Shown here: in pieces, positions 1-64,000 of the stretch
Numbering within the stretch: position 1 is the stretch's first letter
How the letters are laid out: each line of letters starts with the position of its first letter
Made by a program: the position numbers and the translations under genes
The notes under the pieces: model-generated
Database searches by the model: none
Told to the model about the DNA's origin: nothing
Seen by the model: only the letters and a program-made list of their open reading frames with translations
Assembly (NCBI RefSeq): GCF_947495965.1
Contig: NZ_CANMBB010000001.1
Span: forward strand, 957,728-1,021,727
Direction: 5' to 3'
From: an uncultured Maribacter sp.
GTDB lineage: Bacteria; Bacteroidota; Bacteroidia; Flavobacteriales; Flavobacteriaceae
DNA length: 64,000 bases

Positions 1-703
1 TAGTTTCTATCGTAATTTTTTTATTACCACAATCCATCCATTCATCAACAGTACCTGTTTTAAAAATCTTCCCATCAGCCATCATACGTTTAATACCATC
101 ATTAATTTGGTATTCTCCGCCGTTCATAATATTCTCATCTAAAATTTCTTGTAATTTTCCTTTTAAAACTGCAACATCTTTAAAGTAGTATATACCAATT
201 ACTGCTTGGTCACTAACAAAAGATTCTGGCTTTTCTACAAGCTCTACAATTTCATTTTTATCATTAAGTTTAACAACGCCATATGCTTCTGGGTTTTCTA
301 CTTTCTTAGTCCAAATAACACTATCTGCTGTTGGGTCTAAATCAAACTCTGCTCTAATTAAAGTATCTGCATACGCAATTACTGCTGGGCCAGATAAAGA
401 AGGTTCTGCACACATAATTGCATGTCCTGTTCCTAATGGTTTATCTTGCCTGTAGATAGATGCTTTTGCTCCTAAGCTTTCTGCTAGTTCTTTTAAACTA
501 GCAATTACATCATCCCCAAACCAAGCTGGATCACCTAAAACAAAAGCAATTTCTTCAATTGGTTGTTTTAAAACTTTAGCAATATCACTCACTAAACGAT
601 GCACTATTGGTTTTCCTGCAACCGGAATTAATGGTTTGGGAACGGTTAAAGAATGTGGTCTTAGTCGCGAGCCTCTACCCGCCATTGGAACTATTATTTT
701 CAT
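1..703 (-). CDS. sugar-phosphate nucleotidyltransferase, C-terminus cut off by window edge
   Basis: The frame is open from an ATG at 703 to the left edge, giving about 234 residues of an NDP-sugar pyrophosphorylase. The N-terminus reads MKIIVPMAGRGSRLRPHSL, which is the GxGxRL(R/Y)P nucleotide-binding signature, followed by a VPKPLIPVAGKP segment. Further in are LGTGHAIMCAE and an EKP motif, both typical of glucose-1-phosphate uridylyl/thymidylyltransferases. The family joins a sugar 1-phosphate to NTP, giving an activated sugar and pyrophosphate in the cytoplasm. The neighbouring flippase gene fits an envelope-sugar role. Which sugar and nucleotide are used cannot be decided, and the 3' end is missing. 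Confidence 0.85.
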   Translation of the reverse strand, partial: MKIIVPMAGRGSRLRPHSLTVPKPLIPVAGKPIVHRLVSDIAKVLKQPIEEIAFVLGDPAWFGDDVIASLKELAESLGAKASIYRQDKPLGTGHAIMCAEPSLSGPAVIAYADTLIRAEFDLDPTADSVIWTKKVENPEAYGVVKLNDKNEIVELVEKPESFVSDQAVIGIYYFKDVAVLKGKLQEILDENIMNGGEYQINDGIKRMMADGKIFKTGTVDEWMDCGNKKITIET

Positions 704-710
704 ACTATTG

Positions 711-724
711 CCCGCTTTGGCGGG
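711..724. repeat. GC-rich palindrome beside the GIY-YIG gene
   Basis: CCCGC-TTTG-GCGGG is a perfect 5-bp stem with a 4-base loop, and it stands out in very A+T-rich DNA. It sits just upstream of the nucleotidyltransferase start and is one of three GC-rich palindromes around the GIY-YIG gene. It may be a mobile intergenic repeat, or a short hairpin in the leader of the nucleotidyltransferase mRNA. Confidence 0.5.
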
Positions 725-749
725 TATCTTTTAATGGTTAAACTTAACT

Positions 750-759
750 CCTGCGCAGG
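750..759. repeat. CCTGCGCAGG palindrome downstream of GIY-YIG gene
   Basis: This is a perfect 10-bp palindrome about 10 bases beyond the GIY-YIG stop codon. It shares the CCTGC/GCAGG core with the hairpin on the other side of that gene (1105-1124), so the small gene is bracketed by related sequences. Confidence 0.5.
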
Positions 760-769
760 CAGAAATCTT

Positions 770-1087
770 TTATATGTTTCTTAAATTATTATATTTTAAA
801 TTCCAATTGATACTAATATCCGACCAACTTGGATTCATCTCTTTAATTAAATTAATCTTCCAATCCCTTTTCCACTTTTTGAATTGTCTTTCTCTTTTTA
901 CTGCATCAGTTCCACTATGAAACTCCTCAAAATAAATTAATTTATCACAATTGTACTTTGCTGTAAACGATTTAGGATAGGCTTTTATTTTATGTTCTTT
1001 TACTCGTTCTTCAATATTATCTGTTACTCCTATGTATAATACTCCATTAGGCTTGTTTGTCATTATATATACATACCAATGATTCAT
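770..1087 (-). CDS. small GIY-YIG nuclease-superfamily protein (UPF0213/YhbQ type)
   Basis: This 105-residue single-domain protein has VYI at residues 6-8, YIG at 18-20, then R28 and H32 in the NIEERVKEH segment, and a downstream E before the AVKRERQFKKWKR basic region. These are the usual landmarks of the YhbQ-type GIY-YIG domain, normally about 80-100 residues. The family contains DNA endonucleases, but most stand-alone bacterial members have no assigned substrate. It lies alone between dut and an unrelated sugar gene. GC-rich palindromes on both sides (711-724, 750-759, 1105-1124) suggest that the gene and repeats arrived as a cassette. Superfamily assignment is firm, function is unknown. 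Confidence 0.85.
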   Translation of the reverse strand: MNHWYVYIMTNKPNGVLYIGVTDNIEERVKEHKIKAYPKSFTAKYNCDKLIYFEEFHSGTDAVKRERQFKKWKRDWKINLIKEMNPSWSDISINWNLKYNNLRNI

Positions 1088-1104
1088 TTATTATCTGTAT
1101 AGAG

Positions 1105-1124
1105 ATTCCTGCCTTCGCAGGAAT
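1105..1124. repeat. ATTCCTGC hairpin between GIY-YIG gene and dut
   Basis: ATTCCTGC-CTTC-GCAGGAAT is a perfect 8-bp stem with a 4-base loop. It directly abuts the dut stop codon (1125-1127), so it could act as a dut terminator or 3'-end stabiliser. The CCTGC/GCAGG core also matches the palindrome at 750-759, which links it to the GIY-YIG gene. Confidence 0.55.
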
Positions 1125-1559
1125 TTATTTTACGCCAGTGCTACCAAATCCGCCTTCGCCTCTAGCTGTTGTAGATAACTCATTAACAGAAACCCACTCT
1201 GCTCTTTCGTGTTTAGCTATTACCAATTGTGCAATACGCTCTCCGTTTTCTATTACAAATGCGTCGTTAGATAAATTAACTAATATTACTCCTATTTCTC
1301 CACGGTAATCTGCATCTACAGTACCAGGTGCATTAAGCACGGTAATGCCTTTTTTAGCAGCTAAGCCACTTCTTGGTCTTACTTGTGCTTCAAAACCAAC
1401 AGGAAGCTCTATAAATAATCCTGTTTTTACAATAGTTCTTCCCATTGGTTCTAATGTAATAGCTTCTTGAATATTAGCTCTTAAATCCATACCAGCAGAT
1501 GCGCCAGTTTCGTAATGTGGTAAATCGTGAGACGATTTATTAATTATTTTTATTTCCAT
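1125..1559 (-). CDS. dut: dUTP diphosphatase
   Basis: This 144-residue trimeric-type dUTPase hydrolyses dUTP to dUMP and pyrophosphate, keeping uracil out of DNA and supplying dUMP for thymidylate synthesis. All five family motifs are present in order: AGMDLRA (22-28), RPRSGL (61-66), [10 protein letters not shown] (79-88, with the uracil-contacting Tyr at 85), GERIAQLVI (106-114) and the C-terminal [10 protein letters not shown] arm (133-142) that closes over substrate. Length is normal. The start overlaps the 3' end of the flippase gene by 20 bases, which suggests co-transcription and translational coupling. Confidence 0.97.
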
Positions 1560-3015
1560 TTTTTAAAAATACCTTTCTAAGGTTATCATTTTCTAATTTA
1601 TATAGTAGTACTAAAAATATAGCTAAAAGTATATTTCCAACAATTAAGTTTCTATTAAACCCATAAAAAGCAATTGCAGAAAAGCTAATAGATAGTACTA
1701 AATAAAATCCTATTTTTCTAAAGTTATAGGGAATAGGGTAATATTTTCTTCCAAAATAAAACGAAAGAAACATCATAGTACCATAAGCAACTAAGGTTGC
1801 TACTGCAGAAGCCATATATTCAAAATATTTTATAAAAACTATATTAATAACAATAGTTAAAATTGCACCGATTATAGATATGTAAGCACCAAATTTTGTA
1901 CGATCCGTTACTTTATACCAAACAGATAAGTTGTGGTATATTCCTAAAAAGAAACTAGCAAGTACAATAATTGGTACAATAGACATTGCTTCCCAATACG
2001 CGGGGTCACGTACAATAATAGTTTTTAGAACATCTGCATAAACTACTACAGACAATAAAATTACACTTCCTAAAATCACAAAATAATTGGTAATTTGGGC
2101 ATAGGCTTTTTGTGGGTTTTCTGAGGTAGAGTGGCTAAAGAAAAATGGTTCTATTCCCATGCGAAATGCTGTTGCAAAAAGAGTCATAAACAATGCTATT
2201 TTATAACATGCCGAATACATTCCTACTTTAGCTTCTGATACATCTTCAGGTAGTAATTTTTCTAATAAAACACGATCAAACACTTCATTTATACTAAAAG
2301 CAATTCCGGCTACCATAACTGGCATTGCATATTTCATCATAGAATTCCATAGTACTTTATCAAAAACCCATTTTGTTTTTCTATACAATTCACTCATCAG
2401 TAAAAAGGTAATTCCACTTGCTATAACATTGGAAATAAAAATATATGAAATCTGAAAATTTGATTTATATAGAGTAGATAAAATACCTTCTGAATTTTCA
2501 GTAACAAGCTTTGGGAGCAATAGTAAAAAGAAAACATTAAGACCAAGATTAATACCTACATTTAAAATCTTAATAATTGCATATTTCATAGGTTTCTCAT
2601 TTGCTCGTAACCAAGCAAACGGAATTACAACTATTGCATCTAATGCTAAAATACTAATTACGTATCCTAAGTATTTTTTGTCTATTTCTAAGATTTGAGA
2701 TAAAGAGCCAAAAAACAAAAAAGTAATACAAACAAATACAGCAGTTGTTATTACTATAGAAATTAAAGAGGTAGATACTACTGTATTTTTTTCATTAGAT
2801 TTACTATAAAACCTAAAAAAAGCAGTTTCCATACCGTAAGCTAAAACCACATTAAAAATTGCAAACCAAGCAAATATTACACTTACTTTACCATATAAAC
2901 CAGGTGCCATTACCGAAGTATATAAAGGCACTAAAATAAAGGAGAGCATTCTAGGCAATACCGTAGCAAGACCATATACAAAAGTCTGCTTAAAAAGTTT
3001 TTTTAACGGGTTCAA
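1540..3015 (-). CDS. Wzx-like polysaccharide/lipid-linked oligosaccharide flippase
   Basis: This 491-residue integral membrane protein has about 14 hydrophobic segments and the layout of the MOP superfamily, Wzx/RfbX branch. The start [20 protein letters not shown] leads into the first helix with [13 protein letters not shown]. These proteins move undecaprenyl-linked sugars across the inner membrane. It is separated from the large polysaccharide locus at 31587-47691, which carries its own Wzx, so it may serve another glycan. In Flavobacteriaceae this gene next to dut and a sugar nucleotidyltransferase is, as far as I recall, a common arrangement. The substrate is unknown. Confidence 0.85.
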
Positions 3016-3060
3016 TAGTCTAGAAATTAGAGTTTAAAAATAGGTATTTAAACTTAGGCA

Positions 3061-3090
3061 ACAAAAAAGCTCTACTTAAAAGTAGAGCTT
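3061..3090 (-). terminator. intrinsic terminator of the atp operon
   Basis: An 11-bp inverted repeat (AAGCTCTACTT, 3067-3077, and its complement 3080-3090) is followed, in the minus-strand reading direction, by a T-rich run (complement of 3061-3066). It lies 33 bases after the atpG stop and separates the ATP synthase operon from the flippase gene. Confidence 0.85.
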
Positions 3091-3122
3091 TCTATTTTAT
3101 AAAATAATTATATGCTATAATT

Positions 3123-3983
3123 CTAATTATTTAATGCTTCTGCACCACCAACAATTTCTAATATTTCATTAGTAATTGCAGCTTGTCTTGCTTTATTATA
3201 GGTAAGTTTTAATTGATCTCTTAATTCTGTAGCGTTATCTGTTGCTTTATGCATAGCAGTCATACGAGCGCCATGTTCACTAGCAAAAGAATCACGAATA
3301 CCTTTAAACAATTGTGTTTTTAAGGACTTTGGTATAAGCTCCTCAACTATCTCTAGTTTAGAAGGTTCAAAAATATAATCTACATTTGAATTAGACTCTC
3401 CTTCTATTGGTACAATTGGTAAAAATTGCTCGGTCATAACAATTTGCGTTGCAGCATTTTTAAATTTGTTATAAACGATTTCAATTTTATCATATTTCCC
3501 TTCTGTGAAAAGAAGCATTAACTCTTCTGCTATTGCAGCTACATTATTAAAAGTTAAATCATCAAAAACAGTACTATGATTTGCAATTACATTATGTTTC
3601 TTAGAAAGAATGTCATTAGACTTTTTCCCTATTGCGATAAAATCTACTTGCTTTCCAGCGTAGGTATTCTCCAATAAAGAGAAACATTGCTTAAGAACAT
3701 TAGTATTAAAAGCACCACATAAACCTCTGTTAGATGTAATGGCTACAACCAACACCTTGTTAACATCTCTATTATCTGCATAGGTACTTACAGAATCCGC
3801 ATCTAAACTTGCACTTAAACTTTGTAAAAGCTCTGTAAGTTTATCTGCATAAGGACGCATTGCTGTTATAGCATCCTGTGCTTTTTTTAGCTTTGCTGCA
3901 GACACCATTTTCATGGCACTAGTAATTTGCATGGTAGAAGATACCGATGCTATTCTATTACGTATTTCTTTTAAGTTTGCCAT
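3123..3983 (-). CDS. atpG: F1Fo ATP synthase gamma subunit
   Basis: This 286-residue central-stalk subunit rotates within the alpha3beta3 head and couples proton flow to ATP synthesis. The N-terminal helix carries the typical MANLKEIRNRIASV start and QITSAMKMVSAAKL, followed by a VVAITSNRGLCGAFN strand. The C-terminal helix has EHGARMTAMHKATDNA and TYNKARQAAITNEI, the family's most conserved region. It is the last gene of the operon, 89 bases after atpA, and a strong terminator follows. Confidence 0.98.
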   Translation of the reverse strand: MANLKEIRNRIASVSSTMQITSAMKMVSAAKLKKAQDAITAMRPYADKLTELLQSLSASLDADSVSTYADNRDVNKVLVVAITSNRGLCGAFNTNVLKQCFSLLENTYAGKQVDFIAIGKKSNDILSKKHNVIANHSTVFDDLTFNNVAAIAEELMLLFTEGKYDKIEIVYNKFKNAATQIVMTEQFLPIVPIEGESNSNVDYIFEPSKLEIVEELIPKSLKTQLFKGIRDSFASEHGARMTAMHKATDNATELRDQLKLTYNKARQAAITNEILEIVGGAEALNN

Positions 3984-4039
3984 ATTTTGTTAGTATTAAG
4001 TAATGAACACAAAGTAGTTTAGCTACTATCTAAATTATT

Positions 4040-4074
4040 TTGTACTCAATACTTTGTACTTAAAACTCAGTACT
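4040..4074. repeat. five heptamer tandem repeats between atpA and atpG
   Basis: Five consecutive 7-base units, TTGTACT CAATACT TTGTACT TAAAACT CAGTACT, share the ending (T/A)ACT. They run up to and overlap the atpA stop codon (4073-4075). The array lies in the transcribed 89-base gap before atpG, so it is part of the operon mRNA. Role unknown. Confidence 0.65.
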
Positions 4075-5653
4075 AGTTTTTATATTTAGCCGACATTTCT
4101 TTACAAACAGCACTCAATGTATCTGTTACTTCATCGGTAAGTTTTCCTGACTTTAAGGTATCTAAAACACCTCTATGCTTCGCATTTAAAAACTCAATAA
4201 AATCTCTTTCAAATTCTTTTACTTTATCTACAGGAACATCTCTTAACAAGTTCTTAGAACCTGCATAGATAATAGCAACTTGATCTTCTACAGTAAAAGG
4301 GTCATTTTGCGCTTGCTTTAATATCTCAACATTACGACGACCTTTTTCAATTACATTTAAGGTAGCAGCATCTAAATCAGAACCAAATTTAGCGAACGCT
4401 TCTAGTTCACGGAATTGTGCTTGATCCAGTTTTAATGTTCCAGATACTTTCTTCATAGATTTAATCTGTGCATTACCACCAACACGAGATACAGATATAC
4501 CTACGTTAATTGCTGGACGAACCCCTTGGTTAAATAAATCTTGTTCTAAGAAAATTTGACCATCTGTAATAGAAATTACATTGGTAGGAATATATGCAGA
4601 AACATCACCCGCCTGTGTTTCAATAATAGGTAATGCAGTTAAAGAACCACCACCTTTTACTATTGGTTTTAAAACATCTGGCAAATCATTCATATCTTTT
4701 GCAATATCATCATCTGCAATAACTTTTGCAGAACGCTCCAATAATCTAGAGTGAAGATAAAATACATCTCCAGGATATGCCTCACGTCCTGGTGGTCTTC
4801 TTAATAATAAAGAAACCTCTCTATATGCAACAGCTTGCTTAGATAAATCATCATATATAATTAATGCAGGACGACCAGTATCACGGAAGTACTCTCCAAT
4901 AGCTGCACCAGCGAATGGAGCATAAACCTGCATTGGTGCAGGATCAGATGCATTTGCAGCAACTATAGTAGTATATGCTAATGCTCCTTTATCTTCTAAT
5001 GTTTGTGCAATAGCAGCAACCGTAGAAGCTTTTTGGCCAATTGCAACATATATACAATATACTGGTTCCCCAGCATCGTAAAATTCTTTTTGATTTAAGA
5101 TGGTATCAATACAAACGGTAGTTTTACCAGTTTGACGGTCACCAATAACCAACTCACGTTGTCCTCTACCTACAGGAATCATAGCATCAATTGCCTTAAT
5201 ACCAGTTTGTAATGGCTCGGTAACAGGTTCACGATAAATAACTCCAGGAGCTTTACGCTCTAATGGCATTTCATACGTTTTACCAGAAATAGGTCCTTTA
5301 CCATCTATAGGAAGACCTAAAGTATTTACAACACGACCTACAATACCTTCACCTACGTTTACAGATGCAATAGTTTGTGTACGTTTAACAACAGACCCTT
5401 CTTTAACGTCTCTAGATGGACTTAAAAGTACTACACCAACGTTATCTTCTTCTAAGTTAAGAACGATTCCTTTTAAACCACCCTCGAATTCAACTAGTTC
5501 TCCGTATTGTACATTAGATAAACCGTATACACGTGCGATACCATCACCCACTTGTAATACTGTCCCTACTTCATCCAATGAAGCTGTAGCGTCAAATCCT
5601 GATAATTGTTTCTTTAAAATTGCTGATACTTCAGCGGCTTTTACTCCTGCCAT
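4073..5653 (-). CDS. atpA: F1Fo ATP synthase alpha subunit
   Basis: This 526-residue non-catalytic nucleotide-binding subunit of F1 has its Walker A motif GDRQTGKT at residues 171-178. The Walker B region [17 protein letters not shown] and the arginine-finger segment [19 protein letters not shown] are intact. Length is slightly above the bacterial norm of about 505-515, with ordinary termini. It is followed by atpG and preceded by atpH with a 46-base gap. The beta and epsilon subunits (atpD, atpC) are not in this cluster; in Bacteroidota they commonly form a separate operon. Confidence 0.99.
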
Positions 5654-5699
5654 TTGTTTTAGATATAAGGTTCTGGATTTCTAAAAATCCGAAAATATA

Positions 5700-6239
5700 T
5701 TATAGACTACTTGTAAATTCTCTTTGTAAATTATTTAATTTATTAGCGATACTAGCATCATATTGCAAATCGCCTACACGTAACACAAAACCTCCAAGAA
5801 TACTCTCATCAATTTTGTTTTCTAAGGTAACTTCTTTACCCGTTAACTTTGTTACTTTCTCTAATACTTTCTTTTCTAAATCTGCTGTTAAAGGAACTGC
5901 TGTAGTTACATACGCTACATCTTTACCTTTTAACTGCTCATTAAGTATTATATATTTTAAAGCAACCTCATTTAATATAGAGATTCTTTTATTTGCTATT
6001 AAATTAGATATAGCTCCTTCTGTAATAGTGTTACTTCCACTAAAAACTGCCAATAATGCACTTTTCTTAGTTTCTCCACTAACTACAGGGCTCTCTAATA
6101 AATCTCGCAATTCTTTGCTTTCTGCAATAGTACTAACTATAGAACGCATATCTGCTTCCACTGCATCCACAGATGTATTATCTACTGCAAGGTCTAAAAT
6201 TGCTTTGGCGTAACGAACGGCTGCTCTTGAATTGCTCAT
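5700..6239 (-). CDS. atpH: F1Fo ATP synthase delta subunit
   Basis: This 179-residue subunit (the OSCP homologue) links the peripheral b stalk to the top of F1. The start SNSRAAVRYAKAILDLA matches the family's N-terminal helical domain, and the C-terminal part has EVTLENKIDESILGGFVLRVGD, with the diagnostic GGF(V)(L)R(V)GD segment. It lies between atpF (6-base gap) and atpA, as in most bacterial atp operons. A long antisense open frame (5620-6213) is only a shadow of it. Confidence 0.97.
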   Translation of the reverse strand: MSNSRAAVRYAKAILDLAVDNTSVDAVEADMRSIVSTIAESKELRDLLESPVVSGETKKSALLAVFSGSNTITEGAISNLIANKRISILNEVALKYIILNEQLKGKDVAYVTTAVPLTADLEKKVLEKVTKLTGKEVTLENKIDESILGGFVLRVGDLQYDASIANKLNNLQREFTSSL

Positions 6240-6245
6240 CTTCTA

Positions 6246-6743
6246 TTAATTCAATTTAATATCTCCTAATAAACCTTCAACTAATTTTAGTTGCTTGTCT
6301 TTATCCGATAACTGCTCTTTGATTACTTTCTCTGCAATTTCTACAGAAAGGCTACCAACTTGGTTTTTAATATCTGCCAATGCTGCTTTTTTCTCCCCTT
6401 CTATAGCAGCTTGCGCTTGCTTAATAATTTTATCGCCTTCTACTTGTGCTTGTTCTTTAGAGTCTGAAATCATTTTATCTTTAATTTCTCTTGCTTCTTT
6501 AAGCATAGCTTCTCTTTCTGCACGAGCTTCTTTTAATAACCTATCGTTATCTGCTTGCAAATTTTGCATTTCTTTCTTAGCATTTTCTGCAGCTTCTAAG
6601 GCATCTTTAATACCTTCTTCGCGACCTTCTATTGCATTAAGAATTGGCTTCCAAGCAAATTTTCCTAATAAGAAAATTAATACTATTAAAATAAAAGCCT
6701 GCATTGCGAACAAGCCTATAGAAAAATCGTTAAAAATATCCAT
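6246..6743 (-). CDS. atpF: F1Fo ATP synthase b subunit
   Basis: This 165-residue peripheral-stalk protein has one N-terminal transmembrane helix (about residues 10-28) and then a long charged helix rich in A, E and K that dimerises as a coiled coil. After the membrane anchor it reads FAWKPILNAIEGREEGIKDAL, the classic conserved W-P-I..A...R motif region. The family role is to hold the alpha3beta3 head still against the rotating c-ring. It is placed between atpE and atpH, in standard order. Confidence 0.97.
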   Translation of the reverse strand: MDIFNDFSIGLFAMQAFILIVLIFLLGKFAWKPILNAIEGREEGIKDALEAAENAKKEMQNLQADNDRLLKEARAEREAMLKEAREIKDKMISDSKEQAQVEGDKIIKQAQAAIEGEKKAALADIKNQVGSLSVEIAEKVIKEQLSDKDKQLKLVEGLLGDIKLN

Positions 6744-6836
6744 ATTATATCTATTCTAATTTTGTTTAATCTTTTAAAAAAACACTTCTGCAACCAACCG
6801 TTGCAGAATGTGTTTCTTTTTTAGCTTTCTTCGGAA

Positions 6837-7037
<201 letters not shown>

Positions 7038-7064
7038 TTATATATTAATTAAACAAATCCTAAA

Positions 7065-8219
7065 TTAATGATCATGTGTATGATCGTGTTCTTCTACCGC
7101 CATTCCTATAAAAAGTGCCGATAGCATTGTAAAAATAAACGCTTGTAAAAAAGCTACTAAAACCTCTATAACCATTAAAAATAAGGTTAAGAAAAATGAT
7201 ATTCCTGTTGCCCCTGCTGTTCCAAACTGCGCTTTTAGCAAAATCATAAGTGCCGCAATACCCATAACAACAGAGTGCCCTGCCGTAATATTTGCAAATA
7301 AACGTACTAATAATGAGAATGGTTTAATAAGAATAAATCCTACTAATTCTAAAAAAGCTAATACCGGTCTTAAAATATAAGGAACCCCTGGCATCCATAA
7401 CGTATGCGCCCAAAAATCTTTAGAGCCATTTGTCATATATATTACTAAAGTAAATAATGCTAAACATACTGTTATTGCTATTTGTCCTGTTACATTAAAA
7501 CCTAATGGTGTTAATCCTATTAAGTTTAATATCCATATAAAGAAGAATACTGTTAGCAAGTAAGGCATAAACTTCTTATATTTTTTCTCTCCAATATTAG
7601 GTCTTGCAATTTCGTCTCTTACATATATTACTAGAGGCTCTAAAACACGTCCTATTCCGGTAGGAATAGCACCTTTCTTATATCCTTTTGCTAAAGAGAA
7701 AAACCCTAAGAACATTAACAAACCTGCTATTAATATTCCAAAAACACTTTTTGTAATAGAGAAATCTAAAACTTTATGTGCATTAGTTGCATGGTGTTCC
7801 TCATCAAAACTTACGGCAGTTGCATTAGCATCTAACTCATAAATTTTACTATGTATTTTTGTGAATTTTAACCCTTTCTTGTCTACTATAGTATGCCCAG
7901 CATCATCATGATGAAATTCTGATGACATAAAAGAAACCAAACCTTTACTAGACCAAATAATTACTGGTAAAGAAAAACCTACATGCTTGCGTTCTCCTGA
8001 ATCACTTGTATATGAAAATAAGTGAAAATCGTGTGCATCTTTAAGGTGATGCGCTATATAATCGCCAATTTCTTCTTTAGTATCTACATGTCCGTTATCC
8101 TCCTGAGAATGCCCTTCTTTTTCTTTTTCAGAAATAGAAAATCCTTGAAATGAGGACATAAGGATAATTAATAAAGCTAATTTACTAAAGTATTTTGATG
8201 CTATATTCATTATAAACAA
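7065..8219 (-). CDS. atpB: F1Fo ATP synthase a subunit with long periplasmic N-terminal extension
   Basis: This 384-residue proton-channel stator subunit has its essential arginine at R306 in FSLLVRLFANITAGH; the AGH (rather than AGE) is a common variant. The channel domain begins near residue 155. Before it lies a signal-peptide-like segment (about 8-27) and some 120 His/Asp/Glu-rich residues, an extension commonly seen in Bacteroidota AtpB. An alternative start at Met4 (8210) is possible. A good promoter (8250-8278) lies just upstream, so the structural atp genes can be transcribed independently of atpZ and sprE. Confidence 0.97.
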   Translation of the reverse strand: MFIMNIASKYFSKLALLIILMSSFQGFSISEKEKEGHSQEDNGHVDTKEEIGDYIAHHLKDAHDFHLFSYTSDSGERKHVGFSLPVIIWSSKGLVSFMSSEFHHDDAGHTIVDKKGLKFTKIHSKIYELDANATAVSFDEEHHATNAHKVLDFSITKSVFGILIAGLLMFLGFFSLAKGYKKGAIPTGIGRVLEPLVIYVRDEIARPNIGEKKYKKFMPYLLTVFFFIWILNLIGLTPLGFNVTGQIAITVCLALFTLVIYMTNGSKDFWAHTLWMPGVPYILRPVLAFLELVGFILIKPFSLLVRLFANITAGHSVVMGIAALMILLKAQFGTAGATGISFFLTLFLMVIEVLVAFLQAFIFTMLSALFIGMAVEEHDHTHDH

Positions 8220-8249
8220 TTCGAAAAATTACTCCCTTAAAATTTTGCG

Positions 8250-8278
8250 CAAAGGTAGGTATTATAAATAAATATCAA
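8250..8278 (-). promoter_or_regulatory. Bacteroidota-type promoter in front of atpB
   Basis: Read on the minus strand, TTG (8278-8276), an 18-base spacer and TACCTTTG (8257-8250) match the Bacteroidota consensus TTG-N17-23-TAnnTTTG. Transcription would begin about 20-25 bases before the atpB start. Confidence 0.65.
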
Positions 8279-8305
8279 ATACTTTTTTTCTTTATTCTTT
8301 ATTTG

Positions 8306-8683
8306 TCACAAACGTCTTAATATTCTTGAAATAAATAACACCTCAACAGATAAAAATAAAGCTAATGGAAGTAGCATATGAACCCTTTCTATTCTTGGGA
8401 TTGGTGTTTCACTAAGCACTATGTTTTTAAAAATAATTACAAAGAAAATTATTTTTAAAAACAATGCTCCAAGGTAAATTAAACCTAGTTGATTTTCTAA
8501 AATATTAGAAAAAGCTAAATAAGCAAAGAGAATACATATACCTAAAGAAAATAAATAATGGTATACATACATTTTTCCGAGAGAAAAAGAAATAGAGTCT
8601 TGTACAAAATATAAATGCGAATATTTTGCAACAAAAAAAAGTATTGTAAAAACAATACTATATTGAATGAACGATTTTAACAA
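8306..8683 (-). CDS. small four-helix membrane protein of the atp cluster (possibly DUF6168)
   Basis: This 125-residue protein has four hydrophobic helices (about 8-24, 40-59, 66-85 and 102-120) with short loops, and no enzyme motif. Its position between atpZ and atpB is that of the AtpI-like assembly proteins. I believe flavobacterial genomes carry a lineage-specific family, DUF6168, here, but I cannot confirm the family. The first codon is TTG (8683-8681), 5 bases after the atpZ stop, and no in-frame ATG precedes it. A role in c-ring assembly or ion supply is inference from position only. Confidence 0.75.
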   Translation of the reverse strand: MLKSFIQYSIVFTILFFVAKYSHLYFVQDSISFSLGKMYVYHYLFSLGICILFAYLAFSNILENQLGLIYLGALFLKIIFFVIIFKNIVLSETPIPRIERVHMLLPLALFLSVEVLFISRILRRL

Positions 8684-8688
8684 CTTGT

Positions 8689-8943
8689 TTAGGTATTTAG
8701 TTTCTTGGCTTTAACTATTAAAATATAAGTAGATAAAAATATTGCCAACAAAGTTATTGAAATTTCTAAAAACGTAGTATTAAATTTTTGATCCAACCAA
8801 GTTCCTAGCAAATTACCTAAATAAATAGTAACACCCATTTGAATGCCTATTCCAGAAAGTTTTGCTGCTGTACGTAAAGCTCCGTTATCTTTTTTACGAG
8901 GCTTTTGCTCCACTGCTTGGTTGTTGTTTATTAAAACTACCAC
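8689..8943 (-). CDS. atpZ: AtpZ/AtpI family protein
   Basis: This 84-residue protein has two transmembrane helices separated by a short loop: SGIGIQMGVTIYLGNLLGTWLDQKF, then ISITLLAIFLSTYILIVKA. The G..W.D/K pattern between the helices is typical of AtpZ. Family members support ATP synthase assembly and may move Mg2+ or Ca2+. The start is GTG at 8943, placing its first 50 bases inside the 3' end of the bactofilin gene in another frame. No in-frame ATG exists before residue 36, beyond the start of the first helix, so the overlap appears real. Confidence 0.85.
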   Translation of the reverse strand: MVVLINNNQAVEQKPRKKDNGALRTAAKLSGIGIQMGVTIYLGNLLGTWLDQKFNTTFLEISITLLAIFLSTYILIVKAKKLNT

Positions 8944-9304
8944 CTTTACCTTTCATAGTACAAGAAGCGTTAAAAGTAGCACCCGGCTCTACCGCTAATT
9001 TAGACACAGAAACAGTACCTTCTATTACTGCAGATGCTTTTAAGGAAAGTAAATCGGACACTAAAAGTTCTCCGTTAAAATTACCTTCTATATCTGCATT
9101 TACACATTCTACTTTACCGTGAATATAACCTCCTTTACCAATAACTACTTTACCAGAGGTGGTTACATTACCATCTAACTTACCATCTATCCTAAAATCT
9201 GCTTCAGATACAATATCTCCTTTTATTTTAGTATTTTTTTCAATTCTGTTAGGCTGTCCTCCTACTTCGTTCATAGTTCTAGGTTTTTGTTTATCTGAAA
9301 ACAT
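8894..9304 (-). CDS. bactofilin (polymer-forming cytoskeletal protein)
   Basis: This 136-residue protein has an unstructured charged N-terminus (to about 25), a central beta-helical bactofilin domain (about 26-115) with repeated G.(V/I).......I.G turns, and a short polar tail. Bactofilins self-assemble without nucleotides into filaments that position cell-wall enzymes or polar structures. It starts 4 bases after the sprE stop and overlaps atpZ by 50 bases, so it probably shares mRNA with both. The pairing with a gliding gene invites a cell-shape or motility role, which is inference. Confidence 0.93.
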   Translation of the reverse strand: MFSDKQKPRTMNEVGGQPNRIEKNTKIKGDIVSEADFRIDGKLDGNVTTSGKVVIGKGGYIHGKVECVNADIEGNFNGELLVSDLLSLKASAVIEGTVSVSKLAVEPGATFNASCTMKGKGGSFNKQQPSSGAKAS

Positions 9305-9308
9305 TAAT

Positions 9309-11864
9309 TTAGGGTTTTGGGGTTAAAAGAGACTTTTTATACTCTGTTAAATTCTTATGTACTTGTGTTACTTTATAGTTAGAAGATAAAATTACAAAAT
9401 TCTCATTAGTAACTTTATAGTCTTTATTATTTTTTAATAGCTCTGCATAACCTAAAGCAAATTCTTTAGATTTAAAACCATGCACCACCACAAATTGGTC
9501 TTCTAAGTTATAAATATCTTTAGAAACTACATTCTTATATCGTAAATCTTTTATAGATTTTTCTAAAAGCTCTTTTAAAACTAGAGCTGCATCATTATTA
9601 TTTCTTTTAAAAGGGAATACTACTTTCCAATTTCCTTTTCCTGTAGCGCCTGTTTCTGAAGAGAATTCTTTTTCTTCTAACTTAGGTAAATGCTCTGCAA
9701 TCATTTGCTCTGCCTTTTTTCCTTCAGGGTTATTAGGATAAGTAAGAGCAACATAATTTAAAGCTTCTTTAAAGTTTACAAAACCTTGTAACCTTCCAAT
9801 AGCATTTGCTTTAAGCATTTCAAACTTTGGAACTATAGGGTCTCCTGTAAACTTGTTAATGTTTTCTTCTGCTCCTGTTATTACTTTTAAAAACTCTTGA
9901 TTTTGGTATTTTTTATACAATGCTGCATAACGCACATCTGGACTATCTAAATTACCAGCCAATACTGCTTCTGGGTTTAATAATATTTCTGCATAACGAG
10001 AATCGCCATGATTGCTAATAATATTCTGCTTCATAGATGCTGCTAAAGAGCTACCTTCTTCTTCATAAATTTTATACAAATTATATTTAGATGGCAATAT
10101 TAATCTTTCTTCAGGATTAGAGTTTAACACCCCCTCTAGTTTACCGGCAGCTAAAAGATTCTCTTTAAATTTTTCTTTATAGATTAATCCTAATTGGTAG
10201 TTTGCAAAATTTCTTCCTGTTTTAAGACTGTCTATTACAGAAACATCTGTTGGAATTTGATTTAGATAAAACTCTACCGAAAATTTTTCCTCTTCTGTTG
10301 GATCTAAAGAGCTGCTTTTATTATTTGCTACAATATCTCCAGAATTGTCCTCTATAACTGTTGTGTTTTTATTACTCCAACGCCAATTATCTTCTAGCTT
10401 TCTTGTTCCCCATTTATTCTTAAAATCGTTCTTACCATATCCTAAACTAGTAATATTGTAAAAATAAAAATTGCCTTTATTTTCCTTGCCCCCTTTACTT
10501 TCGCTAAACGCTGCAAAACCATCTGTTAATTTTTGCTTTGCCTTTTTTTCTTCTTCTTCTTTGGCTTTCTTTAGTTCTTCAATATAGTTGCCATAATATG
10601 CTATTTGCTTGTCTTTAGGCATATCATAAACTGTAATAACACTATCTGCATAATGTACAACATCTTCATACTTTATAACATCTTCTAAATTGTCTAGCTT
10701 CTTTTTTACAGTACGATATTTTTTAGTGTTTTCTGGTACGTTAGTTAGTACACTATCATAATAAGCTCCTGCATTTTTATAAGAATTTAAATCGAAATTA
10801 TATTCCGCTAAATTTTCATAGTTTAAAGCATTTAATTTAGGCTTGTTTTGTGTTCTTCTAAGCGATTTATTAAAATATACAATTGCCAAACTATCCGATT
10901 CTGTTGCTAAATAATACTCTGCTTTTTGGCGATAAATTTTATCTAAAAAAGGTCTGTTTTCTCTATTCTCCTCTAACTTAGTAAGGTATTTTAAAAGTTC
11001 TTCCTCATTTTCTCCTGTTAATTCTATATTCTGAATTTTTTGCAGGTGTGCATTTATCATATACACTCTAGGAGATTTTCTGTTTAAATCTATAATCTTA
11101 TCAAAAGCATAGTTTGCACTGTCTTTATGACCTAATTGATTGTATAATTGTCCTATGATATAGTAGTAACGACCTTTTTCTGGGTTCTTTTTAGTATAGT
11201 GCGATGCTATTTTTAATTGCTGAATTGCAGTATCTGGTGCATTTAAATTAATATATGCTTGCGCTAACATAGCACGGGCATCTGCATATTCTTGGTCTTT
11301 TAACTTATCATACTTCATTAAGTTTTTTAAGTTTTTAACCGCCAAATCATCATTTTCTAAACGAATATTTACTTTTTCTCTCCAAATGCGGGCTTCACTA
11401 AGTTTATCACTAGCTGGGTATTTTCTAAGTATATAATTAAAAGCTTCTAAAGCAGGAATATAGCGCTCGTCAAAATATCTTGCCTTTCCTAAAAGTAGAA
11501 AAGCCTCATCTGTTTGCGGATTGCGCTCTACATTTTTAATATCCATACTATGTTTTTGTATGGCTTTTGTAGCTTTTTCTTCGGCAATAATAAAATTTGG
11601 ATTGTTATCTTCTGAGTCTAACTTTATTTCTCCACTTACCTCCATACGTTCTATGGGTAGTATTTCCCAATAATCGTCTTGGTAATTAGTGTTCAAAGTT
11701 TCTCTTCCTTCCTCAAAAGCAATATTACCATTGTATAGGGTATTATACTTGGTATTTAAGGCGTGCCAATTTCTATTCAAAAAGGCATCTTTTTTAGTAG
11801 AACAAGAGTTAAACCCTAGTCCAATTAAAATTGCGGTAACTATAAATTTATGTTGAAGCTTCAA
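9309..11864 (-). CDS. sprE: gliding motility / type IX secretion TPR lipoprotein SprE (PorW)
   Basis: This 851-residue lipoprotein has a signal sequence and lipobox (TAILIGLGFNSC, Cys about residue 21). It then reads KDAFLNRNWHALNTKYNTLYNGNIAFEEG, which matches the conserved N-terminus of SprE/PorW. Numerous TPR-like helical pairs follow, with an acidic/lysine-rich linker near residues 435-450 and a C-terminal globular part. SprE/PorW is required for T9SS function and for gliding in Flavobacterium. The initiator is TTG (11864-11862), with no usable in-frame ATG upstream before a TAG. It heads a likely unit with the bactofilin and atpZ. Confidence 0.88.
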   Translation of the reverse strand: MKLQHKFIVTAILIGLGFNSCSTKKDAFLNRNWHALNTKYNTLYNGNIAFEEGRETLNTNYQDDYWEILPIERMEVSGEIKLDSEDNNPNFIIAEEKATKAIQKHSMDIKNVERNPQTDEAFLLLGKARYFDERYIPALEAFNYILRKYPASDKLSEARIWREKVNIRLENDDLAVKNLKNLMKYDKLKDQEYADARAMLAQAYINLNAPDTAIQQLKIASHYTKKNPEKGRYYYIIGQLYNQLGHKDSANYAFDKIIDLNRKSPRVYMINAHLQKIQNIELTGENEEELLKYLTKLEENRENRPFLDKIYRQKAEYYLATESDSLAIVYFNKSLRRTQNKPKLNALNYENLAEYNFDLNSYKNAGAYYDSVLTNVPENTKKYRTVKKKLDNLEDVIKYEDVVHYADSVITVYDMPKDKQIAYYGNYIEELKKAKEEEEKKAKQKLTDGFAAFSESKGGKENKGNFYFYNITSLGYGKNDFKNKWGTRKLEDNWRWSNKNTTVIEDNSGDIVANNKSSSLDPTEEEKFSVEFYLNQIPTDVSVIDSLKTGRNFANYQLGLIYKEKFKENLLAAGKLEGVLNSNPEERLILPSKYNLYKIYEEEGSSLAASMKQNIISNHGDSRYAEILLNPEAVLAGNLDSPDVRYAALYKKYQNQEFLKVITGAEENINKFTGDPIVPKFEMLKANAIGRLQGFVNFKEALNYVALTYPNNPEGKKAEQMIAEHLPKLEEKEFSSETGATGKGNWKVVFPFKRNNNDAALVLKELLEKSIKDLRYKNVVSKDIYNLEDQFVVVHGFKSKEFALGYAELLKNNKDYKVTNENFVILSSNYKVTQVHKNLTEYKKSLLTPKP

Positions 11865-11965
11865 AATTATCTGTATTCGTACCTAACTTAAACTAAAAAA
11901 CAACCATATTATTATACCGTTGGTCGGTAAAATGCACTTTATTTTTATGATGTATAGGCTTCTAT

Positions 11966-12006
11966 AAAAAGAAAGGACTAAGCACTTTTAAAAGTACTTA
12001 GTCCTT
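11966..12006 (-). terminator. intrinsic terminator after the DUF2059 gene
   Basis: A long near-perfect hairpin (AAGGACTAAG...CTTAGTCCTT, 11973-12006) is followed on the minus strand by CTTTTTATAG. It ends the DUF2059 transcript and lies in the 185-base gap before sprE. Confidence 0.8.
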
Positions 12007-12049
12007 GTACGTTGAAAATTGAATTTATGAAACTAAAATAAAAACAATA

Positions 12050-12454
12050 TTACTGTGCATATTTTTGTGCTATCCCGCCAACCTTCATTCCCCAAGATTG
12101 TCCAATCATCATTGCTTTTTGACTAATTAATAATTGTTTTACGCTTAACTTTTTACCTAAATCTGTATGGTAAAAACTAATTAAAGAATCTATTTCTTCT
12201 TCTGTAAATTCTTCTGCATATAATGCTCCTAATTGGTCATAGATTTCTCCTAGAGTACCGTCTGCTTCTTTTTTATAAGCTTCCTTTTTATCTGCGCCAA
12301 CACCTGCTCCTATTTGCGCTATAGCATCTTCAAAAGCTTTACTTGCCCCCGTTAATTTTATAAGTTCTTCGGATTTTGTTTGTAAAGCTGATTTCTCTTG
12401 GGCTTGTACCTGTACTGCTAAAAATAAAATAAGACCTAATACTACTTTTTTCAT
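12050..12454 (-). CDS. secreted DUF2059 domain protein
   Basis: This 134-residue protein has a clear signal peptide (MKKVVLGLILFLAVQVQAQ, cleavage near 19). The rest is helical, with an EELIKLTGASKAFEDAI segment and EEEIDSLISFYHTDLGKKL, the pattern of DUF2059: a TPR-like helical domain with the F(Y/F).(S/T)..G(K/R)K motif. The function of the family is unknown; the protein would be periplasmic. It has its own terminator and a 48-base gap to the next gene upstream, so it may be transcribed with or without the paralogue trio. Confidence 0.85.
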   Translation of the reverse strand: MKKVVLGLILFLAVQVQAQEKSALQTKSEELIKLTGASKAFEDAIAQIGAGVGADKKEAYKKEADGTLGEIYDQLGALYAEEFTEEEIDSLISFYHTDLGKKLSVKQLLISQKAMMIGQSWGMKVGGIAQKYAQ

Positions 12455-12502
12455 GGTTTGTGTTTAAAAATTTATTTGTTAGTATAAAAATAGGGTAATT
12501 TG

Positions 12503-13210
12503 TTACAAGGTTTGTAGTAATTTATATTCTGGATAGGTTTTAGTCAATAATTCTTCTGCTTTTTGAGGGATAGTTTTAAGAATAATAAAACTAATAAGCA
12601 CTACTGTAACTATAATAAAAGCTAATAGAACATCTATATAAAATACTTGCCATCTTAAAACGGAACCTAAAAGGTTAGAATTTATAATAGGGAAGAAGAT
12701 TAAATGAATAAGGTTAAATGAGTTACCTATATTATCTATTTGGTCCTTTAGCATCCACCTTTTTTTTGTTTCTTTTTTTTGTTTTTTATTTCTAATCATA
12801 AAAAACAACCATAGAACTATAATTAGTGCTCCTATCCCTGAAAAAAAGTTTTCTTTTATTTCTAAAGGAATATTCCAAAAAACCAATCCTAAAAACAAAA
12901 TAGCAGAAAGCGTGGCAATTATTTTAGGGAAACTAAAATAGTCTTTAAAAAACCCAAAAATTATTTTCCAGTATTTTAAGGACATTGCTCTTTTTCTTTT
13001 AACAATAACATCTTCAAAACCGTGAACGCCAAATTTTCTAAACTCATTATTTAAAGCTTGTTTAAAAGTTATATCTGAGTTTTCAGAAAGTTGTTGTTCT
13101 ATACCGTTTGCTATGTGGTCTACCAATTCGGTTTGCAAATCATAATGTTCTACAAAATGCTTGCTAGTAAAAGCATAAAGTTGTTGTATTTGTGCTTGAT
13201 TTAGTTGCAT
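12503..13210 (-). CDS. PadR-linked membrane protein, paralogue 3 of 3
   Basis: This 235-residue protein has a soluble N-terminal domain (about 1-75) and four or more transmembrane helices (about 88-108, 115-134, 160-180, 192-215). The N-terminus, QAQIQQLYAFTSKHFVEHYD then LQTELVDHIANGIEQ, aligns with the two genes upstream around a shared D(L/I)(Q/R)(T/Y)E(L/V).DH(I/M/L) motif. This resembles the HAAS-type helical domain found in PadR-controlled membrane proteins, though I cannot verify the family. It is the most diverged of the three, with a lysine-rich cytoplasmic loop near 140-150. Function unknown. Confidence 0.75.
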   Translation of the reverse strand: MQLNQAQIQQLYAFTSKHFVEHYDLQTELVDHIANGIEQQLSENSDITFKQALNNEFRKFGVHGFEDVIVKRKRAMSLKYWKIIFGFFKDYFSFPKIIATLSAILFLGLVFWNIPLEIKENFFSGIGALIIVLWLFFMIRNKKQKKETKKRWMLKDQIDNIGNSFNLIHLIFFPIINSNLLGSVLRWQVFYIDVLLAFIIVTVVLISFIILKTIPQKAEELLTKTYPEYKLLQTL

Positions 13211-13212
13211 TA

Positions 13213-13872
13213 CTAAGCTAGTCTTTTTATAACTCTATTATGTTTTTGGTAAAATTTAAATAAATGGTGGTAGGAAACTAACATATATATTGGGAATAAC
13301 AGTTTTAAAAAAGCCATGTCAGGTGTAACATATTGTTTTTCATTAAATGCCATGTCCATGAACATAAAAATAAATATACCAATGTTTAGACTTTGTATCT
13401 TATAAAAATATTGATAGGTAGTTTTAATATTAGAAGTTTTAATACTAAAAAACCAGACGACAGATAATAAAAAAAGGCAAGAAAAAACAACTCCAATAAA
13501 TACATCTATTGCACTAACAAAAAAACTCTTTGGTATAAAACTAAAAAACACTAATAGTAAGCCAGTTGTTATTAAAGATGAAAGAATTGATTTAAAATAT
13601 ATTTTCTTAATTATCGCAATACATTTTTTCATCATTAATTTAGGCCCAACATATGCGTACCCCAACCAAAAAGAAGAATAACTTTCCAATTCCGGATTCC
13701 ATTTCTCTTTTTGCTGGTTAAACGCATCTTTATAAGAAATACCCTCTGCTAATGATTGCTCTATCCCAACAATCATATGATCTTGTACCTCATATCTAAG
13801 GTCTACTTGTTCTAACTTCTTATTATCTAAGTAGTTTTCAATATTCTGTATTTGAGATTGGCTTAATTTCAT
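13213..13872 (-). CDS. PadR-linked membrane protein, paralogue 2 of 3
   Basis: This 219-residue protein has the same plan as its neighbours: a helical cytoplasmic head containing QSQIQNIENYLDNKK then VDLRYEVQDHMIVGIEQSL, followed by about four transmembrane helices (approximately 90-110, 117-140, 152-172, 183-203). It overlaps the upstream paralogue by 4 bases and sits 2 bases from the downstream one, so the three are translationally coupled. The conserved motif near residues 23-32 and the shared topology support local duplication. No catalytic or transport signature was found. Confidence 0.75.
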   Translation of the reverse strand: MKLSQSQIQNIENYLDNKKLEQVDLRYEVQDHMIVGIEQSLAEGISYKDAFNQQKEKWNPELESYSSFWLGYAYVGPKLMMKKCIAIIKKIYFKSILSSLITTGLLLVFFSFIPKSFFVSAIDVFIGVVFSCLFLLSVVWFFSIKTSNIKTTYQYFYKIQSLNIGIFIFMFMDMAFNEKQYVTPDMAFLKLLFPIYMLVSYHHLFKFYQKHNRVIKRLA

Positions 13873-14516
13873 GAAAAATATTTTTTAAGAAATTTATACT
13901 CTTTTAGTATTAGTTTTCTTCTATTAACAACTTCTATTAGAGCAGTAGCATTTAATAATATCCCAATAGTACAATAGCCCGCAAGCCAATACGGTTCCGA
14001 TTTCATATAATCAACTATAAGGGGAAGAAAATACATAAACAAATGCGGAAAACTATAAATATTAAATAAGGTATCATATGACAACACCTTTTTCTTTATT
14101 CCATCTAATTGTCTTTGATAAAAAAACAACCCTATTTGACATATAGGAACACAATAAAAAATAGATATAATGACAGCGTTAAAAACTTTAGGGCTTAGCA
14201 AACTCACCAAGATATGTAACGAAACAGCCCAAAATATTAAAAACAAATAAGTCATCGGCTTCTTTAAAAAACTAAAAAGCCTAGTCCAAAATGCCTTTTG
14301 ATATCCCCAATGTATAGATTTTCTTTTTTCTTCTGCTACTTTTCTACACCATGCAACACGTTTTCTTAAAAAACTTTCTAAATCTGGGTAATTTTCTATA
14401 GACTCGTATTCAGATACCAAGTGATCTATAAGTTCATAACGAATATCCATGTACTTAATACCTTTTTCTTTTAAATAAGCATCTATATTTTGTATGTCTT
14501 GTTTAACCAACCTCAT
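13869..14516 (-). CDS. PadR-linked membrane protein, paralogue 1 of 3
   Basis: This 215-residue protein begins RLVKQDIQNIDAYLKEKGIK, then MDIRYELIDHLVSEYES, the clearest form of the head domain shared by the trio. About four hydrophobic segments follow (approximately 88-108, 112-132, 145-168, 175-195). The gene lies 12 bases after the PadR regulator and overlaps the next paralogue by 4 bases. In PadR-HAAS systems of other bacteria the membrane partner is thought to sense envelope or lipid state. Applying that here is inference. Confidence 0.75.
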   Translation of the reverse strand: MRLVKQDIQNIDAYLKEKGIKYMDIRYELIDHLVSEYESIENYPDLESFLRKRVAWCRKVAEEKRKSIHWGYQKAFWTRLFSFLKKPMTYLFLIFWAVSLHILVSLLSPKVFNAVIISIFYCVPICQIGLFFYQRQLDGIKKKVLSYDTLFNIYSFPHLFMYFLPLIVDYMKSEPYWLAGYCTIGILLNATALIEVVNRRKLILKEYKFLKKYFS

Positions 14517-14528
14517 ATTAAAAACATC

Positions 14529-14867
14529 TTAATTAATACTCCAATTAGGATTTACTAAATTTTGCATACTACGTATAAATTCTTCTAGTTCTGCCAAGCG
14601 GTTTACGGTTTCTTTTTCTCCTGCTTCTGTTAGTTTATAATATTTGCGTAAACGATTATCTACTTTGGCTACCTCCACATCTAGCAAACCTTCGGCTTCT
14701 AGTTTATGTAAAGCAGGGTACAAAGCGCCTTCGGTAATTTGTAACTCTCCTTGGGTAAGGGCTTTTACTTTTTGGGTAATCTCATACCCATACATTTTAC
14801 CCTGTTCGTCTAACAGTTTTAAAATAATAGTATTTAAACTCCCTTTATATAATTTAGAATTACCCAT
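14529..14867 (-). CDS. PadR family transcriptional regulator
   Basis: This 112-residue protein has the PadR winged helix: GSLNTIILKLLDEQGKMYGYEITQKV at the start, LQITEGALYPALHKLEAEGLL as the recognition region with its characteristic (T/E)GxLYPxLxxLE, and RKYYKLTEAGEKE forming the wing. A short dimerisation helix follows, typical of the small subfamily II PadRs. It heads the transcript for the three membrane paralogues. Inverted TATGCATA sequences at 14892-14914, only 25-47 bases upstream of its start, are a plausible self-operator. Confidence 0.95.
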   Translation of the reverse strand: MGNSKLYKGSLNTIILKLLDEQGKMYGYEITQKVKALTQGELQITEGALYPALHKLEAEGLLDVEVAKVDNRLRKYYKLTEAGEKETVNRLAELEEFIRSMQNLVNPNWSIN

Positions 14868-14891
14868 GTATTAATTTTCTTACCTCAAATA

Positions 14892-14914
14892 TATGCATAA
14901 TTTTCTTATGCATA
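14892..14914. promoter_or_regulatory. candidate PadR operator (paired TATGCATA palindromes)
   Basis: Two copies of the 8-bp palindrome TATGCATA (14892-14899 and 14907-14914) are spaced 15 bases centre to centre in the 133-base divergent region between padR and the reductase gene. PadR repressors often bind AT-rich dyads built on ATGC/ATGT half sites near their own promoter, so autoregulation is plausible. No binding data are visible. Confidence 0.45.
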
Positions 14915-14969
14915 ATAAACTTAGGTATATATTTTTACTATTCTACTTTAGTAACCTACTTGCTTTGCT

Positions 14970-14977
14970 TAATTTTG
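14970..14977 (+). promoter_or_regulatory. -7 promoter element for the PaaE-like reductase gene
   Basis: TAATTTTG matches the Bacteroidota -7 consensus TAnnTTTG exactly and lies 23 bases before the ATG at 15001. No good TTG is found at the expected -33 distance, so confidence is moderate. Confidence 0.45.
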
Positions 14978-15000
14978 CATTCTTATTTAAATAGTAAAGC

Positions 15001-16056
15001 ATGGCTCATTTTTATCCCCTAACGGTAAAACACATAAAACCTTTAACTCCAAGTTCTGTAGCAATAACCTTTAGTATTCCTAAAGAACATTTACAAACTT
15101 TTCATTTTGTACCAGGACAATACATTACCATAAAAAAAGAAATTAAAGGAAAAGAGTTACGTAGAGCTTACTCCATAAGTTCTTCACCAAAAAGTGAGAC
15201 TATTACTATTGGTGTAAAAAAAGTAGATGCTGGCGGATTCTCTGATTATGCCAATACCAAGCTTAAAGAAGGGGATGTTTTAGAAGTAATGGCTCCGGAA
15301 GGTCGTTTTGTTTTTAATGCTACATCTTCTGCAAAAAACATTGCCGCAATTGCTGCTGGTAGTGGTATTACTCCTATTATGAGTATTGCAAAATCTGTTT
15401 TAAACAGTAATGCAGATAGTACATTTGTTTTGGTATACGGAAACAAGTCGTATAAAGAAACCATGTTTTATACCGATTTAATGAAACTGCAGTTAGAATA
15501 TGCCAACCGATTCTTTGTGTATTTTACCAATAGCCAAACTAAAGAGGAGAACTCTCTTTTTGGTAGGATTGATGTTTCTACCATAAACTATGCCCTAAAA
15601 AATAAGCATAAAGAAGTTTCTTTTGATGGGTATTACCTTTGTGGTCCAGAGGCTTTAATTACTTTGGCAACTGCTACACTAGAAGAAAATGAAGTTCCTA
15701 AAGATAAAATACATTTTGAGCTTTTTACCAGTACCGAAATTAAAGAAGAACTTCCTGTAAGTGAAAGTGCGGATGGAAAAACACAGGTAACTGTTCTTGT
15801 AGATGATGAAGAATTTTCATTATCTATGAATAAGAAAGAAATTGTTTTAGATGCCGTTCTTAAAGAAAATATAGATGCACCTTACTCTTGCCAAGGCGGT
15901 GTTTGTAGTAGCTGTATTGCTCGTGTTACCGAGGGTAAAGCAGAAATGGTAAAAAATCAGATTTTAACCGATGGAGAAATTGAAGAAGGTTTAATACTTA
16001 CTTGCCAAGCACACCCAACAACACCTACTCTAAAGGTAGATTTTGATGACGTGTAG
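15001..16056 (+). CDS. PaaE-like FAD/NAD(P)H reductase with C-terminal 2Fe-2S ferredoxin domain
   Basis: This 351-residue soluble reductase has an FAD domain with RAYSIS (55-60), a nicotinamide-binding domain with GSGITP (120-125), and a plant-type 2Fe-2S domain with ligands Cys297, Cys302, Cys305 and Cys335. This is the domain order of PaaE, which feeds electrons from NADPH to the phenylacetyl-CoA epoxidase. No paaABCD genes are nearby, so here it more likely serves another oxygenase or desaturase. It has its own promoter, and its last 32 bases overlap the convergent patatin gene. Confidence 0.9.
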   Translation: MAHFYPLTVKHIKPLTPSSVAITFSIPKEHLQTFHFVPGQYITIKKEIKGKELRRAYSISSSPKSETITIGVKKVDAGGFSDYANTKLKEGDVLEVMAPEGRFVFNATSSAKNIAAIAAGSGITPIMSIAKSVLNSNADSTFVLVYGNKSYKETMFYTDLMKLQLEYANRFFVYFTNSQTKEENSLFGRIDVSTINYALKNKHKEVSFDGYYLCGPEALITLATATLEENEVPKDKIHFELFTSTEIKEELPVSESADGKTQVTVLVDDEEFSLSMNKKEIVLDAVLKENIDAPYSCQGGVCSSCIARVTEGKAEMVKNQILTDGEIEEGLILTCQAHPTTPTLKVDFDDV

Positions 16057-16834
16057 ATTCTAAATACGCTTCTATTTTTTTTACTGCATGTTCATACCCT
16101 ATATGAAAGGCTTTGTCCATACCTTTTTTATCTAAAAGACCTATTTCTTCTAGCTCTAAAGGTTCTACCACTACGTTACAAGATTTTAGTTTTTCTTTAG
16201 AGGATGCATATATCATTAAACCAGTAACTCTTCCGGCTAGTTTAACTGCATTCGTTAAATCTTTTTTTTCTAAAGGACTAACTACTGAGGCATTACTGCC
16301 AATAATAAAGTTAGAATTTTTCTTAACAGGTTCAATAGGAAAATTATTCATAATTCCGCCATCTGCATATAAATAACCATTCATTTCTACAGGACTAAAA
16401 ACTGGAGGCAAAGCAGAAGAAGCTAATAATGGTCGTATTAATTCTCCAGTTGAAAAATAGGTTTCTTCTCCCTTCTGCAAATTAGTTGCTACTAAATATA
16501 ATTTTTTAGATAAAGCCTCAAAAGAATCTTCTGGAAAGTAGTTTTTAAAAAGAGAAATATATTTATCAGTATCTATAAACCCAGCCTTGGCCATGGTTAA
16601 AAAATTATACTTAAAAAGTGGTGTACTTTTAAAAAAATCTAACATTTCTTCTATACTATTTCCGTTTGCATACAATGCCCCAACTAAGGCGCCTGCACTA
16701 CTCCCTGAAACCGTAGTGGCATTTATATTATACTCCTTCATAGCTTTAATTACACCTATGTGCGCAAGCCCACGAACGCCTCCTCCAGAAAGTACTAGGC
16801 CTACCGAACCTAAATCTGTATTTGTCTTTGCCAT
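16025..16834 (-). CDS. patatin-like phospholipase
   Basis: This 269-residue enzyme of the bacterial patatin family (RssA/YchK size) has the oxyanion loop GGGVRG at 17-22, the nucleophile elbow GSSAG at 44-48 with Ser46, and the catalytic Asp158 in YADGGIMNNFP, giving a complete Ser-Asp dyad. Family members hydrolyse acyl esters of membrane lipids. There is no signal peptide, so it is probably cytoplasmic or membrane-peripheral. The 3' end overlaps the convergent reductase gene by 32 bases, leaving no room for a conventional terminator between them. Confidence 0.93.
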   Translation of the reverse strand: MAKTNTDLGSVGLVLSGGGVRGLAHIGVIKAMKEYNINATTVSGSSAGALVGALYANGNSIEEMLDFFKSTPLFKYNFLTMAKAGFIDTDKYISLFKNYFPEDSFEALSKKLYLVATNLQKGEETYFSTGELIRPLLASSALPPVFSPVEMNGYLYADGGIMNNFPIEPVKKNSNFIIGSNASVVSPLEKKDLTNAVKLAGRVTGLMIYASSKEKLKSCNVVVEPLELEEIGLLDKKGMDKAFHIGYEHAVKKIEAYLESTRHQNLPLE

Positions 16835-16901
16835 TTTACTATAATTCTTGTCTAAAATTACCCTTTTTATAATTAAAAAACATCCAATAATTCTAAATAA
16901 A

Positions 16902-16919
16902 ACAAACCCTGTAGTTTGT
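16902..16919. promoter_or_regulatory. candidate TetR operator 1 (ACAAAC-N6-GTTTGT)
   Basis: ACAAACCCTGTAGTTTGT has perfect 6-base inverted arms around six bases. It is identical at 15 of 18 positions to the site upstream of the TetR gene (26497-26514). The size and symmetry suit a TetR dimer. It could alternatively fold as an RNA hairpin, but no transcript is expected to cross it. Confidence 0.6.
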
Positions 16920-17026
16920 TTTGTATCTATTGCTTAAAGAAATAAATACAAAAAAACTTTTTACCCAACAAACAACTCTCTTTACCGTATTCTAAATAAT
17001 GAAATACGTTTAAAATACTTTCTATA

Positions 17027-17044
17027 ACAAACTAACTAGTCTTT
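17027..17044. promoter_or_regulatory. candidate TetR operator 2 (degenerate)
   Basis: ACAAACTAACTAGTCTTT keeps the left arm ACAAAC and matches the regulator-gene site at 14 of 18 positions, with a weaker right arm. It lies 113 bases before the first gene of the operon, so it may be a secondary binding site. Confidence 0.4.
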
Positions 17045-17156
17045 TCTTTATTCTTAATTAAAAAAATAAAAAACTATCTTTTGTAATGAAAAAAAGAAGC
17101 TGCCGACCAATGTAAAAGCATCTTTTTTTGTGTAAGTTTACTTTAGAATCAAGGAA

Positions 17157-17852
17157 ATGACATTTACAAGTTCAAAACAAACTGCCATTGTTTTTTTTGC
17201 GCAATCTTCTATAGAAGAAGTAAAGCACAAAAAAATAGCTAACGGTATTTCTTTGTTTTCGGCTTTAACAAAAAAGACATTAGACACTATTTCTAAGTCT
17301 AAGCTTCCATTTTTTCATTTTACAGAACAAGAACAAGTAGGAAATACTTTTGGAGAGCGTTTTACCAATGCAATATCATCGGTCTACAATTTAGGATATG
17401 AAAATGTTATTACAATTGGTAACGACACGCCGCAATTAACAACAAGCCAATTACTTAGAGCGGCTAAAGAAATTTCTGAAAATAAAACTATTTTAGGGCT
17501 GTCTGCAGATGGTGGTTTTTACCTTATGGGTTTATCTAAAAGTCAGTTTAACGCTAGCTTTTTTAAAAATTTATCGTGGCAAACAAATTCCTTACAAAAG
17601 GAAGTTTTTTCTTGGGCAAATGCATCTAAAATTACCATCTATAAGCTAAAAACATTTAAAGATATTGATGTCGAAAAAGATGTTTTTACAATAACTTCTT
17701 TATACAGCTTAAGAAATTCTAGTTTTTATATTCTACTACTTCAATTTGTTCAAGAAGCCAAAAACATATTCTACTATTTACAAAATATAGTTATTTCATC
17801 TACCAAAAGAATCTTCTACAATAAAGGATCCCCTTCCTTACAATTGCAATAA
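17157..17852 (+). CDS. DUF2064 / TIGR04282-type glycosyltransferase, arsenosugar-associated
   Basis: This 231-residue protein has a nucleotide-sugar transferase-like fold: TAIVFFAQSS strand, GERFTNAISSVYNLGYENVITIGNDTPQL with the D-x-P signature, and SADGGFYLMGL, the diagnostic DGGFYL(I/M)GL of DUF2064. TIGR04282 proteins are encoded with radical SAM ArsS enzymes and are annotated as arsenosugar biosynthesis transferases. Here an ArsS-like gene is in the same operon. The tail after about residue 185 is hydrophobic and basic, beyond the usual end of the domain. Its substrate is inferred, not shown. Confidence 0.85.
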   Translation: MTFTSSKQTAIVFFAQSSIEEVKHKKIANGISLFSALTKKTLDTISKSKLPFFHFTEQEQVGNTFGERFTNAISSVYNLGYENVITIGNDTPQLTTSQLLRAAKEISENKTILGLSADGGFYLMGLSKSQFNASFFKNLSWQTNSLQKEVFSWANASKITIYKLKTFKDIDVEKDVFTITSLYSLRNSSFYILLLQFVQEAKNIFYYLQNIVISSTKRIFYNKGSPSLQLQ

Positions 17853-17871
17853 ACTTTTATATAAATAACTA

Positions 17872-17893
17872 TGTAGGTTCATTAAACCCTACA
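17872..17893 (+). other. short hairpin before the SusC gene
   Basis: TGTAGG and CCTACA arms flank a short loop in the 65-base gap between the transferase and the SusC gene. It lacks a T-run, so it is more likely an mRNA processing or translation-tuning structure than a terminator. Confidence 0.35.
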
Positions 17894-17917
17894 AATAATC
17901 ATTTTTTATACCTATTA

Positions 17918-20900
17918 ATGAAGTATACAATGCTTTTATTTGTCCTATTTGCTAGTGCATTAGGCCATTCACAACAAACCATATCCGGAACTATTACAAC
18001 TATTTTTGGAGACCCAATTTCTAATGTAAATATTACATTAGTAGGAACCTCAAAAGGAACTGCCTCAGATACAAATGGTGCTTATACCTTAGATGTTCCT
18101 AATTTTCAAGGCGCATTACAATTCTCTGCCCTAGGGTATACAACACAAGTAATACCAATACACTATAATAAAACCGTAAATGCTGTTTTAGAAGAATCTT
18201 CAGAACAGTTAGATGAAGTAGTTTTAACTGCTTTAGGCTTTAAAAGAGAAACTAAAGAACTAGGCTATGCTGTACAAAGTATAAATGCCAAAGGAGTAAC
18301 CGAAGTAAAATCTGCCAACTTCCTAGATAATTTAAGCGGAAAGCTGGCTGGCGTAACTATTAACCAAGGTGCAACAGGAGTTGGTTCTTCTTCTAAAATA
18401 ACTATTAGAGGAGAAGCCTCCTTCTCTAATAACAATCCACTTTTTGTGGTAGATGGTGTTCCTATTAACAATAACTCTGTTTTTAATTTTACCAATGAAG
18501 CCGCTGCAGGTTTTCAGGAAATAGATTTTGGTAACGGTGCCATGGAGGTAAATCCAGATGATATTGAAGAAGTATCTGTTTTAAAAGGTCCTAGTGCTGC
18601 TGCATTATACGGAACACGAGCGTCTAATGGAGTTATTTTAATACAGACCAAAAACGGCTCTAAAAACAAAGGTTTAGGTATTAGTTACAATACCAGTTTC
18701 TTTGTAGATTCTGCTTTTCGTTTACCAGATTTTCAAAATGAATATGGTCAAGGTAATTCTGGACAATTTGCCTATATAGATGGCCTTGGTGGAGGTACTA
18801 ATGATAATATAACCTATAGTTGGGGGCCAAGATTAAATGCAGGCAACCTAGTGCCTCAATTTGATAGTCCTGTGACTCTTGCAAATGGTACGGTAGTACG
18901 TGGTGGTGATACTGCTCTTTACAGTGGTTTGCCAATAACTGCAACTCCGTTTAACGCTAACCCAGACAATCTTAAAGATTTTTATGAAACAGGAACTACA
19001 GCCATAAATAACTTAGCAATAGCTTCTAATTTTGATAAGGGAAATCTAAGACTTTCTTTTACCGATTTACGAAGCAAGTCTATTATTCCAGGAGTTAATT
19101 TAGATCGCCAAACCATAGCCGCACGTTTAGGATTTAAGCCCACAGAAAAACTACATATAAATTCTTCTATAAGCTATGTAAATTCACAGAGTGATAATAG
19201 GCCTTCTAGTGGTTATGGTTCCGAGAATGTAAATTATTCTTTAGTAGCGTGGGGACCTCGTTCTTTAAATATTAATAATCTAAAAAATTATTGGCAACCT
19301 GGCTTAGAAGGCACACAACAATATTCTTTTAATTATACCTTTTTTGATAATCCATACTTTATCTTAAATGAAAACACCAATTCTTTTAATAGAGATAGAG
19401 TTTTTGGTAACCTTTCTGCCAAGTATGATGTTACCAATAATTTAAGTGCTACCATACGCACAGGAATGGATTATTCTAGCGAGTTAAGACAACTTAAACG
19501 TGCGTATAGCTCTAACAGGTTTAGCAATGGTGCGTATGCAGAGCATGATGTTTTTTTTAGAGAAATAAATACCGATTTTCTTCTAAATTATAAAAACAAA
19601 TTTGGTGATTTTAAAGTCGATATTTCTTTAGGTGCAAATAGAATGAACCAAAGAGCAGTAACGAACCAATCACAAACCACAAGTTTAGCACAACCAGGAA
19701 TTTTTAAACTATCTAATGCAGCATCACCAATTGAAGTATTTGAATTTGCATCGGAAAAAAGAATTAACAGCTTCTATGGTTTAGCCAAATTCGGATATAA
19801 GAACTTTCTATTTTTAGATATTACTGGAAGAAACGATTGGTCTAGCGCACTAGCAACACCGTTTTCTGTAGATAATACGTCTTTCTTTTACCCTTCTGTT
19901 TCTACAAGTTTTATAATTTCTGAGGTAGTAGATTTACCGCAAGAAATTTCTTTTGCAAAATTAAGAGCTAGTTGGGCACAAGTTGGTAATGATACAAATC
20001 CGTACCAAACTACAGGTGCTTTTGTAGCACAAACACCATTTAACGGACAGCCCACTTTTAGTGACCAAAATACCATTGCAAACGCAAACCTTAAACCAGA
20101 GCAAACCTCCTCTTTTGAGGTAGGAGCAGATATTCGCTTTTTTAAAGACCGCTTAAACTTTGATGTTTCCTATTACAATGCCGTTACTAAAGACCAAATT
20201 ATTTCTTTACCTATTGGTATCTCTTCTGGTTTTACCCAACAAGTAGTTAACGGAGGAAAAGTACGCTCTAAAGGGGTTGAAATTATTCTTAATGCTACTC
20301 CTGTTCTTACTACAGATTTTAGCTGGAACACCACCTTTAATTTTAGTAGAAACAGAGCTACTGTAGAGAGCTTGCCACAAGATGGTGGCTTATTAACATT
20401 GGCCTACTCTAGAATATACGACAGTCAAAACCAAACGGTATTTTTACAAGCAGAAGAAGGTGGTCGTATTGGAGATTTATATGGTACTGGATATTTAAAA
20501 AATGAAAATGGCGACTTTATACTAACGGATGAAGGCCGTTATATTCCAGATAATAATCTACAAAAATTAGGAAATTACAATCCAGATTTTATGCTTGGTT
20601 TTAATAATCAATTAAATTATAAAAAATGGGATTTAGGCTTTTTGTTAGATTGGAGACAAGGCGGTATTATAGTTTCTAGAACACGCGCCTTAGGTAATGT
20701 TGGTGGTCAATTAGCAGAAACGGCTTTTAGACCAGAAGAAGGTATTGTTCCTCAAGGTGTTGTTAATGTTGGTACAATAGATACTCCAATATATGAACCT
20801 AATACCACAGCCGTAACTGCAGAGAGTTATTACCGCCAATTTTATGACCGTAACCATGAAGAAAACAATACCTATGATGCTTCTTTTTTAAAACTTCGTC

Positions 20901-21121
20901 AGGTTTCTCTAGGCTATACTTTTGATAAATTAAAAGTTTTTAAAAATGACGCTACTCTACGTGTTTCTTTCATAGGAAAAAATTTATTTGCAATAACAGA
21001 GAATCCACACTTTGACCCCGAGCAATTAGCTGTTCAAGGGCAAGGATTTATTAGCGGTATAGAAGACATGTCGTACGCTACTACTAGAAGCTTTGGAATA
21101 AAAGCAGGATTTAATTTTTAA
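17918..21121 (+). CDS. SusC/RagA-type TonB-dependent outer membrane transporter
   Basis: This 1067-residue protein has a signal peptide (MKYTMLLFVLFASALGHSQ), a carboxypeptidase-like regulatory domain (about 20-95), then DEVVLTALG, a TonB plug with LSGKLAGVTINQ and VDGVPIN, and a 22-strand barrel ending in an aromatic residue (GFNF). SusC proteins import ligands too large for porins, using energy from TonB, with a SusD lid. The SusD gene follows after 9 bases. Placement inside an ArsS operon, not with glycoside hydrolases, suggests a ligand other than an ordinary polysaccharide. The ligand is unknown. Confidence 0.95.
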   Translation: MKYTMLLFVLFASALGHSQQTISGTITTIFGDPISNVNITLVGTSKGTASDTNGAYTLDVPNFQGALQFSALGYTTQVIPIHYNKTVNAVLEESSEQLDEVVLTALGFKRETKELGYAVQSINAKGVTEVKSANFLDNLSGKLAGVTINQGATGVGSSSKITIRGEASFSNNNPLFVVDGVPINNNSVFNFTNEAAAGFQEIDFGNGAMEVNPDDIEEVSVLKGPSAAALYGTRASNGVILIQTKNGSKNKGLGISYNTSFFVDSAFRLPDFQNEYGQGNSGQFAYIDGLGGGTNDNITYSWGPRLNAGNLVPQFDSPVTLANGTVVRGGDTALYSGLPITATPFNANPDNLKDFYETGTTAINNLAIASNFDKGNLRLSFTDLRSKSIIPGVNLDRQTIAARLGFKPTEKLHINSSISYVNSQSDNRPSSGYGSENVNYSLVAWGPRSLNINNLKNYWQPGLEGTQQYSFNYTFFDNPYFILNENTNSFNRDRVFGNLSAKYDVTNNLSATIRTGMDYSSELRQLKRAYSSNRFSNGAYAEHDVFFREINTDFLLNYKNKFGDFKVDISLGANRMNQRAVTNQSQTTSLAQPGIFKLSNAASPIEVFEFASEKRINSFYGLAKFGYKNFLFLDITGRNDWSSALATPFSVDNTSFFYPSVSTSFIISEVVDLPQEISFAKLRASWAQVGNDTNPYQTTGAFVAQTPFNGQPTFSDQNTIANANLKPEQTSSFEVGADIRFFKDRLNFDVSYYNAVTKDQIISLPIGISSGFTQQVVNGGKVRSKGVEIILNATPVLTTDFSWNTTFNFSRNRATVESLPQDGGLLTLAYSRIYDSQNQTVFLQAEEGGRIGDLYGTGYLKNENGDFILTDEGRYIPDNNLQKLGNYNPDFMLGFNNQLNYKKWDLGFLLDWRQGGIIVSRTRALGNVGGQLAETAFRPEEGIVPQGVVNVGTIDTPIYEPNTTAVTAESYYRQFYDRNHEENNTYDASFLKLRQVSLGYTFDKLKVFKNDATLRVSFIGKNLFAITENPHFDPEQLAVQGQGFISGIEDMSYATTRSFGIKAGFNF

Positions 21122-21130
21122 GATACTATA

Positions 21131-22579
21131 ATGATATATAAAAAATATACAATACTAATAACACTTTGCATTATTGCAACAGTATTTTCTTGTACCAAAG
21201 ACTTTAAAGAAATAAATACGAATCCTAATGCTCCTGTTAGCGTACAACCAAGTTTACTTTTAAGACAAGTAATTTATGATTATGGAGAGCAAATGTCTTA
21301 TGAAGGTTTTACTGCAGGAAACTTATTGGGGCAGTATACTACAGCATTAGATTTTAATCTTTTTGACCGCCATGATTTAAAATCACCACAACTTGGTGGT
21401 AATCCTTGGCCAATATTATATACTAATCTTAGAGATAACGAACAAATACTAACGCTTGCTTTAGAAAATGAAACTTTTGCTGTTTATGAAGGACCTTCCA
21501 GAATACTAAAAGCATATATGGCTGGTGCACTTACCGATATTTTTGGTGATGTTCCCTATTCCGAAGCTTTTAAAGGGAAAGACATTACGGTAACACCGGC
21601 TTATGATACACAAGAATCTATTTACTTAGAAGAAGGTGGTATACTAGATAATTTAGAAAAAGGAATTACTGCAATAGAAAACTATAACGGTTCTATAACC
21701 TTAGAAGGCGATATTCTTTTTAATGGCGATTTAGATGCATGGGTTCGTTTTGCTAAATCGTTACAATTAAAATTTTTAATGCGTATTTCGGATAAAGAAA
21801 ATGTAGCAGCACAAATACAAGCTTTATATACCGACAACAAGTTTATTGCAAACAATTCTCAAAATGCAAAATTTGATTTTACAGACGGAGAACCAAACAA
21901 TTTTAGACTAGCAAGATTACGTGTTGGCGATTTTAACAACTTTGTTTTATCAGAAACAATGGACGACATATTAACCAATTTAAACGACCCTAGGCTTGCT
22001 ACATTATTTAGACCTTTTAGTAATAGTACTACAGGAGAATACAACGGTTTACTAAATGGTATAGATGCCTCACAAACCTCCATTGCATTAGCAGATTATT
22101 CTTTAACAGGAACTATTTTTAGAGAGAACCCTGGAGTTTTAGATGCTAATTTTATGACTAGTTGGGAAACCAAATTTTTACTTGCAGAGGCCGCAGAAAA
22201 ATTACTTATTTCTGCTGATGCACAGATATTATATGAACAAGCAGTAGAAGAATCTTTTGCGTATTGGGGTACAACATTACCAACAAATTACCTTACTACT
22301 GTTGCAGCATATGGGCAAAACGGGCAAAATCCTATGGAACAAATTATTACCCAAAAATGGATTTCTAATATGATAAATGGTTATGAAGGGTGGATAGAAT
22401 ATAGAAGAACAGGCTACCCACAACTTAAAACTATCTCGGCAAGCTTAAACAACAATATGCTTCCTGTTCGTATGCCCTACCCAGCTGAGGAAGAAGCCTT
22501 AAATAATAGCAATTATACAGAAGCCTCTACTAACACAGATGGTAATAGCATAAATGTAAAAGTATGGTGGGATGAGTAA
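21131..22579 (+). CDS. SusD/RagB-type surface lipoprotein
   Basis: This 482-residue protein has a lipoprotein signal with Cys about residue 21 (IIATVFSCTKDF). It then has the DFKEINTNPNAP start common to SusD-like_2 proteins, TPR-like helices and a C-terminal RRTGYPQL segment followed by RMPYP, which is conserved in the family. SusD lipoproteins cap the SusC barrel and capture ligand at the cell surface. It is 9 bases after SusC, so this is a genuine pair. No sugar-degrading enzyme accompanies it. Confidence 0.95.
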   Translation: MIYKKYTILITLCIIATVFSCTKDFKEINTNPNAPVSVQPSLLLRQVIYDYGEQMSYEGFTAGNLLGQYTTALDFNLFDRHDLKSPQLGGNPWPILYTNLRDNEQILTLALENETFAVYEGPSRILKAYMAGALTDIFGDVPYSEAFKGKDITVTPAYDTQESIYLEEGGILDNLEKGITAIENYNGSITLEGDILFNGDLDAWVRFAKSLQLKFLMRISDKENVAAQIQALYTDNKFIANNSQNAKFDFTDGEPNNFRLARLRVGDFNNFVLSETMDDILTNLNDPRLATLFRPFSNSTTGEYNGLLNGIDASQTSIALADYSLTGTIFRENPGVLDANFMTSWETKFLLAEAAEKLLISADAQILYEQAVEESFAYWGTTLPTNYLTTVAAYGQNGQNPMEQIITQKWISNMINGYEGWIEYRRTGYPQLKTISASLNNNMLPVRMPYPAEEEALNNSNYTEASTNTDGNSINVKVWWDE

Positions 22580-22638
22580 TAATCCTTCTAACTACCAAAA
22601 AAGGACATTGTTACTATTACGGTAGAAAATAAAAATAT

Positions 22639-24018
22639 ATGAAGTACAATGGTATTATAACGCTAATAGAATCCTCCCCTTTAGGGATAGAGGGGATTCA
22701 ATGGGCATTAGTAATAACATCTAGTTTGGTGTTGTTTTTCTTGTCTCCATTAGCAAAAAATACCAATCAGTTTTTTATGGCTAAGCATCGTAAAAAAGCC
22801 CCCAATGCCTTTATGTTAATGGGTAGTTTGGTAATCTCTTGGATATTTGCAAAGAGTATTACCAATGCCGCTAATTTAGGTTTAGCTTTTGGTTTAGTTG
22901 GTGGTGTTGCCTATGCAGCGTATTATGTATCCTTTGCAGTTGCTGGTATTGTTATTTATAAAATGAGAACCAAAGGAAATTATACAAGCATTCATCAGTT
23001 TTTAACTACTAAATATGGTAAAAGTGCCGTTGCAGTTTTCTCTATATTAATAGCTTTTCGTTTGTTTAATGAAGTTTGGAGCAACACCATGGTAATTGGC
23101 TCATACTTTGGTGCTATAGGCACTAGTGGTTATTATTGGTCTATTTTAGTTTTTACTGCGCTTACTTTATCCTATGTATTAAAAGGTGGAATGAGTAGCT
23201 CCATTTTCACAGATGTAATTCAGATGGGGTTATTTTCTGTATTAATACTAGTTATTCTTGGAGCTATATTTAATGCTGATGCTTCTTTTACAGCCTCTAA
23301 AGTAATATCTTCTGGAACTTGGTCTTTTGAAATGGGTTTAAATTTACTCTTTGCAGCTTTACTACAGTCATTAAGTTATCCTTTTCATGATCCTGTTCTT
23401 ACAGATAGAGGGTTTATTAGTAGTCCTAAAGTAACTTTAAAAAGCTTTTTATGGGCAACTCTTATAGGGGCAATATGTATTATTTTATTTAGCATAATTG
23501 GGGTTTATGCCCAGTATTCAGAGCTTAAAGGACAAGCTGCAGTAGAAGTAGGTAAAGCTTTTGGTGTAGTTATTTTACTTGTAATTAATTTTATAATGAT
23601 AACCTCAGCAGCTTCAACATTAGATTCTACCTTTTCTTCATTTTCTAAACTCCTATCTATAGATTTAAATCTTGGAAATACTTTAAAATTTGGAAGAGGC
23701 TCTATGGTAGCTATTGCTGTTCTAGGCACTATACCAGTTTTTCTTGATGCAGAAATACTTTCTGCAACTACCATAAGCGGTACTATGGTCATAGGCCTTA
23801 CCCCTGTATTTATATTTTGGCATAAAAAAGCAGCAGCACTTAGTTTTCATTTAAGTGTTTTTGCTGGAATTATTTTTGGTTTTTTATTGATTTTTAAAAT
23901 ATTTCCACAGCAATTAATTTTTACTACTGGTAAATATGCAGATTTACTTTGGATTAATTTCTGGGGTATTCTTAGTTGTGTAACCTTATACTTTATTCCC
24001 ACATGGATAAAAAAATAA
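22639..24018 (+). CDS. sodium/solute symporter (SSS family)
   Basis: This 459-residue inner membrane protein has about 13 transmembrane helices. It contains NQFFMAKHRKKAPN near the N-terminus and LKGGMSSSIFTDVIQM, the SSS signature region, then ITSAASTLDSTFSS containing the conserved Ser/Thr residues that bind Na+. SSS carriers move sugars, nucleosides, amino acids or anions with Na+. Being directly after SusC/SusD, it probably completes uptake of the same ligand across the inner membrane. The substrate cannot be read from sequence. Confidence 0.9.
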   Translation: MKYNGIITLIESSPLGIEGIQWALVITSSLVLFFLSPLAKNTNQFFMAKHRKKAPNAFMLMGSLVISWIFAKSITNAANLGLAFGLVGGVAYAAYYVSFAVAGIVIYKMRTKGNYTSIHQFLTTKYGKSAVAVFSILIAFRLFNEVWSNTMVIGSYFGAIGTSGYYWSILVFTALTLSYVLKGGMSSSIFTDVIQMGLFSVLILVILGAIFNADASFTASKVISSGTWSFEMGLNLLFAALLQSLSYPFHDPVLTDRGFISSPKVTLKSFLWATLIGAICIILFSIIGVYAQYSELKGQAAVEVGKAFGVVILLVINFIMITSAASTLDSTFSSFSKLLSIDLNLGNTLKFGRGSMVAIAVLGTIPVFLDAEILSATTISGTMVIGLTPVFIFWHKKAAALSFHLSVFAGIIFGFLLIFKIFPQQLIFTTGKYADLLWINFWGILSCVTLYFIPTWIKK

Positions 24019-24866
24019 TACATCTTGGAGAGCGTAAAGGCAAAATGCTAATTTTTGGTGGTGTTTATAGCAACCTACAGGCATTACAAGCCTTAAAAGA
24101 GGTGTCTAAAGAAGAAGGTATTGCTCCTGAAAATTGTATTTGCACAGGAGATATTATTGGTTATTGTGCACAGCCCGAAGAAACAATAAAACTATTTAAA
24201 GAGTGGAAAGCATTAAGCATTTTAGGTAATGTAGAATTACAATTAGTTGAAGGAGCAGAAGATTGTGGTTGTGATTTTACACAAGGGAGTAGGTGCGACA
24301 ATTTTTCTAAATTATGGTACCCGTATGCACAAAGTAAATTATCTAAAGAATCTTTAAATTGGATGGCTACTTTACCACACCATATTTCTTTTACATACGG
24401 CTCTAAAAAAGTTAGCGTTGTGCATGGTTCTTATTCTAATATATCTGAATTTATATTTGAATCTACACCAGACCAAATAAAAGAAGAAAGCTTAAAAAAC
24501 TTAAATTCTGATATTATTCTTGCAGGGCATTGCGGTCTACCTTTTCATTCTACCATAAATGAAAGATTATGGCTAAACCCCGGTGTAATAGGCATGCCTG
24601 CTAATGATGGTACTTCTAGAGTTTGGTATATGATTCTAGAAAACATAGAAGGCAGCATAAATTATACTCATAGGTATTTAAATTATAATTACGAACAGGC
24701 TTCTTCCCTAATGGAAGAGAATAATTTACCAATAGAATATACTAAAACCTTAGTTTCTGGTATATGGGATAACATGGAAATATTACCCGAAATAGAAAAG
24801 AAATTACAAGGAATACCTTATGATTTTGAAACATATATAAAAGAATATCAAACTATAAAAAAATAA
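24003..24866 (+). CDS. metallophosphoesterase-fold protein with altered metal site
   Basis: This protein of about 287 residues follows the YfcE/MJ0936-like calcineurin fold: MLIFGGVYSNLQAL, CTGDIIGYCAQPEE, LGNVE, VVHGSYSN and LAGHCGLPF in order. The first motif should be D-x-H but reads G-V-Y; GNHD is GNVE and GHTH is GHCG. Part of the dinuclear metal site is therefore missing, so it may bind ligand or use a changed mechanism. The ATG at 24003 is preferred over an in-frame ATG at 23976 lying inside the symporter gene; 24045 is a further option. It is translationally coupled to its neighbours. Confidence 0.85.
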   Translation: MDKKIIHLGERKGKMLIFGGVYSNLQALQALKEVSKEEGIAPENCICTGDIIGYCAQPEETIKLFKEWKALSILGNVELQLVEGAEDCGCDFTQGSRCDNFSKLWYPYAQSKLSKESLNWMATLPHHISFTYGSKKVSVVHGSYSNISEFIFESTPDQIKEESLKNLNSDIILAGHCGLPFHSTINERLWLNPGVIGMPANDGTSRVWYMILENIEGSINYTHRYLNYNYEQASSLMEENNLPIEYTKTLVSGIWDNMEILPEIEKKLQGIPYDFETYIKEYQTIKK

Positions 24867-24868
24867 AC

Positions 24869-25204
24869 ATGGCAGATTCTTATTACGACCCAAAAGATTT
24901 AAGAAAATTTGGAAAAATAACTGAATGGAGTGAAAATTTAGGAACAAAATTCTTTGACTATTATGGCGAGGTTTTTAAAGAAGGAGCTTTAACTGCTCGC
25001 GAAAAATCTTTAATTGCATTGGCTGTAGCCCACACAGAAAAATGTCCTTATTGTATAGATGCGTATACAAAAGATGGTTTGCAAAAAGGAATTACTAAAG
25101 AAGAAATGATGGAAGCCGTTCATGTAGGTGCTGCCATAAAAAGTGGTGCTGCCCTAGTGCATGGTGTACAAATGATGAATAAGCACGATAAATTATCTAT
25201 GTAA
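24869..25204 (+). CDS. CMD/AhpD-like protein, arsenosugar operon-associated
   Basis: This 111-residue helical protein of the carboxymuconolactone decarboxylase superfamily carries AHTEKCPYCIDAYTKDG, with the redox Cys59-x-x-Cys62 pair seen in AhpD. The C-terminal part, GAAIKSGAALVHGVQM, matches the family's second half. NCBI names a closely related family an arsenosugar biosynthesis-associated peroxidase-like protein. It starts 2 bases after the preceding gene. A thiol-dependent role towards arsenic or peroxide is inference. Confidence 0.9.
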   Translation: MADSYYDPKDLRKFGKITEWSENLGTKFFDYYGEVFKEGALTAREKSLIALAVAHTEKCPYCIDAYTKDGLQKGITKEEMMEAVHVGAAIKSGAALVHGVQMMNKHDKLSM

Positions 25205-25251
25205 CCTTCTAAGTATCTGAAGGAAAACTAAAAAATATTTTTATTAAAATG

Positions 25252-25292
25252 AAAGTAATACGTTAAATAGAGTACTAAGCATGTATTACTTT
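25252..25292 (+). other. 10-bp inverted repeat in the leader of the radical SAM gene
   Basis: AAAGTAATAC (25252-25261) and GTATTACTTT (25283-25292) form a perfect 10-bp stem with a 21-base loop containing AGTACT. It occupies the only long gap (103 bases) within the distal part of the operon, 15 bases before the ArsS-like start. It could set mRNA stability or translation, or be an operator for an internal promoter. Confidence 0.5.
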
Positions 25293-25307
25293 TACTAATT
25301 AGAAAAA

Positions 25308-26363
25308 ATGGCTACAAAATCATTACAAGCAAAGGGGGAAGACTTAGCAATAGCTAATAAACAACTAGAAATTTTAAATGGAGGTATTTTCGCAGATGGA
25401 GAGCTTCCTTATTTTAAGGATAATATTGCTAAAATTGGTCATTTTCCTTTACGTCCAAAAAAGTTAGAAATTCTTCAGATAAATGTTGGCTATATGTGTA
25501 ACCAAGTTTGTGAGCACTGTCATGTAGATGCTGGTCCCGATCGTAAGGAGATAATGACACGTGAAACCATGCAACAATGTTTAGAAGTAATTAAAAACAC
25601 TGGAGCGCATACACTAGATTTAACTGGAGGTGCTCCAGAAATGAACCCTGACTTTCGTTGGTTTGTAGAAGAAGCCGCAAAAGCTGGTATTAAAGATTTT
25701 ATTGTACGCTCTAACCTTACAATAATTAGAGCAAATAAAAAGTATTACGATTTACCAGACTTCTTTAAAAAACATAATGTACACGTTATATCTTCTATGC
25801 CACATTATACCCGTGGAAAAACAGATAAACAACGTGGCGATGGTGTTTTTGACAAGTCTATAAAAGCATTACAAGAATTAAACGAACGTGGCTATGGTAT
25901 GCCTGGTAGCGACTTACGATTAGATTTAGTTTACAATCCGTCTGGTGCATATTTACCAGGAGACCAAATGGCTTTACAGGCAGATTTTAAAAAAGCTCTT
26001 AAAGAAGATTTTAATATAGATTTTCATAATTTATTTGCAATTACTAACTTACCAATAGCGCGGTTTTTAGATTACCTAATAGCATCTGAAAATTATGAAG
26101 ACTATATGTATGCATTAGTAGAAGCTTATAACCCTTCTACTGTTGCAAATGTTATGTGTACCAATACTATTTCTATAAGTTGGGATGGTTGGCTATATGA
26201 TTGTGATTTTAACCAAATGTTAGATTTAAAGGTTGCAAGTAAGGTAAAGCATATTAAAGATTATAATGAAGATATATTAAATGATAGAAACATAATTATA
26301 TCACAACATTGTTATGGTTGTACCGCTGGTTCTGGTAGTAGCTGCCAAGGAACAGTTGCTTAA
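25308..26363 (+). CDS. arsS: ArsS-like radical SAM enzyme (arsenosugar biosynthesis)
   Basis: This 351-residue radical SAM protein coordinates its 4Fe-4S cluster through Cys64-x3-Cys68-x2-Cys71 (MCNQVCEHCHVDAGP), followed by LDLTGGAPEMNP, the GGE-like SAM-binding motif. The C-terminus QHCYGCTAGSGSSCQG (Cys335, 338, 346) matches the C-terminal domain of ArsS proteins; some relatives carry selenocysteine in this region. ArsS attaches the 5'-deoxyadenosyl group of SAM to dimethylated arsenic, the first step to arsenosugars. Neither an arsenic methyltransferase (ArsM) nor the second transferase is in this window. Confidence 0.9.
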   Translation: MATKSLQAKGEDLAIANKQLEILNGGIFADGELPYFKDNIAKIGHFPLRPKKLEILQINVGYMCNQVCEHCHVDAGPDRKEIMTRETMQQCLEVIKNTGAHTLDLTGGAPEMNPDFRWFVEEAAKAGIKDFIVRSNLTIIRANKKYYDLPDFFKKHNVHVISSMPHYTRGKTDKQRGDGVFDKSIKALQELNERGYGMPGSDLRLDLVYNPSGAYLPGDQMALQADFKKALKEDFNIDFHNLFAITNLPIARFLDYLIASENYEDYMYALVEAYNPSTVANVMCTNTISISWDGWLYDCDFNQMLDLKVASKVKHIKDYNEDILNDRNIIISQHCYGCTAGSGSSCQGTVA

Positions 26364-26368
26364 AAAAA

Positions 26369-26401
26369 ATTTTTCTGCGTAGTTCCCCCGGCAGGAAAAA
26401 T
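26369..26401 (+). repeat. CTGC/GCAGG hairpin after the radical SAM gene
   Basis: ATTTTTC-TGC and GCAGGAAAAAT pair with one bulge around a C-rich loop. It may add to termination. Its TCCTGC/GCAGGA core resembles the palindromes around the GIY-YIG gene at 750 and 1105, so it could be a remnant of the same repeat family. Confidence 0.4.
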
Positions 26402-26407
26402 GTTTGC

Positions 26408-26441
26408 AAAACCTCTATTAATTTAGGGGTTTTTGTATTTT
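26408..26441 (+). terminator. terminator of the arsenosugar-like operon
   Basis: AAAACCTCTA (26408-26417) pairs with TAGGGGTTTT (26424-26433), one T-G wobble, 6-base loop, followed by TGTATTTT. It ends the operon that starts at 17157. Confidence 0.75.
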
Positions 26442-26496
26442 AAATCCCTTTTAAAAATTAAAAAAGAACAGTTTATCTTATTTATACTACCGTTTA

Positions 26497-26514
26497 ACAA
26501 ACTAGGTAGTTTGT
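26497..26514. promoter_or_regulatory. candidate TetR self-operator (perfect 18-bp palindrome)
   Basis: ACAAACTAGGTAGTTTGT has 8-base perfect arms around GG. It lies upstream of the TetR gene and matches the sites at 16902 (15/18) and 17027 (14/18) upstream of the operon. This supports a single regulator controlling its own gene and the transport/radical SAM genes. Confidence 0.65.
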
Positions 26515-26664
26515 AATTATAGTGAAGAATATGGTAGTTCATCGAGCTTTTTACTTTTTAACGATTTTATACAACATTACATCTTTTAAAATACTAGTAA
26601 AACTAAGTTCGGCGGTTCTTTGTATAGAGACTTAACGGTCTGTTTAACCCAAAACCCAAATCTT

Positions 26665-27282
26665 ATGAGTAATAGTATAAAACGCATGGCTACCATGCAA
26701 AGAATGCAAGTAACAGGACTAGAGTTATTTTATAAAAAAGGATATTATAACACTAGTGTAGACGATATTTTAAAAGAACTTTCCCTTTCTAAAGGAGCTT
26801 TTTATTATCATTTTGATTCTAAAGAAGACTTTTTTGTTCAAATTATAGACAACCTTATTGTTCGTAGAGTATATAGTATGTTAATTGAACCTATAGAAGG
26901 CCATGATAACCCTTTAGACTTAATTACAAACTGTTTTGATAATGCATTAGAGACCGCTGTTCATAATGAAATGGACTTTGGTTTTATGTTAAGTAACTTA
27001 ATTGCGGAATTTAATGGTAAAAATGATACCATAATGAAACATTTAACCGATGTTTTAAAAATATGGGAAGTAAACCTAGTTACAACATTACAAAAAGGAA
27101 AATTTAATGGTTTTATAGATAGACACGTAGACTGTGAAGGCGTTGCCACCTATTTAATGAGCTCTTTTATTGGTATTAGAACACTCATGACCGATGTTGC
27201 TCCAAGTGCACGTAAATACAGGTTTATGGCGCAATTAAGGCAATATCTTAAAAGTATAGAATTAAAGCCAGAAAGCGTATAA
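26665..27282 (+). CDS. TetR/AcrR family transcriptional regulator
   Basis: This protein of about 205 residues has an N-terminal TetR helix-turn-helix: GLELFYKKGYYNTSVDDILKELSLSKGAFYYHFDSKEDFF is the full signature with the KGxFYYHFxSKE ending. The C-terminal ligand domain is helical. The ATG at 26665 fits family length; an in-frame ATG at 26620 would add 15 residues of non-family sequence. Its own promoter region has the ACAAAC palindrome, and matching sites precede the operon at 17157. The inducer may be an arsenic compound or the SusCD ligand, which is inference. Confidence 0.93.
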   Translation: MSNSIKRMATMQRMQVTGLELFYKKGYYNTSVDDILKELSLSKGAFYYHFDSKEDFFVQIIDNLIVRRVYSMLIEPIEGHDNPLDLITNCFDNALETAVHNEMDFGFMLSNLIAEFNGKNDTIMKHLTDVLKIWEVNLVTTLQKGKFNGFIDRHVDCEGVATYLMSSFIGIRTLMTDVAPSARKYRFMAQLRQYLKSIELKPESV

Positions 27283-27293
27283 ATTAACTTTTA

Positions 27294-27306
27294 CTCGATA
27301 ATCGAG
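27294..27306. repeat. CTCGAT-A-ATCGAG palindrome between convergent genes
   Basis: A perfect 6-bp inverted repeat around one A lies 12 bases after the TetR stop, followed by an ACGC-TT-GCGT hairpin at about 27320-27329. The 71-base gap separates convergent genes, so it may help end both transcripts, although neither hairpin has a strong T-run. Confidence 0.4.
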
Positions 27307-27353
27307 ATTTAAATGCTCCGACGCTTGCGTAGAAATCAATGCTAATTTTACTT

Positions 27354-28421
27354 CTAATGCCTTGTGGTCTTGCCCTGAGGTAGTTTACTTAAAGTATCCA
27401 CAATTTTTTGAACTATATTTTTGGGTTCTATAGTATACATTACCCTTTCATAACCCTCTGGGAATTTATTTCCATAAACAGATGTTGGTAAGAAAGGGTA
27501 TTGTTTAGTGTCTGATATTAAACAATTTTCCATTTCTTGCCCAAAAGGAGCAAAACCAGCATAAGGGTGTGTAACTCCCCAAAGTGTAATTGTAGGTACA
27601 CCATACATTGCGGCTAAATGTGAGTTACCACTATCCATAGCCAACATAACATCTAGATTAGAAATAAGGGTAAGTTCTTCTTTAAAACTCAAATTGCCTG
27701 CAATATTTATACAATTAGAATACGTTTCTTCTAACTTTTGAAGTTGCTTTTTTTCCGATTTTCCACCTCCAAAAAGTAAAATAGTATTCTCGTTTGTAGC
27801 ATTTATTTCTTTTATAACCTTCTCCATTAATTCTAATGGATACATTTTGCCTTTAAAAGCAGCAAAAGGTGCAATTCCTATCCATTTTTTTGGAGAAGAT
27901 CCTACTAATTTTACAATACTATCTTCTATAGGCTCTCTTTGTAATACATTTTCTTTACAAAGGTTTATAGTATACCCTAATTTTCTAAAAACATCCGCAT
28001 ATCTTTCAGGAGTAGTTTTTAAAGGATGTATGTTCTTAACTTTAAGAGCCGTTAATGCCTTTTTTTCTTGTCTGCCTTTATTTATCTGAACAAAAGGAAT
28101 AGAGCCTAAAACAAAATATGTTTTTAAAATATTACTTCGTAAAACATTATGCAAATCTGCCACTTGAGAAATACCTAAATCTTTAAGTTCTTTAGATAGT
28201 TTTCTTAAACCAAGAACACCTTTATGCTTCCCTTTAACATCTGCCTCATAAACTTCTACATTTTTTAATTGCGCAAACATAGGTTTAAAAAAAGCCCTAG
28301 TTAAAACCGTAATTTTTATTTGAGGGTTTTGCTTAAGTAATGCAGAAAGTACAGGAATAGTCATTGCTACATCTCCCATTGCGGATAATCGTATAACAAG
28401 AATATGCTTTTGTGCGCTCAC
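27354..28421 (-). CDS. glycosyltransferase family 9 (heptosyltransferase-like)
   Basis: This 355-residue GT-B enzyme of the WaaC/WaaF family has an N-terminal domain starting ILVIRLSAMGDVAMTIPVL, the donor-domain segments APFAAFKGKMYPLE and ENTILLFGGGKSE, and the conserved AMDSGNSHLAAMYGVPTITLWG. GT9 enzymes add heptose or related sugars to the lipopolysaccharide inner core at the cytoplasmic face of the inner membrane. It is followed upstream by a DUF4254 gene, a frequent partner in Bacteroidota. The sugar is not known. Confidence 0.92.
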   Translation of the reverse strand: MSAQKHILVIRLSAMGDVAMTIPVLSALLKQNPQIKITVLTRAFFKPMFAQLKNVEVYEADVKGKHKGVLGLRKLSKELKDLGISQVADLHNVLRSNILKTYFVLGSIPFVQINKGRQEKKALTALKVKNIHPLKTTPERYADVFRKLGYTINLCKENVLQREPIEDSIVKLVGSSPKKWIGIAPFAAFKGKMYPLELMEKVIKEINATNENTILLFGGGKSEKKQLQKLEETYSNCINIAGNLSFKEELTLISNLDVMLAMDSGNSHLAAMYGVPTITLWGVTHPYAGFAPFGQEMENCLISDTKQYPFLPTSVYGNKFPEGYERVMYTIEPKNIVQKIVDTLSKLPQGKTTRH

Positions 28422-28438
28422 AAGAAATGTAATTCAAT

Positions 28439-29041
28439 TTATTTTTGACCTCTAAGAACTGGGTTTAGCTCATCATCATTATACATTTTCATTTGCTTAT
28501 AGACCTTCATAAACTTAGAACCTTCTTCAATATCTAATAATAATTGATCTATTGCAGTTGTAAGGTCTTTTTTCTGCTCTAATAGAACATTCAATTTTGT
28601 AGTACAAGTTGTTATATGTTCTGCAGAAGCATCTTTACGGTCTACTTCTTCTTGCATATGATAAATCTTTAAAGACAAAATAGACAAACGATCTATTGCC
28701 CATGCAGGACTTTCTGTATTAATAGAGGCATTTTCTTTTATTTGTACCGCTTGGTATTTATTCAGAAAATAACTATCTATATACTCTACTAAATCTGTTC
28801 TATCCTGGTTACTAGCGTCAATCTTACGTTTTAATTCTAAGGCAGCTAATGGGTTAATTTCTGGATCGCGAATAATATCTTCATAATGCCATTGTACGGT
28901 ATCTATCCAATTTTTTCTATATAAAAGATGCGAAATTTCGTTCTTTGGATATGGGTTTTCAAAAGGCTGATTTACATCATCCAAAACATGGTATTGCTGA
29001 ATGCTTTTTTCAAAAATATCGAAAGCAAATTGACTAAACAT
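28439..29041 (-). CDS. DUF4254 protein
   Basis: This 200-residue soluble helical protein contains LLYRKNWIDTVQWHYEDIIRDPEINP and LELKRKIDASNQDRTDLVE, which match the DUF4254 core, then a coiled-coil-like second half (about 110-170). The family has no assigned activity but is encoded next to GT9 lipopolysaccharide transferases in Bacteroidota. The gene lies 17 bases before the GT9 gene, in the same direction. A supporting role in core oligosaccharide assembly is inference from neighbourhood. Confidence 0.85.
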   Translation of the reverse strand: MFSQFAFDIFEKSIQQYHVLDDVNQPFENPYPKNEISHLLYRKNWIDTVQWHYEDIIRDPEINPLAALELKRKIDASNQDRTDLVEYIDSYFLNKYQAVQIKENASINTESPAWAIDRLSILSLKIYHMQEEVDRKDASAEHITTCTTKLNVLLEQKKDLTTAIDQLLLDIEEGSKFMKVYKQMKMYNDDELNPVLRGQK

Positions 29042-29071
29042 AATAATAAATTTTAAACAAAGATACCTATT

Positions 29072-30007
29072 TTATGATAGGAATAAAGTAGAACAAAAAA
29101 CTAATAAAGGAACTAAAATACTTAGTATTAATGCTACTTCTTTAAATTTAGGTTTTTCTATAGATTCTACATAGTTTGTGAAAAAAATAGCAGAAGAGAA
29201 AAAAGTTAAAATAATAGGGTTTCCATCACCAAAAGATAATAATACAATTACTAAACCTAGAAGAAAAACATACGAAATTAATCGCATCGTAGTTACTTTA
29301 CCAACACCCGAGGCACCCATTTTAAGAAAAGCTAATACACTAATAAAAATATTTAGTAAAATGTAAATACTATATTTAACATTAGTTCCCCAATTTAAAA
29401 AATACTCTTTATTAAAGCGAAAGCTAAAGGTATACTGTTCTACAAAAAAAGAAGCAGAATTTGCTAAAATTAAAATGCTATAAGTTATGGAAGTAAAAGC
29501 AACTATTCCTACAAATGGTACTAACCAATTTCTTATATTTTTAGGCTCGTAAATATAAATTGCAGCAAAAACAAGTATTAAAAACAACAAAGACCAATTG
29601 TAAAATAATGAAGCTATTAAAATCCATAAAGTGGCGTCAAAAATTTTTAACTTAATACTTTTTAAAGATTTTATACTTAATATTCTTCTAATTGCTAGCA
29701 ACAAGAAAAAAAGACTTACTATAGCTTTACTATCTAGTAGGGTTTCAGGAAAAACAAGGCATAATGCTGCAAAAAACAAGATTGCAAAAGAATTTGCCCC
29801 TGTAATTTTATTTCGCTGAATAATAAAATTAGAAACAAAAACACTACTCATTAAAATTACTACAATTGTTGCTTTTATAAGTATTTGCTCTGTTTTTAAT
29901 TCTGTGTTAGGGAGATAAAATTGTACTAACCAATAGAGCAAAAACAGAAAAGTTGCGACAATAATGTAATTAATTGGCTTTGTTTTGCCAAAAATGCTTG
30001 AAATCAT
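29072..30007 (-). CDS. polytopic membrane protein (DUF6427-like)
   Basis: This 311-residue protein has about nine or ten transmembrane helices throughout. It starts MISSIFGKTKPINYIIVATF, and an EPKNIRNWLVPFVG loop follows mid-protein. It resembles DUF6427, a Bacteroidota family whose function is not known to me. It lies 30 bases upstream of the DUF4254 gene and shares a divergent promoter region with a small membrane protein gene. Its position with lipopolysaccharide genes hints at envelope work. No catalytic motif was found. Confidence 0.8.
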   Translation of the reverse strand: MISSIFGKTKPINYIIVATFLFLLYWLVQFYLPNTELKTEQILIKATIVVILMSSVFVSNFIIQRNKITGANSFAILFFAALCLVFPETLLDSKAIVSLFFLLLAIRRILSIKSLKSIKLKIFDATLWILIASLFYNWSLLFLILVFAAIYIYEPKNIRNWLVPFVGIVAFTSITYSILILANSASFFVEQYTFSFRFNKEYFLNWGTNVKYSIYILLNIFISVLAFLKMGASGVGKVTTMRLISYVFLLGLVIVLLSFGDGNPIILTFFSSAIFFTNYVESIEKPKFKEVALILSILVPLLVFCSTLFLS

Positions 30008-30027
30008 CCTTGATTTTTATATTTTTG
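29998..30027 (+). promoter_or_regulatory. Bacteroidota-type promoter for the 73-residue membrane protein
   Basis: TTG (29998-30000), a 19-base spacer and TATTTTTG (30020-30027) match TTG-N19-TAnnTTTG. The ATG follows 20 bases later. The -33 element lies within the first codons of the divergent gene. Confidence 0.6.
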
Positions 30028-30047
30028 CACCGTAAATATACTATAAG

Positions 30048-30269
30048 ATGAAAGCATTTTTTGAAAGCATACAAGATTTATTTGTAAATGTACTTTTTGC
30101 TCCTTTAGACACATTACGTTTTATGGAGAGTTGGTGGGCTGCAAATACCATTAATTGGATTTTTATGATAATAGGATCAATAGCTATGGTTTATTGGATG
30201 CTAGAATTAAAAAAATATAACGATAAAGGAGAAGAAGATAAGAGTAGCACAAGCCACTCTTACCTATAA
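30048..30269 (+). CDS. small membrane protein (DUF6341-like)
   Basis: This 73-residue protein starts MKAFFESIQDLFVNVLFAPLDTLR, has ESWWAANTINWIFMIIGSIAMVYWMLEL as one strong transmembrane helix, and ends in a charged Ser/Asp/Glu tail. The Bacteroidota family (I recall DUF6341) has sometimes been mislabelled as uracil phosphoribosyltransferase; nothing here supports that. It has its own good promoter. The last 6 bases overlap the convergent purD gene. Function unknown. Confidence 0.8.
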   Translation: MKAFFESIQDLFVNVLFAPLDTLRFMESWWAANTINWIFMIIGSIAMVYWMLELKKYNDKGEEDKSSTSHSYL

Positions 30270-31535
30270 ATCAAATCCTAAGTCCTTACGATAATTCATC
30301 TTATCAAAATGTAGTTTTTCTATATTTTGATAAGATTTTTTTAGTGCTTCTTTAAAATCTTTACCATAAGAGGTAATTGCCATTACACGCCCCCCATTAG
30401 TTACAACCTTATCATTTTCTATTGTTGTTCCTGCATGAAATACTAGAGAATCTTCTATAGTATCATAACCAGTTATTTCTTTTCCTTTTTCATATGCCTC
30501 TGGATATCCGCCAGAAACTGTCATTACTGTAGTTGCTGTACGATCATCTAATTCCAAATTAATAGCATCTAAAGTTTGGTTCCCAACTGCCTGAAAAACT
30601 TCCACTAAATCATTTTTAATTCTTGGAATAACCACCTCGGTTTCAGGATCTCCCATTCGAACATTATATTCTATAACAAGAGGGTTATTATTTACCTTTA
30701 TTAAACCAATAAAAATAAATCCTTTATATGGTAAATTATCCTTTTTAAGCCCTTCTACGGTAGGAATAACAACTTGCTTATGGATTTTATCCATGAAGTC
30801 TTCATCTGCAAAAGGAACGGGTGAAATAGCCCCCATACCTCCGGTATTTAATCCAGTGTCTCCTTCTCCTATACGTTTATAATCTTTGGCTGTTGGCAAA
30901 ACCTTATAACCTTCACCATCTGTAAGAACAAAAACAGAAAGTTCTATACCATCTAAAAACTCCTCAATAACTACTGTAGCACTAGCATTCCCAAATTTAG
31001 AATCTACCAGCATTGCTTTTAGTTCATCTTTTGCTTCTTGTAAATCTTTAAGAATTAAAACTCCTTTACCTGCTGCTAAACCATCTGCCTTTAATACATA
31101 TGGTGCATTTAAGCTTTCTAAAAAAGTATACCCTTCTTCTAAATTAGCAGAAGTAAAGCTTTTATACTTTGCTGTTGGAATATTATGTTTGTACATAAAC
31201 TCTTTCGCAAACTCTTTACTACCTTCTAATGTAGCTGCTGCTTTTTGCGGACCTATTACTGGAATACTCTTTAAAGCATCATCCTTTAAAAAAAAATCAT
31301 GAACTCCGTTAACCAAAGGGTCTTCTGGGCCAACAATTACCATTTCTATAGTATTCTCAATCACCGCTTTTTTTATAGCTTCAAAATCATTAACACCTAT
31401 AGCTAAATTAGTGGCAATCTCTGCTGTTCCTGCATTACCAGGTGCAACAAATAAATTAGATAATTTAGGACTTTGTTTAAGTTTCCAAGCAAATGTGTGT
31501 TCGCGGCCACCAGAGCCAAGAATAAGTATGTTCAT
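30264..31535 (-). CDS. purD: phosphoribosylamine-glycine ligase
   Basis: This ATP-grasp enzyme of about 423 residues (GAR synthetase) is the second step of purine synthesis: phosphoribosylamine + glycine + ATP to GAR. It starts MNILILGSGGREHTFAWKL and has IVGPEDPLVNG, the ATP-grasp core VLKADGLAAGKGV, EEFLDGIELS, and NTGGMGAISPVP followed by EYNVRMGDPETE. The ATG at 31535 is chosen because it places the GSGGREH loop at the normal N-terminus; an ATG at 31553 would add six residues. It ends the long minus-strand block after the polysaccharide genes. Confidence 0.97.
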   Translation of the reverse strand: MNILILGSGGREHTFAWKLKQSPKLSNLFVAPGNAGTAEIATNLAIGVNDFEAIKKAVIENTIEMVIVGPEDPLVNGVHDFFLKDDALKSIPVIGPQKAAATLEGSKEFAKEFMYKHNIPTAKYKSFTSANLEEGYTFLESLNAPYVLKADGLAAGKGVLILKDLQEAKDELKAMLVDSKFGNASATVVIEEFLDGIELSVFVLTDGEGYKVLPTAKDYKRIGEGDTGLNTGGMGAISPVPFADEDFMDKIHKQVVIPTVEGLKKDNLPYKGFIFIGLIKVNNNPLVIEYNVRMGDPETEVVIPRIKNDLVEVFQAVGNQTLDAINLELDDRTATTVMTVSGGYPEAYEKGKEITGYDTIEDSLVFHAGTTIENDKVVTNGGRVMAITSYGKDFKEALKKSYQNIEKLHFDKMNYRKDLGFDL

Positions 31536-31586
31536 GGTAAAAAATTTTGGCAAAAATAGGTTATGCCAATTTATAATTTAAGTTTT

Positions 31587-32558
31587 CTAAGAAAAATTAC
31601 GATGTTCTTTTTTTAGAAGCTCTTCTTTAGAAAGGGATTTAAAATAATCAAATACAATTTTTAATCCTTCTGAACGCTCTACTTTAGGTTCCCAATCTAA
31701 TATTTCTTTTGCTTTGGAAATATCTGGTTGTCTTTGTAATGGATCATCTTGAGGTAAAGGTTTGTATATAACTTTCTGAGAGGTTCCTGTAAGTTTTATT
31801 ATTTCTTCCGCAAATTCTTTTATAGTTGTTTCATGCGGGTTTCCAATATTAATTGGATCAGTATAATCGCTCATTAATAATCTATATATCCCTTCTACTT
31901 GATCATCTATATAACAAAAAGAACGTGTTTGTGAACCATCTCCAAAAACAGTTAAATCTTCTCCACGTAATGCTTGCCCCATAAAAGCAGGAACAACCCT
32001 ACCATCATTTAAACGCATTCTAGGGCCATAAGTATTAAAAATACGAACTATACGAGTATCTAACCCATGAAAGCGATGATACGCCATTGTAATGGACTCC
32101 ATAAACCTCTTAGCCTCATCGTAAACTCCTCTTGGACCTATTGGGCTAACATTGCCATAATACTCTTCATTTTGAGGATGCACTAATGGATCACCGTAAA
32201 CTTCGGAAGTTGATGCAACTAATATTCTTGCATTTTTTTGTTTTGCTACTCCCAAGAGATTTAAAGTACCTAAAGAACCAACCTTTAGGGTCTCAATAGG
32301 AATTTTAAGATAATCTATAGGGCTTGCTGGGGAAGCAAAATGCAGTATATAATCTAACTTGCCAGGAACATGAACAAATGTACTTACATCATGGTGCTGA
32401 AACTCAAATTGTTTTAATGGGAAAAGGTGTTCTATATTTTTAAGATCCCCAGTAATAAGATTATCCATACCAATTACATGAAACCCTTCTTTTATAAAAC
32501 GATCACATAAATGAGATCCTAAAAACCCTGCCGCTCCTGTTATTAGTATTCTTTTCAT
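31587..32558 (-). CDS. UDP-glucuronate decarboxylase (UDP-xylose synthase)
   Basis: This 323-residue extended SDR enzyme has the NAD-binding GAAGFLGSH (8-16), the family-specific [22 protein letters not shown], the catalytic Y146-x3-K150 pair in VYDEAKR, and [13 protein letters not shown] enzymes convert UDP-glucuronate to UDP-xylose via a 4-keto intermediate. No UDP-glucose dehydrogenase is present in the window, so the substrate must be made elsewhere. It follows the initiating sugar transferase by 9 bases, at the distal end of the polysaccharide locus. Confidence 0.92.
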
Positions 32559-32567
32559 ATTTGTTAA

Positions 32568-33932
32568 CTAAATTCCTCTTGAGAATAATACAGTTGTAAC
32601 TGTTTTAAAAATTACTCGTAAATCTAAATTTATAGATTTATTTTTTATGTAATATAAATCATATTCTAATTTTTGGATAGAATCTTCTAAAGTTTCTCCA
32701 TACTTAAATTTAACTTGAGCCCATCCAGTAATTCCTGGCCTTATAAGATGTCTAATATTATAAAATGGCGTTATTTCATTTAATTTTTCAGTAAAAACTT
32801 TTCTTTCCGGCCTAGGGCCAATGAATTGCATATCTCCTTTAATTACTGAAATTATTTGAGGTAATTCGTCTATTCTAAATTTTCGCAATATTTTACCAAA
32901 TTCTGTTATTCTTGCATCATTTTTAGCTGCCATTTTAGCACCAAATTTCTCAGCATCAACAACCATAGATCTAAATTTATAAATATTAAATTCTCTTCCA
33001 AATTGTCCCACTCTTTTTTGAGTATAAAACAAAGGACCTTTATTAAAAAAAAGATTTAATATCCATACAAATGGCGCACAAAAAAGAAATATTGACCCCA
33101 CAAAAAGGGATAAAATAAAATTTATTAAAAAACTAAATACTTTATGAAGATACCTTATTCTTCTGTTCTGTAGTTGAAGAATTTCAAAAAAACTATCATT
33201 GTGTGATTTAATTGGAAGAGCCTCGTAAACATTTTCATAAAACGATGTGTATGAAATTGCTTCTTTTCCTTCTAATATTGAATGAAGAAGTCTGTTCTCT
33301 AACTTTTGAGGAAAATTACTATAGCCTTTGGTATTTATTATCCAAGTATCTATTTTATCTGTTGCAGTGAAAAATTTATTAGTAATTAAGTTATTTTCAT
33401 TTATACAATAGGAAAGTTTTACTTTATAAAAAGTTTCCATGTCAAAACCGTCAATAACTTCGACATCATTTTTTAAATCATTTTTAGACTTTTCTTCATA
33501 TATATAAAGAACATTTTTAGTAGTAGGAATTATTTTAAAAACATTTCTAAAAAAAAGCCTCCATAAAAAAATCTCTAAAGGTGTTAATAATAAAAAATAT
33601 AATAAGGGTTTCCTCCAAAAACTAACATCGAAAATTAATACTGAGAGAATAAAAACAATAAATACAAATAATACTGATATATATACTGATTGAGAAAATA
33701 GATATTTCCTTTTTGACACTTTTTCTAAATTATAAAAATCTAAAATATATGCTAAGGAAAAATAAGTAATAACACCAATTAAAAAAAGACTAATTTTAAG
33801 TTTTACTGAAATAAATTCTCTATCTATAGAATGATTTATTAACACATTTAATTTGGTCAGTACAACTATCAAATCTCCAACAAAAAGAATAAACTTCCTT
33901 TCTATAGAATTTAATATAGGTGTTTTAATCAT
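32568..33932 (-). CDS. polyprenyl glycosylphosphotransferase (initiating sugar transferase)
   Basis: This 454-residue protein has several N-terminal transmembrane helices (about 12-120), a soluble middle region and a C-terminal bacterial sugar transferase domain. The latter has YTQKRVGQFGREFNIYKFRSMVVDAE, FGKILRKFRIDELPQI and DMQFIGPRPERK. Such enzymes transfer a sugar 1-phosphate from UDP-sugar to undecaprenyl phosphate, the first committed step of repeat-unit assembly. Its presence defines the surrounding genes as a Wzx/Wzy-type polysaccharide locus. Confidence 0.93.
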   Translation of the reverse strand: MIKTPILNSIERKFILFVGDLIVVLTKLNVLINHSIDREFISVKLKISLFLIGVITYFSLAYILDFYNLEKVSKRKYLFSQSVYISVLFVFIVFILSVLIFDVSFWRKPLLYFLLLTPLEIFLWRLFFRNVFKIIPTTKNVLYIYEEKSKNDLKNDVEVIDGFDMETFYKVKLSYCINENNLITNKFFTATDKIDTWIINTKGYSNFPQKLENRLLHSILEGKEAISYTSFYENVYEALPIKSHNDSFFEILQLQNRRIRYLHKVFSFLINFILSLFVGSIFLFCAPFVWILNLFFNKGPLFYTQKRVGQFGREFNIYKFRSMVVDAEKFGAKMAAKNDARITEFGKILRKFRIDELPQIISVIKGDMQFIGPRPERKVFTEKLNEITPFYNIRHLIRPGITGWAQVKFKYGETLEDSIQKLEYDLYYIKNKSINLDLRVIFKTVTTVLFSRGI

Positions 33933-33975
33933 TATTGATAAATATTTAAGACAAGCGAAATAAAATGCAAAAATA

Positions 33976-35229
33976 CTAAACTTTAATTATCTCTTTTTTA
34001 TTTTGTGAATTCTCTAAAATTGCACAAAGTAATGTTATGATAAAAATATTATATGTTGCAATACCATAAGCCCTTTGTAAAAAACTTTCGGTACAAAAAA
34101 TAACTAATAAAAAAACAAAAATTGAGATTAAAAAAAAATTCTTTTTTCTATGTAAAAAACGCATGTTCCAAACTATAAAAATTAGAAAAGCTAATACCGA
34201 AAATATTCCAGCAGAAGCAAATAAAAATAAGTAGTGATTATGGGTGTTAAATTGGCGTCTTTGAAAAAGAGTGGTGTCAAAATTTTCCTTATAACATTCA
34301 TTTAAATAAAATTGTAAATCTCCTACACCTATACCTGTTAACCAATCTTCTTTGGTTATTAATAAAGTACAATAAAAAATACCTGTTCTTAAATTAGTAG
34401 ATGTAAGATTGTGAGAATCTGGCATTACTAGTCCTGAAGAATATATTCTTGTAAATCTCTTTTGAATAAAGTCATTACTATAAACCAAAGCAATTACTGC
34501 AAATAACATACCTCCTAAAAAAATAGTGTTTTTTCTTTTTTTTATACTAGTTACAAAGTATATAACTAAAGCTACTAAAAGAGCTATAATTCCTATCCTT
34601 GAAGTTAAAACTAAAATAACAGATACTAATAATATTACCGCTCCTAGTTTTATATAATCTATTTTATTAGATAGTTTATCAATAAGATATAATACCGCTA
34701 TTCCCATATATGCTGATACATATGTTGGGTGCAAATCAAGAACTTCTATTTTAGATAATACTTCTCTAAAAAACCTTGCAGAAAAACCAACCTTAGAGGT
34801 GTAGTAATATATAAAATTACTTATAAGAAATAAGCATAAAATTACATTTATAAACACAAAATAATTCCAAGTTTTATTTAATGTTTTTTTGTTTGGAATA
34901 ACTTTAGGAGAAAATATAAGACAAATTGGCGTTAGTAAAATGGGGCATTGTTTTATGATAAGGTCTACTCCTTCTTTCAGATTGGAAGTATAAAATAAAC
35001 TGAATATTAAAATCAAAAAAAAACCTGTAAATAAAATAAAAAGCTGAAAAGAATTATCACTTATTCTTTTTTTATCAAATTTTATAATTCCATATAAAAC
35101 GAATGCTGTAATTGACATTGTCACTAAAAAGAAAGGTAATATTGGAAATGAAAATATAAAGAAAAGTAAAAAAAGCTGAATGTTCTTTTCACATAAATAT
35201 TTTTCTTTAATAATTAAAAAAAAATTCAT
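33976..35229 (-). CDS. O-antigen ligase / polymerase family membrane protein (first of two)
   Basis: This 417-residue protein has about 11 transmembrane helices and a large periplasmic loop ending in RRQFNTHNHYLFLFASAG, which matches the (T/N)HN.YL segment of the Wzy_C/WaaL family. DWLTGIGVGDLQ precedes it, also typical. Members either polymerise repeat units or join glycan to lipid A. A second such protein is at 38583, so one may be the polymerase and the other the ligase. The start overlaps the upstream glycosyltransferase by 4 bases. Confidence 0.85.
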   Translation of the reverse strand: MNFFLIIKEKYLCEKNIQLFLLFFIFSFPILPFFLVTMSITAFVLYGIIKFDKKRISDNSFQLFILFTGFFLILIFSLFYTSNLKEGVDLIIKQCPILLTPICLIFSPKVIPNKKTLNKTWNYFVFINVILCLFLISNFIYYYTSKVGFSARFFREVLSKIEVLDLHPTYVSAYMGIAVLYLIDKLSNKIDYIKLGAVILLVSVILVLTSRIGIIALLVALVIYFVTSIKKRKNTIFLGGMLFAVIALVYSNDFIQKRFTRIYSSGLVMPDSHNLTSTNLRTGIFYCTLLITKEDWLTGIGVGDLQFYLNECYKENFDTTLFQRRQFNTHNHYLFLFASAGIFSVLAFLIFIVWNMRFLHRKKNFFLISIFVFLLVIFCTESFLQRAYGIATYNIFIITLLCAILENSQNKKEIIKV

Positions 35230-36341
35230 ATTTGTTGCATTCTATTTATGTACTTTGCAATAACAATTTTTTCATCAAATTCATTTAGAGCTTTTTCTCT
35301 ACTTTTATCTCCCATAACTTTTCGTTGGTAAGAATCTAGCTTTAAAAAACTTTTTATTGCTACTGCTAAACTATGTTCACTTTTAATTTCGCATAAAAAA
35401 CCATTTACTGTATCTTCTACAATTTCTTTACAACCAATATGATTTGTTGTAATAATAGGTTTTCCCATAGATATTGCCTCTATTAAACATCTAGGAATAC
35501 CTTCTCTATAATAAGAAGGGAGGACTATACAGTCCGTTTCTCTTATCTGCTGACGAACATCATCAGAAAATCCTAAATAGTTAATTAAGCCTTTTGCTTC
35601 CCAACTTTTTATTTTCTCTTCTGAAACTGCCTTCTTATCTTTAGAATCAAACTTCCCTAATAATTGAAATTCAACATTATTATATTCTTTCTTAACTATT
35701 TCTATGGCTTTTATGTACTCATTAATACCTTTATCCCATAATAGCCTTGTTATTACACAAAATACTATTTTACCATTCTCTTCTTTTAACTTAGGCATTG
35801 GACTAAAATATTGAGTATTTGCTCCAGAACCAGGAACATTTATTGCTACACTATCATTAACAATTCCATTTTTAATAAAAAGTTCCCTATCATCATTATT
35901 TTGAAAAAAAACAGTGTTAACTTTTCTAAAAGCATTTTTACACACAAAAATTAAAGTCTTTTTTAATAAGTTTTCACTTGAAAAACCTTGCCCTAATCCT
36001 GTTATATTAATTAAAATTGGACGATTTAATATTCTAGCAGAAATAGAAGAATATAAATTAGGTTTAATTGTATATGACAAAATAAAATTGGGGCTTATTT
36101 TTTTTATTTTTTTATAAAAAGTATAAAATCCTTTTAGTTCTGCAAATGGATTAAACCCTTTTGCGTCTATTTTCACATCAACAAAATTACATCCTAATTT
36201 TTTTAAATTCTTAACATATTTGTCATAAGGGGCTAAAACATAAATTTCATAACCCTTACTTCTCAATTCATTTATTAAACCCGTTCTATAATTATTAATG
36301 GACCAAGAGGTATTAGATATTAATAATACTTTTTTTGACAT
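35226..36341 (-). CDS. glycosyltransferase family 4 protein
   Basis: This 371-residue GT-B glycosyltransferase has the N-terminal acceptor domain VLLISNTSWSINNYRTGLINELRSKG, then the donor domain with FCVITRLLWDKGINEYIKAIE, LLGKFDSKDK, and PSYYREGIPRCLIEAISMGKPIITT with the E-x7-E motif of GT4. The N-terminal part resembles the WcaL/PglA-like enzymes that add N-acetylgalactosamine or related sugars, but donor and acceptor cannot be read. It is cytoplasmic or membrane-peripheral, within the repeat-unit assembly operon. Confidence 0.9.
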   Translation of the reverse strand: MSKKVLLISNTSWSINNYRTGLINELRSKGYEIYVLAPYDKYVKNLKKLGCNFVDVKIDAKGFNPFAELKGFYTFYKKIKKISPNFILSYTIKPNLYSSISARILNRPILINITGLGQGFSSENLLKKTLIFVCKNAFRKVNTVFFQNNDDRELFIKNGIVNDSVAINVPGSGANTQYFSPMPKLKEENGKIVFCVITRLLWDKGINEYIKAIEIVKKEYNNVEFQLLGKFDSKDKKAVSEEKIKSWEAKGLINYLGFSDDVRQQIRETDCIVLPSYYREGIPRCLIEAISMGKPIITTNHIGCKEIVEDTVNGFLCEIKSEHSLAVAIKSFLKLDSYQRKVMGDKSREKALNEFDEKIVIAKYINRMQQI

Positions 36342-36345
36342 TATA

Positions 36346-37500
36346 CTATTTTTGTGTTCGTATTATATTTTTCTCTTTAAGTATTTTGTTAACTTCTATT
36401 TCTCGAAGTTCAATTTTATTTTTTTCAGAATTATAGTGATTAAAGATTATTTTACTCCCATCAACATTAAAATATGGATGCGGATGTGCTGGATGGTTAA
36501 ATACCTTTACTGGACATACTCTATACAACTTATCTGCATTAATATCATAAATTAGTATCCAATTAGTTTTTTTAAACGTTTTCCTATAAGTATCTAAAAC
36601 TACAAGGTTTTTAAAATTAGACGCATGGCTAACGTAAAACTCATTTGTATAGAACAAAGGAACAAATTCCTTTAATTCTTCCTTATATTGTAATAACCCA
36701 CTCAAAATTTTTCTAGCAGGACTACCGTATTGAATTAGAAAAATATCATTCTCATCTTGTCCCATTTTATCAAAAAACTCATGCCCAACTTCTACATACT
36801 TATTAGATTGCCAAACATTAAATAAAGTGTCTTTTTCAATATTCCATTTCCAAACCCTGTCTTGCACCCAGGAACCTTCATGAGCAAACATTATAATATT
36901 AGAGTCCCATGGACAAATTTGAACATGATTTGCAGTTGGCTTTTCTGTACCTACAAAAGGAGATTTTTTTAATAACAATTCTTCACTTAATATATTTAAT
37001 CTAGCTAAGAAAGAAATTTTTCCAATACTCAAAGTAAAGGATAAAAAATCTCCCTCATTTGTGATATGCAAAGGTGCCCATAGTGTATATTTTTTTGGCA
37101 CCTCAAAAATACATTCCGCTTTCATTTTTTCAATTTGTGAAAAATCTACAACATAAATAGTATTGTTATTTGCAAAAAATAGCTTCTTAAGCTTATTATT
37201 TAATATTAATGTTAACCCAAAGTGATTAACATCTTTATAAATATCAATATTCTTAAAATCAGTAACTTTTATTTCCTTTTTATTATAAAAAAGATAAATG
37301 TTGGTATTCTTATTTTCTTCCTTACAAAAAAAAAAATTATCAGAATCTATATATAATGAATTAGTTTGGTAACCCCCATGAATGCTAGACTCTTCAGAAA
37401 AAAAATTTTTTATATTTATCTCATTTTCAATGACATTTTTTGTAGAAATTTTTTGACAAAAAATCAAATTTGAACAAAATAATAATAATATATATTTCAT
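36346..37500 (-). CDS. secreted beta-propeller resembling PL22 oligogalacturonate lyase
   Basis: This 384-residue protein has a signal peptide (MKYILLLFCSNLIFCQ). The rest is repeated beta-blade sequence. ANHVQICPWDSNIIMFAHEGSW, VGHEFFDKMG, SHASNFKN and HPAHPHPYFNVDGSKIIFN line up with the metal-binding His and propeller motifs I know from oligogalacturonate lyases (PL22). That family cleaves short uronate chains by beta-elimination. A periplasmic uronide lyase inside a polysaccharide synthesis locus would be unusual; it could trim, edit or only bind the product. It begins immediately after the neighbouring glycosyltransferase. Confidence 0.65.
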   Translation of the reverse strand: MKYILLLFCSNLIFCQKISTKNVIENEINIKNFFSEESSIHGGYQTNSLYIDSDNFFFCKEENKNTNIYLFYNKKEIKVTDFKNIDIYKDVNHFGLTLILNNKLKKLFFANNNTIYVVDFSQIEKMKAECIFEVPKKYTLWAPLHITNEGDFLSFTLSIGKISFLARLNILSEELLLKKSPFVGTEKPTANHVQICPWDSNIIMFAHEGSWVQDRVWKWNIEKDTLFNVWQSNKYVEVGHEFFDKMGQDENDIFLIQYGSPARKILSGLLQYKEELKEFVPLFYTNEFYVSHASNFKNLVVLDTYRKTFKKTNWILIYDINADKLYRVCPVKVFNHPAHPHPYFNVDGSKIIFNHYNSEKNKIELREIEVNKILKEKNIIRTQK

Positions 37501-38586
37501 TTAGCTATTATATATAGATTGATATGCTTTAATTGTATTAGTAATATTATATTTTTTAGAAATTAAAAGACCCTTTTCTTTTAATTCATTTTTTAATTCA
37601 TCAGAGTTGTATAAAGTCATGATTTTCTCTTTCAAATCACTTGCTTTATTAACATTAAACTTTAAAGCTCCATTTTCAACAATATTAGATAAACCATCCA
37701 CATCAGAAACTATTGTTGGAATACCACAAGCCATTGACTCAATAGCAACTAAACCAAAACCTTCCCATAAAGATGGAATTATAGAGATATCTGCTTGTTT
37801 TAAAAATGGAAATATATTTTCTTGTATTCCTAAAAAATGTATACGATTACATAAATTATATGTTTTGATATTGTTATTAATCTCTTCATAAGTTTCTCCT
37901 TCACCAATTAATACTAAATGGAAATTTTTATCTAAAATATTAAGAGCTTCTATTACAATTTTATGGTTTTTTAAACTTGTAAACCTAGCAATCATTATTA
38001 AAATAAAAAAACCCTCTTTTTTAAGTTCTTTAATACGTTCTAAATCTTTTGATTGTTCATTTTTTATAGATTCTATTTTTGTAAAATCTATTCCATTATT
38101 AACCGTTAAAATATTATTTTTAAAGAAAAGAAATGATTTTAATTTATGGGTAGTTGCATCACTTATTCCAATTATTATATCATAAGACTTATATAAAAAA
38201 GATTCTATTATTCTGAATATTAATTTGTTCCTTCTTCTATTATTTGTACTATGTTCTGTTGTAATGTTAGTTACCTTTTTAAAAAAAGGAGCTACAAAAG
38301 CACAATAATAATTTGCTGGAAATAAATGACTATGCATTACATTGTAGTTCTTCTTTTTAATCAGACTATAAATAGTTCTAAAATTTCCTAAACTATATTT
38401 TCCGTATACAGAAACTATTACTTTTATATTATTATGCGATGCAATTGCATCCTCAAAGTCATTCTTGTTTTCTAATAAAACTATATCAATTTCATTTTCC
38501 CTGTTAAGTTCATTAGAAACTATATCTATCAATAATTTCTGTGCACCCTCTCTTTTTAGATTATTAATTACATGTAATATTCTCAT
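37501..38586 (-). CDS. glycosyltransferase family 4 protein
   Basis: This 361-residue GT-B enzyme has VINNLKREGAQKLLIDIV at the N-terminus (G-G/A acceptor loop), MHSHLFPANYY and TTEHSTNN, and a donor domain with MIARFTSLKNHKIVIEAL, LLIGEGETY-like VLIGEGE, and PSLWEGFGLVAIESMACGIPTIVSD holding the GT4 E-x7-E pair. It is close in pattern to GalNAc- and glucose-transferring EPS enzymes, but specificity is not known. Its start overlaps the upstream membrane polymerase gene by 4 bases. Confidence 0.92.
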   Translation of the reverse strand: MRILHVINNLKREGAQKLLIDIVSNELNRENEIDIVLLENKNDFEDAIASHNNIKVIVSVYGKYSLGNFRTIYSLIKKKNYNVMHSHLFPANYYCAFVAPFFKKVTNITTEHSTNNRRRNKLIFRIIESFLYKSYDIIIGISDATTHKLKSFLFFKNNILTVNNGIDFTKIESIKNEQSKDLERIKELKKEGFFILIMIARFTSLKNHKIVIEALNILDKNFHLVLIGEGETYEEINNNIKTYNLCNRIHFLGIQENIFPFLKQADISIIPSLWEGFGLVAIESMACGIPTIVSDVDGLSNIVENGALKFNVNKASDLKEKIMTLYNSDELKNELKEKGLLISKKYNITNTIKAYQSIYNS

Positions 38587-39770
38587 ACAGTTTTCAATGC
38601 ATTATATTTTTTAGTTTCCGCTTGCATTATTCCAAATAAAACCCACAAAAAGGGATACCAAAAATTGGTTATTATTTGGTAATGTATAATTAAAATAAAT
38701 AAAGCTAAAAATACTCCAAATTTATTGGGAGTTATTGCATAATAATAATTAAGACAGGTGACAAAAGTAAAAAAAACTAAACATAAGAGACCTAGAAAAC
38801 CAGAAAACATCCATAAGTCTAACACCATATTTAAACTAGAAGCACTAGAAGAATACTCTTTAAAAGCCATTGCTCCGATACCAAAAAAGAAATTATCTTT
38901 AACAAGCCCTATTGCCTCTTGAAATCTAATGGTTCTATCATTAACAGAGTTATTTTCTTTATTTAGACTAACCTTTTTAAAAATAGAATTAGAATATTTA
39001 TCTACATAATCTCTAGACTTTTCATTTGTTGCTACGAAAAGAATAAAACTTAGAGCAATTATTGAACTTATGATGAGAACTTTTAAGTTTTGTAAACTTT
39101 TTATAAAGAAATAAGTGCCTAAAATTAATAAAGAAATAAAAATGGTAAAACTAGAGCTAAGAAGAATTAACGCTATTAAAACAATTAGAATAGAAGCTAT
39201 TTTATGCGAAAATTTTAAATTTTTTATATAAGGAATTAATAAAGGTATACAAAACTCAAAGAAAAGAGACATATGACCAGATTCTTCGGCAAAACCTCTT
39301 GGTCTATAAAACAACCCTAGAAAAGTAGCCCCATAAGTATTTACTCTTTGTCTTGGGAGCTCAATAAATAAAGCGGGTTTAAAGTTTAATGTTATAAACT
39401 CATAAATAACAAAAACACTAGTAATCATTAACGCGTAATACAACATCTTGTAAAACACTTTACTATGTTTAGAGTACCAAAATATAATACTTTTTTGAAA
39501 AACTAAATATAAAACAACAAATGAAATAATGTATAAGAGACTACTTATGTTACAATAAGCATTAATCATAGTAGAAAAAACAAGAAAAAACAAGAAAAAA
39601 ATATAAAAGAAATCTATCGTATTAAATTTTATCTTATCCCAACTAACAATAAAAAGTATTATAAAAATAAACAATGGCAATGAAATCTTTTCTGCCAAGT
39701 CAAAGACCCCTATAAGTGGCAAAGAAAGTATAGCAACACTAAAAATTAATTTTTCTATAGAAAATTTCAT
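38583..39770 (-). CDS. Wzy-like O-antigen/exopolysaccharide polymerase (second of two)
   Basis: This 395-residue protein has about 11 transmembrane helices. It has a loop with FLGLFYRPRGFAEESGHMSLFFEFCIP, where R-P-x-G-x-x-x-E(P/S)xx corresponds to the conserved arginine region of Wzy-like polymerases, and DNFFFGIGAMAF further on. Wzy proteins join undecaprenyl-linked repeat units at the periplasmic face. Placement between glycosyltransferase genes favours polymerase over ligase. Overlaps of 4 bases on both sides show tight coupling. Confidence 0.8.
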   Translation of the reverse strand: MKFSIEKLIFSVAILSLPLIGVFDLAEKISLPLFIFIILFIVSWDKIKFNTIDFFYIFFLFFLVFSTMINAYCNISSLLYIISFVVLYLVFQKSIIFWYSKHSKVFYKMLYYALMITSVFVIYEFITLNFKPALFIELPRQRVNTYGATFLGLFYRPRGFAEESGHMSLFFEFCIPLLIPYIKNLKFSHKIASILIVLIALILLSSSFTIFISLLILGTYFFIKSLQNLKVLIISSIIALSFILFVATNEKSRDYVDKYSNSIFKKVSLNKENNSVNDRTIRFQEAIGLVKDNFFFGIGAMAFKEYSSSASSLNMVLDLWMFSGFLGLLCLVFFTFVTCLNYYYAITPNKFGVFLALFILIIHYQIITNFWYPFLWVLFGIMQAETKKYNALKTV

Positions 39771-40552
39771 TTTAAAAAATTATTTCTAAATCGGATTGCT
39801 AAAATTTCAATATTTCTCTTTATGTATATATAATTTGATAAAAAAATATTTACTCCCATGCTTTTTCGAATAGAATTATCCTCTTTAGCCGATAAAACTA
39901 AATTACTGCTTTTATATGTCGCCCCACCATCTCGCATGTTTATAATCACAGAATCTATAAAATAAAAAGGTATCTCCTTAATAACAGCTTTGTATATGAA
40001 TTCATAATCTGCAGACAATCTATATGCATCATTATAATAACCTATTTTTTCATATACACCATTACTTATAAATGTAGCTGTAAAATTTATTGGCATTCTC
40101 CATTTAATATTTACATTTAATGGTCTTCTATATCCTTTTGTATCCTTATACTTTCCTTCAAAAGTAATCTGATTCCTTAACCCAGTAATGATATAATTAC
40201 CTGATAGGTTATTACTTGCAGAAACTACATCTAAAACACTATTTTTTAAAAAATAATCATCACTACTTAAAATTCCTATTAAGTCACCAGAACACAGCTT
40301 AACACCTTTGTTCCATGCATCATAAATCCCTTTATCTTTCTCGCTTTTATAACTGAAATCTATTTCCTTTTCCTCAAATTTACCTTCAAAAGATTGTATT
40401 ATTTCTAAAGTGCCATCTGTTGATAGACCATCAATTACAATGTATTCTAAACTATAGGAATCATTAATTCCATTTAAATTTAAAACGGAATTCATACATT
40501 CCTCTATTGTAACTTTACTATTAAAACAAACCGTAATAATGGAAATTTTCAT
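39767..40552 (-). CDS. glycosyltransferase family 2 protein
   Basis: This 261-residue GT-A enzyme has the N-terminal ISIITVCFNSKVTIEECMNSVL, YIVIDGLSTDGTLEIIQSF, SEKDKGIYDAWNKGVKLCSGDLIGILSSDDYF with the D-x-D-type SSDD metal motif, and a short C-terminal extension. The E-(K/R)-D-x-G-(I/V)-Y-D-A-x-N-K-G segment is typical of WcaA/colanic-acid-like transferases. It adds one sugar to the undecaprenyl-linked repeat unit; which one is unknown. Confidence 0.93.
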   Translation of the reverse strand: MKISIITVCFNSKVTIEECMNSVLNLNGINDSYSLEYIVIDGLSTDGTLEIIQSFEGKFEEKEIDFSYKSEKDKGIYDAWNKGVKLCSGDLIGILSSDDYFLKNSVLDVVSASNNLSGNYIITGLRNQITFEGKYKDTKGYRRPLNVNIKWRMPINFTATFISNGVYEKIGYYNDAYRLSADYEFIYKAVIKEIPFYFIDSVIINMRDGGATYKSSNLVLSAKEDNSIRKSMGVNIFLSNYIYIKRNIEILAIRFRNNFLK

Positions 40553-40573
40553 ATAAACTATATACTTTAAGGA

Positions 40574-41149
40574 CTATATTTTCTTAATAAATTTAATAGG
40601 ATTTCCTCCCCAAACTTCGTTAGGAGGAATATTCTTAGAAACAACACTTCCAGCGGCAATCACTGAATTACAACCAATATTAACTCCTTTTAAAATTATT
40701 GATCCTGTGCCAATAAACACTCCATCACTAATATAAACAGGTTTAGTTTTAATACCAGATTGTGGCTCTTTAATTCTTTCTTTTAAATGGATTGAATGAA
40801 AGTCAGTATCATAAATCTTACAATCTCCTCCAATAAACACTTTTTTTCCAATGAAAATATTATTTACACAATAAATTGATGAGTTTGACATTGCTACCCC
40901 ATCCTCTATTTTTAAAATAGCATTATTATTTACAACAATACTCATAAAAGTTTGTCCGCCAATAGGATTGAATTTAAAACTAGAATTAATTACTACATTT
41001 TTTCCAAACTTGAGATTTCCTTTTGCTCTTAAAAAAAGGATTCCATTTATTCGTAAATTTTCATTTTTCTTTACTCCAAAAAGAAAAAAATAAAAAGTAT
41101 TAATTAAATTATATTTTATTTTTAATATTTGATAATATATAAACTTCAT
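40574..41149 (-). CDS. left-handed beta-helix acyltransferase (WcaF/maltose acetyltransferase-like)
   Basis: This 191-residue protein has a C-terminal hexapeptide-repeat domain (about 60-185). It contains YDTDFHSIH, corresponding to the H/D region of acetyltransferases in this family, then VYISDGVFIGTGSIILKGVNIGCNSVIAAGSVVSKNIPPNEVWGGNPIKFIKK, which is the standard ending with catalytic His replaced by context around the DFH. It probably adds an acetyl group to a sugar of the repeat unit, using acetyl-CoA. Substrate unknown. Confidence 0.88.
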   Translation of the reverse strand: MKFIYYQILKIKYNLINTFYFFLFGVKKNENLRINGILFLRAKGNLKFGKNVVINSSFKFNPIGGQTFMSIVVNNNAILKIEDGVAMSNSSIYCVNNIFIGKKVFIGGDCKIYDTDFHSIHLKERIKEPQSGIKTKPVYISDGVFIGTGSIILKGVNIGCNSVIAAGSVVSKNIPPNEVWGGNPIKFIKKI

Positions 41150-41160
41150 TAGTATTTAAA

Positions 41161-42414
41161 TTATAATAATTTATTCTTAATTATTTTTTTATAAACATAA
41201 AATGCAAATACTATTTCGATTAGTAAACTATTTATTATTAAATATTTTACTTCAAAAAACTCATTAAATAAATAAATAAATAAAAGACCAAAACAAAAAG
41301 TAAGTACAGAATATAAAGTTCCTTTCAAAAAATATTTTTGAAGATTAAACGCATTTAAAGATACAACTCCATAATAATTACTAATATTAAACAGAATAAT
41401 TATCGGTAAATATAATTTTAACCAAAAACTTGCTTCTTTAGTATTGTCTTCAAATAATAATTCTAAAATTTCTGTTGCAAAAACAAAGCCCAATAAAACT
41501 ATTAAACATCCAAATGTAGTCATCAAAATTGTAGTTTTTCTGACAATTATTTTATCTTTATTTAAGGAAACATATGGTAGTAAAACTTGTCTTAACATTG
41601 AAGTTGGCACAGATAATATTCTAATAAACTTTTCAAGAATGTCATAAATTGCTAATTTATCTAACCCTATTAAACTACCTATTAAAAATCTATTCGTATT
41701 AGTAACAATTTGTATTGAAATTGAAGATGTAAAATACAAAGAACTTTCTTTAAAATATTTTAATAAAATATGCTTTTGAGGAAATTTTAATGATAAATTT
41801 TCTTTTTTATAGAGTATAGATAATATTACCAAAAGAGGTGTAGTTAAACATAGACCATTTATTAATGGCACTAATAAAAAATCTTCTTGATTTTTAACAA
41901 AAAGAAAAATTGCTATTAAAAAAGCCAATTTACTAATTAGGCTAATTATCGTTATAGGCTTTAATTTTTCAATACCCTGAAAATACCAGACTGGGTTTAA
42001 AAACTCATATACCCCTAAGGACATCGTCAAGAAAAACAACATTTTATTTGTTTCTGCAATGTCCGATAAATAAAAAACTATGAAAAGAAAACAAAAACTT
42101 ATTATAAAAAATATACCTTTTATAATATAGACACTACTAATAATTTCGTTTACCTTTTTTTTATCATTTCTATGAATAGATATCTCTTTTGTTGCTGAAA
42201 GATTAAAGCCATAATTAATAAAAATAACAAAATAGGTAATTATCGATTCTGCAAAAATAATTAACCCATAATTTTCTTTCCCCAAAACTCTTAATAAATA
42301 CGGGAAAATAAGTAACGGTAGTATTAAATTAAAAACCTTAATTATAGATAAGTATCCTAGATTACTTAATAGAATCCTATATTTAGTAATAGATTGTGTA
42401 AATCTATTTAACAT
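41161..42414 (-). CDS. Wzx-type flippase of the polysaccharide locus
   Basis: This 417-residue membrane protein has about 12 transmembrane helices. The N-terminus LIKVFNLILPLLIFPYLLRVLGKENYGLIIFAESII is the hallmark of the RfbX/Wzx polysaccharide exporter family. It exports undecaprenyl-linked repeat units to the periplasmic face, where Wzy acts. It is a different lineage from the flippase at 1540-3015. Position between the sugar-nucleotide genes and transferases supports a dedicated role in this locus. Confidence 0.92.
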   Translation of the reverse strand: MLNRFTQSITKYRILLSNLGYLSIIKVFNLILPLLIFPYLLRVLGKENYGLIIFAESIITYFVIFINYGFNLSATKEISIHRNDKKKVNEIISSVYIIKGIFFIISFCFLFIVFYLSDIAETNKMLFFLTMSLGVYEFLNPVWYFQGIEKLKPITIISLISKLAFLIAIFLFVKNQEDFLLVPLINGLCLTTPLLVILSILYKKENLSLKFPQKHILLKYFKESSLYFTSSISIQIVTNTNRFLIGSLIGLDKLAIYDILEKFIRILSVPTSMLRQVLLPYVSLNKDKIIVRKTTILMTTFGCLIVLLGFVFATEILELLFEDNTKEASFWLKLYLPIIILFNISNYYGVVSLNAFNLQKYFLKGTLYSVLTFCFGLLFIYLFNEFFEVKYLIINSLLIEIVFAFYVYKKIIKNKLL

Positions 42415-42423
42415 AAAAATGAA

Positions 42424-43431
42424 TTATTTATAATATTCTTTATACCAAGTGCTAAAAGAAGATAGTCCTTCCTCTAAATCTATTTGCGGATCATAACCAA
42501 CTTTAGCTTTCAATTTTTCTACACTAGCATAAGTTCTTTTTACATCTCCTGGTTGCATAGGCAGCATGTTCTTAGGAGAAACATTTCCTATTTTATTTTC
42601 TAAAATTTCAATGAATTTCAATAAATTAACAGGCTTAGAATTTCCAATATTAAAAACCTCATTTGGAGGTTTATTTATATTCTGATAGTTTAAACAGTTT
42701 ACAATTCCATTTATAATATCATCTATATAAGTAAAATCTCGCTCCATCTCTCCGTTATTAAATACATTAATTGGTTTTTTATTCATTAATGCATTTGCAA
42801 AAAGCATAGGAGCCATATCTGGTCTTCCCCAAGGTCCATAAACTGTAAAAAAACGCAACCCTGTGGTTTGTATTCCATATAAGTGACTATAAGAGTGAGC
42901 AATTAATTCATTACTCTTCTTTGTTGCTGCGTATAAACTAACTGGGTAATCCACATTGTCCGTTTCTTCAAAAGGAATTTTTTTATTATGGCCATAAACA
43001 GAAGAGCTTGAGGCATAAATTAAATGATTTACATTTTTATGTCTACAAAGTTCAAGAATATTTAAGAAACCTACTACATTAGATTGTATATATGAGAATG
43101 GGTTTTCTATTGAATATCTAACTCCTGCTTGCGCAGCTAAATTAACAACAGTATCAAACTCTTCAGAAACAAATAACTCTTCTAAAACATTATAATTATT
43201 AATGTCTGTTTTTATAAACTTAAAATTAGAAGTTACAGTACTTTTAATTAATTTACCCTCTATAATATCTGTTTTGTTTACCCCTAATTGTAATAAACGA
43301 TTATATTTTAAATCTACACTGTAATAATCATTTATATTATCTAAACCAACTACTTTGTGACCTAAACTAATTAGTTTTTTAGATAAAAACATACCTATAA
43401 ATCCTGCTGCACCTGTAACTAAAATCTTCAT
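42424..43431 (-). CDS. UDP-glucuronate 4-epimerase-like NAD-dependent epimerase
   Basis: This 335-residue extended SDR enzyme has GAAGFIGMFLSKKL (7-20), LDNINDYYSVDLKYNRLLQL, AAQAGVRYSIENPFSYIQSNVVGFLN, the catalytic Y-x3-K in SLYAATKKSNEL, and LRFFTVYGPWGRPDMA. The AGVRYS and YGPWGRPDMA signatures distinguish UDP-glucuronate/GalNAcA-type 4-epimerases from GalE. It likely supplies UDP-galacturonate, which would fit a uronic-acid glycan and the neighbouring PL22-like protein. Overlaps rfbD by 4 bases. Confidence 0.9.
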   Translation of the reverse strand: MKILVTGAAGFIGMFLSKKLISLGHKVVGLDNINDYYSVDLKYNRLLQLGVNKTDIIEGKLIKSTVTSNFKFIKTDINNYNVLEELFVSEEFDTVVNLAAQAGVRYSIENPFSYIQSNVVGFLNILELCRHKNVNHLIYASSSSVYGHNKKIPFEETDNVDYPVSLYAATKKSNELIAHSYSHLYGIQTTGLRFFTVYGPWGRPDMAPMLFANALMNKKPINVFNNGEMERDFTYIDDIINGIVNCLNYQNINKPPNEVFNIGNSKPVNLLKFIEILENKIGNVSPKNMLPMQPGDVKRTYASVEKLKAKVGYDPQIDLEEGLSSFSTWYKEYYK

Positions 43432-44213
43432 TTCTTAAAATATAAAACACTATTAATAGGTCTTTTAGCAAAAGTACAATAATTCTTAACCTTTTTTAAA
43501 GATACCCGATCTTCTAAATTATTATCTATAAGAATTTTTTTTGCAAAATCATACCATGTTAATACTTGGTTATCTGTGAAGTGTTTAATTCCAAATTTTT
43601 GGTTATTTCTAATTATTAAGCTAATTATATAATTTGTTAAATTATTAGTATCTGTTGGACACCCAATTTGAGAGTCTGTAATGTTTAAATCCTCTCCTTT
43701 CTTTGCTTTTTCTAAAATAGTTTTATAAAAATTTTTGCCATTTTTTTTACTATACAACCAAGAAGTTCTAATTATAAAATACTCTTTTAATATTTTTTGA
43801 ATGTATTTTTCTCCCTCCAATTTAGATTTCCCATATTCATTAATCGGGTTTGGAATATCATCTACTGTATAAGGTTCCTTCTTTTCACCATCAAAAACAT
43901 AGTCAGTAGAAATATGTAGTAAAATTGTGTTGTATTCTGCACATGTCTTTGCTAAATTTTTTACTGCTTTTGCATTTACTAGATAAGCTATATCTGGCTT
44001 TTTTTCAGCTTGCTCCACGTTAGTATATGCTGCACAATTAATACAATAGTTATATTTATTTGAAGAAAAAACATCACGAACTTGGTTACTATTTGTTATA
44101 TCTAATTCTTTAGAAGTTTTAAAATCGAAAATATAGTCAGGATAATTATTTATAACTTCCTGTATCGATTTTCCCAACTGTCCATTTGCCCCAGTAACTA
44201 AAATACGTTTCAT
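43428..44213 (-). CDS. rfbD: dTDP-4-dehydrorhamnose reductase, C-terminally short
   Basis: This 261-residue protein performs the last step to dTDP-L-rhamnose, NAD(P)H reduction of the 4-keto group. It has GANGQLGKSIQ (8-18), CAAYTNVEQAEKKPD, STDYVFDGEKKEPY, and the catalytic Y-x3-K in YGKSKLEGEKY. Family members are usually about 280-300 residues; this one stops right after RPINSVLYFKK, where others continue with a D-x-x-K helix and a final terminal region. The next gene's ATG overlaps its stop, so the truncation is fixed in the sequence. Activity may still be retained. Confidence 0.92.
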   Translation of the reverse strand: MKRILVTGANGQLGKSIQEVINNYPDYIFDFKTSKELDITNSNQVRDVFSSNKYNYCINCAAYTNVEQAEKKPDIAYLVNAKAVKNLAKTCAEYNTILLHISTDYVFDGEKKEPYTVDDIPNPINEYGKSKLEGEKYIQKILKEYFIIRTSWLYSKKNGKNFYKTILEKAKKGEDLNITDSQIGCPTDTNNLTNYIISLIIRNNQKFGIKHFTDNQVLTWYDFAKKILIDNNLEDRVSLKKVKNYCTFAKRPINSVLYFKK

Positions 44214-44752
44214 AAATTTAATTCAGAAAATAGGGTTAGCTCTTTATCTTTTGATGAAATTATCATTTTAGATTTCGGGTAATCCCAATCAATATTTAAA
44301 ACCTCATCATCATATATTATTCCTCTTTCTGATCTTTTATTGTAGTAGTTATCACATTGATAAATAAAAATGGTTTCTTCCAATGCCAAAAAACCATGAG
44401 CCATACCTTTTGGTATAAAAATTGATTTCTTATTATTCTCCGAAAGCTCTATTTTAAAGTGTTTACCGTAACTAGAACTATCTTTTCTTATGTCTACTAC
44501 AACATCTAATACCCTACCTTTAGCAACAGAAACTAATTTAGCTTGTGCGTGTTTACCTTCTTGAAAGTGAAGACCTCTTAGGGTTCCTTTTTTAGATATA
44601 GATTGATTGGTTTGAACAAAATTAACTTCAAAGCCCAGTATCTTATCTAATTTCTCTTTTTGGTAACTTTCAAAAAAAGAACCTCTTTCATCTTCGAAAA
44701 TAGTTGGTTCTATTACTACACAACCATGTAAATTTGTTTCGATTATCTTCAA
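44210..44752 (-). CDS. rfbC: dTDP-4-dehydrorhamnose 3,5-epimerase
   Basis: This 180-residue cupin enzyme is the third step of dTDP-rhamnose synthesis, epimerising C3 and C5. The core has FVQTNQSISKKGTLRGLHFQEGKHAQAKLVSVAKGRVLDVVVDIRKDS, with the LRGLHFQ motif carrying the catalytic His, and PKGMAHGFLALEE. Length is normal. It overlaps rfbD by 4 bases and follows rfbA by 5 bases, so the four rhamnose genes form one translationally coupled set. Confidence 0.97.
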   Translation of the reverse strand: MKIIETNLHGCVVIEPTIFEDERGSFFESYQKEKLDKILGFEVNFVQTNQSISKKGTLRGLHFQEGKHAQAKLVSVAKGRVLDVVVDIRKDSSSYGKHFKIELSENNKKSIFIPKGMAHGFLALEETIFIYQCDNYYNKRSERGIIYDDEVLNIDWDYPKSKMIISSKDKELTLFSELNL

Positions 44753-44757
44753 TGCTA

Positions 44758-45615
44758 TTACTTTAAATCTAATAAATATTCTCCATAACCACTCTTTAAT
44801 AGTGGTTTTGCTAATTCTTGAAGCTGTTTTTTATTAATGTAGCCCATAGTGTAAGCAACCTCTTCAATTGCTCCAATCTTTAATCCTTGTCTTTCTTCAA
44901 TTACTTCAACAAATTGAGATGCTTTCATCAAAGAATTAAAGGTTCCGGTATCTAACCAAGCTGTTCCACTATCTAAGATACTCACACTTAGCTTACCTCT
45001 TCGTAAATATTCTCTATTAACATCCGTAATTTCTAATTCTCCTCTTTTACTTGGTTTAATGTTTTTGGCAATTTTAATAACTTCATTATCATAAAAATAT
45101 ATACCAGGTACTGCGTAATTAGATTTTGGTTCTAATGGCTTTTCCTCTATACTTATAGCTTTTTCTTCTTTATTAAACTCAACTACTCCATATCTTTCTG
45201 GATCGTTTACCCTATAAGCATAAATAATTCCTCCATCAGGATTATTATTTTTTTGAAGTAATTCTGCTAAGCCAGTTCCATAAAATATGTTATCTCCTAA
45301 AATTAATGCTACTTTACTATCTCCGATAAATTCTTCTCCTAATATAAAAGCTTCAGCTAATCCGTTAGGATTTTCTTGAGAAAGAAATTTAAAAGAACAT
45401 CCTAATTGAGAACCGTTTCCTAGTAAATTTTTAAACAAACCAATGTCTTTAGGTGTTGTAATAAATAATACTTCCCTAATTCCGGCCGACATAAGAGTAG
45501 CCAATGGGTAGTATATCATTGGCTTATTATAAATAGGCATTAATTGTTTACTTAACGATAAAGTTAGTGGGTATAACCTTGACCCCAATCCACCTGCTAA
45601 TATAATCCCCTTCAT
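44758..45615 (-). CDS. rfbA: glucose-1-phosphate thymidylyltransferase
   Basis: This 285-residue enzyme makes dTDP-glucose from dTTP and glucose 1-phosphate, the entry to dTDP-rhamnose. It starts [38 protein letters not shown], the RmlA signature, followed by [15 protein letters not shown]-like [27 protein letters not shown], and [23 protein letters not shown]. It is followed by rfbC and preceded by rfbB with a 3-base gap. Confidence 0.97.
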
Positions 45616-45618
45616 TGT

Positions 45619-46683
45619 TTAGTTTAAATGATATTGTTTTTTATAGTAATCTTTATAAGAGCCAGATGTTACATTATTAAGCCAACTTTTATTATTAAGA
45701 TACCATTCTATTGTATTTACTAACCCATCCTCAAAAGTAACCGATGGTTCCCAGCCTAACTCTTTTTTAATTTTATTAGCATCAATAGCATATCTTAAAT
45801 CGTGTCCTGGCCTATCTTTAACATAGGTAATTAACTTTTCACTTTCTCCTTCTTTTCTATTTAGCTTTTGATCCATTAGCTTACAAAGAAGCTTTACTAA
45901 ATCTATATTTTTCCATTCATTAAAACCACCAATATTATACGTTTCATGATTTTTTCCTTTGTGAAAAACTAAATCTATAGCTAAGGCATGATCTATAACA
46001 AATAGCCAATCTCTCGTTTGTTTTCCATCCCCATATACTGGTAAAGGTTTATTTTGAATGATATTATTTATAAAAAGTGGGATTAATTTTTCAGGAAAAT
46101 GATTAGGCCCATAATTATTGGAGCAATTTGTAATAACATATGGCAAACCATAAGTTTCACCATAAGCTCTTACAAAGTGATCAGAACTTGCTTTAGAAGC
46201 AGAATATGGGGAGTTTGGATCATACGCAGTATCTTCTTTAAATAAACCCGTTTCTCCTAAAGAGCCATATACTTCATCTGTACTAATGTGATAAAATCTT
46301 TTACCTGTAAAATCATCTTTCCATAATTCCTTTGCTGCATTTAGCAAATTCATGGTACCAATTACATTGGTTTTAACAAAGGCTAATGGATCTGTAATAG
46401 ACCTATCTACATGCGATTCTGCAGCTAAATGAATAACCCCATCAAAATTATACTTTTTAAAGATAAAATCTATAAAACTAGCATCTGTTATATCTCCTTT
46501 TATAAATGTATAATTTGATTGGTTCTCAATATCTTTTAAGTTTTCTAAGTTTCCAGCATAAGTGAGTGCATCTAAATTATAGATATAGTAATTTGGGTAA
46601 TTAACAACAAACCTCCTTACAACATGAGACCCTATAAAGCCTGCCCCTCCTGTAATTAATACTCTTTGGCTTGTTGTATTCAT
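45619..46683 (-). CDS. rfbB: dTDP-glucose 4,6-dehydratase
   Basis: This 354-residue extended SDR enzyme converts dTDP-glucose to the 4-keto-6-deoxy sugar. It has GGAGFIGSHVVRRF (11-24), LDALTYAGNLENL, HLAAESHVDRSI, STDEVYGSLG, the catalytic Y-x3-K in PYSASKASSDHFVRAY, and NNYGPNHFPEKLIPL, all RmlB hallmarks. It is the first of the four rhamnose genes transcribed, immediately after the Wzz-like gene with no gap. Confidence 0.98.
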   Translation of the reverse strand: MNTTSQRVLITGGAGFIGSHVVRRFVVNYPNYYIYNLDALTYAGNLENLKDIENQSNYTFIKGDITDASFIDFIFKKYNFDGVIHLAAESHVDRSITDPLAFVKTNVIGTMNLLNAAKELWKDDFTGKRFYHISTDEVYGSLGETGLFKEDTAYDPNSPYSASKASSDHFVRAYGETYGLPYVITNCSNNYGPNHFPEKLIPLFINNIIQNKPLPVYGDGKQTRDWLFVIDHALAIDLVFHKGKNHETYNIGGFNEWKNIDLVKLLCKLMDQKLNRKEGESEKLITYVKDRPGHDLRYAIDANKIKKELGWEPSVTFEDGLVNTIEWYLNNKSWLNNVTSGSYKDYYKKQYHLN

Positions 46684-47691
46684 TTATAACAATTCTTTTG
46701 ACTTATTATTAAAGAATTTTAATAGCGACCACATAAAAAATAAACCTATTAATATTGTTGGAATTAATGTGATTTTTGCAGTAAAAAAATCTTTTTTTAT
46801 TTGTTGGGAACCTCCAAAACTTAAAATCTTTATAGTTTCTTTGTATTCTCTTTTTAATAGTTTATTGTTGGCAGTACTTTCTATTAAGTCATTTTTTAAA
46901 TTTAATAGTTGTGGAATATTAAGTCCTTCTTCTCCACCTAATAAAACCATTCCCTCTCCATTCTCTTTACTATTAGACTTACTTCCTAATGCTCTAGAAT
47001 AATTGGTTATTAAAACATCAATTTGGCTAATAAGTTCTTCATTCTCTTTAATCTTAGATTCTGAATTTAATAAATATATTTCCTTTAATTCTTTAAAATA
47101 GTCATTATCATTAATAAAAGCCATTATCTTTTTTGCTGCATCTTGTCCTAATTTTTCATTCTTATAATAAAAAGAAATTTTATGGTTTACATAACTACTT
47201 TCTAATACTTCATTCTTAATAACTTCTTTTATAGAATTATCATCTTTAAGATTTCCTAAATACTCTAAATACTTAAGCGACTTTTCTAAATCAGCATTAG
47301 ATTTTGCTTGTACAGGTTCAATCTCAATTTTAAAACCTTTAAGTTGCTCTAATTCAATTTCTAAATTACTATAAAAGTTATAATCCTTGCCCTTAATTTT
47401 TGATTGTAATTCTGATACTATTCCGTATAAATAGTCCTTACTTTCAAAATTTGGTTTTACAATTACCTCAGTCTTTTTTGTGGTTTCAGATATTTGATTT
47501 AATCCATACCCTATACCTAGACCAACAAGAACAAGTCCTATAAGTATTAATATATTTTTCTTAAAGAATAAAAAGACCCGTAAAAAGCTTTTAAACACAT
47601 TGTTTAAACCTCTTCTTATTAATAAAAACAACTCCCCCAAATCTACTTCATCAGAAGAATTACTAGTGTTTTTTGGTAAATTATCTCCCAT
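46684..47691 (-). CDS. Wzz-like chain-length/polysaccharide co-polymerase protein
   Basis: This 335-residue protein has transmembrane helices near 46-66 and 308-328 flanking a large periplasmic helical domain, the layout of Wzz/PCP proteins. There is an acidic Ser/Asn-rich cytoplasmic N-terminus (1-20) and a short lysine-rich tail, with no Walker motif, so it is not a Wzc-type kinase. Such proteins set polymer length with Wzy. No Wza export pore is in the window. It sits at the head of the rhamnose cluster and 1 base after the DUF6909-like gene. Sequence similarity is weak; the call is topology-based. Confidence 0.75.
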   Translation of the reverse strand: MGDNLPKNTSNSSDEVDLGELFLLIRRGLNNVFKSFLRVFLFFKKNILILIGLVLVGLGIGYGLNQISETTKKTEVIVKPNFESKDYLYGIVSELQSKIKGKDYNFYSNLEIELEQLKGFKIEIEPVQAKSNADLEKSLKYLEYLGNLKDDNSIKEVIKNEVLESSYVNHKISFYYKNEKLGQDAAKKIMAFINDNDYFKELKEIYLLNSESKIKENEELISQIDVLITNYSRALGSKSNSKENGEGMVLLGGEEGLNIPQLLNLKNDLIESTANNKLLKREYKETIKILSFGGSQQIKKDFFTAKITLIPTILIGLFFMWSLLKFFNNKSKELL

Positions 47692-47692
47692 T

Positions 47693-49384
47693 TTATTTTT
47701 TATTAAATATCTGTTTTAGAATTTTATCTGTAATTAAGTAGGTTGGTTTAACCCCTGTTGTTCCAAGTCCACCAGAAGCTAATGTGCTACCTGTTTCTAA
47801 CGGATTATCTGATGCATAATAGGCGTACCTTACTTTTACATCTTCTTTTATACTCTTACGTATTTTAGATGCTGATTGTATTGCTTTTTGGTAATGTACG
47901 CCTTCCATTTCTAGACCAATTACATTCCAGGTAGACTCATAAAAAAACTTAAGAATATCTTTATTTTGTAACGACGTACCTAAAACAGATACCATTGTTC
48001 CTTCAAAAACTTGCAGTCCGTTTCCTTTAAAATCTTCTGCGCATAATTCATTTTTAAAAGGATAATTATCTGCTGTACCTTCAAAAATATGAGCAGACGG
48101 AATCATTATATCTCCTTTCCCGCCATCTAATATACCTGCTTTACCCATTACGGAGATTGAATCTATATTTAAAAATTGTGGCTCTTTACCTTCTTTTTTA
48201 AATGGTTTTAAAAACTCATCTATAGTTTCATAAGCTTGTTCTCCAAATGCATAGTCCATTACAAAAATTACTGGTATCTCTTCTTCTTTTAAAGTATCTG
48301 AAAAAGAATAAAAACAACTATCTTTTCCTAATTTAGCCATATCAAAAATCTGAATATCTATATTAGTTCCAGATTTATCGTCAATACAAATCATCCCATT
48401 TTTTAAGGCAACACTTTTAACCTTATCCCTTAATTTACCGTTTTCTGGAGCACTTAAGGCTTCATATATTTCTAAATCGTTATTCGTGTCTTTAAATTCG
48501 TTTTTAAGTGCTTTTCTTGCAAATAAAGAATTCATTACACTATGCATGTTTGCACTAATAATATGGATGGGTCTATTTAGTAAATTATTAGCTACTAAAG
48601 TTTCTTTTATTGTATTTGCCCAAAGTTCTCCATAGATATGGTGACCTAGGGTTTCTCTAAGTATAGCGCTAAATGTAATTGCTCGCTTGTTTCCAGAAAC
48701 CTCTTCCTCTATTGCTAATTTGCCTAACCAGTATATTATTCTTAAGAATCTTTCCGGATCAGTTTTGGTTGCAAACTTATCATAAACACTAATAATTTCT
48801 TGAAAAGAACGTCCTAATATATTTGCTGTATGTATTAATGCAACTTCTCTTTCGGATTGAGATAGTTTCTTTTTATTAACTGCGGCTTCTAACTTTGCCC
48901 AGTCTCTTATGGTTTTGTTTGTATCTTCTATTAATACACGTTTGCATATTTTTTCGGACTCTATAATTAAAAAAGTGATATGAGTTAGAATATCATAAAT
49001 ATCAGAGCGTCCTCTGGTTATTTCAATATTCATTTGCTCCTCATCTATTCTATAACAGTTTCTTCTTCTTTTTGGAGGGACTATAGCTTTAAAGTGAGAT
49101 TTACTATACCCTTCATCTGCAGTAAGGTTAATAAATCTGCATTGCTCTATACCTTCTGGTAAGCGTTCTAAAACGTAGATAAGGCCATTTAATTCTGACT
49201 TTTCCTCTGCAATGGAACCATAAATTTCTGGGCGTAATAAAAGTAAAGCGTCTTTAAGTGTTTGGCCAGATATTCCTGTAGGCTTATAAAACCCACGATT
49301 AAATAAATGACGCATTGTAATATATAAGCGTTCTATAGCATTTGTAGATTCTTGTGCTCTAGTTGTAATTATTGCTTTTCCCAT
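47693..49384 (-). CDS. DUF6909-like protein with nucleoside-phosphorylase-like C-terminal region
   Basis: This 563-residue soluble protein starts MGKAIITTRAQESTNAIERLYITMRHLFNRGFY, which I recall from a Bacteroidota family called DUF6909. The first 250 residues are helical and Arg/Glu-rich. The second half includes GKGDIMIPSAHIFEGTADNYPF, VSVLGTSLQNKD and WNVIGLEMEGVHYQKAI; the EMEG motif and surroundings resemble the ligand-binding part of nucleoside phosphorylases. The biological role is unknown. It lies 30 bases after the GH3 gene, upstream of the polysaccharide genes in the same direction. Confidence 0.7.
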   Translation of the reverse strand: MGKAIITTRAQESTNAIERLYITMRHLFNRGFYKPTGISGQTLKDALLLLRPEIYGSIAEEKSELNGLIYVLERLPEGIEQCRFINLTADEGYSKSHFKAIVPPKRRRNCYRIDEEQMNIEITRGRSDIYDILTHITFLIIESEKICKRVLIEDTNKTIRDWAKLEAAVNKKKLSQSEREVALIHTANILGRSFQEIISVYDKFATKTDPERFLRIIYWLGKLAIEEEVSGNKRAITFSAILRETLGHHIYGELWANTIKETLVANNLLNRPIHIISANMHSVMNSLFARKALKNEFKDTNNDLEIYEALSAPENGKLRDKVKSVALKNGMICIDDKSGTNIDIQIFDMAKLGKDSCFYSFSDTLKEEEIPVIFVMDYAFGEQAYETIDEFLKPFKKEGKEPQFLNIDSISVMGKAGILDGGKGDIMIPSAHIFEGTADNYPFKNELCAEDFKGNGLQVFEGTMVSVLGTSLQNKDILKFFYESTWNVIGLEMEGVHYQKAIQSASKIRKSIKEDVKVRYAYYASDNPLETGSTLASGGLGTTGVKPTYLITDKILKQIFNKK

Positions 49385-49414
49385 ATCTATTTCACGTAAA
49401 ATTACAATTTAAAT

Positions 49415-50920
49415 TTAACTAATTGTAGTGCTATACTTATGTAATACGTCCGCTAATTTACGATCATTACTTAAACGTTGCACTTTATTCTGGCCTCCTA
49501 ATTTTCCAATAGATTTCATATAAGAAGTAAAACCTCCATTTCTTATTTCAGTAATTTTTAATGTTTGAAGCACATTTCCAACTATTAAATCGTAATAATA
49601 ACTGTTCTGGTTTTGTAAAGATGCATCCAAAATTTCAATAAACTTTTCCATATTATCTGGTACCCTTTCAAACTCTATTAACCACTCGTGATATGGAAGT
49701 TCATTTTCTTTCGGATTTATTTGTGGTGCAACAGTAAATTCATTTACACTAGCATTAGTTGCGCCAATAGCTTTTTGCATTGCTTGTTCTACTTCTTTTG
49801 CTATTACATGTTCTCCAAATGCCGATATAAAATGTTTTATACGTCCAGAAACTATTACTCTATAGGGTTTTAAAGAAATAAACTGAACGGTATCTCCAAG
49901 ATTATAGCCCCATAAACCTGCGTTTGTAGATATAATCATTACATAATTTACACCAATTTCAACATCTTTTATCGTGAGTCTTTCTGGGTTTTCCTCAAAA
50001 AAATCATCTGTCTTTATAAACTCATAAAATATTCCAGAGTTTAGTAACAAAAGCATCCCTTTTTCTTTTTGAGAATCTTGGTAAGCAAAAAAGCCTTCAC
50101 TTGCAGGAAACAGTTCTATGCTATCCACTTTTCTTCCAATTAAATTCTCGAACTTGGCTCTGTATGGTTCGTAATTTACACCTCCGTAAATAAATAGATT
50201 AAAGTTTTTAAATAAGTCGCCAACTTTTACTTTAGATTTTTCATTTAGCTTTTCAAAATACATTTGTACCCAAGAAGGGATTCCTGCAATAACAGTCATA
50301 TCTTCATTTATGGTTTCTTCTACAATAGCATTTACTTTAGTTTCCCAATCTTCTATACAGTTTGTTTCCCAACTAGGAAGTCTGTTTTTTTGTAAATAGT
50401 TTGGAACATAATGTGCCGATATTCCTGACAAGCGACCTAAATTAATTCCATTTTTTAGTTCTAATTCTGGGCTTCCTTGTAAAAAAATCATTTTACCATC
50501 TACAAAAGAGGAATTACCTGTTTCGTGTATGTAAGTTAATATTGCATTACGAGACGCGTTTACTTGTTCTTTTATAGACCCTTCTGTAATTGGAATATAT
50601 TTTGCCCCCGAAGTTGTTCCAGATGTTTTGGCAAAATATATAGGTTTTCCTGGCCATAGAATATCCTCTTCACCCTTTAAAACCTCCTCTACATAAGGCT
50701 TTAGCTCTTCATAATCTCTAACTGGTACTGCTTTAGAAAAATCTTGAAAAGAAGATATTTTATCAAAATTATGATCCTTTCCAAAGGAGGTGTTTTTTGC
50801 CGAATTAATAAGATTCTTAAACACTTCTTCCTGTGCTTTAATTGGGTTATTTACCCATTTTAAAGTCTTATTTACAATATTCTTTGCAAATATTTTTGCG
50901 GCTACGGATTTTAATGACAT
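49415..50920 (-). CDS. GH3 family acyl-adenylating protein
   Basis: This 501-residue protein of the GH3 auxin-responsive promoter family has FAKTSGTTSGAKYIPIT, which is the ATP/AMP-binding TSGTTS motif, then LFPASEGFFAYQD, VEIGVNYVMIISTNAGLWGYNLGDTVQF, and HFISAFGEHV. In plants the family joins amino acids to hormones via adenylates. Bacterial members have the fold but unassigned acid and acceptor. It is common in Bacteroidota and here is sandwiched between an M23 peptidase gene (5-base gap) and the DUF6909-like gene. Confidence 0.92.
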   Translation of the reverse strand: MSLKSVAAKIFAKNIVNKTLKWVNNPIKAQEEVFKNLINSAKNTSFGKDHNFDKISSFQDFSKAVPVRDYEELKPYVEEVLKGEEDILWPGKPIYFAKTSGTTSGAKYIPITEGSIKEQVNASRNAILTYIHETGNSSFVDGKMIFLQGSPELELKNGINLGRLSGISAHYVPNYLQKNRLPSWETNCIEDWETKVNAIVEETINEDMTVIAGIPSWVQMYFEKLNEKSKVKVGDLFKNFNLFIYGGVNYEPYRAKFENLIGRKVDSIELFPASEGFFAYQDSQKEKGMLLLLNSGIFYEFIKTDDFFEENPERLTIKDVEIGVNYVMIISTNAGLWGYNLGDTVQFISLKPYRVIVSGRIKHFISAFGEHVIAKEVEQAMQKAIGATNASVNEFTVAPQINPKENELPYHEWLIEFERVPDNMEKFIEILDASLQNQNSYYYDLIVGNVLQTLKITEIRNGGFTSYMKSIGKLGGQNKVQRLSNDRKLADVLHKYSTTIS

Positions 50921-50925
50921 AGGTT

Positions 50926-51795
50926 TTATTTAAAATCTATAAAATCTGATGGGTTTACTGGCGTACCATTATTCCAAATTTCAAAATGTAAATGCGGCCC
51001 TGTAGTTAACTCTCCTGTATTACCAACAGAAGCAATTACTTCTCCTGCCCTAACTACTTCTCCTTGTTTTTTGTTTAAAGAACCATTATGCTTATAAATA
51101 CTTAATAAACCATCTTTATGTTCTATGATAATTACGTAACCAGTATCTGCTGTCCATTCTGCAAAAATAACCATGCCGTTTGCAATAGATTTTACTGGAG
51201 AATCTTTAGGTGCAACCACATCAACCGCATAGTGTTTTGCATTTGCATCATATTCTTGAGAAATTATTCCTGAAATTGGAGGAAAAAGAATAAAATCTGT
51301 GTTTGTTGTATTTTGTTCAAACAAATTATACTTATCCTCTAAAGCCACCTCAGCTCTTAATAAAGAATCTTGTTTAATGGGTGTTAAATCTACTGTAGAA
51401 GGATCCAATTTAAACTTCCCAAAAAGGGAATCTCTACTCACTTCATTATTCTCTATATCTCCTCTTAAAACTTTACGAATATTATCCAAATACCTATTGG
51501 TATAATTTAATCTTCTTACCAGAGAGTCTGTTTTATAAGTAAGTACAGTGGCTTGTCTTTTTAATTTTGTAGAAGAATACCCTGGAATATATTCTCTCAA
51601 AGGAGTAAAAGCTATTAATAAAGTAGTAAGGCCAATTAGTGCTATAATACATAGTGTTCCTGTTACAAAAACATTTAACCTACTAAGCTTAAAAGATATT
51701 TTTTCTTCAAAAGTACTTTCGTTTAATATTACTAAACGATACTTATGAAGTAGTTTTCTTTTTATTTCTTTCCTTTTCTTTGTTTTCTTAGCCAT
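50926..51795 (-). CDS. M23 family metallopeptidase (LytM-type)
   Basis: This 289-residue protein has a basic N-terminus, one transmembrane anchor (about 34-56), a coiled-coil-like periplasmic segment (70-110) and a C-terminal M23 domain. The metal ligands are visible as HYAVDVVAPKDSPV (H-x3-D), and H-x-H in TGPHLHFEIWNNG. The family cleaves peptidoglycan cross-links or acts as a regulator. It is the first gene of the long minus-strand block and divergent from tatA. Its initiating ATG follows a TATATTTG element (51809-51802). Confidence 0.93.
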   Translation of the reverse strand: MAKKTKKRKEIKRKLLHKYRLVILNESTFEEKISFKLSRLNVFVTGTLCIIALIGLTTLLIAFTPLREYIPGYSSTKLKRQATVLTYKTDSLVRRLNYTNRYLDNIRKVLRGDIENNEVSRDSLFGKFKLDPSTVDLTPIKQDSLLRAEVALEDKYNLFEQNTTNTDFILFPPISGIISQEYDANAKHYAVDVVAPKDSPVKSIANGMVIFAEWTADTGYVIIIEHKDGLLSIYKHNGSLNKKQGEVVRAGEVIASVGNTGELTTGPHLHFEIWNNGTPVNPSDFIDFK

Positions 51796-51940
51796 TAGTC
51801 ACAAATATAATGCTAGTATTAAACTTTAACTAGCACAACAATAAATTATCTTATTAAGCATTATAAATATATATAATTGCTGTTTTATTATTTAATAATT
51901 TCGCTTTTTAAAATTTAATACAATTCTATAAACTTTTTAG

Positions 51941-51948
51941 TATCTTTG
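51941..51948 (+). promoter_or_regulatory. -7 promoter element of tatA
   Basis: TATCTTTG matches TAnnTTTG and lies 22 bases before the tatA ATG. No clear TTG occurs at the -33 distance. Confidence 0.45.
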
Positions 51949-51970
51949 TTTTCTATAAAAATCATACAAG

Positions 51971-52156
51971 ATGATAGCTTTACAAACATTTTTAGCCATT
52001 GGTGCACCACAAATAATATTAGTAGTAGTAGTAGTTCTTTTATTATTTGGAGGTAAAAAAATACCTGAATTAATGAGAGGCTTAGGCAGCGGCATTAAAG
52101 AATTTAAAGATGCCTCTAAAGACGAAGACAAATTAGAAGAAAATAAAGAAGAATAA
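51971..52156 (+). CDS. tatA: Sec-independent translocase component TatA/E
   Basis: This 61-residue protein has an N-terminal hydrophobic helix (about 8-24), the [26 protein letters not shown] hinge and amphipathic helix with the invariant F-G-x-x-(K/R)-(L/I)-P motif, and an acidic tail. TatA oligomers form the translocating element that carries folded proteins across the inner membrane. It is transcribed alone between a -7 box and a strong terminator; tatC is not here. Confidence 0.97.
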
Positions 52157-52173
52157 TCTTTATATAAAACCAT

Positions 52174-52204
52174 AAAAAAACCCAGCATTTGCTGGGTTTT
52201 TTTA
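52174..52204 (+). terminator. tatA terminator
   Basis: AACCCAGCA (52179-52187) and TGCTGGGTT (52190-52198) form a perfect stem followed by T7, with a complementary A-run in front. It is probably bidirectional, though no minus-strand gene ends here. Confidence 0.92.
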
Positions 52205-52350
52205 TGGCTCACTTTTTCCACAATTACTATCTTTTTTACATAAATTATAAAATCATTATCCCTTTTTAATATTCAAATTGCATTACCTTTTTAAAAATTA
52301 GCTTTGTAGGAAATTAACATAAGTTTAGACTTTACCTCTATTTATAGGTC

Positions 52351-52362
52351 TTTCACAACAAA
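52351..52362 (+). promoter_or_regulatory. TTTCACAACAAA motif upstream of the secreted giant protein
   Basis: This 12-base sequence recurs exactly twice more in the window (62567-62578 and 62588-62599), each time upstream of a different gene. Here it lies about 27 bases before the -7 box at 52389. It may be an activator site. Confidence 0.4.
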
Positions 52363-52388
52363 AAATATTCCTCCTCCTACTATATATA

Positions 52389-52396
52389 TAGATTTG
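52389..52396 (+). promoter_or_regulatory. -7 promoter element of the secreted giant operon
   Basis: TAGATTTG matches the Bacteroidota -7 consensus, 53 bases before the ATG at 52450. There is no good TTG at -33, consistent with an activator-dependent promoter. Confidence 0.4.
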
Positions 52397-52449
52397 CGAT
52401 AAACCATAAGCTACCAAAAAAATATGACGCTTGTGTTTATCAGAAAGCT

Positions 52450-55400
52450 ATGCATGTTAAAAGTTTCCTCGATTTAAATAAATCTATATCTAATAGAGTC
52501 CATTTATTACTATTATTTATTTTTATTCTGTTTTCATTAAACACAGGGTTCTCTCAAATAAATAATGGAAATTTTAGAGTAGACCTAAGTTCTACAAATA
52601 TGGGGCCTTGCGGAGGCAGTAATGATGGTGTAAGTACCGTTGGTATTACAGCCAAGATGGCGAACATAAATACTTTTAAAATTAATTTTGATTTACCAGA
52701 TGGTGTAACTTACCAGACAGGAACAGCAATTATAACAAACCAAACAGGTTCCTCTAACTTTACATTATCAGAATTTGATATCACAGATTTAAATAATCCC
52801 ATCTTTCAAATAGAAAGGCCAAGTAATGCAAATTGGCAAGTTTCTGATTTTGTAGAATTTACTTTTAGTAAAACAGCTGCTTGTGAAGCTGTACAATATT
52901 CCTATAATGGCGGGCTTTTTAAAGATGCACATACTATAACTTATATACAAGGAACATCGGCTAGGTCCCATAATGATACAGACGTAACCGTAAATGCCTA
53001 TAGTTTTTTAAGTGCCTACCTTGCCGTAGAAGATATTACTACAGAAAATGCTCTTGTTGGGCAAACTACAAATAGACCTATTACTATAACAAACTCAGGT
53101 AACGGTAGCATACAATCCTTTGTTCATGATGTAGAAATTTCATCTGGTTTACAAAGCAATTACGAATTATCATTTAACGGTACTATACTTACCCCGTCTA
53201 TAAATGGTAATATATATACCTACCAAATAGACCTTAATACTGCTCCGTTTGCTGGGCAAGTTGGAGATGGAGATGCTCTTTTTGAAAATGAAAATATTGT
53301 TCTTAATGAAAGACTAATCCTAACTAATTGTGCAGACAACCAAGTAACTAGGCATAGTCCAAAATGGGGATGTTCTCCTGGCACATATTGCCAAATAGGC
53401 GTACAAATTCCTGGTTTCATTGGTGTAGACCAAGAATGGTCAGACATATATTTATATACCGTAAGCGAGCCACGACCACGTTGGGATGCACCAGTAACCT
53501 ATACTTACAGACTAGAAAATGACGCTAGTGCAGATAATGCTTATAATGTAAACTTTAATATTGGATTTACATGGGATAGTAGATATTCTTCTACTGGTTT
53601 TAACCCTATGTATGGAGATGACAATAATACAAATAGAGAACTGTCAAATTTTAGATTTTCTGGCGGCACAAATTTTTCACCACAAAGATGGCCAACTACA
53701 ACAACAAGTGGTACTGGACTAGGCTCCTATTTATTTGGAGCAGATTTTTTTACTAGTGATCCAGATGGCGCTGGCGGATTAGAAGACTTAGATGGAGATG
53801 GTTTTTATGATGATATGTTACCTGGTGCATCTACCGAAATAAGTGTAGACCTTACTATGCTACAACTAAACCCTGCATGTGACCCCTATAATGGAACCTA
53901 CTCAGAAAGCTTAAGTTTAAATTTAGATACTTGGACAGTAAATAAATGTAACAATAGTAATAAAACCTTAAGAAAAGAATTAGAAAGACATTATGTAAGA
54001 AGAGATGCCCTATTTAATTGGGATTTTCCAGAAGATTATGATTTAGATGCAGAAGATGGTTCTGTTTTTAATCTAAATTTTATAGGAAGTTTTGTAGCAT
54101 CTAACCAATCTCCTACTTGTAATGGAATAGAAATGTTTTCTAACGATCCTTCTACTATTTATAGAGCCGTTTTAGATATAGAAAATGGTATAACATTAGA
54201 TGCTAGTGCAGACTCTAGATATGTACAAGTTGGGAATCAAATTATTTTTACCGAAACACAATTAGAAGATTTTGAATACAATTCTTATGCTTTACGTATT
54301 CCTATAAATTTTCCATTAAATATAGATTGTAGCACCTATTCTGGCCCAGAAGAATTAACCTTAAATTATACTACTTCTTATGAAAGTTCTTGTTATGATA
54401 AAGACTTGCATTGTGGTGCGTTTAATATAACCACACATTGTCCTAATGCTTGCACAGGTCCTACTACAACAAGTTTTGATGCACATAGAACCACTTCTGG
54501 ATGGACAGATGATAGTATGAGTACTAAAGTAACATTAGACCCAAATATACATGCTACAAAGTACTACATGGCCAAAGATAAAATGGTTGTTACCTCTAGT
54601 GCTATAATGGAAAGTAGTACACAAGATAATTTACATTTTGAAATGCGTTATGTTACAGATAATGGCCAAAGCATGGCAGATATTATAACGTTTACAGATG
54701 GTACAATTACTATAAACGATATATCTACTGGAACACCTCAAACTTTTCCTATTACCAATAGCCCAGTAATAACTACACAAGGAACAAATGATAATTTCTT
54801 TACTTTAGATTTATCTTCTTATCAATCTTTAATATCTGGTACATACCAATATGGAGAAGGTTTAGAGGCTGATGAAATTTCTTTAGAATTAAATTTTGAA
54901 TTCAAGGAAGATTTTCCTGAAGAGGCTAGACTATATGAATTTTATTCTTTCCAAGGTCGTTTTTATAGTTTAGATGGCTCTAGTAATGAGGTAGGTTGTG
55001 GTACCTATAATGAAAGAGCTTTCTTTTTTCAAAATACAATAGAAATTAATGCAGATATAAACGATTCTGTCAACGGTTGCGATGAAAAATGGTTATATGT
55101 AGGACTATCACAAGCATCTGGTGTTGCAGACAAATTTCCAGATGAATTTAGACCACCACTTTTATGGGATAATACTACAATACAAATACCAGACGGTATG
55201 CAATTTAATAATCTTGCAAGTAGTTACGGGTATCCAAATGTTATGCCAGAAAACCAAGATCCCGCATCTTGGAATAATGGATTAAATTACTCAGTTTCAG
55301 GAAATATTGTAACCATAACACCTGGTCCAAGATTTTCACATTTAGACCAAGGAGGAAATTATTACCCTAGTGTATCTATAAGTTTAACAGCAACTAGTGC

Positions 55401-58400
55401 TACACCTGCTCTAAGTTCTCATAACATTTCGGTTACCTATGATGAATATGCCTATGCAGATAGCCCTGTACAAAAAACCGAAAGTGATGTTAAAGATTTT
55501 AATTATACAATACCAAACTATTGGATTTCTTCAGATAATGCGGTGGAAATAGGAAACTCAGAAATTGAAGGTTTCATAATAGACATCTGTAAACAAGATG
55601 CTGGCGAAATAAATAATAACTGGTTACGCATAGATACAGGAGCAGATTATACTATTACAAATGCATTTTTAGTTAATGGTGCAACGGAAACACCTTTAAC
55701 TTTTACAGAAGAAAATGATGTTACTTATATACAGTTTGGAAATATGCAAGCTGGTAATTGGATTTGTAGAAAAATTCGTTTTGAAGGAACTTATACTTCT
55801 AGTGCTCCTATAGATTTAAGAATATCTCATAATTATGATTGTGTCGCATATCCAACTAACTTTAGTAGCATAGCTTTTTTCCATGAAGAAGTTTTTACAC
55901 TAGAACCTGCACCAGCAGCTATACAATTACAAATTTTAAGTGAGCCAACAACAACAGTAGATACCTGTACAGACTATGACATTGTATTAGAAACAAGAAA
56001 TGCTGGGGAAGCCGATTTAATTTCTCCTGTAATGAATTTTGATGTTCCTGGAGACATCTCGGCTATATTAATTAATGACATTATTATAGAATACCCTAGA
56101 GGTTCTGGTAATACAGAAAGTATAACCCCAACAATTACAGGCAATAATGTATCTGTAAATCTATTAGATCATACCTTAATTGCAGCAAATAACGGACTCG
56201 TAGGTTCTCTAAATTCTGCAAATATAAATGAGCAAATTGCAATAATTAGTTTAGATTTAAGTCCGCAATGTAATTACGTTTCTAACACTGGAACAGCATA
56301 TACCGTAACAGGAAATAATCCTTATGGTACCCCAGCAACAGGTAGTGGAAGTAGAACAGCAGCTAATCCAATAATTATTACTGGTGCAGAACCCCCTTAT
56401 AGTACAGACAATTCTTTATCTATAACAAACGCTGCTCGTTTAGAAGGTTGTACACCAGAAACAGTAGATGTTACCACTTCTATTATAGATGGTACTACTG
56501 GTACTAGTGATTTTGTAAGAATAATTCTTCCAGATGGCGTACATTATGTACCTTCTTCTTTTGCATCCACAAGTGCATTACAATTAACTTATATTACTAC
56601 AAATACGGTTGGTAATCATCAAGAAGTAGAACTACAACTTCCGCAAGGAGCAACGGCATCAGATATTTTATCTTATAGTTTTAATATTACGAACCAGTCT
56701 ACTAGCTGTACAACCTCTGCAAATATAGATGTAACAACCTTTGTAACTACAAATGCTTTAAATTGTAATGGAGTTGCGTGTGGTACTACAGAAATTTTTA
56801 CAGGAGACAGCACAATTCCACTAGAAACATTTAAATCGGAAATAGCATTATCTTCTGTAACTCCACAAGGAACTTATAGCAATAGTGGTTCGGACTATAC
56901 CTATTCTATAGATTTTAGTATTGATAATATTGGTGCATATACCATTGCATCTGGAGCAAGTTATTCTGTTTATTGTACCGATACATCAGATAATAAATCG
57001 GGACCTGCAATTTATACAGGAAGTTTAGATGCCGAAATACTAAGTGGAAATACTATTAACGAAACCGATTCTTTTACAACTACTACTTTTTGTGGAGTAG
57101 GTACTAACTTATTAATAGAATTAGAACCAGCTGTTGGAAACTGCTTTTGTAATGCTGTTTCGTTTTTAATTTCAACTACTAATGACTCGGCAGATTTATC
57201 GCTTAGCAAATCCGTTTCAAATACCAATCCAAATATTGGAGACTCTATAACTTTTACTATAGACCTTACTAATAATGGACCTAATGATGCCACTAATGTT
57301 AGCATCCAAGATATAGTTCCTGTTGGGTATACTATAAATGCTACTTCTATCTCTAACGGCGGTTCCATTACTGGAAATACCATTACTTGGAATTTAGCAA
57401 CAGTAACAAACGGTACAACTACTTTAACTTATGAGGTCTCTGTAAATGCACCTACTGGTGCAACAGACGAATATAAAAATATTGCACAAGTAACCGCTAG
57501 TGATCAAATAGATCCAGATTCTACACCAAATAATGATGATGGTGACCAGTCTGAAGATGATGAAGATACCGTAGATAATGTTTCTGTAAATGAACAAGCA
57601 GATTTATCACTTAGCAAATCTGTTTCTGATACCAATCCAAATATTGGAGATTCTATAATTTTTACTATAGACCTTATCAATAATGGACCTAATGATGCCA
57701 CTAATGTTAGCATCCAAGATATAGTTCCTGTTGGGTATACTGTAAATGCTACTTCTATCTCTAACGGTGGTTCTCTTTCTGGAAATACCATTACTTGGAA
57801 TTTAGCAACAGTAACAAACGGTACAACTACTTTAACTTATGAGGTCTCTGTAAATGCACCTACTGGCGCAACAGATGAATATAAAAATATTGCACAAGTA
57901 ACCGCTAGTGATCAAATAGATCCAGACTCTACACCAAATAATGATGATGGCGACCAGTCTGAAGATGATGAAGATACTGTAGATAATGTTTCTATTGCAA
58001 CGGTAGACTTAAGTTTAGATAAACAACTAGCATCAACTTCTAGTTCAAATCCAAATATTGGAGAAGAAGTAACTTTTGAGATTACAGTAACAAACTCAGG
58101 AACAGATACAGCAACAGGAATAGTAATAGAAGATTACATACCTATTGGTCTAAATGTAGATGCGTCTTCTATTTCTAATGGAGGAATCTACGCTGGCAAT
58201 ACAATTACATGGGTAATAAATTCTATAACACCTGGAGATATAATTTTAAGCTACTCTGTTAGTATTAATGAACCTACAGGAGCTACAGATGAATATAAAA
58301 ATGTAGTACAGGTTACAAGGACTAATGAATTAGATATAGATTCTACTCCAGATAATTATGATGCTAATACTCCTAATGAAGATGATGAAAGTGAATATAT

Positions 58401-59067
58401 AATTACAAATGCAACTACAGATATTGCAATAAACAAAACCGCATCTATAACTACAGCGGCGGTTGGGGATCAATTGGTATTTACTATAAGCGCTACAAAT
58501 CTAGGAACCATAGAAGCTACAAACATAGAAGTAGAAGAAATTATACCAAATGGTTTTGAGTTTGTGTCACAAAACACTTCACATGGAACTTATGATTATA
58601 CTATTGGTAGTTGGACCATTCCTTCATTAAACACTAATGAATCTGCAGAATTAAATCTAACGGTAGAAGTAATAGAGGGAACAAATTATACTAATGTAGC
58701 AAGAATGTCTTTTGTAGACCAAATGGATTTAAATACAGATAATGATGAATCTGAAGTTACCATTTCTGTAGAAGAAGAATGCTTAGTTATTTACAATGAA
58801 TTTTCACCAAATAATGACGGTAGTAACGAGTTCTTTTTTATTGAATGTATAGAAAATTATCCAAATAATTTTCTGCAAATATTTAACCGTTGGGGAACTT
58901 TAGTTTATGAAACAAAAGGATACAACAATAATTGGGATGGTACTTCTGAGGGTAGAGCTACTGCAAATGCAGAACAAAAATTACCAATTGGCACATATTA
59001 TTATATCCTTCTTTTAAATGAAAACCAAAAAGAACCAAAAACAGGATGGTTATACATTACACGTTAA
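52450..59067 (+). CDS. giant secreted DUF11-repeat protein with type B T9SS sorting domain
   Basis: This 2205-residue protein has an N-terminal hydrophobic export signal (about 18-36, ending GFSQ). A long Thr/Asn-rich beta region (to about 1575) has scattered cysteines. Then come four DUF11-type Ig-like repeats (about 1581-1712, 1717-1848, 1852-1985 and 1990-2110). The first two are almost identical and end in an acidic DPDSTPNNDDGDQSEDDED stretch likely to bind Ca2+. The end, YNEFSPNNDGSNEFFFI to GTYYYILLL, is the gliding-motility-associated CHU_C/TIGR04131 type B domain. It is probably a surface adhesin exported with its PorP/SprF partner. Confidence 0.92.
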   Translation: MHVKSFLDLNKSISNRVHLLLLFIFILFSLNTGFSQINNGNFRVDLSSTNMGPCGGSNDGVSTVGITAKMANINTFKINFDLPDGVTYQTGTAIITNQTGSSNFTLSEFDITDLNNPIFQIERPSNANWQVSDFVEFTFSKTAACEAVQYSYNGGLFKDAHTITYIQGTSARSHNDTDVTVNAYSFLSAYLAVEDITTENALVGQTTNRPITITNSGNGSIQSFVHDVEISSGLQSNYELSFNGTILTPSINGNIYTYQIDLNTAPFAGQVGDGDALFENENIVLNERLILTNCADNQVTRHSPKWGCSPGTYCQIGVQIPGFIGVDQEWSDIYLYTVSEPRPRWDAPVTYTYRLENDASADNAYNVNFNIGFTWDSRYSSTGFNPMYGDDNNTNRELSNFRFSGGTNFSPQRWPTTTTSGTGLGSYLFGADFFTSDPDGAGGLEDLDGDGFYDDMLPGASTEISVDLTMLQLNPACDPYNGTYSESLSLNLDTWTVNKCNNSNKTLRKELERHYVRRDALFNWDFPEDYDLDAEDGSVFNLNFIGSFVASNQSPTCNGIEMFSNDPSTIYRAVLDIENGITLDASADSRYVQVGNQIIFTETQLEDFEYNSYALRIPINFPLNIDCSTYSGPEELTLNYTTSYESSCYDKDLHCGAFNITTHCPNACTGPTTTSFDAHRTTSGWTDDSMSTKVTLDPNIHATKYYMAKDKMVVTSSAIMESSTQDNLHFEMRYVTDNGQSMADIITFTDGTITINDISTGTPQTFPITNSPVITTQGTNDNFFTLDLSSYQSLISGTYQYGEGLEADEISLELNFEFKEDFPEEARLYEFYSFQGRFYSLDGSSNEVGCGTYNERAFFFQNTIEINADINDSVNGCDEKWLYVGLSQASGVADKFPDEFRPPLLWDNTTIQIPDGMQFNNLASSYGYPNVMPENQDPASWNNGLNYSVSGNIVTITPGPRFSHLDQGGNYYPSVSISLTATSATPALSSHNISVTYDEYAYADSPVQKTESDVKDFNYTIPNYWISSDNAVEIGNSEIEGFIIDICKQDAGEINNNWLRIDTGADYTITNAFLVNGATETPLTFTEENDVTYIQFGNMQAGNWICRKIRFEGTYTSSAPIDLRISHNYDCVAYPTNFSSIAFFHEEVFTLEPAPAAIQLQILSEPTTTVDTCTDYDIVLETRNAGEADLISPVMNFDVPGDISAILINDIIIEYPRGSGNTESITPTITGNNVSVNLLDHTLIAANNGLVGSLNSANINEQIAIISLDLSPQCNYVSNTGTAYTVTGNNPYGTPATGSGSRTAANPIIITGAEPPYSTDNSLSITNAARLEGCTPETVDVTTSIIDGTTGTSDFVRIILPDGVHYVPSSFASTSALQLTYITTNTVGNHQEVELQLPQGATASDILSYSFNITNQSTSCTTSANIDVTTFVTTNALNCNGVACGTTEIFTGDSTIPLETFKSEIALSSVTPQGTYSNSGSDYTYSIDFSIDNIGAYTIASGASYSVYCTDTSDNKSGPAIYTGSLDAEILSGNTINETDSFTTTTFCGVGTNLLIELEPAVGNCFCNAVSFLISTTNDSADLSLSKSVSNTNPNIGDSITFTIDLTNNGPNDATNVSIQDIVPVGYTINATSISNGGSITGNTITWNLATVTNGTTTLTYEVSVNAPTGATDEYKNIAQVTASDQIDPDSTPNNDDGDQSEDDEDTVDNVSVNEQADLSLSKSVSDTNPNIGDSIIFTIDLINNGPNDATNVSIQDIVPVGYTVNATSISNGGSLSGNTITWNLATVTNGTTTLTYEVSVNAPTGATDEYKNIAQVTASDQIDPDSTPNNDDGDQSEDDEDTVDNVSIATVDLSLDKQLASTSSSNPNIGEEVTFEITVTNSGTDTATGIVIEDYIPIGLNVDASSISNGGIYAGNTITWVINSITPGDIILSYSVSINEPTGATDEYKNVVQVTRTNELDIDSTPDNYDANTPNEDDESEYIITNATTDIAINKTASITTAAVGDQLVFTISATNLGTIEATNIEVEEIIPNGFEFVSQNTSHGTYDYTIGSWTIPSLNTNESAELNLTVEVIEGTNYTNVARMSFVDQMDLNTDNDESEVTISVEEECLVIYNEFSPNNDGSNEFFFIECIENYPNNFLQIFNRWGTLVYETKGYNNNWDGTSEGRATANAEQKLPIGTYYYILLLNENQKEPKTGWLYITR
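57190..57993 (+). repeat. near-identical 408-bp tandem duplication within the giant protein gene
   Basis: Copies at 57190-57585 and 57598-57993 repeat with a 408-base (136-codon) period. The encoded 132-residue units differ at only six positions, and synonymous changes are few. This implies recent duplication or gene conversion and a potential for length variation by slippage or recombination. Confidence 0.9.
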
Positions 59068-59071
59068 AAAA

Positions 59072-60007
59072 ATGAATACTAAAAAACGACATATAATTCC
59101 AAAATTAAGTTTCATTGCAATGTTTCTCCTATGTGTTCCTAACCTATTTGGACAGCAAGAACCGCAATACACCCAATACAACTATAATACCATGACGGTA
59201 AATCCCGGGTACACGGGTTCTAGAGGGCATTTTGCTGCAATTTCACTATTTAGAAGTCAGTGGGTTGGCTTAGAGGGTTCTCCAAAAACTATTTCGTTGG
59301 GATTAGATTCTCCTTTTGAAAAGTTTGACGGAATTGGTTTATCTATTGTACAAGATCAAATTGGCCCATCTAGTGAAACTTTTATTGATGTTAATTATGC
59401 CCATAATATTATATTAAATAGAAAAGGACACAAATTAGCTCTTGGAGTAAAAGCCGGTGGACGTTTTTTAAGTGTAGACTGGTCTAAAGGAACATTTAGA
59501 GACCCAGATGTTCTCTTTAATGAGAATATAAATAGTGAATTTTTACCAACAGTTGGTGCTGGTCTTTTTTACTATACTGGTAATGCTTATTTAGGAGTTT
59601 CTACCCCAAATATTTTATATAACAAACGGTATGACGTTTTAGAAGAGTCCGTTGGCAAAGACCGCATGCACTTATATTTTATAGGTGGTTATGTGTTTAA
59701 TATAAACCCTTTATTAAAATTTAAGCCATCTACTTTTGTTAAGTATGTAGAGGGAGCTCCACTTATAGCAGACCTTTCTCTAAACTTCTTGTTATACGAA
59801 AGACTAAATTTAGGCGTTAACTATAGATGGGATGATTCTGTCGGAGCACTTTTTGGCTTTCAAATTAGCCCACAATTTAACATAGGGTACGCTTATGATT
59901 ACAATACTAATGAACTAAATGCTTATAACTCGGGTACGCACGAGATTTTTATACGATACCAACTAATATCTAAATTAACCAAAATTAAATCCCCAAGGTT
60001 TTTCTAA
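59072..60007 (+). CDS. PorP/SprF family type IX secretion system membrane protein
   Basis: This protein of about 311 residues has a signal peptide ending at FGQ and then EPQYTQYNYNTMTVNPGYTGSRG, the defining start of PorP/SprF. The rest is a beta-barrel pattern ending GTHEIFIRYQL. SprF-like proteins are needed for secretion and cell-surface attachment of the neighbouring type B-signal protein. The ATG at 59072, 4 bases after the giant gene's stop, is preferred over 59018, which lies inside that gene. Confidence 0.95.
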   Translation: MNTKKRHIIPKLSFIAMFLLCVPNLFGQQEPQYTQYNYNTMTVNPGYTGSRGHFAAISLFRSQWVGLEGSPKTISLGLDSPFEKFDGIGLSIVQDQIGPSSETFIDVNYAHNIILNRKGHKLALGVKAGGRFLSVDWSKGTFRDPDVLFNENINSEFLPTVGAGLFYYTGNAYLGVSTPNILYNKRYDVLEESVGKDRMHLYFIGGYVFNINPLLKFKPSTFVKYVEGAPLIADLSLNFLLYERLNLGVNYRWDDSVGALFGFQISPQFNIGYAYDYNTNELNAYNSGTHEIFIRYQLISKLTKIKSPRFF

Positions 60008-60018
60008 TTACCCAAGTC

Positions 60019-62463
60019 ATGAAAAAACTACTTACAGCTTTTATCTTTTTTCTATCCTTAAGCCTTAGTGCGCAAGAGAAAGAAAATAGTGCTATGTTAC
60101 AACCAGGCACAAATCTTAGCCCCATACTGGAGCAAGAAACAAATGAAATTTCTTTTGCTCAGGCAGCAGAAGCAAATACTATTGCACATAGAACTTTTAC
60201 AAACCTTACTGATATTTATAATGGCTATTATATAATTGCTGGTGTTTTTAATAAAAATCAAGAAAAAGCTGCTAAAAAATATAAGAAAAAAGGGTATAAC
60301 TCTGGTTACATTTTAAACCCTGAAAATAGATTAAATTACTTATATATTGATTATCAGAGTGATTGGAAAGAGTCTATAACAAAAGTAACATCTAAATTTA
60401 ATGGTAAATTTAAAGATGAAGTTTGGATAATGGAAGTAGAGAATAGCAAACCCGCTATGCAAAATCCTACTAAAGAAGATTTTATTACAAATAATTCTTC
60501 AGAAAAAAGTATTAGCGAAAATTTAACCTCTAAAAACATAGACGGTACCCCTAACAAAAGTAAACTTATTCAAAGAGCAGATTACTATTTTAATAAAATG
60601 TGGTACGCAGAAGCAGCAGATTTATATGAAATAGCTCTTAAAAAGAACGAAAAAAATTACTCCTACGATGTTTTACAAAAAGCAGGAGATTCCCATTACT
60701 TTAATACCGATATGGAAAAAGCATACCATTGGTATAACATACTTTATGAAAAGTATGAAAAAGAAATGTCTGCCGATAATATTTTTAAATACGCACACTC
60801 TCTTAAAGGAACAGGTAAATACGCTAGATCTAAACGTTTAATGCGTTTATACAATAGAAAATTAAAGAGAGAAGACCTTAGTCCAATAAATAATACAGAG
60901 AAAGCTACTCCTAATGAAATTGTTTTAGATAATATTTTAGGAACAAGCAAAAAGTTTGAAGTAAAAAATCTTTCTGTAAACTCAGAATATTCAGAATTTT
61001 CTCCAATGTTTCATGATGATAATAGGGTTGTATATGCTTCTGCTAAAGACTCTTCTTTTTTTAATACCAGACGGTATAAATGGAACGATCAGCCATACCT
61101 AGATTTGTATGTTGCCAAGATAAATGAAGAATCTCAAGAGCTAAAAGATGCTATTAAATTTTCTAAAAAGGTAAATACAAAATACCATGAGGCAGCAGTG
61201 ACTTTTGCTCCAGATAACAGAACCATGTATTTTACAAGAAATAATTATGGTAAAAAATTAAAGAGAGATAAAAAAGGGGTAAACCACCTTAAAATTTATC
61301 AATCTAAAAAAGTAGATGGAGAATGGACAGAGGCTACAGAACTACCTTTTAATAGTGATAATTACTCCACAGGACACCCAGCTTTAAGTCCAGATGGTAA
61401 AGAATTATACTTTGTTTCTGATATGCCAGGAAGTATTGGAGAAACCGATATTTTTATGGTAGATGTTCGTGAAGATGGTAGTTTTTCTGAACCTAGAAAT
61501 TTAGGGCCAGAAATTAATACTGAAAGAAGAGAAATGTTCCCTTTTATTAATGATAAAAAACTTTATTTTTCTTCAGACGGGCATACAGGTCTTGGTGGTT
61601 TAGATGTTTATGAAGTATCTTTTGAAGAAGAGGAAGGCTTTTTAGATGTAGTTAACTTAGGACAACCTATTAATAGTAATAAAGATGATTTCTCTTATAT
61701 AATAGATGAAGAAACTCAAAAAGGCTACTTTGCTTCTAATAGAGACGGTGGTAAAGGAGATGATGATATTTATGCCTTTAAAAACTTAGTTTTAGAAGAA
61801 GTGCCTGCTAATGTAAATGCAATTGCTGGTGTTGTAACTGAGTTAATTACAGGTGATTTTATGCCAAAAGCATTAGTAGAATTATTAGATGAAAATAACA
61901 TTAAACTAAAAGAAGTAATAACTGGTGATGATGGTAGCTTTATTTTCGAAGACTTAGAAGCTACAACCAAATATGTTATAAAAACCACTAAAGGCACTTA
62001 TTTTGATGACTTGCAAGAGGTTACTACAAAAGAAAACGATACAATTAGTGTAGATGTTTCTTTACGTAAGCTAAAAGAAATGATTGCTGTAGAAGATGGT
62101 ATTAAGAAGCTAAAAACAGAAATGATTCACTTTGACTTTGATAGATCTTACATACGTGAAGATGCTGCTGTAGAACTAGACAAACTTGTAGAAGTAATGA
62201 CAGAATATCCTAATATGGTTATTAAAATTGAGTCTCATACCGATTCTAGAGGTAAAAGAGCCTATAACAAATACCTATCAGACAAAAGGGCTAAATCTTC
62301 TAGAGACTATATAATCTCTAAAGGTATTGCTGCAGAACGTATAGAAAGTGCTATAGGTTATGGCGAAGAAAGGTTAATGAATGAATGTGATGGTACTGTT
62401 AGGTGTACAGAGCAAAAACACTACCTAAACCGTAGATCAGAATTTATAATAGTAAAAATGTAA
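60019..62463 (+). CDS. SPOR/TPR/PD40/OmpA envelope protein (PorE-like) of the T9SS adhesin operon
   Basis: This 814-residue protein has a signal peptide (ending LSAQ) and a SPOR-like segment near 72-140 (YNGYYIIAGVFNKNQEKAAKKYKKKGY). TPR-like helices follow (about 180-280), then a WD40/PD40-type propeller (about 320-590) with several SPDGKELYFVSD-like repeats. A carboxypeptidase-like Ig domain (about 600-680) precedes a C-terminal OmpA domain (about 700-814) with HTDSRGKRAYNKYLSDKRA, which binds peptidoglycan. Similar OmpA proteins accompany SprF/PorP genes in Bacteroidota. It likely anchors the secretion complex to the wall. Confidence 0.92.
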   Translation: MKKLLTAFIFFLSLSLSAQEKENSAMLQPGTNLSPILEQETNEISFAQAAEANTIAHRTFTNLTDIYNGYYIIAGVFNKNQEKAAKKYKKKGYNSGYILNPENRLNYLYIDYQSDWKESITKVTSKFNGKFKDEVWIMEVENSKPAMQNPTKEDFITNNSSEKSISENLTSKNIDGTPNKSKLIQRADYYFNKMWYAEAADLYEIALKKNEKNYSYDVLQKAGDSHYFNTDMEKAYHWYNILYEKYEKEMSADNIFKYAHSLKGTGKYARSKRLMRLYNRKLKREDLSPINNTEKATPNEIVLDNILGTSKKFEVKNLSVNSEYSEFSPMFHDDNRVVYASAKDSSFFNTRRYKWNDQPYLDLYVAKINEESQELKDAIKFSKKVNTKYHEAAVTFAPDNRTMYFTRNNYGKKLKRDKKGVNHLKIYQSKKVDGEWTEATELPFNSDNYSTGHPALSPDGKELYFVSDMPGSIGETDIFMVDVREDGSFSEPRNLGPEINTERREMFPFINDKKLYFSSDGHTGLGGLDVYEVSFEEEEGFLDVVNLGQPINSNKDDFSYIIDEETQKGYFASNRDGGKGDDDIYAFKNLVLEEVPANVNAIAGVVTELITGDFMPKALVELLDENNIKLKEVITGDDGSFIFEDLEATTKYVIKTTKGTYFDDLQEVTTKENDTISVDVSLRKLKEMIAVEDGIKKLKTEMIHFDFDRSYIREDAAVELDKLVEVMTEYPNMVIKIESHTDSRGKRAYNKYLSDKRAKSSRDYIISKGIAAERIESAIGYGEERLMNECDGTVRCTEQKHYLNRRSEFIIVKM

Positions 62464-62484
62464 AAAACTTTTAACCCATATAAT

Positions 62485-62520
62485 AGCCCATAGATATATG
62501 AGATCTATGGGCTTTTTTAT
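62485..62520 (+). terminator. terminator of the adhesin operon
   Basis: AGCCCATAGAT (62485-62495) and ATCTATGGGCT (62503-62513) form a perfect 11-bp stem followed by T6, just downstream of the OmpA-protein gene. Confidence 0.92.
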
Positions 62521-62565
62521 TGCCTAATATTCTACTGTCTAATACTTAAATAAGCACAAATTAAT

Positions 62566-62599
62566 TTTTCACAACAAAAGTGGGTATTTTCACAACAAA
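62566..62599 (+). promoter_or_regulatory. two direct repeats TTTTCACAACAAA spaced 21 bases
   Basis: Identical 13-base copies at 62566-62578 and 62587-62599 start exactly 21 bases apart, two helical turns. They lie about 80-113 bases before the first 56-residue gene. Paired direct repeats at this spacing are typical of LytTR-type regulators, whose core GTT is present on the opposite strand. The 12-base core also occurs at 52351. Confidence 0.5.
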
Positions 62600-62678
62600 C
62601 ACAAGACTAATACATACCTTATAAGCTCATTTATAGTTATGTATACATAATACTTTTTAACCCCAAATCCCAAAAATC

Positions 62679-62849
62679 ATGAAAAATGTCCTACTTATTA
62701 AAGAGATTTATCTCGAAGCATTTAAAAGCTTAGGGAGTAAAATTGTAAAATCATATTTTAAAATATTCACTTGGTTTTGCTTTGCCAGTTTTCTTGTAGT
62801 GCTCTATGCTCTTATTTTTAGAATAGCTACTGGTTTCCCGTTTCAATAA
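62679..62849 (+). CDS. 56-residue membrane protein, paralogue A (DUF6747-like)
   Basis: This short protein, begun by ATG at 62679, has an amphipathic N-terminal part KEIYLEAFKSLGSKIVKSYFK and one transmembrane helix (about 30-50, TWFCFASFLVVLYALIFRI), ending ATGFPFQ. It aligns without gaps over its whole length with the gene at 63165. I recall a Flavobacteriaceae family, DUF6747, with this pattern, but cannot confirm it. It has a leader with paired direct repeats and its own terminator. Conservation as a duplicate argues strongly that it is a real gene. Function unknown. Confidence 0.88.
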   Translation: MKNVLLIKEIYLEAFKSLGSKIVKSYFKIFTWFCFASFLVVLYALIFRIATGFPFQ

Positions 62850-63164
62850 AAAATATTACAACCAACCAATTTTAAGAAAAAGTGTCTTTTTAAGACGCTT
62901 TTTCTTTTTTCATGACTAATTCTGAAATTTAAATCTATAAGAATCAAAGACAAATCTTACAAATAAATACGAAAAAATGGTAATTGCCTGTTTTTTGTAA
63001 GCAAATGCTTAAAACTCTCTTAGTAAGTTAGCCCATAAAATTGCTGTTTATCTATGCGCCTGCAAATAAACCCCTTACATCCTTTTAATTCAGCGTTTTA
63101 GCCAAAGGTTTTTCCCTCATTCAAAACATATCGGAACTTTGCAGCGAACCAAATATTGTTTACT
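62850..63164. other. 315-base region between the two 56-residue genes
   Basis: No gene is seen. It contains the terminator at 62876-62910 and, near 63134-63141, GAACTTTG, which is close to the -7 consensus and could start the second gene. The TTTTCACAACAAA repeats found before the first copy are absent here, so the two paralogues may be regulated differently. Confidence 0.5.
62876..62910 (+). terminator. terminator of small membrane protein A
   Basis: GAAAAAGTGTCTT (62876-62888) pairs with AAGACGCTTTTTC (62892-62904), one G-T wobble, followed by T6. Confidence 0.88.
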
Positions 63165-63335
63165 ATGGAGAAATTATTACTATTAAAAGAAATTTATTTT
63201 GAAGCTTTTAAAAATTGGGGAAGCCAGTTTTTAAAAAGATATTTTAAAGTGCTTTCTTGGGTGTGCGTTTTTTTAATTGCTGTTGCCTTATATGCACTAA
63301 TATTTAGAATGTCTACTGGATTTGCCTTTGTATAA
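63165..63335 (+). CDS. 56-residue membrane protein, paralogue B (DUF6747-like)
   Basis: It has the same length and plan as the gene at 62679: KEIYFEAFKNWGSQFLKRYFK, a transmembrane helix (about 30-50), and ALYALIFRMSTGFAFV. About half of the residues are identical, with the motif KEIY(L/F)EAFK, the YFK and the LYALIFR.(A/S)TGF block conserved. It has its own leader and a strong terminator. A single-pass inner membrane peptide with an amphipathic cytoplasmic arm is the likely topology. Function unknown. Confidence 0.88.
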   Translation: MEKLLLLKEIYFEAFKNWGSQFLKRYFKVLSWVCVFLIAVALYALIFRMSTGFAFV

Positions 63336-63360
63336 AAAGCAAATCAAAGTTATAAAAATA

Positions 63361-63400
63361 AAAAGCTCATTAGCAGTCGCTAATGAGCTTTTTATTTTTA
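63361..63400. terminator. terminator between convergent genes
   Basis: AAAAGCTCATTAGC (63361-63374) and GCTAATGAGCTTTT (63379-63392) form a 14-bp stem with a 4-base loop, with T-runs on both strands. It serves the small membrane protein on the plus strand and probably the DUF4837-type gene on the minus strand. Confidence 0.92.
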
Positions 63401-63444
63401 AACAAGGTAAAGAGTGAGTTTATTAAAACATCGCCTTAAAAGGT

Positions 63445-64000
63445 CTATTTCTTGCCTTCTTTTATATTAATCTTAAGTGTTTTTAAGATTGCTTCTAACT
63501 GAAACATATAATCTCTCTTTTCTGTTGCTGGTGCAAACGTAAAACCTTCTAGTACTAATTTTCTATTGTTTTTAGTATCCTCAATAATATACGTTATAAA
63601 AGGTCCTGCCATAGGATAGTTTTTTATATCCCAAATACCACGTACCTCTATAGCCTTCATTCCGCTTATTTCTGCAGGGAAAATATTAGGAGAAAAAGCT
63701 GGCTCTGTACGCATGTGTGTAATTTTGCCTTCTACATCTGGTCCTGGAATAAATTTCTCTCCAATAGAATCTCTCATACGCACTATATCCTTTACTAAAG
63801 TAGAATCTGTTTTAAAACTGTTTGCAGGTAATGTATAGGCTATTATATTTACTGTTCCTTTTGGGATTTGGTGGTCTATCCACACAAAATTATCTGCTTC
63901 TCTTCCTACTTTATAAATAGAAGGTATATTTAGGCTAATATTAAACTGGTTTTCTAAAGCTTTTTCTTTGTTTAAAGAACGTAAAAATCTTTTTTGAGCC
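63445..64000 (-). CDS. DUF4837-like protein, N-terminus cut off by window edge
   Basis: The frame is open from the right edge to a stop at 63445, giving 184 visible residues. It begins AQKRFLRSLNKEKALENQF and includes NIPSIYKVGREADNFVWIDHQIPKG, VRMRDSIGEKFIPGP and AIEVRGIWDIKNYPMAGPFITYIIED. This matches my memory of DUF4837, a Bacteroidota lipoprotein family of about 330 residues with no known activity. The signal sequence lies outside the window. A GTG at 63885 is internal, not the start. Confidence 0.8.
   Translation of the reverse strand, partial: AQKRFLRSLNKEKALENQFNISLNIPSIYKVGREADNFVWIDHQIPKGTVNIIAYTLPANSFKTDSTLVKDIVRMRDSIGEKFIPGPDVEGKITHMRTEPAFSPNIFPAEISGMKAIEVRGIWDIKNYPMAGPFITYIIEDTKNNRKLVLEGFTFAPATEKRDYMFQLEAILKTLKINIKEGKK

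Follow-up and report, generated by a model that had tools for sequence, protein, structure and literature searches.

A SusCD and sodium symporter module joined to the ArsS clusters of Bacteroidota, with a possible role in organoarsenical uptake

Introduction

Arsenosugars are the main organic arsenic of marine algae. A locus from an uncultured Maribacter sp. raises the question of why a SusC/SusD outer-membrane pair and a sodium symporter should stand in line with the radical SAM enzyme ArsS, and what such a module would bring into the cell. Our analysis suggests that many marine Bacteroidota may have a route of their own for the import of organic arsenic compounds or related ribosides. In a passage on human and animal cells, a review describes the mechanisms by which small organoarsenicals, among them arsenosugars, are taken up as largely unknown (PMC12608789). 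A literature search that had subscription papers outside its reach returned no paper joining arsenosugars with SusD or TonB, and none joining organoarsenicals with TonB-dependent transport and flavobacteria; for arsenosugars and SusC no transporter paper stood among the matches listed, in a search whose prefix also catches "susceptible".

Results

The window is the whole stretch of DNA that was analysed, 64,000 nucleotides in length. A reading made from the sequence only had placed eight open reading frames at 17157-27282, and the observation is confirmed, all eight being present there on the + strand. The features are as follows.

17157-17852, + strand: GTa, a divergent TIGR04282/DUF2064 paralogue with a C-terminal NKGSP tail (PF09837, 69.2 bits)
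17918-21121, + strand: SusC-type TonB-dependent outer-membrane channel (TIGR04056, 603 bits, cut-off 368.25)
21131-22579, + strand: SusD-like lipoprotein (PF12771 SusD-like_2, 298 bits)
22639-24018, + strand: SSS, a divergent Na+/solute symporter of SSS/SLC5 fold (weak TIGR00813; AF2 model)
24003-24866, + strand: MPE, a metallophosphoesterase-like protein of calcineurin-like phosphoesterase fold (PF12850, 37.1 bits, cut-off 27); the start, ATG 24003, is our choice and overlaps the SSS stop
24869-25204, + strand: Prx, an arsenosugar biosynthesis-associated peroxidase-like protein with a CPYC motif (TIGR04169, 194.2 bits, cut-off 120)
25308-26363, + strand: ArsS radical SAM enzyme with a CNQVCEHC motif (TIGR04167, 439.6 bits, equivalog cut-off 300; DUF3641)
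26408-26433, + strand: terminator-like hairpin 3' of arsS (z -3.35 for 26360-26445)
26497-26514, no strand assigned: perfect palindrome ACAAACTA-GG-TAGTTTGT, a possible TetR operator 5' of tetR
26665-27282, + strand: TetR-family regulator (PF00440); the start, ATG 26665, is our choice, the list of reading frames beginning at TTG 26620

In this Maribacter-like genome, positions 17157-26363 form one operon in the order GTa, SusC, SusD, SSS, MPE, Prx, ArsS, with all genes in the same direction as had been claimed. The names given to the ArsS-like enzyme and to the CMD/AhpD-like protein, our Prx, were borne out by their profile scores, the latter also passing the Pfam cut-off for CMD; among the window proteins the Pfam cut-offs were passed likewise by SusD (PF12771), DUF2064, Metallophos_2 and TetR_N. 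The SusC and SusD genes qualify as a pair, with TIGR04056 and PF12771 matches adjacent and a lipobox cysteine in SusD, Cys21, that is invariant in 24 sequences. Two other names stand in part. GTa is a DUF2064 protein by Pfam, but at 97.1 bits it falls under the NCBIfam TIGR04282 cut-off of 134 and is better described as a divergent paralogue. The symporter misses the curated cut-offs of both TIGR00813 (30.4 of 184) and Pfam SSF (PF00474, 17.7 of 22.8), yet its AF2 model (pLDDT 78.9) predicts the SLC5/SSS fold, the top PDB matches being SGLT, DUR3, CHT1 and SiaT with TM scores of 0.65-0.75 on the query. Its sequence also matches CHT1 (E 1e-7), but carriers of sugar and urea rank equally high in the fold search, and a choline-type ligand was set aside for that reason. 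The NKGSP tail of GTa recurs in 74 of 75 GT genes lying directly 5' of SusC or SSS in named loci; that it acts as a nucleic-acid element was rejected, since its third codon positions vary freely. As the sequence-only reading had stated, there is no glycoside hydrolase in a Pfam scan that covered ten proteins of the window, from 15001 to 27279, nor was any carbohydrate-active enzyme found among these ten.

The remainder of the arsenosugar pathway lies elsewhere in the genome. The claim that ArsM is absent holds for the operon but not for the genome, where a general ArsM is encoded on contig 3 (NF008823, 311.7 of 263 bits); the arsenosugar-type ArsM (NF038099) was not found, the best match in this genome to one NF038099 representative having 25% identity. 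Contig 4 holds together a rhodanese, a full TIGR04282 gene (208.8 bits, over the cut-off of 134), a purine nucleoside phosphorylase-type gene (PNP), DUF547 and GT2, of which all but the TIGR04282 gene were assigned by BLAST and Pfam. The pathway is thus split here over two loci with ArsM separate, which sets this genome apart from known ArsM/ArsS arsenosugar clusters. Among the 101 loci compared, the standard cluster includes PNP in 73, the Prx protein cluster, which adjoins ArsS in the window, is present in 93, and the gene cluster of the arsenosugar-type ArsM in 64 (one representative scores 575.7 bits, cut-off 400). In the relatives TIGR04283, PNP, rhodanese NF045521 and AsSugarArsM NF038099 were each named on one representative.

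Had SusCD and SSS genes stood beside ArsS only in this genome, the proposed coupling would have been refuted by the earlier reading's own criterion, and this is not what we found. Of the 299 family genomes, 37 carry a SusD orthologue, at 64% identity or more and with the next relatives at 42%, and each of these 37 also encodes ArsS, against a base rate of 215 in 299; for SSS orthologues, present in 41 of the 299, ArsS is found in 40. In a sample of the phylum ArsS accompanies SSS in nine of nine carriers, the window included (base rate 156/395). At the level of the locus, ArsS is present in all 20 SusD-orthologue loci retrieved, five of whose genomes are also in another locus set that we read, and the best 80 MPE loci of named genomes hold SSS in every case and ArsS in 77, with the genes from ArsS to MPE co-directional in all of these 77. 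Module and ArsS meet in at least three gene layouts and in several genera. Outside the family SSS and ArsS lie on different contigs in three of five genomes and on opposite strands in one of the remaining two. The recurrence of the neighbourhood in many genomes and in several layouts led us to reject chance adjacency. Co-occurrence with ArsS, physical linkage, the several gene orders and the fusions of MPE to Prx described below together argue that arsenosugar clusters carry the transport module as an accessory, and the module is almost certainly part of the ArsS system. On an ArsS tree of weak support its distribution is patchy, 12 changes being required for 24 of 116 rows. Among 100 relative loci, eight have SusC/SusD orthologues beside ArsS and three more have SSS-MPE alone. 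As most ArsS clusters are without it, the module is not needed for arsenosugar synthesis.

The MPE protein bears the name given to it only in its profile and fold. Its AF2 model (pLDDT 88.7) is closest in the PDB to 3qfm_A, the Ap4A hydrolase SapH (TMq 0.74), and no signal peptide was seen. Calcineurin-like phosphoesterases carry DxH, GNH and GHxH as metal and catalytic motifs, and these residues are present in 3rqz; in an alignment to this structure the MPE motifs read GxY, GNV and GH[C/S]G, and all 97 distinct sequences have metal and catalytic ligands replaced. To judge from its sequence, MPE is no normal phosphoesterase, most of the catalytic motif being lost. Five cysteines, located elsewhere in the protein than the replaced ligands, are invariant in the same 97 sequences; cysteine 43 is not conserved beyond the family. 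The cysteines of note are C43, C53, C86, C88, C96 and C175, and D48, N74, H139 and H174 are retained. Fusions of MPE with Prx are seen in 36 of the best 80 MPE loci; of five genomes from outside the family, one has such a fusion.

Clues to the ligand came from the nearest SusD relatives, of 39-42% identity, in four genomes (G001, G225, G227, G289). A PF01156 nucleoside hydrolase lies 3' of SusD in three of these four loci. This suggests a riboside as the ligand and lends support to the earlier guess of a nucleoside-like compound. A TIGR04282 paralogue precedes SusC in both loci where that side was read, and an MTR-kinase-like protein is present in one of the four. In two of them a binding protein over the NF008633 cut-off (label PRK11622), which we take to be of the YnjB type, follows SusD. 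Of these carriers of SusD relatives with a nucleoside hydrolase or ABC transporter, G225 is among the ArsS-positive genomes; G001, G227 and G289 are not, so the related importer works without ArsS and may carry a non-arsenical riboside.

Discussion

We propose that the module is the two-membrane import system of a widespread subtype of the Bacteroidota ArsS cluster, with a riboside ligand that is most likely arsenical, a reading to which we give an even chance. Of its parts, a riboside or nucleoside as ligand is probable, and an arsenical one has somewhat less than an even chance. The ligand would cross the outer membrane through SusC-SusD and the inner membrane through the divergent Na+ symporter; it would be a 5-modified nucleoside or riboside, the likeliest candidates being arsenicals, either an arsenosugar or a dimethylarsinoyl nucleoside such as ArsS makes. 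After uptake MPE, together with Prx, would use thiols to bind or reduce the arsenical, which PNP and the TIGR04282/TIGR04283-type enzymes would return to the pathway of the cell itself. The full proposal, in which organoarsenical ribosides are taken up over both membranes and an Ap4A-hydrolase-fold MPE, with part of its metal site swapped for a thiol site, handles an arsenical nucleoside with Prx in an arsenosugar recycling loop of marine Bacteroidota, is tentative and clearly short of an even chance. The earlier idea that import is coupled to ArsS is partly supported as a whole, the support being the gene linkage in the SusD-orthologue and MPE loci.

An ordinary, non-arsenical nucleoside or riboside might instead be imported as nutrient or precursor and be kept beside ArsS because both handle 5'-deoxyadenosyl or ribose chemistry. 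The nucleoside hydrolases and the MTR-kinase-like protein of the related SusD loci, three of whose four genomes are not ArsS-positive, speak for this possibility, which we consider unlikely; the ArsS-linked SusD, SSS and MPE, however, fall into well-delimited orthologous groups that are almost confined to ArsS genomes, and the fusion of MPE to Prx links the module to a partner of ArsS. That the "ArsS" cluster of this clade acts on a non-arsenic substrate brought in by the module would accord with the presence of ArsS in 215 of 299 family genomes, which is more than a rare detoxification trait would lead us to expect, yet is improbable given the TIGR04167 equivalog score and the arsenosugar-type ArsM (NF038099, one representative) whose gene cluster is in 64 of the 101 loci.

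Import of small arsenic species such as arsenite or dimethylarsinate as feedstock for ArsS has a direct supply logic and would suit the conserved cysteines of MPE. SusCD pairs, however, serve ligands too large for porins, and with ArsM in this genome and in those 64 loci the feedstock can be made inside the cell, so that this route seems quite improbable. Glycans are the usual ligands of SusC/SusD, and the locus could be a glycan-type polysaccharide utilisation locus that abuts arsS by accident; the ten proteins without a glycoside hydrolase and the ArsS linkage across layouts and genera make this highly improbable.

The favoured reading, uptake of a riboside that is most likely arsenical, can be set beside known systems. 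With ArsM/ArsS arsenosugar clusters the locus and its relatives share ArsS, the TIGR04169 Prx, TIGR04282 and TIGR04283 genes, PNP, rhodanese NF045521 and AsSugarArsM NF038099, to which the module adds GTa, SusC, SusD, SSS and the cysteine-rich MPE. As in SusCD polysaccharide utilisation loci, a SusC/SusD pair is followed by an inner-membrane transporter, here within an ArsS cluster and without a glycoside hydrolase. The Bacteroides ribose/nucleoside utilisation (rus) loci, which we take to combine SusCD with a nucleoside hydrolase and a sugar kinase, presumably resemble our locus L330 and, less completely, L331 and L332; compared with them, the window module has no nucleoside hydrolase and has MPE, Prx and ArsS. 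MPE is predicted to share the fold of the asymmetric Ap4A hydrolase SapH/Spr1479 (3qfm) and the phosphoesterase 3rqz, from which it differs by its replaced motifs and its conserved cysteines. The E. coli ynjABCDEF operon joins an AhpD-like protein, an ABC transporter and a rhodanese, to our knowledge with neither SusCD nor ArsS.

With a conserved uptake candidate that is linked to ArsS and open to genetics, arsenosugar uptake would become directly testable in cultured Maribacter, Polaribacter or Flavobacterium. If the proposal is true, heterotrophs recycle arsenosugars rather than only making or degrading them, and MPE offers a clear example of how a phosphoesterase fold can be remodelled around cysteines.

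The TetR gene had been described as following the operon, and so it does, with TetR_N over its cut-off; it lies, however, behind the terminator-like hairpin between arsS and tetR and is probably transcribed as a separate unit. Of the 101 loci, 19 have TetR, only three of them with SusD and 18 with the same GT9-type neighbour, and for its rarity and its position behind the hairpin we rejected it as a core part. With up to three mismatches the palindrome is found 5' of tetR in 16 of 37 named TetR loci (reversed control 0) and 5' of GTa in only 7 of 35 (control 1). One relative of the symporter (58%) belongs to a genome, G242, that has no ArsS, and within the 11.5 kb read around it, where neither SusD nor MPE was found, it sits among phenylacetate genes, PaaA_PaaC (PF05138) occurring twice. 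In the window itself, copies of the palindrome with two mismatches lie 5' of GTa at 16902-16919 and 17027-17044.

A transport module within an arsenosugar cluster

Here an arsenosugar cluster carries a transport module of its own, along with a converted phosphoesterase; our literature searches found no paper linking arsenosugars with SusD, TonB or TonB-dependent uptake. According to a review (PMC12159101, which cites Cheng et al. 2021 on ArsS), oxo-arsenosugar biosynthesis involves the adenosylation of arsenic by a radical SAM enzyme. The window operon is laid out as follows.

17157-17852, +, GTa, divergent TIGR04282/DUF2064 paralogue (TIGR04282 97.1 of 134 bits, under the NCBIfam cut-off)
17918-21121, +, SusC (over its NCBIfam cut-off)
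21131-22579, +, SusD
22639-24018, +, SSS, divergent Na+ symporter (30.4 of 184 bits, under the NCBIfam cut-off)
24003-24866, +, MPE, phosphoesterase-like protein with lost ligands
24869-25204, +, Prx, ArsS-associated peroxidase-like protein, TIGR04169 (over its NCBIfam cut-off)
25308-26363, +, ArsS, radical SAM enzyme, TIGR04167 (over its NCBIfam cut-off)
26408-26433, +, terminator-like hairpin 3' of ArsS, followed by tetR

With MPE starting at ATG 24003, its first 16 bases are shared with the end of SSS, which suggests translational coupling of the two. In the same genome, which is Maribacter-like (3.9 Mb, 35 contigs), contig 3 carries a general-type ArsM and contig 4 groups rhodanese, TIGR04282 (208.8 of 134 bits), PNP, DUF547 and GT2 genes together, so the pathway is split and the window operon makes up half of it. 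A search of this genome for the arsenosugar-type ArsM gave no close match.

Linkage of the module to ArsS within the family

ArsS is common, but the transport module (SusC-SusD-SSS-MPE) is not. ArsS scored above its cut-off in 215 of the 299 genomes of the window's family and in 156 of the 395 genomes of the Bacteroidota sample. We fetched 100 ArsS neighbourhoods of about 20 kb each (8 kb for L110), mostly chosen in E-value order among the matches listed, with small contigs and low-quality genomes excluded by eye; the last eight (L134-L141, including a same-genus genome) were picked from lower in the list. Together with the window (n=101) they define a common cluster of ArsS (101), GT/DUF2064 (95), Prx (93), PNP (73), a 322-aa ArsM (64), rhodanese (56), DUF547 (47), GT2 (32) and a gene that we label desaturase-like (32). 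PNP, ArsM (NF038099), rhodanese (NF045521) and GT2 (TIGR04283) were identified on a single representative each, and DUF547 from the Pfam match of the contig-4 copy. SusC and SusD orthologues lie beside ArsS in eight of the 100 neighbourhoods (L097, L115, L124, L126, L127, L128, L129, L134), three of which also show SSS (L126, L129, L134), several of these stretches stopping right after SusD; SSS and MPE occur without SusCD in L106, L138 and L141.

Whole-genome searches gave sharply bounded groups, SusD being present at 64% identity or more in 37/299 genomes with the next at 42% or less, and SSS at 58% or more in 41/299 with none weaker at E 1e-60. Every one of the 37 genomes with SusD is ArsS-positive, as are 40 of the 41 with SSS, and the module lies inside the ArsS cluster in 29 of these 40, the 29 being those with an ArsS position listed. 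In all 20 SusD loci fetched, five of them from genomes already examined, SusC-SusD-SSS-MPE is contiguous and adjoins ArsS. At least three layouts occur: Prx-ArsS-GTa-SusC-SusD-SSS-MPE-rhodanese-TIGR04282-PNP and onward, the window type GTa-SusC-SusD-SSS-MPE-Prx-ArsS, and ArsS-SSS-MPE without SusCD. In the one ArsS-negative SSS genome, G242, the SSS relative (58%; locus L313, 5244-6623) sits among phenylacetate genes (PF05138 twice, and a PaaE-like gene by BLAST).

An MPE alignment scan of named genomes returned 567 stretches, 527 of them coding relatives, with Maribacter the source of the nearest loci. Among the best 80 of the 527, which were examined, SSS is present in 80, ArsS in 77, GT in 77, SusD in 76 and SusC in 75, and the genes from ArsS to MPE run in one direction in all 77 ArsS-bearing loci. 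The loci lacking ArsS are a 3.5 kb contig (L252), a contig that starts inside SusD (L271) and L297, from a genome that carries ArsS at another place; L281 carries SSS-MPE-Prx-ArsS without SusCD. Prx is fused in frame to MPE in 36 of these 80, separate in 42 and not in the locus in two. The genera include Maribacter, Cellulophaga, Flagellimonas, Polaribacter, Olleya, Lacinutrix, Psychroserpens, Algibacter, Winogradskyella and Flavobacterium.

The C-terminus of GTa (window 17157-17852; L223-L302) has a variable linker and then a terminal NKGSP, seen in 74 of 75 GT copies before SusC or SSS; the tail is also found on 13 GT copies from ArsS loci without SusCD.

Distribution outside the family and patchiness on the ArsS tree

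In the Bacteroidota sample SSS occurs in 9/395 genomes, the window's included, and all nine have ArsS. SusD-SSS-MPE is contiguous in all five SSS genomes from other families; ArsS lies within a few kb in G472 and G483 (on the opposite strand in G483) and on a different contig from the module in G609, G659 and G371, and one of the five has an MPE-Prx fusion (L316). Mapped by parsimony on an ArsS tree of 116 rows, of which 24 have SusCD, the module takes 12 changes, or 15 with the three SSS-MPE rows added; this uncontrolled count is a rough guide, since the tree is quick and weakly supported (64/113 inner branches open) and our sampling enriched the module rows. Even so, repeated gain or loss of the module while the linkage stays argues for function and not shared descent alone.

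A converted phosphoesterase

Aligned with the canonical phosphoesterase 3rqz, MPE has GVY for DVH, GNVE for GNHD and GHCG for GHTH. In the 97 distinct sequences compared, G18, Y20 and G176 do not vary, position 75 holds V in 96 and I in one, and D48, N74, H139 and H174 are retained in 97/97. In this superfamily the kept residues mostly make up one metal site, and those lost the other site and the catalytic His. Cysteines 43, 53, 86, 88 and 96 are likewise invariant, position 45 is a cysteine in 80 sequences, and position 175 is a cysteine in 94 and a serine in three. In the five proteins from other families C43 is not conserved and position 175 varies among C, S and A; the GYC, CGC and RC cysteines are all present, as is GGxYSN. 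The AF2 model (pLDDT 88.7) most resembles SapH, an asymmetric Ap4A hydrolase, and the Prx fused to MPE carries a CPYC motif. We read MPE as a putative binder, at a thiol-bearing site, of an adenosyl or ribosyl ligand that may contain arsenic, the arsenic being suggested by the gene context and the Prx fusion.

Clues to the imported ligand

The next SusD relatives (39-42% identity) were read in four genomes (L329-L332), two of them fetched on both sides (L329, L330), and in both of these a TIGR04282 paralogue under the cut-off precedes SusC. In L330, SusD is followed 3' by a nucleoside hydrolase (PF01156, 102.6 of 34.2 bits) and an S-methyl-5-thioribose-kinase-like protein (TIGR01767, 111.4 of 275 bits), and TIGR04283 (235 of 182 bits) precedes GTa. 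Nucleoside hydrolases are also present in L331 (108.8 bits) and L332 (105.7 bits); L331 further encodes an ABC transporter, with a binding protein above the NF008633 cut-off. L329 has an ABC-type binding protein and permeases, with no nucleoside hydrolase found up to the next operon. As three of the four loci hold a nucleoside hydrolase, they point to ribosides as the ligand. These SusC-SusD pairs, which are related to the window's and have a TIGR04282 paralogue upstream where that side was read, lead into an ABC transporter and/or a nucleoside hydrolase and may belong to a broader riboside-importer family.

In a rival reading, which we hold less likely, the module imports an ordinary nucleoside or riboside containing no arsenic; a point in its favour is the related importer in genomes G001, G227 and G289, which are not ArsS-positive (G225 is); a riboside-type SusCD importer therefore works without ArsS. 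Against this reading stand the window-type SusD genomes, ArsS-positive in every case.

Other features of the window and its genome

A palindrome, ACAAACTANNTAGTTTGT, lies before tetR (26497-26514), with weaker copies before GTa (16902-16919 and 17027-17044); allowing up to two mismatches, the genome holds 15 sites versus one for the reversed control. Adjoining the contig-4 arsenosugar genes are tandem 95-aa ORFs of identical translation (L312, 7110-7397 and 7481-7768). The general ArsM of L142 (350-2608) has a Cys-rich C-terminus and is preceded by ORFs labelled sigma-factor-like and deacetylase-like by reading. Within the window, the minus-strand stretch 32568-51795 encodes O-antigen-ligase-like, polysaccharide-flippase-like and DUF6909 proteins (three proteins scanned) and is probably an exopolysaccharide cluster, and 52450-62463 encodes a large DUF11-repeat protein with a CHU_C type IX secretion domain, then PorP/SprF and OmpA-domain proteins.
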